A stretch of DNA of 33,879 nucleotides from NCBI GenBank assembly GCA_028819845.1, contig JAPPKS010000024.1:1-33879 (forward strand). The letters run 5' to 3'. Below the pieces are notes generated by a model. It was not told the DNA's origin. It was given only the letters and a program-made list of their open reading frames with translations, and made no database searches. Positions 1 through 33,879 of this stretch are shown here, piece by piece. Numbering within the stretch: the stretch's first letter is position 1; each line of letters begins with the position of its first letter. The position numbers were made by a program, and so were the translations under genes. The DNA is from Candidatus Poribacteria bacterium. Its GTDB lineage: Bacteria > Poribacteria > WGA-4E > PCPOR2b.

Positions 1-109
1 CGTCCATCTCTTGTGGATACCGCGGCACCGGGTCGCCAAACTGACCCACTACCGTACTAGAAAAAACTAATACTAACAAAACTACTAACGCGCAGATACT
101 TCTTGTCAT
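1..109 (-). CDS. Rhs/YD-repeat secreted protein, third copy, 5' end only
   Basis: This is the first 36 codons of a third Rhs-family giant running off the left edge. Reading leftward from the ATG at 109 gives MTRSICALVVLLVL, then VFSSTVVGQFGDPVPR. This is almost the same Sec signal peptide and QFGDPVPRRPQE start as the two complete Rhs genes at 1145-6106 and 10402-15324. An AAGGAGAAGG ribosome site lies directly upstream (111-120). The gene starts 39 bases after the HEAT-repeat lipoprotein, so it probably belongs to the same transcript. Its C-terminal domain cannot be seen. Identity as an Rhs copy is seen directly from the match to its paralogs; function is inferred from the family. Confidence 0.85.
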   Translation of the reverse strand, partial: MTRSICALVVLLVLVFSSTVVGQFGDPVPRYPQEMD

Positions 110-148
110 GCCTTCTCCTTTTTGATGTCGTTTATAATCTGTGTCCAA

Positions 149-1129
149 TCACTGATTTGCCGATTCCTCGACGGCTCTCAATGCTCCAGGAGTACCAATT
201 TCCTTTAATGCGCGAGCGGCGTGTTTACGTACATTATCCTCAGCTTCTGGATCATTCAACTCTTGAATAAAAGCGGGAACGGCGGCTTCCAAGGCTTCCA
301 ACGCTGCAGGCGTGCCAATTTCCTTTAATTCTGCAGCGGCGTGAGCACGTATCCAAGCGTATCGAGAATCCAATCGTTGAATATAATAGGCAACCACGGC
401 GTCCAACGCTTCAGGCGTGCCAATGTCCTTTAATGCGCGCTTGGCATAATGATGTGTAGCACCATCTGGAGGATCCGGATCATTCAACAATTGAATCAAA
501 ACGGGAACCAGAGACACATCACCCGCTTCGGCTAATTCCGCTAACTGCCGGGCTGCCCACCTTTCAATGAGTTCTTCTTTCACGGCGTGCATAGACGGGT
601 CGATTTTGAGAATTGCCAACCCTGCGTAGTTCGACCCGTCACGAAAAAGCTCTGTCAAGGCAGGTATGGCTTCGGCAGCGTCAGGCCCCATTTCCCCCAA
701 TGAAGTTATCGCCGTCTCGTGAACTCTAGGCCCTTCACTATCGAGGCCCCATACTTTTCCCGTATTTTCGTCCCGCAATGTCTCTATCAGTGCGGGGATG
801 GCTGAGACCGCAGGCGGTTCTATACTACCTAACACGTCTGCGGCAGCTGCTCGAACACGGCCATATTCATCGTTTAACAAAGCGTGTGTCAAGGCGGGAA
901 TGACTTTATCCCGCTCTTGTTGAGCCTTGCTCGCCAACAGGTCAATTGCCTTTTTTCGCAACTGCTCATGTCGATTGTTTTTGAGTTGAGTTATCAGGAA
1001 ATCTGCATCCTTATCCGACCAATCCGGATTGTAACACCCCATCGGGTAACACCCCATCACAGTTAAGCAACTGATGAGAAGCATTATCACATGGATGTGA
1101 GAAAAACAACGCCTAATCTTTGTGTCCAT
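149..1129 (-). CDS. HEAT-repeat lipoprotein, candidate immunity protein
   Basis: A 326-residue exported protein. It has a basic N-terminus, a hydrophobic stretch (about 12-26) and a lipobox LTVMGC with Cys at about 27, so it is probably membrane-anchored in the envelope. The rest is helical HEAT/PBS-lyase-type repeats: units around DxxxxVRxxAAxxLGxI near 85-120 and three near-identical C-terminal units with ALKxIGTPxAL near 230, 270 and 310. HEAT repeats are protein-binding scaffolds. The ATG at 1129 has GGGAGA six bases upstream. The gene begins 15 bases after the Rhs1 stop and ends 39 bases before the next Rhs start, the usual position of an immunity gene behind a polymorphic toxin. The HEAT fold and lipobox are seen; the immunity role is inference. 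It could instead be a general envelope scaffold. Confidence 0.8.
   Translation of the reverse strand: MDTKIRRCFSHIHVIMLLISCLTVMGCYPMGCYNPDWSDKDADFLITQLKNNRHEQLRKKAIDLLASKAQQERDKVIPALTHALLNDEYGRVRAAAADVLGSIEPPAVSAIPALIETLRDENTGKVWGLDSEGPRVHETAITSLGEMGPDAAEAIPALTELFRDGSNYAGLAILKIDPSMHAVKEELIERWAARQLAELAEAGDVSLVPVLIQLLNDPDPPDGATHHYAKRALKDIGTPEALDAVVAYYIQRLDSRYAWIRAHAAAELKEIGTPAALEALEAAVPAFIQELNDPEAEDNVRKHAARALKEIGTPGALRAVEESANQ
1031..1060. repeat. 15-bp tandem duplication over the lipobox
   Basis: Two adjacent 15-base units, GTAACACCCCATCGG and GTAACACCCCATCAC, make the lipoprotein gene read MGCYP-MGCYN. The modifiable cysteine and its context are therefore duplicated. The first copy sits right behind the hydrophobic segment and is the more likely lipidation site. 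Confidence 0.8.
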
Positions 1130-1144
1130 TGGTATTCTCCCATC

Positions 1145-4100
1145 TTAATTTGTTGGTTTTAATTTGTCGAGATTGAACGGTGTATAAAGAAGGTGCCGAT
1201 GGATGTGCGAATCATTTACGGCGCCCTCTGAAGGAGCTAAAAACTCGTAATTCGTAACCTTCTTAGGATCTGCGGTCGGTTTCGCATTGTCTAGAAAATC
1301 TTTAATCTGTGGCCCCAGCGGTTTGCTTGGATCGTAATCGTAAGCACCAAAGGTAGCGCCTGCTTTATTACTCGGCAAATCTTCATAACTAAATGCGCTG
1401 TTCGCGTAGTCGCCGCCCCTGAGCCATTGTGCAATTTCCACAGCTTCACCCATATGTATGGATACGAGATAAGCCATCGTTCGGTCGCCAGTATACTGCC
1501 GGTGTTTAGCAGCGACGGCTGCCGCAGCCATAAAATGTTTCATATCTATCCAACCGTATGTCTCTGTATGGATGTATCTGTTTTCGGTTCCCTCAGCATT
1601 CTTGAACTTACCGTATACTTCCTCGTTGTTAGGGTGATGACCATCAAGGCCGATTCGCGTTCCGAAATCTGATAACTCAGGAGGAACAACACTTTGAGGG
1701 AAAAAGTCGGCCATAAAACCATCAACGTTCCCTGCTTGATCTTGCACAGGCACTTTGCCGGTTGGATCCGTATACTTCATCGGATTATTATACGCATAGG
1801 CATACCAATTGATGCCGACGCCGGCGGGGTCTCGCTGTGTGAACCGTCCGATATACGGGTCATAGTACCGCCTTGAGCAGTAGTAGAGTTTAACATCGCT
1901 GTCATACTCCTTCCCCGTGAATTTGCGCGGAGTATCCCCCGTACCGACCTCAGAACGCACGGCACCGAACACATCGTATTCGTAGCGGGCAACCACGTTC
2001 TTGTGGTCGTCCGTTAAGATGATGTTACTGCCCAGCGCGTTCGCGTGGTGGTATTCATAGCGTCCCACCCGATTGTTCGCCAAAGCCGTTATCTCCGCGT
2101 CGCTTAGGGCGCGGTCGTAGATTGACACCTCGTCTAGGTAGCCGTGAAAACGAAGTGAACCGTAGTATCCCATCCACAATGCTTCGAGCGTCGCCGATAA
2201 CGATTCGGTCGCCGTTGTCGATTCTGACTCTTTCGCTCCGCCGATAAAGACACGAAGCTCGCTGCCGTCGTACCGTGCCGCCACATGCTTCCATTCGTCT
2301 TGCGGGATGGTTGTGCCGCTAGTGACAGTTTTAGTCGCTCCGTCAAACAGCAAGTCAAATTGGAGCGCCCCGCTGTCGGTAATCCGGAGTTCGTACCCGT
2401 TAGAAGCATTCGACTTCTTGACCAGATACCCATTGCTGGTCACTGAGGCGCGTTTCACCCAACAGCTTATGGTTAGCGCATTGCCCACAAGGTCTAAGGC
2501 ATCGCTGTCGAGCACTATCAGGGCGCCATCCTCCCCGTCAAACAGCAGACTGCCGCCATTCTCGTCGCTCCAAGTCAGCGAACCGTCACTGCAGTATCCG
2601 AGCGAGCCGTGGTTATACCCGTCAATATCGTGCGCGACGCTGCATTGTCCCTCATCAAAATGCCAATACGCCACGGCATCGTGTTTGCGGCGATAGACCA
2701 CCCCATCAGCGCCGTAGAGGTAACTGGCGGTGATTTTCTTGTTCGCGTCCAACTCCAGCACCGGCATCAAGCCGCCATAGAGGAAATAGCGCGTTCCATC
2801 GCTATCGGTCACTTTCACCCGTCTCCCGCCGCCATCGTAAGCGTAGCTTATCGTCTGTGTGACCGCGTTGTTCCGGGTTTTCTGTATCCGTTTCAACTGC
2901 GAGCCGAACCCGTAAGTGAATGCGTCGGAGTCCGTACCTTCGCTCCGTTGAGTCAGTTTTCCCTCGGCGTCGTAGGTGTAACTCATCGTCGAAAAATCGC
3001 TATCTTCCGGTACAAGCGATCGGTAGGTCAACTGGTTGCTGTCTGCCGCAATGGTGTAGGCGGTCGTACCGTCAATGCTGCTAATCTGCGCCAGCCGGTT
3101 GCCCGACGTGTCGTAGGTGTACATTACCATCTCGTCACCATAGTTGGCTTTCGTCAAGCGAGACAGGTTATCGTAACAGAAGATAAAGGTCTTGTCCGTA
3201 CCGCCGGCGCCGGTGTCGTCCCGTGCCAGTTCGGTCACATTCGACTTCACATCGTAACTGTAGTCGAGGGAGCTGAGCACTGTGGTAGCGTCTGTCTTGT
3301 ACTCTAACAGGTCTAATCGGTTGAGTGTGTCAAGCGTTCGATGCGTAGTGATGCCGTTCGGGTTTGTACCCGTCTTGAGCGCACCGATGTCGAAGTAGGC
3401 GTAACTCGCGCTCTTGTCAGTCAGCGCATCAGTCACGGACAGCAGCCGGCTCGCCTCGTCGTAGGTGTAGCTTGCATCGTACACCTTTGCGCCGCCTGCC
3501 GACGGTTCAATGAACATGCGCGTCCGCATCGAGGCGTCGTCGTACTCGTAAAAGGTCATGTAACCCAACAGACCGTTGTCCTGGGTAATCACGCGATTTA
3601 GTTGGTCGTGCGTGAAGGTGTAGGTATACGTCTCCGAGCCGTCGTTAGTGGTCTGGGTTAAAGTGTTGTTGGCGTTATCGTAGGTATAACCCACCGATTC
3701 GCCGGTCTTGTAACTCACTTGTGACACGCGGTTCAGATTATCGTAGGTGTTGCTCACGGCGGGATCGCTTTCGCTGCCGTCCTGGCTCGTCCACCCCTTT
3801 GTGACCTGACTCATAACATTGTAGCGCGTCTCTACCCAATCGCCGTCTGGAAGCGTCTGTTTCGTCACTCTGCCAATTAAATCGCGGGTGTAGCCGGTTA
3901 TCAAGCCGCGGGGGTCTTTGGTCTGACTGACATCGCCAAAAACGTCGTACATGGATTCGGTGGTGGCGTATGGGGTTGCCCAGTTACCGGCGTTGAAGCT
4001 GTGCGCTTTCACAACGCGGTTCATAGCGTCGTATTCCATCTTAGCCTGCGAAACCAGCGTGCCGGTCTGCCAGTTGGTTTGACGAACTTGTGTTTGAATG

Positions 4101-6106
4101 ACGTTGCCGTGCTTGTCGTATGTCGGGATGGTGTAGACATCATCGGCGACGCGGCGCGTGTATTTCAGCCTTCTATCCTGCCAGTAGGCGTATTCCGTGC
4201 GTCTGCCCTGCGCGTCAATGTCCGCCGTTTTCAACCCGCGATCCACATCCCATTCCGAACGGGTTTGGATAATGTGGTCTGCGCCGTCCACGGTGACTGT
4301 GGTCTTGGACCTGATTGGATAGGCGTTGTGCGTCGATTCGTAGACCGTCTCGACAACCTTCTCTTGCGCCGTACCCGGCATGAAGGTGGTCTTGATTTGG
4401 TTGCCGTAGGCGTCGTACTCGTGCGTGGTAACGATGTCGTGGTCAACGGCGTGGGGTTGAATGCCGGTATCGGCTTTGCTGCGCTGCTCGGTCAGATTGC
4501 CTTTGTCGTCGTAGCTGAACTCCGTCCTGTGCCCCATCGGGTCTATCTGCCAGATGGGGCGGTTGTATGTCGTCTCGTAGTCCGCTTCCCACTGGCGGAA
4601 AACATTGCGGCTGTCTGCGGGGTCTATCTGTTCCCACTTCGTGGCATTGCCCATCCGACTGTTGTGGGTCGGATTCTCGCCCTCATAGTAGAGCTTGTAC
4701 CGCCATTTTGGAGTGCTGTTGTACCTGACGCCGTAGCTGGCGATCATTACGTTTCTATTCGATGTGTAAGACCAATCCGACTGAGAACGTACCCACCCAG
4801 TCCCCGTGTTGGAATCGGCGACCCGCGCGATATTCCCATAGCCTTGATAATAGATGTAATAATACTTGTGGCGTGCCTGCTGCGTATTAGCCCTAGAAGG
4901 GTTTTCGGTGTATGCAGAACGGTTGGTCCTAGTGCTGTCCCCAGAACTGTAGGTGTACCTCCTCCCAGAGTATCGCCTATCAAATACGATGGCTCCCTCG
5001 GTTTCATCGGGTTCGGGAACATCTCTGACGCGAACATGCCTTACCTGATATTCAGTAATGCTCACTTCGGTTCGATACCCAAGCGGCGCCACAATCGCGG
5101 ACAGATAGCCGAAGTCGCGGAAGTTCTCAGTTTCTGAGCGGCTGTATTCGTATTGCGTGACCAACTCGATGCCGCGCGGATCGCCAGTCCCTAGCTGATA
5201 CACCACTGCGGATAGGTGATCGGAATAACCTAAACGCCTCCAAGTATGACCTTTTTGATAGCGAGTATAGCGATATTCGACCGTATTATAGACGCTGGTT
5301 AGCACTTGCGGCGTGCCCGCACCGAACTCAATCTTGGTGATATAACGCGGGAGCGCAACGTCGTCTACGCTGAAATCATAGGAAAACTTCAGTATCCGAC
5401 CCAGCGAATCTTCGACGGCGACCAGACGCGGATGGTAGGAACGTGAGGCTCGCGCTTCAGGCGCAGCCTCATAATGCAGTCTCACAATGTTGCCGTTCCG
5501 ATCCGTAATCTCCGTCAACACATACTTATCGGACGTGGCGATAGGTTTATCTAACTTGTAACGGATACCACTTCGGGTAGTGTAGATATAAGCCCAGTTC
5601 GTGCCGGACTGTTCTAACATCAAGCTGGCACGCACCCCAGATTCGGGGGTAAATATCGCACGACTCTCCCAACCGTCTGAATTGAGGTTAGGCCCGGAAG
5701 CTGTAAAGCCCTCTTTCGTTCCACTGCCGATAATTATGGTAACCTTAAAGGGACGCCGCTCCGAGACAATTTGACCGTCTTTCCACACCCGGACATAACC
5801 AGACCTCGACCCGCTAAACTGTACATCCCATTGATAGGAATTTCGCCATCTATATCCCATATAAGACGGCCCCGTTCTCGACGGGTATACCCCGCGAGAA
5901 TTATAATACCGCGTAAAGTTAATGCCTAAGCCGCGGCTTGAAACAGCCAAATCCGGCTCCGGAAAATACAACCCGCCGGTTAGCATATTGACTATCCCGT
6001 CCATCTCCTGCGGACGACGCGGCACCGGGTCTCCAAACTGGCTTTCGACCGTGCTAGAAAACATCAATACTAACAATACTACTAATGCGCAAATACTTCT
6101 TGTCAT
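1145..6106 (-). CDS. Rhs/YD-repeat polymorphic exoprotein with LamG domain (Rhs1)
   Basis: A 1653-residue exported Rhs protein. I place the start at the ATG at 6106, not the in-frame ATG at 6130. It has AAAAAGGAGAAG upstream and gives the same start (MTRSICALVVLLVL, cleavage near VES-QFGDP) as the paralogs. Order: signal peptide; an N-terminal DLAVSSRGLGINFTRYYNS domain like that of other Rhs proteins; many YD repeats (YDDKGNLTEQ, YDNLNRVSQV types) to about 1135; a LamG/concanavalin-like jelly roll at about 1139-1347 (YWHFDEG, ISCWVKR, WKHVAARYDGS); YD units; the RHS core ending GRFTQRDPAG...NWYAYAYNNP near 1418-1440. The last ~210 residues are unlike Rhs2 and carry WIDMKHF (1519-1525) and SYEDLPSNKAG (about 1571). 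I do not recognise that domain; by position it is the toxin module. Rhs shells are known to encapsulate such C-termini. A HEAT lipoprotein follows after 15 bases. Confidence 0.93.
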   Translation of the reverse strand: MTRSICALVVLLVLMFSSTVESQFGDPVPRRPQEMDGIVNMLTGGLYFPEPDLAVSSRGLGINFTRYYNSRGVYPSRTGPSYMGYRWRNSYQWDVQFSGSRSGYVRVWKDGQIVSERRPFKVTIIIGSGTKEGFTASGPNLNSDGWESRAIFTPESGVRASLMLEQSGTNWAYIYTTRSGIRYKLDKPIATSDKYVLTEITDRNGNIVRLHYEAAPEARASRSYHPRLVAVEDSLGRILKFSYDFSVDDVALPRYITKIEFGAGTPQVLTSVYNTVEYRYTRYQKGHTWRRLGYSDHLSAVVYQLGTGDPRGIELVTQYEYSRSETENFRDFGYLSAIVAPLGYRTEVSITEYQVRHVRVRDVPEPDETEGAIVFDRRYSGRRYTYSSGDSTRTNRSAYTENPSRANTQQARHKYYYIYYQGYGNIARVADSNTGTGWVRSQSDWSYTSNRNVMIASYGVRYNSTPKWRYKLYYEGENPTHNSRMGNATKWEQIDPADSRNVFRQWEADYETTYNRPIWQIDPMGHRTEFSYDDKGNLTEQRSKADTGIQPHAVDHDIVTTHEYDAYGNQIKTTFMPGTAQEKVVETVYESTHNAYPIRSKTTVTVDGADHIIQTRSEWDVDRGLKTADIDAQGRRTEYAYWQDRRLKYTRRVADDVYTIPTYDKHGNVIQTQVRQTNWQTGTLVSQAKMEYDAMNRVVKAHSFNAGNWATPYATTESMYDVFGDVSQTKDPRGLITGYTRDLIGRVTKQTLPDGDWVETRYNVMSQVTKGWTSQDGSESDPAVSNTYDNLNRVSQVSYKTGESVGYTYDNANNTLTQTTNDGSETYTYTFTHDQLNRVITQDNGLLGYMTFYEYDDASMRTRMFIEPSAGGAKVYDASYTYDEASRLLSVTDALTDKSASYAYFDIGALKTGTNPNGITTHRTLDTLNRLDLLEYKTDATTVLSSLDYSYDVKSNVTELARDDTGAGGTDKTFIFCYDNLSRLTKANYGDEMVMYTYDTSGNRLAQISSIDGTTAYTIAADSNQLTYRSLVPEDSDFSTMSYTYDAEGKLTQRSEGTDSDAFTYGFGSQLKRIQKTRNNAVTQTISYAYDGGGRRVKVTDSDGTRYFLYGGLMPVLELDANKKITASYLYGADGVVYRRKHDAVAYWHFDEGQCSVAHDIDGYNHGSLGYCSDGSLTWSDENGGSLLFDGEDGALIVLDSDALDLVGNALTISCWVKRASVTSNGYLVKKSNASNGYELRITDSGALQFDLLFDGATKTVTSGTTIPQDEWKHVAARYDGSELRVFIGGAKESESTTATESLSATLEALWMGYYGSLRFHGYLDEVSIYDRALSDAEITALANNRVGRYEYHHANALGSNIILTDDHKNVVARYEYDVFGAVRSEVGTGDTPRKFTGKEYDSDVKLYYCSRRYYDPYIGRFTQRDPAGVGINWYAYAYNNPMKYTDPTGKVPVQDQAGNVDGFMADFFPQSVVPPELSDFGTRIGLDGHHPNNEEVYGKFKNAEGTENRYIHTETYGWIDMKHFMAAAAVAAKHRQYTGDRTMAYLVSIHMGEAVEIAQWLRGGDYANSAFSYEDLPSNKAGATFGAYDYDPSKPLGPQIKDFLDNAKPTADPKKVTNYEFLAPSEGAVNDSHIHRHLLYTPFNLDKLKPTN
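1790..6106. repeat. Long imperfect direct repeat, copy 1 (Rhs shell)
   Basis: The Rhs1 coding DNA from the start to the RHS core is a diverged direct repeat of 10985-15324. Long identical nucleotide stretches occur in the YD-repeat, LamG and core parts. Similarity is weaker in the N-terminal third and stops abruptly after the core. The repeat is a natural substrate for recombination that would swap C-terminal cassettes. Confidence 0.85.
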
Positions 6107-6146
6107 GCTTCTTCTCCTTTTTGATGTCATTTGTTCGATTGCAGGT

Positions 6147-6734
6147 TCATTCCCGCAAGTGTATTCCTCTCATCATGTTATAAATTTCCGTATGAAAACG
6201 ACAGTAAGTTTTCGGATACTTCTCCAAAAACGCCTTCCCCCTCGCAGTGCAAAGGTGGCACCGGGGTTTTCCATCGCCATAATCCACTCCAAAAAAATCG
6301 GTTCCGGGGTGGCAGTTCTTGTCTAGAATAAGCGGTTTACGAGAAAATTTCGATTCGCCTATGTTAGTTCGTTTCCCGCATTCAGGACAGAGTTTGGTAC
6401 TGCATAGGAAAAAATCCATGTAATCTTGATGAAATGGGATGGCGGTGAGAAGTTTGACCCGATAGAATTGCGGAATCTGCTCAAGCGGTAGTTTCTTTTT
6501 GTCCTTGCTTGGGCGAGCATCGTCAACAATTTCGGTCGGCTCAAACTCAACGCCCTCAACCCCCTCACTTTGAAAGGCTTGCTTTAGTTCCTCAATTACA
6601 TAAAGATTCTGTCCAAGGGTCGAGAGTATGCTGCTGACAAAACTGCCTTGACCGATATAGATATTTGTCCAGTGCGATTTGGGCGGCGGGGCGTTTTTAC
6701 GGCGCGATTTTCTCGCAGCCGTATTCCCGTTCAT
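6147..6734 (-). CDS. Double-CxxC protein resembling SitI6-type immunity proteins
   Basis: A 195-residue protein with no signal peptide and a very basic N-terminus (RKSRRKNAPPPKSHW). It has CPECG near 137-141 and CHLC near 179-182, separated by a GTDFFGVDYGDGKP segment. The overall pattern (GVEGVEFEPTEIV, then LPLEQIPQFYRVKL, then CxxCG, then the DFFG segment, then a second CxxC) resembles the Myxococcus double-CXXCG paralog family that includes SitI6 immunity proteins. The cysteines may bind zinc. The only in-frame start overlaps the preceding gene by 38 bases, so translation is probably coupled. The stop lies 40 bases before Rhs1. Motifs are seen; the family match is from memory and moderate; the immunity role is inference. 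Confidence 0.6.
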   Translation of the reverse strand: MNGNTAARKSRRKNAPPPKSHWTNIYIGQGSFVSSILSTLGQNLYVIEELKQAFQSEGVEGVEFEPTEIVDDARPSKDKKKLPLEQIPQFYRVKLLTAIPFHQDYMDFFLCSTKLCPECGKRTNIGESKFSRKPLILDKNCHPGTDFFGVDYGDGKPRCHLCTARGKAFLEKYPKTYCRFHTEIYNMMRGIHLRE

Positions 6735-7305
6735 CGGTCATGACCATCTCGACCGCTCCGCGCCCCGGGATTTTTACTGTGGTCTTCCATGTGCGATGCC
6801 CGGTTTCGGAATAGATGAGCATGGTTGTCGGGTCGATGATGCGTTCGCCATCTCCCACAATCTTCGAGTCGGACACTCCCGGCAGATCTTCCGTTCCAAC
6901 CATGTCGGCGAGGTCTTCCCAGAGGTCGCCCATAAACGCTTTTAGTTCGTCGGCATCGAGTTCGTATGTTACCGAGATGTTCTGAACGAAATCGAGGATC
7001 GGGTTTTTCACCGGCTGTCCGTTTTCGGTCATTGTAAATGATAGGGGCGCAAAGATGATCGAATATCCGTCGGGTTTCTTGTCCACCGTACTTTTGGCTC
7101 TGCCTTCGCTGGTGACAGTGCGCATGCCAAGTGCGCCCATGTCAGTTGTTCGCATGCTCTTGAAGGTTGAAATATAGGCGGGAAAGTCGTCCGGCGGGTC
7201 GAACCGGAAGCGGATCTGCTGCGCCGCGGCGGTGAAAACCGGGGCGCAGCAACACAGAATAAACAGCGAGCCAAGCACGGCTCGCCTAGTTATTGCTGAA
7301 CGCAT
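6697..7305 (-). CDS. Exported protein of unknown function
   Basis: About 202 residues with a cleavable signal (MRSAITRRAVLGSLFILCCC, cleavage near TAAA-QQ). The TRRAVLG stretch resembles a twin-arginine motif, so Tat export is possible. The start is set by AGGAGG at 7312-7317, six bases before the second of two adjacent ATGs (7305). The upstream GTG at 7320 overlaps the preceding stop and is unlikely. The mature part is mostly beta-prone with no cysteine until the C-terminal YGCEKIAP, and I recognise no catalytic motif. The gene lies 11 bases after the lipoprotein gene before it and overlaps the next gene by 38 bases, so it is in the operon. Family unknown. Confidence 0.8.
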   Translation of the reverse strand: MRSAITRRAVLGSLFILCCCAPVFTAAAQQIRFRFDPPDDFPAYISTFKSMRTTDMGALGMRTVTSEGRAKSTVDKKPDGYSIIFAPLSFTMTENGQPVKNPILDFVQNISVTYELDADELKAFMGDLWEDLADMVGTEDLPGVSDSKIVGDGERIIDPTTMLIYSETGHRTWKTTVKIPGRGAVEMVMTDEREYGCEKIAP

Positions 7306-7316
7306 CATTTGCCTCC

Positions 7317-7892
7317 TCACTGCTCCTTTGGTTGCCGCTCGATCACAATAGGTTCCAACCGTGAATAATGCCTATCCCAATTAGCATATTCTAGCCGCAC
7401 TGGAGCCCCGGACGAATCGGGACGGAGAATAAATCTCATATCTTCTGATGAATAGCCGTCAAGATTGTAAAGATGCACCGTGTACACCCGATTTACCTCC
7501 AACGGTTTGGCGGGCACCAACTCTTTGTAACCGGGCGGCACCTCCCCATACCGGATACAGTGTAATGGATGGCTCGCGCGCTTGTCTCTCGGTTGATACT
7601 CCATTCGCCAGAAACACTTGTCATCACCCCGCCAAGGGATTTTGACGCCCAATTCCCGTTGATTGTGTTTTTCTGTTTGCCACAAACGCCATACGGTGAT
7701 ACTGCCAATATACAGCGGATCCGCAATTTGATGTAAATGCTTGGATTTTTCAGATTGATTGTGTAAACAGAACGTGGGGTTGGAAATCTCCGAGTGGGGA
7801 TGCACTGTTATGCGACGTGGTAATTTGTTGCCACAACCACTCAAGATTGCCGCTCCAGTTATTAAGCAAAAAATCAAAACAAGTCTTTTCAT
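7317..7892 (-). CDS. Small envelope lipoprotein, paralog of the next upstream gene
   Basis: A 191-residue lipoprotein. The start is the ATG at 7892 (MKRLVLIFCLITG), chosen because AGAAGGAGA lies just upstream; the 7913 start has no such site. The lipobox is ILSGC. The C-terminal half, YGEVPPGYKE-x-x-PAKPL-...-RFILRPDSSGAPVRLE, closely parallels the gene at 7903-8433, showing a duplication. The YGxxPPGYxxxxPAxPL pattern resembles small proteobacterial lipoproteins annotated as putative T6SS periplasmic immunity lipoproteins; that match is from memory. The gene lies 10 bases after its paralog. Likely role: envelope-anchored immunity or inhibitor protein (inference). Confidence 0.8.
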   Translation of the reverse strand: MKRLVLIFCLITGAAILSGCGNKLPRRITVHPHSEISNPTFCLHNQSEKSKHLHQIADPLYIGSITVWRLWQTEKHNQRELGVKIPWRGDDKCFWRMEYQPRDKRASHPLHCIRYGEVPPGYKELVPAKPLEVNRVYTVHLYNLDGYSSEDMRFILRPDSSGAPVRLEYANWDRHYSRLEPIVIERQPKEQ

Positions 7893-7902
7893 GATTCTCC
7901 TT

Positions 7903-8433
7903 CTAATCATCAACGAAGTACCTTGAGAAGACAGGTTCCAATTTCACCGGCTTGCCACTCTCATCCGCACGGATAACAAAACGAGTCCCGCCTGTTGGAT
8001 AATCATAGCTCAACCCCCAAGCATAGGCTATATAGACCTTTTCAGGTATCAAGGGCAAAGCGGGGTGTTTTTCCTTGTACCCCGGCGGCACTGTTCCATA
8101 CTCGATGGCGGTTACAGGACTCGCCGTGTGTGCCGAGGAATCAGGCTGATATTCAATAAACCAATCTATCACATCCTCGCTTCGCCCCGGCGGGAGTTCT
8201 GAATATCCTGTATCGAGATAAACCTGAAGCCTTCGGATGTGGTCGAACTCGTCTTTGGCGGCTTCATGTTTGCGAACACAGAAGACAGGGGGGATCACGG
8301 TCGATTCTAATGCCGGAGACATCCCCTGCAGACTCATATAACCCCCCTGCATACTGGTAGAACCGAGTAGCACGCAGCCACTGTGAAAACAACAACCAAC
8401 ACTGACAGCGAGCATCACAATGAAGCGTGTCAT
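7903..8433 (-). CDS. Small envelope lipoprotein, paralog of the next downstream gene
   Basis: A 176-residue lipoprotein starting MTRFIVMLAVSVGCCF with lipobox FHSGC. GAGGAG lies nine bases before the ATG. It shares IEYGTVPPGYKEKHPALPL and RFVIRADESGKPVKLE with its downstream neighbour; the N-terminal halves have diverged apart from PPVFCVR/NPTFCLH. It is the older or newer half of a tandem duplication within the operon. As for the paralog, the pattern resembles putative periplasmic immunity lipoproteins. The position, behind an Rhs with a zincin C-terminus and two other lipoproteins, fits an immunity array, but no function is shown by the sequence. Confidence 0.8.
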   Translation of the reverse strand: MTRFIVMLAVSVGCCFHSGCVLLGSTSMQGGYMSLQGMSPALESTVIPPVFCVRKHEAAKDEFDHIRRLQVYLDTGYSELPPGRSEDVIDWFIEYQPDSSAHTASPVTAIEYGTVPPGYKEKHPALPLIPEKVYIAYAWGLSYDYPTGGTRFVIRADESGKPVKLEPVFSRYFVDD

Positions 8434-8451
8434 TTTGAAAGTCTCCTCTAT

Positions 8452-9228
8452 CTAGCGCGGGGCTGCTCTAGTTGTAAAGGAATAATTTTCCAATGCAGGA
8501 ATCCCCCCGAAATCGTCTACTCCAATTTTAACATCATATTTTGTAGAATAATCTAACTGCTCAGTGCCGACAAAATCCCAAGTAACAGCACCAGTGCAAC
8601 TTTTGATGCTATCATTTTCAATATGAGCGGGACTCAGTGTTATTTCGGGGGTAATCTCGCAGAATACCATCTCCACTGGTCTGTTCGATACAACGCGAAT
8701 AAACCGTGTGGTTTTCGGGTCAACGTCTTGTCCTATTGGGTAGTATTCAAGGATTGTTGGGGGGCCAAGGTCAACATCAGGCATCCTATACCACCCGACA
8801 TAAGGATGAGGCTGGACATCTCCATTGACGTTCTGAAAATCACGAATGACCATTGAACCTATATTGTCCAGAAAAAATGCTCGGTAGCATTGATTCCATG
8901 TAATGGTATCAGTGGCTTCGGTCTCTTGAAGTTGAATAGTCGCAATATAAGGACTAGTGCCAAACAAGATACGACCTGAGTTTGGGATAATTGGTTCGTT
9001 GAAAGTGATACGAAACTCTTGCGTTGGAAATCCTAGCTTGCTTAGGTTAACGGCTTCAGTGCGTTGAGCACCGGGGGTTGGATTAACTGCTATCACCCGC
9101 GGGGCGTTTCGCTCTGGCGGTTTGTAGATTCCATTTTCATCATCACCACACCCTATGATACCAAGCATAATGACTATAACCATGAGGCTTGTAACATAGA
9201 TAATCGGGTTGAAATCAATGTATTTCAA
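8452..9228 (-). CDS. Lipoprotein with two Ig-like domains
   Basis: About 258 residues. The best start is TTG at 9228, seven bases after GGAGGG; the in-frame TTG at 9243 overlaps that ribosome site. A membrane segment (IIYVTSLMVIVIML) leads to lipobox GIIGC. Two beta-sandwich modules follow: RVIAVNPTPGAQ...FRITFNEPI (about 45-130), which matches the Big_5/SbsA-type Ig-like pattern, and PPTILEYYPIGQDVDPKT...YSFTTRA (about 155-255). Such domains are usually passive surface-adhesion or spacer folds. The gene begins 113 bases after the propeller lipoprotein and precedes the paired small lipoproteins by 18 bases. Function is not known; its place in the cluster suggests an envelope-facing partner. 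Confidence 0.75.
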   Translation of the reverse strand: MKYIDFNPIIYVTSLMVIVIMLGIIGCGDDENGIYKPPERNAPRVIAVNPTPGAQRTEAVNLSKLGFPTQEFRITFNEPIIPNSGRILFGTSPYIATIQLQETEATDTITWNQCYRAFFLDNIGSMVIRDFQNVNGDVQPHPYVGWYRMPDVDLGPPTILEYYPIGQDVDPKTTRFIRVVSNRPVEMVFCEITPEITLSPAHIENDSIKSCTGAVTWDFVGTEQLDYSTKYDVKIGVDDFGGIPALENYSFTTRAAPR

Positions 9229-9341
9229 CAGAGCACCCTCCAAGCTGTCACTTAATTTCTAATTCCCCCCCATGTTGTAACCATAAAGGATTCGGGGTAA
9301 GGAGCGTACATTCCTGACGAAGCTATATCCACCCGCGCTTG

Positions 9342-10382
9342 TTAGTAACGAATCTTTGTCAGACCTTGATTTATAGGTGTCCATAGATCATGTGCACTGG
9401 AATCTGTTCGTCTGCGAAAGATTCCTGCTCTACCCTCTTCTGCGAATGGGTTACCAAATATGCCGGCATACAGGTATTTTTCCGATACCGCTAACGCGGT
9501 GATGGGTAAATCGCGTAATCCCCAATCTTGCCATGAGACACCGTCCGGTGCGTGAAAGACACCATTACTCGAAGTCCCGGCATAGAGTCCGTTAGTGCCC
9601 GGTTCCGCTATCAACGATACAATACTGGAGCCGGATAGCCCCACATGCGTCCAAGAATCGTCGTTTGCCAAGCGAAAAACACCGTCCCGCGTGCCGGCAT
9701 AGACGGTTGTTCCGGAGACCGCTAACGACGTGACATTTTGTTCCGCCAAGTCGGTGTTTACGGGCGTCCATGAATCACCACTGTCAAGCGAGCGAAAGAC
9801 GCCTTCGCCCTCTGTGCCAGCATAGAGTGTTGCATCAGATATGGCTAATGCACTAATCGGCGGGCCGAGCAAAGCTGTGATTAGTCCATCTTTCTGCCAC
9901 TCGCGGTTGATATAATTCCATGTATGCCCGCCATTAACTGAACAGTATAGCCTGCCATTACTCATACCCGCGTAAATGTTATCATCGGATGCCACCAATG
10001 ACACTGGTGATGCTCCCCCCCAGCGTTTTGTCGTGGAGACGGGAGTGTCGGTCTCGGAGATTCTCGCCCATGTGTCGTTATCTTTGTCTAAGCGATAGAT
10101 TCTCGTGGCGCCAGCATAGATGGTTGTTCCGGACACGGCTAACGACTCAACAAAAAATATGCTTCCGATACGCTGCCACGAACGGCTTCCAGCGTCCAAA
10201 CGGAAAACACCGTCGAAATCAGCGGCGGCATAGACGGAATTTCCCGACACTGCAAAATCCTTAATCCAAAACACATCGTATGGCGTATTGTTGGGCGTAT
10301 TGTTCGGCTCCTCCTGATTTATATCCTCACTACAGCAGACAGAGCACAATGAAATGATTAATAAAAGGATATGCCTCATCAT
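9342..10382 (-). CDS. Beta-propeller (BNR/sortilin-like) lipoprotein
   Basis: A 346-residue exported protein starting MMRHILLLIISLCSVCCSED. A cysteine pair follows the hydrophobic stretch, so lipidation is likely although the lipobox is not canonical. The rest is six to seven propeller blades with the repeated pattern LAVSGTTVYAGT...GVFRxxxxxxSWxxV, typical of BNR or VPS10/sortilin-like propellers. AGAGG lies nine bases upstream. The gene starts 19 bases after the stop of Rhs2, the classic immunity position for the Rhs2 C-terminal domain. The propeller is seen directly. Ligand binding is the family's usual role; inhibition of the Rhs2 zincin is inference. Confidence 0.8.
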   Translation of the reverse strand: MMRHILLLIISLCSVCCSEDINQEEPNNTPNNTPYDVFWIKDFAVSGNSVYAAADFDGVFRLDAGSRSWQRIGSIFFVESLAVSGTTIYAGATRIYRLDKDNDTWARISETDTPVSTTKRWGGASPVSLVASDDNIYAGMSNGRLYCSVNGGHTWNYINREWQKDGLITALLGPPISALAISDATLYAGTEGEGVFRSLDSGDSWTPVNTDLAEQNVTSLAVSGTTVYAGTRDGVFRLANDDSWTHVGLSGSSIVSLIAEPGTNGLYAGTSSNGVFHAPDGVSWQDWGLRDLPITALAVSEKYLYAGIFGNPFAEEGRAGIFRRRTDSSAHDLWTPINQGLTKIRY

Positions 10383-10401
10383 AATTGTGTGCCTCTTTTA
10401 G

Positions 10402-13400
10402 TTAAAGTGGATTGGGGTAGTTTGGCAAAGCAACTGGCAGTAGGGCTGGATTGCGGATTTCGGCAAGCACGCGAGTATAGTGTACATTAACCCAAATGCC
10501 CAAAAACGAGAGATCATTCCATGCGGAGGATTGGGTAATTTCCCCGTCGCGTTTAAGTTTTTTAATTTCGAGGTTATGGTAAGCCAGCCAGTTCCAACCA
10601 GAAATCGCGCTTGTAATCGACCCACTGGCAATCCCCCAACTCACAAAAAACCAGTCTTGCACTGCTTGTGCATGTTCCTCGTTTGTGAGTTCTAAGGTGT
10701 CTAATTGTTGGGTTGTATAATCGTAATCCCCATAACTGCGTTCTCGGTGACGGTTTGTCCATCTTTGCCAGATGTGGGTTGCTTCGTGAATAAAAACCGA
10801 TAACCAGCCGAGGCTTTCCTCCGGGTCATAATCGGCATGTAATTTAATGTCAGTGTCATTTTCAACTCGACCGCCTCCCTCCCATGAGGGAGGTTGAATC
10901 TGGACATCTATAATGTCAATCAGGAAATTTCCCACTTGTTCGCCAAACGTGAATATCAAGGCTGACGCCTCAGTACTATTCACAGGGCGGAGACCGAACG
11001 GGTCAATAAACCTAAGCGGATTATTGTAGGCATACGCATACCAGTTGATGCCGTCTCCGGCGGGGTCACGCTGTGTAAATCTGCCGATATACGGGTCATA
11101 GTATCGCGCTGCGTAGTAGTAGAGTTTAACATCGCTCTCATACTCCTTGCCAGTGAATTTTCGCGGCGTGTCGCCTGTGCCAACCTCAGAACGCACAGCG
11201 CCAAATACATCGTACTCGTAGCGGGCAAGCACGTTCTTGTTATCGTCCGTTAAGACGATGTTACTGCCCAGTGCGTTCGCGTGGTGGTATTCATAGCGTC
11301 CCACCCGATTGTTCGCCAAATCCGTTATCTCAGCGTCGCTCAGGGCGCGGTCATAGATTGACACGTCGTCTAGGTAGCCGTGTAAACGAAGTGAACCGAA
11401 ATATCCTATCCATAACGCCTCGTGCGTCGCCACTAGCGATTCGGTCGCCATCGTCGATTCCGACTCTTTAGTTCCGTCAATGAAGATGTTCAAATCACTG
11501 CCGTCGTACCGAGCCGCCACATGCTTCCATTCGTCCCGCGGGATGGTTGTGCCGCTAGTGACAGTCTTAGTCGTGCCATCAAACAGCAAGTCAAATTGCA
11601 GCGCCCCACTGTCGGTAATCCGGAGTTCGTACCCGTTAGTGGGATTCGACTTCTTGACCAAATATGCGCCGTCCGTTGATGAGCGTTTCACCCAGCAGCT
11701 TATGGTGAGCGTATTGCCCACAAGGTCTAAGGCGTCACTGTCAAGCACTATCACGGCATCGTTCGTCCCATCAAAGAGGAGACTGCCACCGTTCTCGGTA
11801 TTCCACATCTGTGATTCGTAGGCGTTGCAATCGCCAAGCGAGCCGTGATGATAACCGTCAATATCGTGGGCAACGCTGCCACTTCCCTTATCGAAATGCC
11901 AGTACGCCACGGCATCGTGTTTACGGCGGTAGACCACTCCATCGGCGCCGTAGAGGTAACTGGCGGTGATTTTCTTGTTTGCGTCCAACTCCAGCACCGG
12001 CATCAAGCCGTCGTAGAGAAAATAGCGCGTCCCGTGACTATCTGCCACTCTCACACGCTGCCCGCCGCCGTCGTAAGCATAGCTTATCGTCTGCGTAACT
12101 GCGTTGTTCCGGGTTTTCTGTATCTGCTTCAACTGCGAGCCGAACCCGTAAGTGAATGCGTCGGAATCCGTGCCTTCGTTCCGTTGGGTCAGGTTGCCCT
12201 CGGCGTCGTAGGTGTAACTCATCGTCGAAAAGTCGCTATCTTCCGGAACAAGCGACCGGTAGGTCAACTGGTTGCTGTCAGCTGCAATCGTGTAGGCGGT
12301 CGTGCCGTCGATGCTGCTTATTTGTGTTAGCCGGTTGTTCGACTTGTCGTAGGTGTAGTCAACCTGCCCGTCTCCGTAGTCGGCTTTGGTCAAGCGAGAG
12401 AGGTTGTCGTAACAATACATGAAGGTTTTGCTCGTACCGCCGGCGCCGGTGTCGTTCCGCACCAGTTCGGTCACGTTCGACTTCACATCGTAACTGTAGT
12501 CGAGCGAACTCAGCACCGTGGCCTCATCTTTCTTGTAGTTCAGCGTGTCCAAACGGTTGAGCGTGTCGAGCGTTCGATGTGCGGTGATGCCGTTCGGGTT
12601 GGTAGCCGTCTTAATGGCGCCGATGTCGAAGTAGTCATAGCTGGCGCTCTTGACAGTCAGCGCATCCGTCACGGAGAGCAGCCGGTTCGCCTCGTCGTAG
12701 GTATAACTCGCATCGTACACCTTTCCGCCACCTGCGGACGGTTGGATGTACATGCGCGTCCGCATTGAGGCGTCGTCGTATTCGTAGAAGGTCTTGTAAC
12801 CCAACAGCGAATTATCTTGGGTCACCACACGGTTGAGCTGGTCGTGGGTGTAGGTATAGGCATACGTCTCCGAGCCGTCGTTGGTCGTCTGGGTCAGCAC
12901 GTTGTTGCCGCGGTCGTAGGTGTAGCCCACGGATTCACCGGTCTTGTAACTGACTTGCGAGACGCGGTTATAAATATCGTAGGTGTTGCTGACGGCGGGG
13001 TCAGTTTCGGTGCCGGTTTGACTCGTCCACGCCTTCGTAACCTGATCCAGCACATTGTAGCGCGTCTCCACCCAATCGCCGTCCGAAAGCGTCTGCTTCG
13101 TCACCCTGCCCAAAAAATCGCGGGTGTAGTTGGTTATCAAGTTGCGGGCGTCTTTCGTCTGCGAGACATCGCCAATCCCGTCGTAGACCGTTGTGGTCGT
13201 GGCGTATGGCGTCGTCCATTCATCGCCGTTGAAACTGTGCGTTTTAACGACGCGGTTCATGGTGTCGTATTCCATCTTAGCCTGCGCAATCAGCGTACCG
13301 GTCTGCCAGTTGGTTTGACGGACTTGCGTCTGGACGACGTTGCCGTTCTTGTCGTATGTCGGTACCGTGTAGAGGTCATCGGCGGCGCGGCGGGTGTATT

Positions 13401-15324
13401 TCAGCTTGCCGTCCTGCCAGTAAGCGTATTCCGTGCGTCTGCCTTGCGCGTCGATATCCGCAGTTTTCAAACCGAGATTCATATCCCATTCCGAATGGGT
13501 TTGGATAATATGCTCTGCGCTGTCCACGGTGACGGTGGTCTTAAACGTGATTGGATAGGCGTGGTGCGTCGCGTCATAGACAGTCTCGACTACCTTCTCT
13601 TGCGTTGTCCCCGGCATGAACGTCGTTTTGGTGCGGTTGCCGTAGGTGTCGTATTCGTGCGTGGTAACAATGTCACGGTCAACTGCGTGGGGTTGAATGC
13701 CGGTATCGGCTTTGCTGCGCTGCTCCGTCAGATTGCCTTTGTCGTCGTAGCTAAACTCCGTCCTGCGGCCCATCGCATCTATCTGCCAGATGGGGCGGTT
13801 ATACGTGGTCTCGTAGTCCGCCCGCCACTTGCGGAACACATTGCGGCTGTCTGTGGGGTCAAACTGTTCCCACTTTGTGGCATTGCCCATCCGACGGTTA
13901 TGGTCTGGATTCTCACCTTCATAGTAGATTCTGTACCGCCATTTCGGAGTGCTGCTGCCGTACACGCCGTAGATGGCTTGAATAACGTTTCTATTTGAGT
14001 AAGACCATTGCGACCGAGAACGCTCCCACCCGGTCCCCGTGTTGGAGTTGCCGCGCTGTGTGATACTGCCGGAACTCACCGTATAGCTGTAATAATACTT
14101 TGTCCGATGCCGCCGCTCTAAGTCGTTGGCGGGCAAATGGTTGTACGTGTGCGCATTATTGTAGCCGGTGCCGCCCCCGTATCGACGCTCGTATACGATG
14201 GCGCCCAGCGTATCACCCGCGGCGGGAACACCCCGGACGCGCACTTTACTGCCTTTGCCGTAATATGTGTCAATTTCGGTGCGGTAGCCCAGCGCATCCA
14301 CAATCGCCTTAATATAGGCAAATTCGCGGTAGTTATTTGAACTCGACAGGTTGTATTCGTAAGTTAGCGACACGGTGCTACCTCGCGGATCGCCCGTCCC
14401 TAGCTCATAAGACACGCCGGTAAGGCAATTATAATACGTATACGAATTGTAGCTGTTCCTGCGGCTATGGCGGGTATAGCTGTAATTGACTGTCTGATAG
14501 ACAGTGGTTAGCGTCTGCGGCGTGCCCGCGCCATACTGAATCTTAGTAACAAAACGCGGGTAATCACGCGGGTTGACAGCGCCTCCTACGCTGTATCCAT
14601 AGAAAAACTTTAGTATTCGACCCAGCGTATCTTCAACCGCGACCAATCGGGGATAACGACCAGTGTTGTGCGGCGTTTCAGGCGACGCTTCGTAATGCAA
14701 CTTCACACTATTGCCGTGCGGATCCGAAATCTCCGTCAACACATACTTCGTGCTGTTGGCAACCTTCTCAAACTTGTGGCGAATACCGCCGTGGGCGGTG
14801 TAGATATACGCCCATTCCGTGCCGGACTGCTCAAACTTCAACTTGGCACGCACGCCAACTTTCGGGGTAAATGTCGCCCGACTCTCCCAACCCGCTGCAT
14901 TGAGGTTTGAACCGGACGCCTCAAAACTTTGTTTCGTTCCGCTGCCCGTAACTATCGTGACCGTATAGGGGCTCCGTACACGAGTGTATGAGTTAGTCTC
15001 TGAGTTCCATGTCTGGGCATAACCAGACCTCGACCCGCTATACCGGACATCCCATTGATAGGAGTGCCGCCATTTATGCCCCAACTCAGCCGTATCATAC
15101 GGCTTCACCCCTTGAGAATTATAAGTCCGCGTAAACGCAAGCCCCAACCCGCGCCCGGAAACAGCCAAATCCGTATGCGAAAAATAGACGCCGCGGGTCA
15201 GCATATTCACGATGCCGTCTATCTCCTGCGGGCGACGCGGTACGGGGTCGCCAAACTGTGCGACGACCGTATTAGAAAAAACCCATAACAACAAAATTAC
15301 TAACGTAAAAATACTTCTTGCCAT
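10402..15324 (-). CDS. Rhs/YD-repeat polymorphic exoprotein with zincin C-terminus (Rhs2)
   Basis: A 1640-residue exported Rhs protein. The ATG at 15324 has AAAGGAGGA six bases upstream. Signal peptide MARSIFTLVILLLW, cleavage near VVA-QFGDP. The shell parallels Rhs1: N-terminal DLAVSGRGLGLAFTRTYNS, YD repeats to about 1135, a LamG-like jelly roll at about 1137-1338, and the RHS core GRFTQRDPAG...NNPLRFIDPFG near 1413-1446. The ~195-residue C-terminus is different. It carries FIHEATHIWQ with HEATH at 1513-1517, followed about 40 residues later by NEEHAQAVQDW, whose glutamate could be the third zinc ligand. This HExxH...E plan matches Rhs-linked metallopeptidase toxins (HEMTHVWQ...EQQA type). 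It probably acts as a protease in the envelope or outside the cell. A propeller lipoprotein follows after 19 bases. Confidence 0.93.
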   Translation of the reverse strand: MARSIFTLVILLLWVFSNTVVAQFGDPVPRRPQEIDGIVNMLTRGVYFSHTDLAVSGRGLGLAFTRTYNSQGVKPYDTAELGHKWRHSYQWDVRYSGSRSGYAQTWNSETNSYTRVRSPYTVTIVTGSGTKQSFEASGSNLNAAGWESRATFTPKVGVRAKLKFEQSGTEWAYIYTAHGGIRHKFEKVANSTKYVLTEISDPHGNSVKLHYEASPETPHNTGRYPRLVAVEDTLGRILKFFYGYSVGGAVNPRDYPRFVTKIQYGAGTPQTLTTVYQTVNYSYTRHSRRNSYNSYTYYNCLTGVSYELGTGDPRGSTVSLTYEYNLSSSNNYREFAYIKAIVDALGYRTEIDTYYGKGSKVRVRGVPAAGDTLGAIVYERRYGGGTGYNNAHTYNHLPANDLERRHRTKYYYSYTVSSGSITQRGNSNTGTGWERSRSQWSYSNRNVIQAIYGVYGSSTPKWRYRIYYEGENPDHNRRMGNATKWEQFDPTDSRNVFRKWRADYETTYNRPIWQIDAMGRRTEFSYDDKGNLTEQRSKADTGIQPHAVDRDIVTTHEYDTYGNRTKTTFMPGTTQEKVVETVYDATHHAYPITFKTTVTVDSAEHIIQTHSEWDMNLGLKTADIDAQGRRTEYAYWQDGKLKYTRRAADDLYTVPTYDKNGNVVQTQVRQTNWQTGTLIAQAKMEYDTMNRVVKTHSFNGDEWTTPYATTTTVYDGIGDVSQTKDARNLITNYTRDFLGRVTKQTLSDGDWVETRYNVLDQVTKAWTSQTGTETDPAVSNTYDIYNRVSQVSYKTGESVGYTYDRGNNVLTQTTNDGSETYAYTYTHDQLNRVVTQDNSLLGYKTFYEYDDASMRTRMYIQPSAGGGKVYDASYTYDEANRLLSVTDALTVKSASYDYFDIGAIKTATNPNGITAHRTLDTLNRLDTLNYKKDEATVLSSLDYSYDVKSNVTELVRNDTGAGGTSKTFMYCYDNLSRLTKADYGDGQVDYTYDKSNNRLTQISSIDGTTAYTIAADSNQLTYRSLVPEDSDFSTMSYTYDAEGNLTQRNEGTDSDAFTYGFGSQLKQIQKTRNNAVTQTISYAYDGGGQRVRVADSHGTRYFLYDGLMPVLELDANKKITASYLYGADGVVYRRKHDAVAYWHFDKGSGSVAHDIDGYHHGSLGDCNAYESQMWNTENGGSLLFDGTNDAVIVLDSDALDLVGNTLTISCWVKRSSTDGAYLVKKSNPTNGYELRITDSGALQFDLLFDGTTKTVTSGTTIPRDEWKHVAARYDGSDLNIFIDGTKESESTMATESLVATHEALWIGYFGSLRLHGYLDDVSIYDRALSDAEITDLANNRVGRYEYHHANALGSNIVLTDDNKNVLARYEYDVFGAVRSEVGTGDTPRKFTGKEYESDVKLYYYAARYYDPYIGRFTQRDPAGDGINWYAYAYNNPLRFIDPFGLRPVNSTEASALIFTFGEQVGNFLIDIIDVQIQPPSWEGGGRVENDTDIKLHADYDPEESLGWLSVFIHEATHIWQRWTNRHRERSYGDYDYTTQQLDTLELTNEEHAQAVQDWFFVSWGIASGSITSAISGWNWLAYHNLEIKKLKRDGEITQSSAWNDLSFLGIWVNVHYTRVLAEIRNPALLPVALPNYPNPL
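10985..15324. repeat. Long imperfect direct repeat, copy 2 (Rhs shell)
   Basis: Partner of 1790-6106. The match ends within a few codons after YAYNNP of the RHS core, where the two genes switch to unrelated C-terminal domains. Confidence 0.85.
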
Positions 15325-15342
15325 GTTGTTCCTCCTTTAAAT

Positions 15343-15418
15343 GCAGTGCCAGTAGCCAGGGGTTAGTAACCCCTAAGACGCTTTTTCTGGCTGCTGGCCG
15401 CCGGCCACTGACCACTGC
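15343..15418. repeat. 76-bp palindromic element between genes
   Basis: The outer arms GCAGTGCCAGTAGCC (15343-15357) and GGCCACTGACCACTGC (15403-15418) are imperfect inverted repeats. Inside is a perfect palindrome AGGGGTTAGTAACCCCT (15358-15374). It almost fills the gap between the upstream CDS stop (15420) and the Rhs2 ribosome site. It could be a small mobile palindrome, or an mRNA structure setting Rhs2 expression apart from the upstream genes. There is no U-tract typical of an intrinsic terminator. Confidence 0.6.
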
Positions 15419-15419
15419 T

Positions 15420-16541
15420 TTATTCCGGAATCGGGGGACTTCCGCCGCCGTTTTCGCCGTTGCCGCCGTTCGTGGTTCCGACCGGTTCTATCAAGTCTGA
15501 ACCGCGATCCTCAAGTATTAACAGCAACGCATCCGCCTGTTCGGTATCGCCGCCGGACTCCGAGGTCTGCACCGCGTTCCACAACGCCAGGTCTATTAAC
15601 CCGTCGAATCGGGTTTGGGCAGCCGTCAATGCCTCGGCACGCTGTCCCTCGTCGTCCGGATGCAATGCGGCAAACACGCCGGAAAACACCGTATCTTCAC
15701 GCACCACGCCGGCGGCTTGTGCGTATAACTCAGAAGCGCGTAACTGCGCCGCCGGTACGTAGAAGCCGTCCTCCTTAATCCACTTCGCCTCAGTCATTAA
15801 CTCTTGCACCTGCATAACATTGGCTTCAATCGCCAACGGGTGCGTCGGGTAGTCTAACAAAAACTGCGCATAAGAGACCGCGTTAGCCGCGGTAAAGGCG
15901 GTGCGTGTCAGTTCCAAAGCGTCAAACCACGCCTCTCCGTCGTTGTGGTTGCAGACACACCACACCCTAAGCTGCGCCGCATCTGCGGGCGGCAACGCAC
16001 TCACAGTCACAGTTGACCAGTCGTTGTCGCCTACCGGCAGCATGCGCGAATCGGACGAGGTGAGTACATCTCCATCTTGGTTGAGCCAAGCTATTGCAAG
16101 ATAGACCTCGCCGTTGTTTGCCACTGTAGCAACTTTACCGGTCAGCGTGTACCACTGAAATCCTGCGCCCTCAATCGCAAGCGCGTCGCTCGACCATCTG
16201 CCGTAGAAATAGCGGGTAAAACCCACAGAGATGCTGCGTTCTCCCAACAAGGCAATTTCGCTGTCCCAATTGTAGTGATGACCAACATCAGGGGCTAACG
16301 GCGTCCAGTTGTCTGGGGCATCGGTGCCCGTCTCGAATGAAGCGTTGAGAAGGTCTACGGCGGCACTCTCCGGTATCGGATTCACTGAATCTTCTTGACC
16401 GGGGTTGACATTTCCTCCTCCACTTGTACCAGTGTTGCCGCCGCCGTTATCCTCTCCGCCGGGAATGCCTTGCGCGTGGAGTGACAAGGACGAAAAAATT
16501 AGGGTCAAAGGTAAAATGATTGTCAAGAAACGAAATAGCAT
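15420..16541 (-). CDS. Secreted protein with jelly-roll (CBM-like) domain
   Basis: A 373-residue exported protein. The start is the ATG at 16541 (MLFRFLTIILPLTLIFSSLSLHAQG, cleavage after HAQ or HA), with GGAGG nine bases upstream; the longer frame to 16622 is not needed. A Gly/Asn-rich linker precedes a module LLNASFETGTDAPDNWTP...WFDALELTRT (about 62-205) with the FE-x-n-W and closing D-x-L-x-L pattern of carbohydrate-binding-module-like jelly rolls. The second half is helical (YAQFLLDYPTHPLAIEANVMQVQELM) and may be a TPR-like or coiled region. The tail is Gly-rich and ends SPPIPE. It lies 47 bases after the pilOP-like gene and before Rhs2, so it may be a substrate or accessory of the secretin apparatus (inference). 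Confidence 0.8.
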   Translation of the reverse strand: MLFRFLTIILPLTLIFSSLSLHAQGIPGGEDNGGGNTGTSGGGNVNPGQEDSVNPIPESAAVDLLNASFETGTDAPDNWTPLAPDVGHHYNWDSEIALLGERSISVGFTRYFYGRWSSDALAIEGAGFQWYTLTGKVATVANNGEVYLAIAWLNQDGDVLTSSDSRMLPVGDNDWSTVTVSALPPADAAQLRVWCVCNHNDGEAWFDALELTRTAFTAANAVSYAQFLLDYPTHPLAIEANVMQVQELMTEAKWIKEDGFYVPAAQLRASELYAQAAGVVREDTVFSGVFAALHPDDEGQRAEALTAAQTRFDGLIDLALWNAVQTSESGGDTEQADALLLILEDRGSDLIEPVGTTNGGNGENGGGSPPIPE

Positions 16542-16588
16542 GGTTAAACCTCCAAAATCGTGTTTAGTGGTTAGTGAAATAATTGTTC

Positions 16589-17512
16589 CTATTTTAACGT
16601 TGCGCCGTTGTCCGGCGACCACAATCTCAATTCATGCCGTTGCGTGCCGCGTTTCACCAATACACGCTGCGGGTGAATTGAGAGGATAGCTGTGCCGGCA
16701 AATTCTTCGCCGACAGATGCCGACAGCCGTCTGCCGCCGTGATTCAATATGGCTATCGGGTTTACCTCGTTCCATAAGATGCCGGTCAATGTGGGTAAAG
16801 GCGTTTCAGTAACAGGGCTTTCGGCTGTGTTCGATTGCGGTGCAGTCGCGTCAAACGCGAACGGATTGCGTTTGACGGAATATCTCTCTATCGCTGCCAT
16901 CTCAATCAGTGGCGAGTGACTAGTGGAGAGTGGAGAGTTAAGGAATTGCTCTCCACTCATCACTCTCCATTCTCCACTGTCTCTTTTGTGCATCGGTGAG
17001 ATCGTCAAACTCATCCGCAACGGGGTCAGTTGCCGTTTGCGTTGATAGAGCCGTACCTCCTCAATTCGCACCTTCGGGATTATCCGTTCTACGACCGACA
17101 GAAGGGTTAAAAAGCCCGCGTAGTTGCCTGAGACGGTCAATTGCCGCGGAAGCGCGCCATATTCGCCGCGATGCCATTCGCGCAATTCCTCGACGCCGAC
17201 AAGCGAGGCGGAAGGCTCCGAATCTTCTGCCAGCGACAACTTATCCGAAACTGTCCCAATCGCCGGTAGAAGCTGATCCGGATTCTTCCAAATCAACTCG
17301 GTCTCTAATGCGCGCAACTTTGCTTCGGCATCGGCGACTTGCCCACGCCTCTTTTCGTAAGCAGTTTTAATATGCGCCGTCTCGACTTGCGCCAAGTCTC
17401 GCTCCGTCTCGACGGCTCGCTGCCATCGGAAAAACTGAATCACCAGCGTGACAGACAGGATAACGACTGCTAAAAAGAGGGCACTTGACCGTACCATCAT
17501 TCGTCCGCACAT
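16589..17512 (-). CDS. PilO-PilP-like fusion, inner-membrane assembly protein
   Basis: A 307-residue protein. One N-terminal membrane segment (about 8-27, SSALFLAVVILSVTLVIQFF) is followed by a coiled coil (about 30-75) and a PilO-like ferredoxin domain (LPRQLTVSGNYAGFLTLLSVVERIIPKVRI, about 120-175). The end (about 230-307, PTLTGILWNEVNPIAILNHGG...VGEEFAGTAILSIHPQRVLVKRG) has the pattern of the PilP/GspC homology domain that contacts secretin N0. In type IV pili and T2SS these parts are separate proteins forming a periplasmic bridge to the secretin. About 25 residues between the halves (near 178-201) come from an inserted palindromic repeat. The gene starts two bases after the pilMN-like stop, with AAGGAG upstream. 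Fold assignment is from pattern; the fusion is seen. Confidence 0.75.
   Translation of the reverse strand: MCGRMMVRSSALFLAVVILSVTLVIQFFRWQRAVETERDLAQVETAHIKTAYEKRRGQVADAEAKLRALETELIWKNPDQLLPAIGTVSDKLSLAEDSEPSASLVGVEELREWHRGEYGALPRQLTVSGNYAGFLTLLSVVERIIPKVRIEEVRLYQRKRQLTPLRMSLTISPMHKRDSGEWRVMSGEQFLNSPLSTSHSPLIEMAAIERYSVKRNPFAFDATAPQSNTAESPVTETPLPTLTGILWNEVNPIAILNHGGRRLSASVGEEFAGTAILSIHPQRVLVKRGTQRHELRLWSPDNGATLK
16922..16978. repeat. Palindromic repeat inserted in frame in the pilOP-like gene
   Basis: The arms AGTGGAGAGTGGAGAGT (16922-16938) and ACTCTCCATTCTCCACT (16962-16978) are 17-base inverted repeats with one mismatch. A further CTCTCCACT unit lies between them. The reading frame stays open through it and yields SGEWRVMSGEQ...NSPLSTSHSPL, low-complexity peptide unlike the flanking PilO and PilP parts. 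Confidence 0.85.
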
Positions 17513-17514
17513 TA

Positions 17515-18921
17515 TTATTCTCCTTCAACAGAGGTCAGAGCCAGTGTAAACTCCAACCTCCGATTGCCGTCGATAAGCGTCGGTTCAGTCTTGACCTGGC
17601 GGACAGATGCGAATTGCGATTGTGTGACCAGGGCAGCCCGATACGCATTTATCTCCGCTTGGCTTGGCGCAACTCCCACTACCAACAGCTCTTTGCGAGC
17701 ATCAAAATCGGCGCGAGCTTTCGACGATTTCGGCTGCGAAACCGTTTTGATTTCCGTGAGCCGTACCGACGCCGGGATTGGATTGGCTAACTGAACCAAC
17801 CGCTCAGCCAACGGCGGAAATTGACGCTTCCCCCACGCCAGTTGCGCAAGCGACTTCTGATGAGCGGCATGTCGCTCACCCAACGATTCGGTTTCAGCCT
17901 GTAATCGTTTCATCGCCGACCGGTCTAAACGCATCGTGTGGATATTTGCATGCTTTGATTGAATCCAATCGTAAAGCTTTACATTAGCACCGGCTAGCAT
18001 CAGCATCGCTGCGATTGGAATCGCTTGCATCAATCGACGCTTTCGCCTTAGCTTCTGCTGCAAAGTTTTCGCGGCAAGCACCGGCTCGAGTAGGTTCAAC
18101 CGAATCGAATCCGCCCGTCCGGATTCTTGCATCGGTTTCGATAGTGCAGCCGCCCAATCGAAACTAGATTCCGTAACTTCAACCCCAAACTGTTCCGCCA
18201 GCTGATTGGCGGTTAATACGGATGAGCCGCGAAACAGGACAATCCGTGTCAGAGGCGCATCCCTCGGATTCGGACAGTTGACAAGGCTTTGCCGAATCGT
18301 CCGCAACAGTTGGCTGGCATCTCCGAAAAAAAAGCTGCGTCCTAAGCAGAGGTCGCCCGAATCGACAACAGCCAAATCACACATAGCGCCGTCTATATGC
18401 ACGCCGCACATTCGATTCGAACCATACCAGAGCAGTTGATTCGCTACCGTCACCGATTGCGGGCTAAGATAGATTAAATCAACTCCGGCAAGCTGCTCGA
18501 AGAATGACACGAGCCTGCCCTTCCGCATCCAAGCGATTAAGAGCGTCTTCGGGCTCAACAGTTGAAAATCGTAAGCTGCTCCACCAAGCGCGATAGGGAT
18601 GTAGGTCTCATTCTCCAGTAGAGTTTTAACCGCAAGGTTTTGCATCTGTGGATCAGCTTGCGGGATTGCATTCGGCAACTCAATCCATTTCAGCAGTATC
18701 TCGCTGCTCGACAGTGAAATTAATACCGGTTTTGACTTTGCGTCCGCAAGCAACTCACGCACCACGTCCGCAAGGTCGGGGTAAGATAACGGGTCACTTA
18801 TTGCGTCGTCCGCGGTCAATTGCCGCGAATCCGACTGAACACACGTCCAACGTCCACTGCCCCACACCATATCGGATTTTCGAATTGTCCTATCAGTTAT
18901 CTGTAAACAGATGCGATTCAT
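17515..18921 (-). CDS. PilM-PilN (GspL-like) fusion, inner-membrane assembly protein
   Basis: A 468-residue protein. Residues 1-265 form an actin-like PilM/GspL cytoplasmic domain (VLISLSSSEILLKWIELPN near 67-86, YDFQLLSP, VHIDGAMCDLAVVDSGDLCLGRSF near 173-197). At about 272 comes IRLNLLEP, matching the INLLP-type motif by which PilN binds PilM. Then follow a basic stretch, one hydrophobic segment (about 297-318), a coiled coil (about 325-365) and a PilN-like periplasmic ferredoxin domain with SVRLTEIKTV and LLVVGVAPSQAEINAYRAAL. In type IV pili PilM and PilN are separate; the fusion resembles GspL of T2SS. The start overlaps the secretin gene by 29 bases, so expression is coupled. No ATPase or pilin gene is adjacent. 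Confidence 0.8.
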   Translation of the reverse strand: MNRICLQITDRTIRKSDMVWGSGRWTCVQSDSRQLTADDAISDPLSYPDLADVVRELLADAKSKPVLISLSSSEILLKWIELPNAIPQADPQMQNLAVKTLLENETYIPIALGGAAYDFQLLSPKTLLIAWMRKGRLVSFFEQLAGVDLIYLSPQSVTVANQLLWYGSNRMCGVHIDGAMCDLAVVDSGDLCLGRSFFFGDASQLLRTIRQSLVNCPNPRDAPLTRIVLFRGSSVLTANQLAEQFGVEVTESSFDWAAALSKPMQESGRADSIRLNLLEPVLAAKTLQQKLRRKRRLMQAIPIAAMLMLAGANVKLYDWIQSKHANIHTMRLDRSAMKRLQAETESLGERHAAHQKSLAQLAWGKRQFPPLAERLVQLANPIPASVRLTEIKTVSQPKSSKARADFDARKELLVVGVAPSQAEINAYRAALVTQSQFASVRQVKTEPTLIDGNRRLEFTLALTSVEGE

Positions 18922-21256
18922 CGCTTTTAATCACCTTCGGTTGGATAATCACAATTAACTCCGTCTGCTCAACCGTGGTCTCCTTTGACGTAAACAGGAG
19001 CCCGCCCAACAACGGAATTCGACTCAGAATTGGAACACGGCTAACTTCTTGTATCTCCTTCTCCTGGAGCAACCCGCCAATCACGACAACACCCCGATCG
19101 GCGACGCTGATTGTCGTCTGTATCAGGCGTTGATCCAACGACGATTCTTCCCGAGATACCTGGTCTGCGTTCCGAATAGCAAGTTGGATTGCCATCGTGA
19201 CTTCTCCGGACGCGCCGATAACGGGAGTCAATTCCAGCAGAATCCCGGTTTCAATCGTGAACAGGCTGCGATAGATTGAAGGCGCATACCCGCCATAAGT
19301 TGCAACCGCCGGGGTTGTCGAAGGCTCGCCAACACCAATCGTCGGGTAGATTGGGTTGTTAGTCTCGAACAGATGCTTCCCGCCAATATCAATCGATGCC
19401 TTCTCGCCATTCACCACAGCCAGCGACGGATTTGCGAGCACCTTGCCACGGTTCTGTTCAACTAACGCAGCCAGTTTCGCGCTAAACGCCGCAGGCACAC
19501 TCGCCATCGAGTCAAAACTTAACCCAAATCCATCCTTGATTTCAATTGACGTCCGGTTGTCTACCGCGCCGACGGTAAGCCCTAATTCATCGCGGTTGTC
19601 CTTCGTCAATTCCAAGAGGTAAAGCTGAATCATCGCCTGCGGTTGAGGCACGTCAATCGTTTCCAGATATTTCCGAAATGCGTCAATCCGCGCAGCCGAA
19701 CCCGTCACTAGCAACGCGCTCCTGTCCGTAAGCGGGCTGATGTTCACTTTCAGAGGCGCAGGCAACAATTCCATGGCTTTCGGAACTGCGAGATAGTTCA
19801 GCGCAATCAACGCAGATTCCGAAAAGGGCGCTTTCATTTCAGATCCGATAATCAGCATTTGTTTGGCGTGCGGATTTGATTCCGCCCATTTGTACTCGTA
19901 GCTTGACCCCAAAAACAGCGCCGACAGGACCGAATCCAACGTCGCACCCATTTGGCGCAACGTAACTGTCTCGGTCGATGGACTCGGCGGCGGGTCGGGA
20001 ACGCTACGCTGAATCGTAGACCCCGATGAATTTGACGGCTCCGGTTCCAAATCCGAACCGTCCAAAAACACCATATCAAAACCCGCCGCGACCGAAAGCT
20101 CGCGCACCGCATCGAAACGAGGCGCATTCAATAGGTCTACGCTCAGCCGTCCGGTCTCCCTGTCCACTTCGACCGCTATGGCGCCGTTCCCCTCTCGACC
20201 GCGTATCGCATCGTCCTCGGTGTCCAGTTCTAGCAAGAACCGCTCCGCCTCGCTTACCAACTGCCGTGACCCCACAACTGTCACCGTGTTGTGCGACGCC
20301 GACACCACGACATTTTGCTTGGGGATGTGAATCGGCAGCAGGTTGAGAACCGTGTCCGCCACAAGGTGCTTTAACCAGATAGTCTTGCGCTCAATCAGCG
20401 GATTCACTACATCGGGTTTAATTTCAGGTTTGCCAAAGAAGTGCAAATCATCGACTTGACGATACGTAAAGCCCGTCATCACTGCCAAGTCCGCTAATAG
20501 TTCCGAAACGGTTCGGTTATCCAGACGCAACGTAACTTGGCGCTTCATGTCCCCGACAACGGACAGGTTAATTCTTGTACGCGCAGCCAACTCCGACAGC
20601 AGCAAACTCAAACTAGCGCCTTCAGCCGCAATCGAAACAACGCCGTCCGTAATCAGCATCGTCAATCCCGATTCCCGCAGTTTACGCGGTGGTTCGACAC
20701 GGTAGATGCCTTCTAAATCCTGAAGTGTGAAGTCCGCCAACAACACACGCAACGCGGATTCCAACGGTTCAGAACGCAGATGCGCAGTCACCTGCCCAGT
20801 CAAGTTGGATGCGCTCGATATGCTAATACCCGACGACGCTAAAGCACGAACCACATCATTCACATCAACACGGATTGCGTCAACCGTCAGGCGGCCTTCG
20901 GAAACGCTCAACGATAGACCGCGAGCCATTTGTGCGTCCTGACCGATAAAGTAGATGCCGCCGCGCTTCTCAAGCGTAAAACCGCGAGGCTCCAACAACG
21001 CACGCAACCCCGATTCTAGCGGAACGACGCTCAGGTTCGCCGTGAGCGTCACGCTTGGCGCTATCACATCCAGTCCCGCAAGGTTCACACCCTTCTGGTT
21101 CGCTAGATTGCCCAATACGTCCCGTAATCCGGCGTCGCGGCAACTCAGGCTGAAAACCGGCTCGTCCGGTTCGGCATTCCCGCATGGCAACAGGTATACC
21201 CCGCCCACGGCGCAGACCAGCAACAAAAAAGTCAAAAGCCGAATCGGTCTAGTCAT
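18893..21256 (-). CDS. Secretin (PilQ/GspD-type outer-membrane channel)
   Basis: A 787-residue secretin that would form the outer-membrane pore. The start is the ATG at 21256 (MTRPIRLLTFLLLVCAVGGVYLLPC), a clear signal peptide; the frame continues to 21400 but lacks a good site there. After the signal come three STN/N0-like modules (about 35-105, 120-200, 205-285; each with DV-x-x-V-L-x-x-L...VPLESGLRALL), an N1 module with IWLKHLVADTVLNLLP, a fourth STN-like module (about 375-490), a second N1 (ALIALNYLAVPKAMELLP), then the secretin core with GKVLANPSLAVVNGEKA and the hallmark RVPILSRIPLLGGLLF...TELIVIIQP. No AMIN domain is evident. It is the first gene of the long minus-strand block and probably receives the PilP-like domain at N0. 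Confidence 0.92.
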   Translation of the reverse strand: MTRPIRLLTFLLLVCAVGGVYLLPCGNAEPDEPVFSLSCRDAGLRDVLGNLANQKGVNLAGLDVIAPSVTLTANLSVVPLESGLRALLEPRGFTLEKRGGIYFIGQDAQMARGLSLSVSEGRLTVDAIRVDVNDVVRALASSGISISSASNLTGQVTAHLRSEPLESALRVLLADFTLQDLEGIYRVEPPRKLRESGLTMLITDGVVSIAAEGASLSLLLSELAARTRINLSVVGDMKRQVTLRLDNRTVSELLADLAVMTGFTYRQVDDLHFFGKPEIKPDVVNPLIERKTIWLKHLVADTVLNLLPIHIPKQNVVVSASHNTVTVVGSRQLVSEAERFLLELDTEDDAIRGREGNGAIAVEVDRETGRLSVDLLNAPRFDAVRELSVAAGFDMVFLDGSDLEPEPSNSSGSTIQRSVPDPPPSPSTETVTLRQMGATLDSVLSALFLGSSYEYKWAESNPHAKQMLIIGSEMKAPFSESALIALNYLAVPKAMELLPAPLKVNISPLTDRSALLVTGSAARIDAFRKYLETIDVPQPQAMIQLYLLELTKDNRDELGLTVGAVDNRTSIEIKDGFGLSFDSMASVPAAFSAKLAALVEQNRGKVLANPSLAVVNGEKASIDIGGKHLFETNNPIYPTIGVGEPSTTPAVATYGGYAPSIYRSLFTIETGILLELTPVIGASGEVTMAIQLAIRNADQVSREESSLDQRLIQTTISVADRGVVVIGGLLQEKEIQEVSRVPILSRIPLLGGLLFTSKETTVEQTELIVIIQPKVIKSDESHLFTDN

Positions 21257-21276
21257 CGCTCCAATCTTTGCATCAT
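21253..21276 (-). CDS. Seven-codon leader peptide coupled to the secretin start
   Basis: A very short frame, MMQRLER, follows a strong AGGAGG (21282-21287). Its TGA overlaps the secretin ATG (ATGA). The best ribosome site upstream of the secretin thus serves this mini-ORF, implying translational coupling or a leader. Alternatively GGAG close to the ATG at 21256 is used directly. Seen in sequence; function inferred. Confidence 0.45.
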   Translation of the reverse strand: MMQRLER

Positions 21277-21593
21277 CTTTGCCTCCTCGGAAGCCGCACT
21301 GCAGATAACTAGCGGCCGAACGCAACGGTAACACGTCCATTCTGTTGACAACATTGATTAAACTCATGATTAACCGTGCGTAGGCACGCCCAATCGACAT
21401 CAGAACGGCATATCGTCCTCAGTATTTGTAATGAGGATGAAGCAGTGCATACGACAAAAATTCCATTGTGCCGCGTGCGTAACGCGGTTTGAATGCGTTA
21501 GAAAATAGGATTGATGGGGCGTAACCCAGCGCATTTTGTTATTGTCATAATCGGTTAATATTTTCAGGAGGAGGAATCGGCCGATCGATTATC

Positions 21594-21609
21594 GAGGCTA
21601 GGAAGCCTC
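21594..21609. repeat. Short hairpin repeat
   Basis: GAGGCT-AGGA-AGCCTC is a perfect 6-bp stem with a 4-base loop, followed by TCCCACA. It has the style of dispersed genomic palindromes. Confidence 0.5.
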
Positions 21610-21671
21610 TCCCACAGAAACTTGAATGTTACAATTTTATTAGAAATTGGTTTGCCAAAATCAAGGGTTGT

Positions 21672-21715
21672 GTTGTGCCATAAACCCGTACGTGGTGAGG
21701 GTTCTATGGCACAAC
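21672..21715. repeat. Large hairpin downstream of the metallopeptidase gene
   Basis: The outer stem GTTGTGCCATA/TATGGCACAAC is 11 perfect base pairs. It continues after a one-base bulge with ACCC/GGGT, enclosing an ~11-base loop. It lies 174 bases beyond the stop of the minus-strand metallopeptidase gene. No U-tract follows, so a dispersed palindromic repeat or RNA stabiliser is more likely than an intrinsic terminator. Confidence 0.65.
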
Positions 21716-21760
21716 TTTGCGAATTATCCATTCAGAAAAAACGAAAATTTATGTATTGTG

Positions 21761-21790
21761 TAAGGCGCGGTTGGATACCGCACCTACCGG
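21761..21790. repeat. Dispersed GGTGCGGT...ACCGCACC-type repeat, copy 1
   Basis: TAAGGCGCGGTTGGATACCG followed by CACCTACCGG folds as a hairpin (GGCGCGGT/ACCGCACC with one G-T pair). Related pieces occur at 32590-32600 (TAAGGTGCGGT) and, inverted, at 33651-33670 (CGGTAGGTGCGG). Confidence 0.55.
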
Positions 21791-21888
21791 GGTTATACTC
21801 AAATGTTAGGCGAGGTTCTTTAACCTAGCCAGAGTTGATGAAACAGCATCTAAGTAAAGCGTATTGGACAGCACACGGAGTGTGCCTA

Positions 21889-24582
21889 CTACTTTAAAAT
21901 CAGCATCCTGCGGGTAGCAGAATAATCACCCGCGGACAAGTGATAAAAATAGACACCGCTCGTAACAGTCTCACCGAGGGTGTTTTTGCCGTCCCAATAT
22001 GCAGCGCGGTTCCGACTATTGTAAAAACCTGCGGATTGAAAACCGAGTGAAAGCGTGCGAACAAGCTGACCTGTTGGGTCATAAATGGATACCGATACAG
22101 GACTATTTTCAGAGAGCTGATACGGAATCCATGTTTCAGGGTTGAACGGATTTGGGTAATTCTGAAGCACTTGAGTGGTCATCGGCACCAAGTTGGCAAG
22201 CGTCGAATGCAGTGTTGAGTAAGCCCGCCGCATATCCTCCAGCGTAACCAGTTTATCTATCTTTCCAAATGGTTCGCCTGAAGTGACATCCGTCACAGTC
22301 AAACGCAGTGTATCTCCAACGTGGACTAATGGGTTCCGGTTCATATCGGCGAAACCTAACGTCAATCGGGCCCCTGATTCCACGTTTGCGGTTGTGAGCA
22401 GATTGTTCGTTCTGAGGTTTTTCACCGAAACATGGTAGGGTCCGGGGAAACCTTCTCCGTCTATGACACCGTCAACAACAAACGCCCATAGATTTTGCGG
22501 TATTGGCGTTGCCGACGGGGCTGCGATGCCTTCCGCATCCGGTGAATCGCTCCAGCCTGCTCCCGTGAACTTGACATCGCCGCCATTCGGCGTATTGACG
22601 ATATAACCGCGTCCGCCCTCAATCTGAAATCCGTCGCCTGGAGTGTCACGTGTCCAAGAGACGAATCTGCCTTCGTCCGAGATACTGATTATCATCGTCG
22701 CGTTCATGAATTCCATGAAACTTTGAGCGGTAAACGGTTCCAATGGACGCAGAGGCGGCGAAATAATGTTCAAGCCGTTGTTTAGGGGCACCGTGAACGA
22801 GAGTTTGCCGGTAGCTTCCTCTGGCAACACGACATCTTCAACAGAGCCGTCTAACGTACTGACCATGGTCGCTAGATTGTTCGTCGCTCGGTGAAAGAAC
22901 GGCGGCCAAAATCGTCTGACGGCTTGAACCTTCTCAATCTCTTGAGTGGCCGGTGTCGATTCACCCGATGTCAGAAGGATGAATGCGACGCGAAAATCCT
23001 TTTGGGAAGTATCAGCATGCGGAATTCGCTCTCCGTTTGCCGCAACAATGCCTTCGATGGTAACTTCGTCTTTCTCGCCCCGGAATGACACGTCTGCCAT
23101 TGGGTTTAGAAACTGCAAATCACCCCACAAATACGGATCGTCGAACGGCGGTGGAATATCTATATCATGGGGGTTAACGACTAGGAACGTCGGCGGTACT
23201 TCCTCCGGCCTTAACAAGCCCATCAAATATAAATCGAGCGGGCCGAATATATCTTTCGGGGTTAGCGTGGTGAAGGTTCCATCCCCATTATCGCGAATAT
23301 CGTTGCCTCCCATAACGGAACCGCCGGTATGCAGGAAGAAGTTCCAATGCGTGAAGTCGCGTCCTAACAACTCGACCGGATTTATGTCAACCCCCCAACC
23401 GTGTCCGAACTCGTGCAATACCACACTCAAGGTAGAGGTTGCAGCGCCGCTGACATTCTCCAATGGATTATCAGACCACACCTTTAAGTTCTTCATCACG
23501 AGAAAAGTTCTCAGCCTGCCCTGACTGCCGTAATCATCGGTATGATCGAAAATCGGGAAAATATTACTACCGGCATAACCGCTGCCAATCCCTAAAACAT
23601 CATTCTTGACGGGCACGGCAAAGGCGAGGACACCAAAGAGGTCTAAATCCGATTCAAAATTTGTAAAGAGAACCAGACTATCAAAGTCGTCGCCGTAGCT
23701 CTTATAAAATTCTCTCGCAACATTCTGGATATTGACTGTAGATTCCGACACGAAAACTTCGGCGATGGCACCTGCCGATCCTTCAACCGGCAAATCATCA
23801 GAATAGTCCACCAGAGTCGTCTGCAAGGCGTTGTTAAGCCCGCCGGGGGATAACCCCACGATGCCTGTTCGGCTCTTGGACGATTCAAAACGGATGTCGA
23901 TGACGCCCGTGTCGAATAGAACTACTTGCATCGTAATCTCGGAATCATAGCTTTCAAATGATGGAACATTGAACCAAGTGATTGTAATTTTGCCCGGAGT
24001 GTCTTTCACTTCGACTGCCGTAGCTTCATCACCAAATGTAAACGCGCCAGGGTGCAAATCCGCATAAAGCGCACCGATACGAGGCGGGCCTCCCACGAAG
24101 TTTTGCAAATCCCTTGCGCGTGGATTGGTGTCCCCTGTACCGAATGTCAAGTTTCCATCAGAGTTGACGAAGACTTCGGTATATGCCTGTCCGAAAAATG
24201 TGAACGGGAATGCGATGGCAATCTTTCGGCTGTCGTCATCGGTCAAATCCAATACTTGACCGAAAGCCGCTTCAAATTCAACCGCATCGGGACTAGACAC
24301 ATCGTATCCGCCCGCAGCCTTGGGGGTAAATCGTAAACTGCTATTCGCTAAATCGAAAAAGTTTGTAGGTTGGACGAGGTGTTCGTTACCCTGAATGACA
24401 GCTATTTGCCCTACATTAGTGGTTGTCGATGGAAAGCTAACTTCTCGCGCAACATTGACTCTTAGTTGGTGATATGGGGAAGCGCCCGGTTTTGCCTGCG
24501 TTTCTAAACAGAAAAGAATTAACAGTATCGTGCTTAAAGGCACAAGATTTTTGCGAATGTATCTAAACTTTGGATTCAACAT
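21889..24582 (-). CDS. Large secreted metallopeptidase with FlgD/T9SS-like C-terminal domain
   Basis: An 897-residue exported protein. The start is the ATG at 24582, with AAAGGAG six bases upstream, giving a signal peptide (LVPLSTILLILFCLETQAKP). An early beta-rich domain (about 105-235: IAFPFTFFGQAYTEVFVNSDGNLTFG...RIGALYADLHPG) resembles nidogen-like domains. A zincin motif, HEFGHGWG, lies at 390-397. A candidate third ligand is the His in DFTHW about 15 residues on, and a methionine-containing GGSVMGGN follows. Later modules look Ig-like. The last ~90 residues (NPFNPETWIPYQL...VRTL...AAYWDGKN...SGVYFYHL...SATRRMLILK) are the FlgD/T9SS type A-like domain frequent in Poribacteria. The role is probably extracellular protein degradation. 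The gene seems monocistronic. Confidence 0.9.
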   Translation of the reverse strand: MLNPKFRYIRKNLVPLSTILLILFCLETQAKPGASPYHQLRVNVAREVSFPSTTTNVGQIAVIQGNEHLVQPTNFFDLANSSLRFTPKAAGGYDVSSPDAVEFEAAFGQVLDLTDDDSRKIAIAFPFTFFGQAYTEVFVNSDGNLTFGTGDTNPRARDLQNFVGGPPRIGALYADLHPGAFTFGDEATAVEVKDTPGKITITWFNVPSFESYDSEITMQVVLFDTGVIDIRFESSKSRTGIVGLSPGGLNNALQTTLVDYSDDLPVEGSAGAIAEVFVSESTVNIQNVAREFYKSYGDDFDSLVLFTNFESDLDLFGVLAFAVPVKNDVLGIGSGYAGSNIFPIFDHTDDYGSQGRLRTFLVMKNLKVWSDNPLENVSGAATSTLSVVLHEFGHGWGVDINPVELLGRDFTHWNFFLHTGGSVMGGNDIRDNGDGTFTTLTPKDIFGPLDLYLMGLLRPEEVPPTFLVVNPHDIDIPPPFDDPYLWGDLQFLNPMADVSFRGEKDEVTIEGIVAANGERIPHADTSQKDFRVAFILLTSGESTPATQEIEKVQAVRRFWPPFFHRATNNLATMVSTLDGSVEDVVLPEEATGKLSFTVPLNNGLNIISPPLRPLEPFTAQSFMEFMNATMIISISDEGRFVSWTRDTPGDGFQIEGGRGYIVNTPNGGDVKFTGAGWSDSPDAEGIAAPSATPIPQNLWAFVVDGVIDGEGFPGPYHVSVKNLRTNNLLTTANVESGARLTLGFADMNRNPLVHVGDTLRLTVTDVTSGEPFGKIDKLVTLEDMRRAYSTLHSTLANLVPMTTQVLQNYPNPFNPETWIPYQLSENSPVSVSIYDPTGQLVRTLSLGFQSAGFYNSRNRAAYWDGKNTLGETVTSGVYFYHLSAGDYSATRRMLILK

Positions 24583-24895
24583 AAATTCTCCTTTTTTTTC
24601 CTCATTCATTGGCAGTTACGCAGTTGAACGATGAGGTGTTGTAGTTTGATGCTTCATCACCAACGCGGGGCAAGATGCCCCGCATTCGGCGGGTGTAGTG
24701 TCGGGTCCACCTTGTCAAGGGGGAGAGTGTTCCTAGAGAGGACCATCGCGCTCCTTTTTCAGTCGCTTAATCCTTCCTTATTCGGTCAGTTAATCTCCGC
24801 CCACCATGGGTTTGAAGTCTGAGCATGTCGCGCGACGCCCAATGAAGCGGGTTAATAACTGAAGTGCTAACTCCTATATAAATTTCTCCATATCT
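24583..24895. other. Intergenic region upstream of the metallopeptidase gene
   Basis: About 310 bases that should hold the metallopeptidase promoter. I see one strong palindrome (24665-24683) and no gene with a ribosome site; short frames here have no recognisable content. Confidence 0.5.
24665..24683. repeat. REP-like palindrome
   Basis: GCGGGGCAAGATGCCCCGC is a perfect 8-bp stem with a 3-base loop. It lies about 80 bases upstream of the metallopeptidase start and has no T-run on either side, so it looks like a dispersed palindrome, not a terminator. Confidence 0.65.
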
Positions 24896-25434
24896 TTAAT
24901 GTAGTGGACACCGACATGCGAGTCGGTATCGGTGATGGTCAAGAAAAACCAAAATCAGAGAGAACTCCCGTTGCGCAGCTGTCTTCGGTATATTCAAGAT
25001 CCCCGCGCCGGCGTCAAGTCCAACAGACCGCTCATCACACGAGATAGAATTACCGACGTTTTGCTCAGTGGGGTTAACCGTATATTTTCGGTAATTGACA
25101 TCGAATCTCAGTGGCGTGAACGACTCGAATCCTGGTTTCCACAGCGCCATTATCCGTAATAATGACAAGGCGGGGAACAAGACATCAAAATCTTCGTCAA
25201 TATCAGGCTCCTTGACACCGTAATCGCGCCAATGAAAACCCGTTTCGGGAGCTACTTTTGAATAGTCAGAAATACCGTATTAAAAAGCGCCGAGTAATTT
25301 AATTCCCCTGTCACCGTGTATGCCAATCCCGAGCGCCGGCCTCCGTCCGGGTAGGGTTTCAAACTGGTTTGTGCGCTTGCTCCGAGAGGGGAGAAACACA
25401 TAATCAGCACGGCTATCCATTTCAGCTTTCGCAT
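24896..25434 (-). pseudogene. Frameshifted remnant of a small secreted protein gene
   Basis: A strong AAGGAG five bases before ATG at 25434 opens a frame with a clear signal peptide (MRKLKWIAVLIMCFSPLGAS-AQ) and then YTVTGELNYSALFNTVFLTI, which stops at TAG 25252-25254. In the next frame an open stretch starts at once (VAPETGFHWRDYGVKEPDID, then EDFDVLFPALSLLRIMALWKPGFESF) and continues to TAA at 24896. Joining the two by a one-base shift near 25255 gives one ~178-residue exported protein. The second half becomes low in recognisable pattern toward its end, so the true limit may be earlier. I do not recognise the family. The alternative is a genuine 60-residue secreted peptide followed by non-coding DNA. 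Confidence 0.45.
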
Positions 25435-25552
25435 AATTTCTCCTTGTTGTGAGTTTGAATCAAGATTTCCATTTATCTGACTAGGTAAATTGAATTGTCA
25501 TGTCTATTTCAGTCTGCACAAACTCGCGTCATGGAGTGTATCCGACCGTAGG

Positions 25553-26757
25553 CTACAGTGCTTCAGGATCGCCGAACATCGGTTCTATGTTCGCGTTCCG
25601 AACCGTCAGCACGACGGGATCATAAACTGACTCGCCGTTCGGGTCAAACGAGAAGTTGCCTAAATTGGTGTTCATGTTTTCGACGGTAACCAAGGCGTCA
25701 CGAATCACCGTAGAATCCGGCGCCTCAATGTTCGTTCCCAGTATCGTGACCTTACCGGCAAACAGGATATGAAGCGTCGCGTATGATTGTGCTGCCTACG
25801 GGTCGGGGGCGAAACCGAATGCCGATTGATACCGTCCAACAAGGGTTTTACTTAACAGATTGTCGGATGTACTATACCAACTAGTATAGGTAATGACGCC
25901 ATCCGCGACGGCACCCGCCAGATCTATTTCATTCATGCCTTATTCAGCGGCAATGAATTGCGGCTCATTTCCAATCTCACGTCCCTGAACCAAGACATTC
26001 ACCACTTCTGCCGACAATACGGAGATAAAGAGCGCGTCCGGATTCAGCTCCATTATCGCTGTTAATTGAACTGTGAAGTCGGTGTCACCCGTGTGGAAGG
26101 TCTCGGCCGCCAATATTTCTACGCCCAGTGCTAAAAGCGCTGCGGTTAAGTGCTCGTTGCTGCTCGTAGACCAGACATCGGCATCGTCATAAATGATTGC
26201 CACGCGCTCATATCCGAGGGTGGCATGAGTAGCGTTCACCCCCACCGGTTTCAACTTGTCCGTGGCTAAGGCTGCGCGGAAAATATAGTCCCCGATGCTA
26301 CTCAGACCGGCAGCCGAGGAGACCGAACTGGAAGTCACTACGTGATTCTCTTGCGCGATAGGAAAAGCCTGTCCCGCGTGAGTCGAAATTACGATGCCCA
26401 CAATCGCCGAAACGTCAGCAGCGACCAATCGCTCAAACGCACTCACCGTGCCCTCCGCCGTGCTCATGTCATCCTCGGTGATGAAGTTAATCGTAAATGG
26501 GCTGAAGGGACTGGTGTTGATTTAATCACGAGCAAGCAAGAAACCGCATCCCATCGACTGTCCGTAAGGCGCTGCGTATTCTCCAGTTATAGGCAATTCC
26601 AACCCGAAATCCATCGGAATAGGCTGCTCAAGGATTTCAATATTATCCTGCGCGTCGTCGAGTAAGTTCACGATGTTTACTATATCGCACCCGCAAAGCC
26701 CCGCGATGAGACCGATGACCGAAACTGCAAATGCGAATTGATTGGATGTGTGAATGC
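25553..26757 (-). pseudogene. Branched-chain amino-acid-type ABC substrate-binding protein, broken
   Basis: One frame of about 400 codons reads as a type I periplasmic binding protein (LivJ/Peripla_BP_6). It has a lipoprotein-like start (FAFAVSVIGLIAGLCGC), PITGEYAAPYGQSMGCGFLLARD, INFITEDD, ISTHAGQAFPIAQENHVVTSSSVSSA, VAIIYDD and LNPDALFISV, ending FSFDPNGESVYDPVVLTVRN. It is interrupted by TAA at 26522-26524 (where family members read E-I-N), TAA at 25940-25942 and TAG at 25796-25798 (in PDP-x-AAQSYA). The frame has no start codon: a TGA ends the preceding gene right before it. A TTG one frame off (MKHSHIQSI) suggests an N-terminal frameshift too. No permease or ATPase genes are nearby. This is a clear decayed gene. 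Confidence 0.88.
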
Positions 26758-26758
26758 T

Positions 26759-26950
26759 TCAATCCTTATCCTTTGGGTTAATCGTCAACTTACGAAGGTA
26801 TTCGACATTTATGTCGATGCACTTTCGGATAAGCGAGCCAAGCGAAACGCCGGTCGCTTTCTTGGCTTCTTTTGAGATAGTCTCCTGCCGTTCTGTCAAC
26901 CGTATCATCACGCTGGACTGGCCGCTATCCTTGTCGCCGTTCATGGACAC
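26759..26950 (-). CDS. Small ribbon-helix-helix-like protein
   Basis: 63 residues. The start is GTG at 26950, chosen because GGAGGGG lies seven bases upstream; a later ATG at 26944 is also possible. The core SVMIRLTERQETISKEAKKATGVSLGSLIRKCID reads as a beta strand followed by two helices, the pattern of ribbon-helix-helix (CopG/Arc-type) DNA-binding proteins, often antitoxins or plasmid/phage regulators. No toxin partner follows: its TGA abuts the broken substrate-binding protein gene. It may be an orphan regulator left behind in a decaying region. The RHH assignment is from pattern only. Confidence 0.6.
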   Translation of the reverse strand: MSMNGDKDSGQSSVMIRLTERQETISKEAKKATGVSLGSLIRKCIDINVEYLRKLTINPKDKD

Positions 26951-27053
26951 TTTGTAACCCCTCCTTTACATCCTCTTTCGCCTTGCCTAAGTTGTGTTCA
27001 TTGCTGCTGATTTGTTCAATGACGTTATTCTCTATGTCTGTTTAAGTGATCAT
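26925..27053 (-). pseudogene. Small ORF broken by TAA at codon 4
   Basis: ATG at 27053 has AAGGGGAAA upstream and reads MIT, then TAA (27042-27044), then stays open as TDIENNVIEQISSNEHNLG, KAKEDVKEGLQSVHERRQG, ending at TAG 26925-26927. The content is strongly helical and charged, like a real small protein. It overlaps the ribbon-helix-helix gene start by 26 bases and starts 14 bases after the membrane-peptide gene. Probably a nonsense-mutated small gene of the same operon. It is too short to exclude chance. Confidence 0.35.
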
Positions 27054-27067
27054 CTGAATTTCCCCTT

Positions 27068-27160
27068 CTAGTCCTTTTGACTAGCCCTTTTCACGATGAA
27101 GAAAATTATTATTAACGGCACAACAATCAGAGTGAGAATTACGATTGCTAAAGGACTCAT
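27068..27160 (-). CDS. 30-residue single-pass membrane peptide
   Basis: An intact mini-gene, ATG at 27160 to TAG at 27068. The peptide begins MSPLAIVILTLIVVPL, continues IIIFFIV and ends KRASQKD: one hydrophobic helix of about 20 residues with a basic C-terminal tail, so the orientation is probably N-out/C-in. AGGAAG lies eight bases upstream. Small membrane peptides of this form usually modulate membrane proteins or act as type I-like toxins; neither is shown here. It sits at the head of a row of small genes and about 490 bases downstream of the sigma-54 promoter at 27646-27664, on the same strand. Confidence 0.65.
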   Translation of the reverse strand: MSPLAIVILTLIVVPLIIIFFIVKRASQKD

Positions 27161-27187
27161 TTTTCTTGCTTCCTATTTGGAGTTGAT

Positions 27188-27382
27188 TTAAGCGATCAGA
27201 TTTAGGTGGTTGGTGTTTGTTTTATCTACGCCGCCGTGATATTTATTTGAATTAGCACAATCCCCTCCGCCAACGTTATGTTTATCAGTTATAACTAGGT
27301 GCACACTTTCATCACAACTGGCACCGTAGAGACTAGGCGCGCGAGACTGCCAAAGGGGCTGCTGTACTGCGTTACAGCCCAA
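27188..27382 (-). CDS. Possible small protein, low confidence
   Basis: A 64-codon frame from TTG at 27382 (or a 33-codon frame from an internal GTG reading MHLVITDKHNVGGG) ends at TAA 27188, 27 bases before the membrane-peptide ATG. Its second half, HLVITDKHNVGGGDCANSNK then YHGGVDKTNTNHLN, is polar and Gly/Asn-rich and looks like peptide, not shadow sequence; no gene lies on the other strand. No good ribosome site is visible. It lies downstream of the sigma-54 promoter and could be its first gene. It may equally be chance. Confidence 0.25.
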   Translation of the reverse strand: MGCNAVQQPLWQSRAPSLYGASCDESVHLVITDKHNVGGGDCANSNKYHGGVDKTNTNHLNLIA

Positions 27383-27509
27383 TCGCTACAACGATTAGAG
27401 CAGGCAACGACATACTATCGCCAGCTCGAACAGAACCAACTTCTTGAGGTGAATTTCAATAAAAACAGGGAAATACCTTCCCACCTTCCATACCCCAGCG
27501 AAAGGGAGC

Positions 27510-27538
27510 GGCAGCCATCACGTAGCCGTGATGCCGCC
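27510..27538. repeat. Bulged hairpin in the sigma-54 transcript leader
   Basis: GGCAGCCATCACG-TAGC-CGTGATGCCGCC pairs over 12 positions with one bulged base. On the minus strand it would lie about 100 bases into the transcript from the sigma-54 promoter and could be a leader structure. No U-run follows. Confidence 0.5.
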
Positions 27539-27608
27539 TCCTGCCGCGGTAAGAATTATTGGATTCGTCAATCTTTGAACCAGCCGGATCTGGATAAAAG
27601 AAAGACGA

Positions 27609-27643
27609 ACTGTCTCTCACAGAACAGTAAACTGTCTCTCACA
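27609..27643. repeat. Two direct copies of ACTGTCTCTCACA at the predicted start site
   Basis: ACTGTCTCTCACA occurs at 27609-27621 and 27631-27643, 22 bases apart. Each contains TGTCTC, a half-site of the upstream operator GTCYCA-N3-TGRGAC. The second copy covers the predicted sigma-54 start (about 27637). Confidence 0.6.
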
Positions 27644-27645
27644 AT

Positions 27646-27664
27646 TTAGCATAAACCGTGCCAA
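27646..27664 (-). promoter_or_regulatory. Sigma-54 (RpoN) promoter, leftward
   Basis: On the minus strand TTGGCACGGTTTATGCTAA matches the -24/-12 consensus TGGCAC-N5-TTGC at all but one position, with exactly ten bases between the invariant GG and GC. Transcription would start near 27637 and run toward the small genes at 27382 and 27160. An enhancer-binding regulator is encoded next door (28117-30015). Confidence 0.75.
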
Positions 27665-27787
27665 CGCCGGTTCTAAGGAAAGGGTTCAACTATGTAAAGA
27701 CAGAGAAATCCTTTGGTAGCCTAGCTTTAATGGATAAGGGTAAGGAGACAGACGGGTAGTAAGCGTCACAGGGCGTAGGTTGAAAAA

Positions 27788-27802
27788 GTCTCATAATGAG
27801 AC
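27788..27802. promoter_or_regulatory. Inverted-repeat operator 1 (enhancer site)
   Basis: GTCTCATAATGAGAC is a perfect inverted repeat GTCTCA-N3-TGAGAC, centred about 158 bases upstream of the predicted sigma-54 start: a normal distance for an enhancer-binding protein. Confidence 0.65.
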
Positions 27803-27869
27803 AGATTACATGGGTAGAAATAGAGAATATCGGTGGGGAAGTTCGTAAAGACGGGAAATTCGGGCGAGT

Positions 27870-27884
27870 TTCTCAAAATGGGAA
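27870..27884. promoter_or_regulatory. Inverted-repeat operator 2 (degenerate)
   Basis: TTCTCAAAATGGGAA keeps the core TCTCA-N3-TGGGA of the other two sites but lacks the outer G/C pair. It is 18 bases centre-to-centre from operator 3, so two dimers could bind side by side. Confidence 0.45.
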
Positions 27885-27887
27885 TGT

Positions 27888-27902
27888 GTCCCATTGTGGG
27901 AC
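27888..27902. promoter_or_regulatory. Inverted-repeat operator 3 (enhancer site)
   Basis: GTCCCATTGTGGGAC is a perfect inverted repeat GTCCCA-N3-TGGGAC, exactly 100 bases from operator 1 and about 258 bases upstream of the predicted sigma-54 start. Confidence 0.65.
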
Positions 27903-28116
27903 GAGGAATGAGGGAAGAAGAGAGCGGGACATTTGTTTGAAAATGCCAGCCGATCTTCGCATGTTGAGATGCAGGTTATTGAAATCTGATAAAGACTATC
28001 GACCTCCACGTTCGGACGGTTGATTCCATACGAAGGTTGATTGGTACCAAGATGAATGACGGATTGGAACCACAACCGGTACGGAGGATTATGCGTTTGT
28101 GCAACCATTAGGGGCG

Positions 28117-30015
28117 TTAATCCGAACCGAGGAGTTTATATGACTTCAATTTCCGATAAAGGGTTGATCGGCCGATTTTCAATGCTTGGGCAGCCTTCGT
28201 GACATCATTAGCTGTCGCTTTGAGCGCGTGGGCTAGTATTTGACGTTCGACCTCTTCCAACGGCAGGACTGTTGTTGAATCAGCTGAAGATAAGATGGGT
28301 TGAGAAGAAATCTGCGGTGGTAGGTTGCTCGATTGCAACAGTTCTGTGGTCTCAAGCAGAACAGCGCGTTCAATGATGTTTTGCAACTCGCGTACGTTTC
28401 CGCGAAAGTCATATCGCATCAACAATTGCAACGCATCGGCGGAAATGGCTTTAATGGATTTCGACGTTTTTTCGGCGTAGGTCTTCAGAAAATGGCGCGC
28501 CAAAAGAGGAATATCCTCGCGCCGGTCTTTAAGCGGCGGCACCTCGATTGGAAAAGCGGCGATTCGATAGAATAGATCTTCCCGGAAGGATCCCGTTTCC
28601 ACCATGGCGTCCAATTCCTGATTTGTCGCCGATATTACGCGAATGTCGACTGGGATATTGGTTGCACTACCGACGCGTTGAATCTGCCGTTCTTGGAGAA
28701 CACGCAACAATTTCGCTTGCAGCGCTAACTGCATATCGCCAATTTCATCAAAAAAGATAGTTCCTCCATTTGCATGTTCAAATTTGCCGATACGCTTGGT
28801 TGCAGCGCCGGTGAAAGCCCCTCGTTCATGTCCGAATAGCTCGCTTTCAGTTAGAGTTTCAGGAATGGCAGCGCAATTAACTGAAACAAATGGGCCGGTC
28901 TTCCTACATCCATTAAAGTGGATTGCGCGTGCAACCAATTCTTTACCAGTCCCACTCTCACCTGAAATAAGTACGTTAATGTCACTTTCAGCAGCACGTT
29001 GCATCAATGCGAACATCCGCTGCATGATTTGGCTTTTGCATACTATTTCATCAAAGGAGTGAACGGTGTTAAGTTCCGCGCGTAAGCGGTGCACCTCAGT
29101 TTTCATCTGTTGCATCTCAAGCTCTTTGGACATATCGCGGTAACTGACAACGTTACCGGCAAAATCGCATTGATCATTCCCCACCGGAGTAATCGAGCGA
29201 TAAAATAACCTCGGACCTGATAGGCTCGTATCTCCAATCTCCTCGACTACGTTTTCAAGGTTATCAGAGGGCGGCGCATGCCCTAGTTGGGAAAGTTCGG
29301 GCGTTCGGAAACGGACGTCAATACGTGTTTTTAGTTCGTTAGGGGACATCTGTCTCAACTGTTCTTCTGTAAAGTCAAAAAGCTGCTGATAGTGTTGATT
29401 TGCAAACAATAGGTTTCCCTCGTCATCGAACATTCCGACCGCATCGGGGGTAGAATCAAGTATGGTTTCAAGCCTATGATGATCGGTTATGACTTGCTGC
29501 TGTTTTTTGGCTAACTCACGTTCGATGTTCCACTTCTGGACAAGGGCGAGTGTAATTTGCTGAACTTCCTCCGGCGCGAATGGTTTTCGGATATAGAGCA
29601 GTTTGTGAAGCAGTTCCATATCGCGTACAATTTCAGGCAGCGGTTTATCCGTGTAAGCAGTCATTATGACCAGTTCAATGTCCTTTTCAATCTTCCTGAT
29701 GCGACGGATTGCTTCAATCCCGTCAATGCCCGGGGGCATTCTGACATCAATGTATGCGACCGCAATCGGACAGTTTGATTCCTTTCCCGCACGAATAATA
29801 TCGTACCCCTCCTCTCCGCTTGTCGCGTGCAAAAGTTCAAAATCGGGCAGAAAAGAGGTATTATTCTCAGTCTCCTCGTCAAGGAGGGTTTCTGCAAACT
29901 GATCCGTTAATGCCCACGCGCGTGTGGGATTCAACATATCTTTAAAGTCGCTATGAATCCCGTCTTCGTCATCAACAATTAAGACGCGATTATTCCTATG
30001 TTCTGTTGATTCCAT
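28117..30015 (-). CDS. Sigma-54 enhancer-binding response regulator (REC-PAS-AAA+-Fis)
   Basis: 632 residues. It has an N-terminal receiver (about 12-160) with VLIVDDEDG, phosphoacceptor D90 in YIDVRMPPG, MTAYT and the lysine in IRKPF, and an extra acidic loop at about 30-55. Next is a PAS domain (about 185-300: LDSTPDAVGMFDDEGNLLFAN). The AAA+ domain has Walker A GESGTGKE at 352-359, the sigma-54-contacting GAFTGA loop at 399-404, and Walker B GGTIFFDEIGD. A Fis-type helix-turn-helix closes the protein (VTKAAQALKIGRSTLYRKLKSY). All receiver and ATPase key residues are present, so it should be a phosphorylation-controlled activator of RpoN promoters. AGGATA precedes the ATG. It follows the sensor kinase on the same strand; the sigma-54 promoter and inverted-repeat sites just downstream are probable targets. 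NtrC/PilR-like in plan. Confidence 0.93.
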   Translation of the reverse strand: MESTEHRNNRVLIVDDEDGIHSDFKDMLNPTRAWALTDQFAETLLDEETENNTSFLPDFELLHATSGEEGYDIIRAGKESNCPIAVAYIDVRMPPGIDGIEAIRRIRKIEKDIELVIMTAYTDKPLPEIVRDMELLHKLLYIRKPFAPEEVQQITLALVQKWNIERELAKKQQQVITDHHRLETILDSTPDAVGMFDDEGNLLFANQHYQQLFDFTEEQLRQMSPNELKTRIDVRFRTPELSQLGHAPPSDNLENVVEEIGDTSLSGPRLFYRSITPVGNDQCDFAGNVVSYRDMSKELEMQQMKTEVHRLRAELNTVHSFDEIVCKSQIMQRMFALMQRAAESDINVLISGESGTGKELVARAIHFNGCRKTGPFVSVNCAAIPETLTESELFGHERGAFTGAATKRIGKFEHANGGTIFFDEIGDMQLALQAKLLRVLQERQIQRVGSATNIPVDIRVISATNQELDAMVETGSFREDLFYRIAAFPIEVPPLKDRREDIPLLARHFLKTYAEKTSKSIKAISADALQLLMRYDFRGNVRELQNIIERAVLLETTELLQSSNLPPQISSQPILSSADSTTVLPLEEVERQILAHALKATANDVTKAAQALKIGRSTLYRKLKSYKLLGSD

Positions 30016-30070
30016 TTAAATATCCTAGTTGGTTGAATTTAAAATTGCGTTTATTCTAAAAATCGGCGAG

Positions 30071-30187
30071 GTTGGGAAACGGGATCTCAATCGCGCTCGC
30101 TATCCACTCGCTCGATCTCCGCCCTTGTGAGATTCGGGGTGGGGAACATGATGAAAACTATCGCCTTCGCTATTCACTCAGTTGATC
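30071..30187. repeat. Two degenerate copies of a dispersed repeat between kinase and regulator
   Basis: Copy A (30071-30117) contains ATCGCGCTCGCTATCCACTC. Copy B (30158-30187) reads ATCGCCTTCGCTATTCACTC. A third, closer to A, lies at 32487-32532 on the other side of the kinase gene. All three are in the same orientation. Copy B reaches to within a few bases of the kinase stop (30190). Confidence 0.65.
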
Positions 30188-30189
30188 GC

Positions 30190-32283
30190 TTACGGAATAA
30201 CGGAGGAACAGCGGAGCATGATTCGGATGGTTGTGCCTTTGCCTATACCCTGGCTCAATGGAACAATTTTCCCACCGGATCCAATCACAAAATTGGCGCT
30301 TGAATGAAGGCCTAACCCAGTCCCCGATTGCTTCGTCGTATAGCCAGCGGTGAAAATCAACTTCAAGTTTTTCTGTGCAATGCCAATGCCGTTATCGGCA
30401 ACATCAAGGCACAGAAAATCCTCGTTGATATAGGCTTTGATGCTGATGCTCGGTGTTTCATCGAATCTATCGGATTGAATACGTTCATCAATCGCTTCAA
30501 TCGAATTTTTGACCAGATTCACCAACATTTGATGAAATTGACTCTCCTGAATGCGAATCTCTTGGGGCGCGTATTCGCAGTCAATATGAACTTGGATACC
30601 TCTTTTGTCAATCGAATCCTGCTGTAATTTGACCGTACTCAAGATTGTGTGTCGCAGGTCGATATTTTTCCAGGTCATACTAGACTGATTATCGGATCTT
30701 TGCGTGCGGATGATATCGACGATATGCGTTACTCTTTCCCTGACACGCTCAAGTGTCTCAGCTACCTTCTTATTTTGATCGGCAAAATCTGTGGCAAGCG
30801 CGATCAAAAATGGGAGAATTTGCTGCCCTTTCGGGTCATTTTTGATGTAATCAACCCAATCCTCTTGATGTGCTTTAATCATGTCGGTAAGTGCGGAGAA
30901 GCGGTAGATGAGCTGATTTTCGACTAAATGCTCGTGGAGGACGTTAATTCCTACGATTACGCTATTGATTGCGTTGCCGATATTGTGGAGGATGGTCTCG
31001 ACAATTTCCAACCTTCCTTGCGCGAATGCTTGCGTCAACGCTTCTTCGGCAACCACTCGATGCGTCACATCGCGGAAAACGACCACGGCTCCTTTCTCAG
31101 TGCTGTCGTCGGCATACAGCGGCCTTCCACTGATGCTGATAAAAACGCCTTCCGGCACTTTCGGGTTACGTACGAACATCTCTACCTCGTCCGAGGATTC
31201 GCCTTTAAGGGCACGTGCAAGTGCCAGTTCATCTGATGGAAAGGGTGTAACTCTATCAGGGAAAAAGAAACCATAGTTCTTACTCCATCCATCAGGCGAT
31301 GTATCTAATGGGTCGTTTCCGAGAATTCGTTCGGCGCTAGGATTAAAAATTTTGAAGGCGCCTCTTGCATCAACAGCGATTACGCCATCCCCCATACTAT
31401 TAAAAATGGTATTCGTCAGCTGAACCTGATTTTCCAATTCCTGCATCGTTTGTTCCAACTGTATGGTTGCTAATTTGTCCTTAGTGATGTCGCGAATTAC
31501 GCACACACAGGCGACAGCCTTTTGATTCTCATCAAATAAAGGGATGGCACTAGCCCTGATGTGGACTCCCTCCGTCCGTTGCTCATTGCGAATGAAAAGC
31601 TCTTCATCCCTAATTGCTACACCTTGGGCGAGATGTGTGGACAGAATCTGATCGATTGGAAGACGTGTTTCTTTATCGGGATAAAATACACCGTGCCTTT
31701 CAGACCATTCGCTGCGTAATTCACCCAAGGGCACCGTACCGAACAATTGTCGTATACTTGGGTTGATGAACAATATCTCACCTGCTAAACTCAGGACGAC
31801 AATACCGTCATACATACTATCAAAAACGGTTTTCATCAATTGGGTTTGATGGCGCAACTCACTGATAGTTTTATTTGATTGCACTTCGTTCGTTTCATAT
31901 TTGGTGATATCGTGATGCCAGTGGAGATACTGTTCTATGCCCAAGTATAATTGATTCGCGTCGAACGGTTTAAAGACATGACCAAATACACCTGCCCGCT
32001 TTATTTTTTCCAATACATTTTCCGTTATCGAGTCAATCAAGAACATTACCGGGATATTGAACTGGTAGTATATTTCCTCCGCAGCTTCGACGGCAGACAT
32101 AGCACTTTCGAGTCCCAGTTTGACCATGACCATATCAGGCTGCATTTCCGATATCTCTTCGATGGCTTGCGCCCCAGATGAAGCCGAGGTGCAAACGGTG
32201 TATCCAAGCGTTTTTAATCGGTTCTCAATCTCTCGGTCTAAAGCGCCGGTGTTCTCAACAATTAAAATCTTTGTGTCTGCCAT
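30190..32283 (-). CDS. Hybrid-type sensor histidine kinase with pseudo-receiver and two PAS domains
   Basis: 697 residues. The start is the ATG at 32283 (MADTKILIVENTG) with AAGGAGAAGGA directly upstream; the frame extends to 32304 without a better site. Order: receiver-like domain (about 5-118), PAS (about 140-268), coiled linker, PAS (about 283-400), phosphoacceptor helix with ETILHNIGNAINSV (H433), and an HATPase with N-box HQMLVNLVKNSIEAI, G1 DNGIGIA and G2 GTGLGLHS. No transmembrane segment is visible, so it senses in the cytoplasm. The receiver has lost its chemistry: acidic-pocket ED is EN, and the phosphoacceptor position (usually LMDI) reads MVKLGL. It is probably a fixed protein-binding module. 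The kinase lies 174 bases upstream of its probable partner regulator. Confidence 0.9.
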   Translation of the reverse strand: MADTKILIVENTGALDREIENRLKTLGYTVCTSASSGAQAIEEISEMQPDMVMVKLGLESAMSAVEAAEEIYYQFNIPVMFLIDSITENVLEKIKRAGVFGHVFKPFDANQLYLGIEQYLHWHHDITKYETNEVQSNKTISELRHQTQLMKTVFDSMYDGIVVLSLAGEILFINPSIRQLFGTVPLGELRSEWSERHGVFYPDKETRLPIDQILSTHLAQGVAIRDEELFIRNEQRTEGVHIRASAIPLFDENQKAVACVCVIRDITKDKLATIQLEQTMQELENQVQLTNTIFNSMGDGVIAVDARGAFKIFNPSAERILGNDPLDTSPDGWSKNYGFFFPDRVTPFPSDELALARALKGESSDEVEMFVRNPKVPEGVFISISGRPLYADDSTEKGAVVVFRDVTHRVVAEEALTQAFAQGRLEIVETILHNIGNAINSVIVGINVLHEHLVENQLIYRFSALTDMIKAHQEDWVDYIKNDPKGQQILPFLIALATDFADQNKKVAETLERVRERVTHIVDIIRTQRSDNQSSMTWKNIDLRHTILSTVKLQQDSIDKRGIQVHIDCEYAPQEIRIQESQFHQMLVNLVKNSIEAIDERIQSDRFDETPSISIKAYINEDFLCLDVADNGIGIAQKNLKLIFTAGYTTKQSGTGLGLHSSANFVIGSGGKIVPLSQGIGKGTTIRIMLRCSSVIP

Positions 32284-32486
32284 TCCTTCTCCTTGGCGGC
32301 TCACGATCGGAAATCAATCAAGTTCATGAGTTAGCTTGTGCACTTCGGACTACGCTGCGGCGTTGATGGTTTCATCGGGCAGTGCGTCCGGACGTCCTCG
32401 TCGGATTTGTCGGGGATGGTTACGGAATAATAGTATCATATCGCCCAATTCTGTCAATGGAAAAGAGTATATAGTCTGCGTGCGCG

Positions 32487-32532
32487 GTTGGAAAGGGGAT
32501 CTCTATCGCGCTCGCTATCCACTCGCTTGATC
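32487..32532. repeat. Dispersed repeat, third copy
   Basis: GTTGGAAAGGGGATCTCTAT, then CGCGCTCGCTATCCACTC, then GCTTGATC matches 30071-30117 almost base for base over about 46 positions. Confidence 0.7.
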
Positions 32533-32696
32533 GTGCCTACGGTAAAGAGTAACGAGTAAAGCGTAATGCGTAAACGGTTAAGATTTGTGTAAGGTGCGGT
32601 CGGTGATGCGTGCTGTGAGCGATTCGTACATGGTTTTGACTCATGGTTTTGACTGCTGACTGATGCTTCGGTAGCGCATTTTTCCACGTTTTTTGC

Positions 32697-32728
32697 TTGA
32701 CATGGGTTATGAGGTCATATGCTATAAT
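32697..32728 (+). promoter_or_regulatory. Extended -10 sigma-70 promoter
   Basis: TGCTATAAT (32720-32728) is a perfect extended -10 element. A perfect TTGACA lies at 32697-32702, but the 20-base spacer is too long for normal use, so the extended -10 probably does the work. It points right, toward hicB about 150 bases away. Confidence 0.6.
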
Positions 32729-32889
32729 TTGCTTCCAGACCATCGTTACGTGATTTTTATTGTATTCGCTTGTGGCGTTTCTTCGCTTCGTGGGAATGGT
32801 GAGTGGACCTACTATTCATACCACCAATAATTGAATATGATTTTATTGCACACACCTAATCACTCGCAAACGAAAGGATAGCTAAAAAT

Positions 32890-33189
32890 ATGGAATGTGT
32901 TTTGGCCCTCCGCCTTGAATCACAGCCGGAAGGTGGATTTACCATAGCATGTAAAGAAATACCCGAATTGATAACCGAATGTGATTCATTAGATGAAATG
33001 GAAGCCAACGTAATTGATGCTTTTGCTGCCGTTGTAGAGCTTTATGAACACAATAATCGTCCGCTCCCTAATGCTATTAAATGTTCAGGTGATGAATTGA
33101 CTGAAGATTCTATGCCCTCATTTGAAACGGTAGTCGCATTCAATGAAGTATCGAAACACAACCAAAAAATTAAAGCGGCTTGGTTGTAA
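32890..33189 (+). CDS. hicB: HicB-family antitoxin
   Basis: A 99-residue protein. The N-terminal part reads LALRLESQPEGGFTIACKEI, PELITECDSLDEMEANVIDAF, the partial RNase-H-like HicB fold (PEGGFxxxxxExPxLxTExxxxxExxxNxxxA). The C-terminal tail, with SFETVVAFNEVSKHNQKIKA, is not an obvious DNA-binding domain. HicB neutralises the HicA mRNA interferase and often represses its own promoter. AAAGGA lies about eleven bases before the ATG. The gene overlaps hicA by 47 bases in another frame, and the antitoxin comes first, the reverse of classic hicAB. Family assignment is firm. Confidence 0.9.
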   Translation: MECVLALRLESQPEGGFTIACKEIPELITECDSLDEMEANVIDAFAAVVELYEHNNRPLPNAIKCSGDELTEDSMPSFETVVAFNEVSKHNQKIKAAWL

Positions 33190-33322
33190 AGAAAAACCTA
33201 AGCGCAAGTCAGAATCTCACCGCACCTGGGTTTATACCAAAACTGGAGACGAAGCGGTCATCCCTGACTGGGGCAATAAGGATCTGAAAATTGGCACGCT
33301 TCGTAATGTAATTAGGCAGTAA
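33143..33322 (+). CDS. hicA: HicA-family mRNA interferase toxin, C-terminally shortened
   Basis: A 59-residue frame starting inside hicB (ATG at 33143): MKYRNTTKKLKRLGC, a basic KEKPKRKSESHR stretch, TWVYTKTGDEAVIPDW and KDLKIGTLRNVIRQ. This is the double-stranded-RNA-binding-like HicA fold. The histidine in SESHR takes the place of the usual GSH catalytic His, and the GTLRxIxRQ helix is diagnostic. After the TAA (33320-33322) the same frame continues GIDWETFKNA and then TAA at about 33353, which reads like the normal HicA end. A nonsense change has therefore removed ten residues. The fold core is intact, so the toxin may still be active. It is co-expressed with hicB by overlap. Confidence 0.8.
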   Translation: MKYRNTTKKLKRLGCKEKPKRKSESHRTWVYTKTGDEAVIPDWGNKDLKIGTLRNVIRQ

Positions 33323-33696
33323 GGCATAGATTGGGAAACATTCAAGAATGCTTAAACTGGTTGCATTAGACAATCTATATCTACTATGCTGTGGGTTCGG
33401 CGTCCACAATGGAATCTCCGTAAGCTGCGTGTTTTGGTGTCAGGTAGGTAGACACTATTAGCGCACTGCGTGGTGCTTGCGATTATGCCATTGGGATTGG
33501 GCATTGTCAATACTTCAGTCTCGGTCGCTTGATTGTTGTGTTTTGCTCAATGCAACCGTTTGTTTTCCCGATTTACAATGCAAATCAGGAAACCGACTCA
33601 TGACCTTTAAATTTAACCATAGTCAACTCGATACATATTTTCACATATTTCGGTAGGTGCGGTTTCCATCCGGACTTACGGGCATGGATTAATACC

Positions 33697-33718
33697 GGTT
33701 CGATTGGGCAATCGAACC
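33697..33718. repeat. Perfect 10-bp inverted repeat
   Basis: GGTTCGATTG, two G bases, then CAATCGAACC. The stem is perfect but the loop is only two bases, so it would act better as a duplex binding site or repeat end than as an RNA hairpin. No T-run follows. Confidence 0.6.
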
Positions 33719-33829
33719 CACCGAAGCATACAAATGATTTTCGGTATTACATTAGTGCCATTGTTTATGTAGGATGAAATAAAGAGAGTGGAAAGCAAAA
33801 TCGCAGGAAGGCTAGGTGGTGAGAGGCAG

Positions 33830-33879
33830 TGACCCCAATTGTTTGGACACGAAATTGCCGATGTTAAGAAGGTATTTTG
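33830..33879 (+). mobile_element. Possible left end of an IS3-family element
   Basis: TGACCCCAATTGTTTGGACA (33830-33849) has the TGACC...CCAAT...TTGGACAC look of IS3-group terminal repeats. An ATG at 33861 soon follows, reading MLRRYF, which could begin an OrfA transposase subunit. The window ends 19 bases into that frame, so this is a weak, edge-limited call. Confidence 0.3.

What the first reader, a model, noticed from the sequence alone, without database searches (positions are those of the whole stretch)
1145..1790. Unassigned C-terminal domain of Rhs1 with WIDMKHF and SYEDLPSN motifs
About 210 residues after the RHS core match no family I can name. They carry conserved-looking motifs WIDMKHFMAAAAVA, EAVEIAQWLRGG and SAFSYEDLPSNKAGATFG, and a C-terminal HIHRH. 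By position this is a toxin or effector domain, possibly a new enzyme class.
Basis: inference. Interest (0 to 1): 0.6.

Follow-up and report, generated by a model that had tools for sequence, protein, structure and literature searches.

The report
Lipid-attacking Rhs toxin tip (Lipocone)
The unassigned tail of this large secreted bacterial protein is most likely a toxin of the recently described Lipocone superfamily, which probably cuts the head groups off membrane lipids, with the gene next to it probably protecting the maker; relatives of the same toxin turn up in several bacterial phyla and in tiny archaea.

Summary
In detail: aa 1458-1661 of the Rhs ORF (window 1148-1756, minus strand) form a separate domain behind a sharp Rhs-core boundary, and its main motifs recur in unrelated genomes. 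It is not a new enzyme class. It is a CapCone-type member of the Lipocone superfamily (Burroughs et al. 2025; VanZ, YfiM, DUF4056, TelC, Wnt). A nine-sequence profile built without any DUF4056 protein recovers DUF4056 proteins (12 of 12 distant hits in Pseudomonadota), and profile-profile comparison gives 97% probability. The four predicted active-site positions (His, Glu, Gln, Asp) are invariant in 9 of 9. Best explanation: a polymorphic toxin tip on a Sec-exported Rhs protein that attacks phosphate-linked lipid head groups outside the cytoplasm; the HEAT-repeat lipoprotein 15 bases downstream is the likely immunity protein (the pair recurs on a second contig). Activity, substrate, delivery and immunity are inferred, not shown. 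New, as far as the papers I read go: an Rhs-borne CapCone tip in Poribacteria, the HEAT lipoprotein pairing, and relatives on DUF4157 carriers and on mini-Rhs proteins of Woesearchaeota. The C-terminal HIHRH is not conserved.

The parts
1145..6130 (-). Rhs protein, 1661 aa: signal-peptide-like N-terminus, DUF6531, RHS repeats, inserted Laminin_G_3 domain, Rhs-associated core, C-terminal toxin tip
   Evidence: signal peptide by eye
6041..6106 (-). signal-peptide-like stretch (MTRSICALVVLLVLMFSSTVESQ)
   Evidence: by eye, no predictor run
2090..2497 (-). Laminin_G_3 (concanavalin-like) domain inserted in the Rhs protein, aa 1212-1347
   Evidence: E=1.4e-26
1757..1978 (-). Rhs-associated core domain (TIGR03696), ends at NNPMKYTDPTG
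1148..1756 (-). C-terminal toxin tip, CapCone-type Lipocone domain, 203 aa
1544..1576 (-). beta-hairpin in front of helix H2 (tip residues 61-71), the 'clasp'
   Evidence: model; same element in the model
1490..1543 (-). helix H2 (tip residues 72-89) with predicted catalytic His74 (1535-1537); Asp71 three residues before it, Gly68 six before it
1421..1483 (-). helix H3 (tip residues 92-112) with Glu107 (1436-1438) and Gln110 (1427-1429)
1337..1399 (-). S120-x-F122-S-x-x-D126 motif and helix H4 (126-140): Asp126 (1379-1381), Ser129-Asn130, Phe136-Gly137
1193..1207 (-).
149..1129 (-). HEAT-repeat lipoprotein (lipobox-like VMGC, by eye), start codon 15 bases after the Rhs stop, GGGAG before it; probable immunity protein

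Best explanation
The tail is a CapCone-type Lipocone domain serving as the toxin tip of a Sec-exported Rhs polymorphic toxin of a Poribacteria genome. Proposed mechanism: the Rhs shell carries the tip out of the cell; once released at or in a neighbouring cell, the cone of helices takes up a lipid tail and the His74/Glu107/Asp126 site (with Gln110) directs water or another nucleophile at the phosphate link of the lipid head group, a phospholipid or a polyprenyl-linked wall precursor as for TelC. The HEAT-repeat lipoprotein encoded directly downstream is anchored on the outside of the producer's membrane and blocks the tip. Shown by computation: the domain, its homology to DUF4056, the conserved residues, the Rhs boundary and the paired gene. 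Inferred: enzymatic activity, lipid substrate, place of action, release, immunity.
For: Weak but convergent hits, all to Lipocone families: DUF4056 (E=0.0085), DUF2279 (0.03), YfiM (0.0016) for the window tip, VanZ (0.024) for a homolog. Decisive: a 9-row profile without any DUF4056 protein, run on 398 Pseudomonadota genomes, hit 13, and the 12 besides its own member all carry Pfam DUF4056 at E<=2.5e-92; hhalign of the two alignments gives 97.3%, E=2.7e-11, over the His, Glu/Gln and Asp blocks. Motif rules that the Lipocone paper gives for the clade hold: His, Glu, Asp and E+3 Gln in 9 of 9; D at H-3 in 9 of 9; G at H-6 in 8 of 9; S at D-6 in 9 of 9; SN at D+3/+4 in 9 of 9. Models show beta-hairpin, then H2, H3, H4. 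Toxin logic: the two Rhs cores of the window are 75-92% identical over aa 501-1400, the tails about 22%; GC 0.46 in the tip against 0.54 in the core. Only two close copies of the HEAT lipoprotein exist in the genome and both follow a copy of this tip, 15 and 14 bases after its stop. A Poribacteria relative is followed by a BamE-like lipoprotein (E=4.6e-4, below Pfam's cut-off), the immunity type the paper reports for CapCone toxins.
Against: No PDB or viral fold match; models only moderate (pLDDT 70 and 78). The Pfam hits of the single sequence are below cut-off. In the Poribacteria relative L078, G at H-6 is R and S at D-3 is D. Members found only through the DNA pattern (6 of 9) have the FxxxD..SN..G..FG block by construction, so its conservation among them is not independent. 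HEAT proteins are common in this genome (85 matched stretches). I know of no experiment on any CapCone toxin (recalled; the paper says TelC is the only characterised Lipocone toxin).
Confidence: 0.75

Rival explanations
1. The tip is a Lipocone fold that only binds lipids, or perturbs the membrane, without catalysis, as the animal Wnt members are thought to be inactive.
For: The superfamily contains inactive members; no activity data for this tip.
Against: All four predicted active-site positions are invariant in 9 of 9 members from several phyla.
Confidence: 0.12
2. It is an effector against eukaryotes or a host-interaction factor, not an antibacterial toxin.
For: Two relatives sit on DUF4157-like carriers next to eCIS-like genes (by eye), and eCIS toxins include anti-eukaryotic ones (passages of PMC8213781).
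Against: A co-moving downstream gene of lipoprotein type points to self-protection, thus to a target that the producer shares; 7 of 9 readable loci have a membrane-anchored or lipoprotein-like gene downstream (by eye).
Confidence: 0.15
3. The HEAT lipoprotein is an unrelated neighbour and immunity lies elsewhere or is absent.
For: HEAT repeats are frequent in the genome (85 stretches) and lie near other Rhs tails too.
Against: The pair occurs twice with near-identical spacing while the next best HEAT match is at E=2e-6; a second toxin type (HELSH tail) has its own distinct HEAT subtype in both its copies, 73% identical.
Confidence: 0.25
4. The tail is a structural or processing part of the Rhs shell and not a toxin.
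For: None found.
Against: The second Rhs of the window has the same shell and an unrelated tail; the same domain occurs without an Rhs shell, on DUF4157-like proteins and as standalone secreted-looking proteins.
Confidence: 0.03

Closest known systems
CapCone families (CapCone-1, CapCone-2, CapCone-DUF4056) of the Lipocone superfamily, PMC12419801
   Same: Active-site His/Glu/Asp, G at H-6, SxxSxxD, SN after the Asp, beta-hairpin before H2; CapCone-1 and -2 are reported as polymorphic toxin tips.
   Different: Carrier (Sec-exported Rhs), phylum and HEAT lipoprotein partner are not in the main-text parts I read; whether it belongs to CapCone-1, CapCone-2 or a further family could not be decided because the supplementary alignments were not available.
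Pfam DUF4056 (PF13265)
   Same: Homologous over about 100 residues with the same motif blocks (GGFIDxAH, HEIAQW, SAFSPEDLYSN).
   Different: Below the Pfam cut-off (15.9 against 23.6 bits); DUF4056 proteins here are 353-469 aa frames with long inserts and an RPCCAFG region absent from the tip.
TelC toxin (Streptococcus intermedius), as described in PMC12419801
   Same: Lipocone toxin tip acting on a lipid-linked precursor outside the cytoplasm; a template for the mechanism.
   Different: Carried by type VII secretion; its extra conserved Asp six residues after the H4 Asp is Ala132 here.
Imm-HEAT immunity proteins (Zhang et al. 2012, PMC3482391)
   Same: HEAT-repeat protein next to an Rhs toxin.
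   Different: Reported there with Tox-REase-7 and Ntox34, not with Lipocone tips; here with a lipobox-like signal.
DUF4157 eCIS-associated toxins (PMC8213781, PMC11297309)
   Same: Relatives L100 and L090 carry this domain behind a DUF4157-like HExxH region.
   Different: The window protein has no such region; in the passages I read none of EAT14-17 is this domain.

Membership tests
Lipocone superfamily | His on H2, Glu on H3, Asp on H4 lining the pocket | tested here: met
   His74, Glu107, Asp126 invariant in 9 of 9; rule from PMC12419801 section 7. That they line a pocket was not measured.
Lipocone superfamily | fourth polar position near the end of H3, often Asp or Glu | tested here: met
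   Gln110 in 9 of 9, polar but not Asp/Glu
Lipocone superfamily | glycine near the C-terminus of H4 | tested here: met
   Gly137 invariant; fixed by the scan pattern in 6 of 9, free in the window, C23 and L078, which was first found as G002 without it
Lipocone superfamily | four-helix cone with pocket | tested here: inconclusive
   helices in the right order in two moderate models; no coordinates, no structural match
Lipocone superfamily | profile homology to a named family | tested here: met
   12 of 12 distant hits are DUF4056; hhalign 97.3%, E=2.7e-11
CapCone group | Gly six positions before the H2 His | tested here: met
   8 of 9, window included; R in L078
CapCone group | S/GxxSxx before the H4 Asp | tested here: met
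   S at D-6 in 9 of 9; at D-3 S in 5, T in 3, D in 1 of 9; window SAFSYED
CapCone group | beta-hairpin clasp, with an added strand, before H2 | tested here: met
   hairpin 61-64/68-71, 42-45/49-52; the added strand was not resolved
CapCone group | cap over the active site | not testable with these tools
   no coordinates returned
CapCone-1 or CapCone-2 in particular | family-specific alignment | not testable with these tools
   supplementary data of the paper not available
Pfam DUF4056 | score above 23.6 bits | tested here: not met
   15.9 bits
TelC | Asp six positions after the H4 Asp | tested here: not met
   Ala132 in the window, Ala or Val in the other rows; in 6 of 9 the pattern allowed only Ala or Val there
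Rhs polymorphic toxin | conserved shell and core with exchangeable tail | tested here: met
   75-92% against about 22% identity in the two window Rhs proteins; six Rhs-core matches in the genome with several tails
Rhs polymorphic toxin | adjacent cognate immunity gene | tested here: inconclusive
   paired HEAT lipoprotein in 2 of 2 copies; function untested
Rhs polymorphic toxin | growth inhibition of a sensitive cell | not testable with these tools
   needs a bench test
Imm-HEAT | HEAT repeats next to a toxin tip | tested here: met
   HEAT_2 E=6.6e-31, 15 bases after the toxin stop

The most novel reading that the evidence does not exclude
One CapCone toxin tip is passed between four kinds of carrier: full Sec-exported Rhs shells, minimal signal-peptide plus Rhs-tail proteins used by Woesearchaeota and Poribacteria, DUF4157 cargo of eCIS-like loci in an actinomycete and a gammaproteobacterium, and standalone secreted proteins in the planctomycete phylum. 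HEAT-repeat lipoproteins form a new immunity class for Lipocone toxins, and tiny DPANN archaea use a lipid-head-group toxin against partners or rivals.
Probability: 0.4. Interest if true: 0.6.

Novelty: new member of a known kind. Interest (0 to 1): 0.42.

Why it matters
It removes one 'unknown' Rhs tail by placing it in a superfamily with a testable active site, and gives a compact toxin plus immunity pair on which the so far untested CapCone biochemistry could be measured. The archaeal and DUF4157-borne relatives would extend Lipocone conflict roles to carriers that the main text of the founding paper does not discuss.

Tried and rejected
Leads that gave nothing: phmmer and profile search of PDB sequences (no credible hit); tblastn in plasmids and phages (none, or one chance match at E=0.6); seven viral-contig scans with the family or its motifs (no true relative; the 6 loci that matched a pattern, L021, L022, L026-L029, scored at noise); PADLOC (none); Foldseek and VIA-align on both models (nothing above background; human serum amyloid A, a Lipocone member, appears at rank 12 with Z 2.9, 70 residues, rmsd 3.6, tied with unrelated rows and not used as evidence). 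DUF4056 in the own phylum: 0 of 84, which the tool says does not show absence.

Of the other 73, 16 were looked at by eye: short-chain dehydrogenases with a chance motif, short or unrelated frames, a VanZ-like protein (L081), a fragment that may be Lipocone-like (L086) and a ClaspCone-like protein (L073, later E=1e-9); the remaining 57 were not inspected one by one. Rejected: HIHRH as a catalytic motif (not conserved). Rejected: direct membership in Pfam DUF4056 or TelC (membership table). Papers: PMC12419801 abstract and sections 5, 7, 12, 29, 30 read in full, other passages by search; PMC3482391, PMC8213781, PMC11297309, PMC11669294 passages only; the rest only as search listings. Statements that something is not in print rest on these searches and on the main text alone; supplements were not available.

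Full report
WHAT IS THERE. The finding is the C-terminus of a 1661-aa Rhs ORF, window 1145..6130 minus strand. Pfam and NCBIfam find DUF6531, RHS repeats, an inserted Laminin_G_3 domain and the Rhs-associated core, which ends at aa 1458 with NNPMKYTDPTG. The remaining 203 aa (window 1148-1756) match no model above its cut-off. The window is contig 15 of a 4.6-Mb genome. Its phylum is Poribacteria: the 'same phylum' genome G002 holds a 13,280-base contig with the same match as WJIO01000241.1, Candidatus Poribacteria bacterium Bin_402, of the same length.

THE TAIL IS AN EXCHANGEABLE TIP. The second Rhs of the window (10402..15324) is 75-92% identical to the first over aa 501-1400 and then drops to about 22% after the core. 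GC falls from 0.54 in both cores to 0.46-0.47 in both tails. The genome has six Rhs-core matches: four in long Rhs ORFs and two in short proteins with a signal-peptide-like start, a short core remnant and a tail. One of the short ones (C23) carries a copy of our tip but has an in-frame stop between core remnant and tip.

FAMILY. Weak hits were nearly all to one superfamily: DUF4056, DUF2279, YfiM and, for a homolog, VanZ (a few unrelated families appear once each at E 0.03-0.09). These were unified in 2025 as the Lipocone superfamily (PMC12419801; abstract and sections 5, 7, 12, 29, 30 read). I then looked for relatives. In the phylum 2 of 84 genomes have the tip. With the window and C23 they make a 9-row alignment in which D71, H74, G103, E107, Q110, S120, F122, D126, S129, N130, F136 and G137 (tip numbering) never vary. 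The block around D126 is partly fixed by the search pattern; H74, D71, E107, Q110 and S120 were not in the pattern. Leave-one-out profiles, also without near twins, score every member far above 1000 shuffles: 31.4 bits against 4.6 in the weakest case (L078) and 78.7-118.1 bits against at most 14.3 in the other eight.

THE DECISIVE TEST. The 9-row profile contains no DUF4056 protein. In 398 Pseudomonadota genomes it hit 13; one is its own member, and all 12 others carry Pfam DUF4056 at E<=2.5e-92. Profile-profile comparison with five of these gives 97.3% probability and E=2.7e-11, aligned over GWIDMKH, EIAQW and SAFSYEDLPSN. The rules printed for the CapCone group fit: G six before the His (8 of 9), S/GxxSxx before the Asp (S at D-6 in 9 of 9; at D-3 S in 5, T in 3, D in 1 of 9), small residue plus N after it (9 of 9), beta-hairpin before H2 (models, pLDDT 70 and 78). 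TelC's extra Asp is missing, and the Pfam DUF4056 cut-off is not reached, so the claim is 'CapCone-type Lipocone', not 'DUF4056' and not 'TelC'. No solved structure matched, so the cone itself rests on homology.

WHAT IT PROBABLY DOES. The paper predicts that active Lipocones remove or swap phosphate-linked lipid head groups, with TelC cutting lipid II as one of two characterised enzymes, and lists CapCone-1 and -2 among polymorphic toxin tips with lipoprotein or membrane immunity proteins. The same logic is seen here. The gene after our tip is a HEAT-repeat protein with a lipobox-like start, 15 bases downstream. Only one other close copy exists in the genome, and it follows the C23 copy of the tip at 14 bases; the HEAT pair is 68-72% identical, the tips 40-51%. 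A different tail with a HELSH motif also occurs twice (C1, C11) and each time precedes another HEAT subtype, 73% identical. HEAT proteins are common in the genome (85 stretches), so adjacency alone would prove little; the co-moving subtypes are the argument. Imm-HEAT is a known class, reported with other toxins (passages of PMC3482391). L078 is followed by a BamE-like lipoprotein (E=4.6e-4, under the cut-off), the immunity type named in the paper, and then by a second cassette with the same linker and another end. Of the nine loci whose downstream gene I could read (window, C23, L078, L104, L098, L045, L165, L100, L090), seven have a lipoprotein-like or membrane-anchored product by eye and two, the DUF4157 carriers, do not; L083 ends at its contig edge, and L166-L170 showed no clear candidate. 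No topology predictor was run.

SPREAD. Besides Poribacteria: 1 of 194 genomes of the archaeal phylum of L098, 13 of 398 Pseudomonadota (12 of them DUF4056), 1 of 396 in the phylum of L090 and 7 of 392 in that of L045. In each of these counts one match is the member that brought the genome in. The seven are L045, a second Rhs tail (L165), two standalone secreted-looking proteins (L166, L167) and three that look ClaspCone-like by eye (L168-L170). Two relatives sit behind DUF4157-like regions (named by eye from the HExxH stretch, not by a model) next to genes that look like eCIS parts by eye; DUF4157 is a known marker of such toxins (passages of PMC8213781). The words 'contractile' and 'DUF4157' do not occur in the main text of the Lipocone paper. 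A DUF4056 ORF has been named as a candidate T6SS effector in Salmonella (one passage of PMC11669294).

VERDICT. It is a new member of a known kind, with an unusual set of carriers and a probable HEAT lipoprotein partner. Catalysis, substrate, delivery across the outer membrane and immunity remain untested.

Noticed in passing
window 10402-11000 (-): The second Rhs protein has a different tail with a HEATHIW motif, weakly like Peptidase_M91 (E=0.014), followed by a beta-propeller-like lipoprotein at 9342-10382.
   Followed up: partly
window 2090-2497 (-) and the same place in the second Rhs: A Laminin_G_3 domain is inserted in the Rhs protein before the Rhs-associated core.
   Followed up: no
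window 1-109 (-): Start of a third rhs gene, cut by the contig end (signal peptide like that of the other two, by eye).
   Followed up: no
L098 72-704 and L083 2-436 (Woesearchaeota): Short proteins with a signal-peptide-like start, a short Rhs-core remnant and this toxin domain, in two archaeal MAGs; the gene after that of L098 encodes a 4-TM protein by eye.
   Followed up: partly
L016 and L019 (own genome C1 and C11): A HELSH-type metalloprotease-like tail occurs on a full Rhs and on a short form, each followed by its own HEAT subtype.
   Followed up: partly
L078 140-1006 (-): Orphan cassette with the same linker as the toxin gene before it but an unrelated end.
   Followed up: no
L166, L167 (phylum of L045): Standalone secreted-looking proteins with a Cys-rich region and the DMRHF / EVAQW / NEDLxSN motifs.
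   Followed up: no
window 15420-21400 (-): Cluster that looks by eye like type IV pilus or type II secretion genes, with a secretin.
   Followed up: no

What the first reader, a model, noticed from the sequence alone, without database searches (positions are those of the whole stretch)
6107..21276. Secretin plus fused PilMN and PilOP genes run directly into an Rhs polymorphic-toxin array
The block from 21256 leftward is on one strand with overlaps or short gaps: secretin, PilM-PilN fusion, PilO-PilP fusion, secreted jelly-roll protein, Rhs2, lipoproteins, Rhs1. Secretin/MNOP genes normally belong to type IV pili or T2SS and come with motor ATPases and pilins; none are visible here. The Rhs proteins have Sec signals, so they reach the periplasm and would then need an outer-membrane exit. 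The inference is a reduced, T2SS-like exit route dedicated to Rhs exoproteins.
Basis: partly seen in the sequence, partly recalled or inferred. Interest (0 to 1): 0.85.

Follow-up and report, generated by a model that had tools for sequence, protein, structure and literature searches.

The report
Motorless secretin set beside Rhs genes
In an uncultured bacterium, a spare set of outer-membrane channel genes, related to pilus machinery but lacking its motor, sits directly before genes for giant secreted Rhs proteins; the pairing is real and old in this genome, but the same channel genes occur in relatives that have no Rhs genes, so a dedicated Rhs exporter is possible rather than shown.

Summary
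The gene layout is real. A secretin (18893-21256), a PilM-PilN fusion (17515-18921) and a PilO-PilP/GspC fusion (16589-17500) run on one strand into a secreted protein and an Rhs cassette. Two facts missing from the window change the reading. First, the genome holds one complete T2SS (contig C35) with the only GspE-type ATPase and the only GspF. Its PilM-PilN gene is fused too, so the motor exists elsewhere and that fusion is ordinary. Second, the trio leans towards the type IVa pilus lineage: homologous secretins in two relatives score best as PilQ, and three relatives with trio-type genes keep PilT. Here PilT is absent. The tie to Rhs is mixed. The secreted-protein/Rhs/lipoprotein cassette recurs on contig C16, with a decayed fragment of this same secretin about 0.35 kb upstream, so the linkage predates that duplication. 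Yet the other two genomes with PilMN genes have no Rhs core match, and the C16 cassette persists without an intact trio. Best reading: an orphan pilus-type channel and alignment complex, probably driven by the T2SS motor in trans, that may export the neighbouring Sec-exported proteins. 'Reduced' is wrong, and 'dedicated to Rhs' holds at most for this lineage.

The parts
18893..21256 (-). Secretin, 787 aa, with several N-terminal STN/N-type domains and a C-terminal pore; PilQ/GspD superfamily
   Evidence: Pfam Secretin 4.9e-32, Secretin_N and STN; NCBIfam GspD 143 bits, PilQ 128 bits, both below cut-off; homologs in G015 (47%), G005 (41%), G050 (64%, pore only), G016 (42%)
17515..18921 (-). PilM-PilN fusion (GspL-like layout): actin-like cytoplasmic domain, membrane helix, ferredoxin-like periplasmic domain; nucleotide-binding motifs lost
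   Evidence: Profile vs PDB: PilM 4e-14; AlphaFold pLDDT 76, Foldseek PilM 1e-14, GspL 6e-11; homologs in G016 (two) and G005 only; alignment with the C35 PilM, which keeps its DIG motifs
16589..17500 (-). PilO-PilP (GspM-GspC HR) fusion, 303 aa: N-terminal membrane anchor, PilO-like core, C-terminal HR domain
   Evidence: T2SSC 0.0012; profile vs PDB GspC 0.003; Foldseek top hits GspC-HR of a GspC-GspD complex, PilO and PilP, on a low-confidence model
15420..16541 (-).
   Evidence: 61% identical paralog immediately before the Rhs gene on C16; no family match; no close homolog in the other 84 Poribacteria genomes searched
10402..15324 (-). Rhs2, 1640 aa: hydrophobic signal-type N-terminus, DUF6531, YD repeats, LamG_3 insert, Rhs core, C-terminal tip with HEATH (zincin-like) motif
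6147..10382 (-). Six small secreted/lipoprotein genes between the Rhs genes (asp-box propeller, Big_5 lipoprotein, two lipoproteins, a secreted 207-aa protein, a 195-aa protein with CxxC pairs)
   Evidence: the Big_5 and two lipoprotein genes recur after the C16 Rhs gene at 63-83% identity
1145..6130 (-). Rhs1, 1661 aa, same architecture as Rhs2 with a different tip
   Evidence: 80% nucleotide identity to Rhs2 over 4.4 kb
149..1129 (-). HEAT-repeat lipoprotein following Rhs1
   Evidence: HEAT_2 6.6e-31; 68% identical copy after an Rhs end on C23
21889..24609 (-). Secreted protein with an HExxH motif (HEFGH) and a FlgD_ig/sorting-type tail, upstream of the secretin on the same strand; possible alternative cargo, separated by 632 bp

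Best explanation
The trio is an orphan, pilus-type outer-membrane channel and alignment complex: PilQ-like secretin, PilM-PilN fusion, PilO-PilP/GspC fusion. Its ancestors probably worked with a type IVa pilus; this genome has no pilus motor left. The secretin would form the outer-membrane pore, the HR domain of OP would dock on the secretin's N-terminal domains, and MN would anchor the assembly to a cytoplasmic ATPase. The only such ATPase in the genome is GspE of the complete T2SS on C35, so the set most likely borrows GspE/GspF and pseudopilins in trans. Because it sits in one gene string with Sec-exported proteins (the 373-aa protein and Rhs2, then more), and because that linkage predates a duplication of the cassette, these neighbours are its likeliest cargo in this lineage. 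Shown: gene identities, absence of a second motor in this draft, the old linkage, occurrence of trio genes without Rhs in relatives. Inferred: pilus ancestry, motor sharing, cargo.
For: Only one T2SSE ATPase and one T2SSF protein in a 96.6% complete genome, both in the C35 T2SS. Trio identities. Secretin relatives in G015 and G005 score PilQ above GspD (201 vs 188 and 245 vs 205 bits), whereas the C35 T2SS secretin scores GspD 411 and passes its cut-off. G016, G005 and G015 carry PilT above cut-off; G015 has a PilB-like ATPase beside PilC and PilT pieces, and G005 a pilin beside PilT. The trio's ORFs are intact and tightly packed. Secretin relic upstream of the paralogous C16 cassette: 40-42% identity over about 80 aa of the variable N-terminal region, E 4.6e-12, 63.5 bits where 200 shuffles never exceed 25.
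Against: G016 and G005 have the PilMN gene but no Rhs core match. The C16 Rhs cassette persists without an intact trio. A G016 copy of the trio is decaying (secretin without pore, shifted frames), so such sets can be on their way out. MN has lost the nucleotide-site motifs kept by the C35 PilM, and the two share no significant local similarity, so fit to the C35 motor is unproven. The window secretin itself scores GspD slightly above PilQ.
Confidence: 0.4

Rival explanations
1. The trio is a leftover of a lost type IVa pilus, still open-reading but without a dedicated role; the Rhs cassette merely landed downstream and was later copied together with a piece of the secretin.
For: No PilB/PilT in the genome; the C16 secretin copy is a relic; the G016:C293 copy is degenerate; trio distribution is patchy, MN in 3 of 85 genomes; trio and Rhs dissociate in G016 and G005.
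Against: All three window ORFs (2.4, 1.4 and 0.9 kb) are intact with overlapping or close ends, although the cassette duplication is old (373-aa paralogs 58-61% identical), which suggests selection on the window copy.
Confidence: 0.3
2. The trio is an alternative secretin/platform module of the C35 T2SS for general exoproteins (for example the upstream HExxH protein with a FlgD-like tail), as XphA/XqhA is for Xcp in Pseudomonas; Rhs proteins leave by another route or stay cell-bound.
For: Precedent of an off-locus subunit forming a functional hybrid with Xcp (PMC6567927); a same-strand secreted HExxH protein lies upstream; trio genes occur in G016, which has a T2SS and no Rhs.
Against: The upstream gene is 632 bp away and not found next to the secretin in relatives, whereas the linkage to the Rhs cassette is repeated on C16.
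Confidence: 0.2
3. One reading: a self-sufficient, reduced T2SS-like exit made of the trio alone and dedicated to Rhs proteins.
For: Contiguity with Rhs on one strand and the C16 relic showing old linkage.
Against: No ATPase within the set, a full motor elsewhere, retention of a PilM-type cytoplasmic domain, and the PilMN gene present in two genomes without Rhs.
Confidence: 0.08

Closest known systems
Type IVa pilus secretin and alignment complex (PilQ with PilM, PilN, PilO, PilP)
   Same: Same set of five functions; secretin relatives in G015/G005 score best as PilQ; MN profile and model match PilM best
   Different: Here five functions sit in three genes (MN and OP fused), the secretin comes first, PilM's nucleotide motifs are lost, and no PilB, PilT, PilC or pilin is linked; PilB/PilT are absent from the genome
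Type II secretion system (GspD, GspL, GspM, GspC)
   Same: MN fusion has the GspL layout; OP ends in a GspC-type HR domain; a complete T2SS with its own PilMN fusion is on C35
   Different: Trio lacks E, F and pseudopilins; its secretin does not reach the GspD cut-off while the C35 secretin does
XphA/XqhA (PaQa) of Pseudomonas aeruginosa
   Same: An off-locus secretin plus C-type partner that works as a hybrid with another system's machinery (PMC6567927)
   Different: Window set also brings its own L/M-type parts, leans to the pilus lineage and is linked to Rhs genes; motor sharing is untested here
Akkermansia Amuc_1098-1102 cluster
   Same: Compact cluster with a secretin-type protein (Amuc_1098) and PilM-like and PilO-like proteins (PMC5332112; Amuc_1100 structures among the OP fold hits; Amuc_1098/1101 families match relatives weakly)
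   Different: Low similarity; no Rhs link known to me; MN and OP are not fused there
Rhs / YD-repeat polymorphic exoproteins with a Sec signal (WapA type, from own knowledge)
   Same: Signal-type N-terminus, YD repeats, Rhs core, variable tip
   Different: LamG_3 insert before the core; diderm envelope; accompanied by a specific secreted protein and lipoproteins

Membership tests
Type II secretion system | GspE-type ATPase and GspF encoded with the set | tested here: not met
   Only copies are in the C35 T2SS
Type II secretion system | Pseudopilins (GspG-K) with the set | tested here: not met
   None in the window; present at C35
Type II secretion system | Secretin passes the curated GspD cut-off | tested here: not met
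   143 bits against 351
Type IVa pilus system | PilB and PilT motors in the genome | tested here: not met
   Single PF00437 hit in the whole genome, in the T2SS operon, GspE scoring above PilB; draft is 96.6% complete
Type IVa pilus system | Secretin passes the curated PilQ cut-off | tested here: not met
   128 bits against 284 for the window; 201 and 245 for the closest full-length relatives
Type IVa pilus system | PilM, PilN, PilO and PilP homologs present | tested here: met
   (PilO/PilP part rests on a low-confidence model)
Accessory secretin module sharing another system's motor (XphA/XqhA type) | Secretin plus C-type partner encoded away from a complete system in the same genome | tested here: met
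   C35 T2SS complete; trio on C15
Accessory secretin module sharing another system's motor (XphA/XqhA type) | Functional hybrid with that motor shown | not testable with these tools
   Needs interaction or secretion assays
Rhs exoprotein | YD repeats and Rhs-associated core with variable tip | tested here: met
   RHS_repeat, DUF6531, Rhs_assc_core 1e-20; tips differ between copies
Rhs exoprotein | Toxin activity of the tip with a cognate immunity gene | tested here: inconclusive
   Zincin-like HExxH motifs and weak Peptidase_M91/M76 matches only; no immunity family found

The most novel reading that the evidence does not exclude
A pilus-derived secretin and alignment complex, stripped of its own motor and pilins, has been repurposed as the exit conduit for Sec-exported Rhs exoproteins, powered in trans by the cell's single T2SS motor; one such conduit serves several Rhs cassettes in the genome, which is why the second copy of the channel could decay.
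Probability: 0.22. Interest if true: 0.75.

Novelty: new variant of a known kind. Interest (0 to 1): 0.45.

Why it matters
How Rhs proteins with Sec signals cross the outer membrane of diderm bacteria is poorly known. If a motorless secretin set serves them with a borrowed T2SS motor, secretins would be exchangeable ports rather than fixed parts of one machine, and the route could be tested through HR-secretin and PilM-GspE binding. Even without the Rhs link, the locus looks like a pilus channel module that has outlived its motor.

Tried and rejected
Scan of 85k species' genome contigs with the MN alignment gave only the same three Poribacteria contigs; only one peptide pattern was usable, so this is a lower bound. 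Promoter/terminator scans were no better than shuffles. I first read trio and Rhs as fully dissociated because the C16 cassette has no secretin gene; the relic found and confirmed overturned that. I first filed the trio as a plain accessory T2SS module; the PilQ scores and the PilT/PilB genes of relatives moved it towards the pilus lineage. PDB searches with the 373-aa protein and the Rhs2 tip gave nothing significant. Paper searches found no description of this Poribacteria locus. The overlap of secretin-bearing and Rhs-bearing genomes (2 of 85, hypergeometric P 0.016) is confounded by shared family and not used as evidence.
Full report
What is there. The window is a whole contig (C15) of a draft Poribacteria genome (4.61 Mb, 35 contigs, 96.6% complete; related records are named Candidatus Poribacteria). 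From 21256 leftward on the minus strand lie a secretin, a PilM-PilN fusion, a PilO-PilP/GspC fusion, a secreted 373-aa protein, Rhs2, six small secreted or lipoprotein genes, Rhs1 and a HEAT-repeat lipoprotein. The window's first 133 bases match the 5' ends of Rhs1 and Rhs2, so the array continues past the contig edge; contig C1 also has an Rhs start at its end.

Identities. The secretin is certain (E 5e-32) but meets no curated class cut-off: GspD 143 bits of 351, PilQ 128 of 284. MN is weak in Pfam, but a 4-sequence profile hits Myxococcus PilM at 4e-14, and its model (pLDDT 76) matches PilM at 1e-14 and the GspL cytoplasmic domain at 6e-11. OP matches GspC by profile (0.003). Its model is poor (pLDDT 56), but the best hits are a GspC HR domain from a GspC-GspD complex, PilO and PilP.

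The motor is elsewhere. The genome has one GspE-type ATPase and one GspF, both in a complete T2SS operon on C35: E, F, G and further pseudopilins, K, PilM-PilN, O, C, D. A prepilin peptidase is on C30. The PilM-PilN gene of that T2SS is also one fused ORF and keeps its DIG nucleotide motifs, which the window MN has lost. So the absence of a motor in the window does not mean a reduced system, and the MN fusion is not special.

Lineage. The closest relatives of the window secretin are in G015 (47%), G005 (41%), G016 (42%) and G050 (64%, pore only); identity to the C35 secretin is 24-28%. The full-length relatives in G015 and G005 score PilQ above GspD, whereas the C35 secretin scores GspD 411 against PilQ 200. 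The partial G016 relative scores GspD above PilQ, as does the window secretin, so the class is a leaning, not a proof. G016, G005 and G015 carry PilT; G015 has a PilB-like ATPase next to PilC and PilT pieces; G005 has a pilin next to PilT. This genome has neither PilB nor PilT. I infer that the trio descends from a type IVa pilus channel and alignment complex and was orphaned here.

Link to Rhs. For it: a paralogous cassette on C16 (373-aa protein 61% identical, Rhs, the same lipoproteins at 63-83%) has, about 0.35 kb upstream on the same strand, a fragment of the window-type secretin with three in-frame stops (E 4.6e-12 in the whole genome; 63.5 bits against at most 25 in 200 shuffles). Only three places in the genome match the secretin: the window, C35 and this relic. 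So a secretin-cassette linkage existed before the duplication. Against it: MN homologs occur in only three of 85 Poribacteria genomes, and the two others, G016 and G005, have no Rhs core match. G022 and G001 have Rhs without the trio. The N-terminal half of this Rhs family is confined to this genome at E 1e-15, with decayed pieces in G015 and G022. Contigs around the other trio copies are short (4-6 kb), so their wider context is unknown.

Mechanism. Most likely the secretin forms the pore, the HR domain of OP docks to it, and MN couples the set to a cytoplasmic ATPase, for which GspE of C35 is the only candidate. The precedent is XphA/XqhA, an off-locus subunit forming a functional hybrid with Xcp (PMC6567927). 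Cargo is inferred from position: the Sec-exported 373-aa protein and Rhs proteins, or the HExxH protein upstream. Confidence is 0.4 for this combined model. The main rival is a pilus relic with no dedicated role (0.3).

Verdict. Observation confirmed; interpretation partly supported. New variant of a known kind, interest 0.45.

Noticed in passing
G000:C16:117398-117646 (L036 13405-13641): Decayed fragment of the window-type secretin, three in-frame stops, just upstream of the paralogous 373-aa/Rhs/lipoprotein cassette.
   Followed up: yes
window 1-133; L038 1-124 (contig C1): Contig ends are starts of further Rhs genes; the assembly breaks inside a longer Rhs array.
   Followed up: partly
window 10402-11001; L037 690-1208; L038 3047-3691: Tips of three of four Rhs proteins carry HExxH (HEATH, HELVH, HELSH) with weak Peptidase_M91/M76 matches; the Rhs1 tip is different.
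   Followed up: partly
window 10402-10420: Rhs2 ends in NYPNPL, resembling the start of the YPNPFNP sorting-type tail seen complete at the end of the 21889-24609 protein; possibly a truncated tail or chance.
   Followed up: no
L015 1-2600 (G016:C293): A second trio copy in G016 is decaying: secretin without its pore domain, MN and OP with shifted frames, a transposase-like gene nearby.
   Followed up: partly
L014 2168-5885 (G016:C853): MN and OP follow an alkaline-phosphatase-like gene with no secretin in front.
   Followed up: no
window 6147-6734: 195-aa protein with paired CxxC motifs, no obvious signal peptide and no family match, between secreted proteins; could be an immunity-type or regulatory protein.
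   Followed up: no
window 25940-26467: Short piece of a periplasmic binding protein (Peripla_BP_6, profile 53-220 of 343), probably a gene remnant.
   Followed up: no
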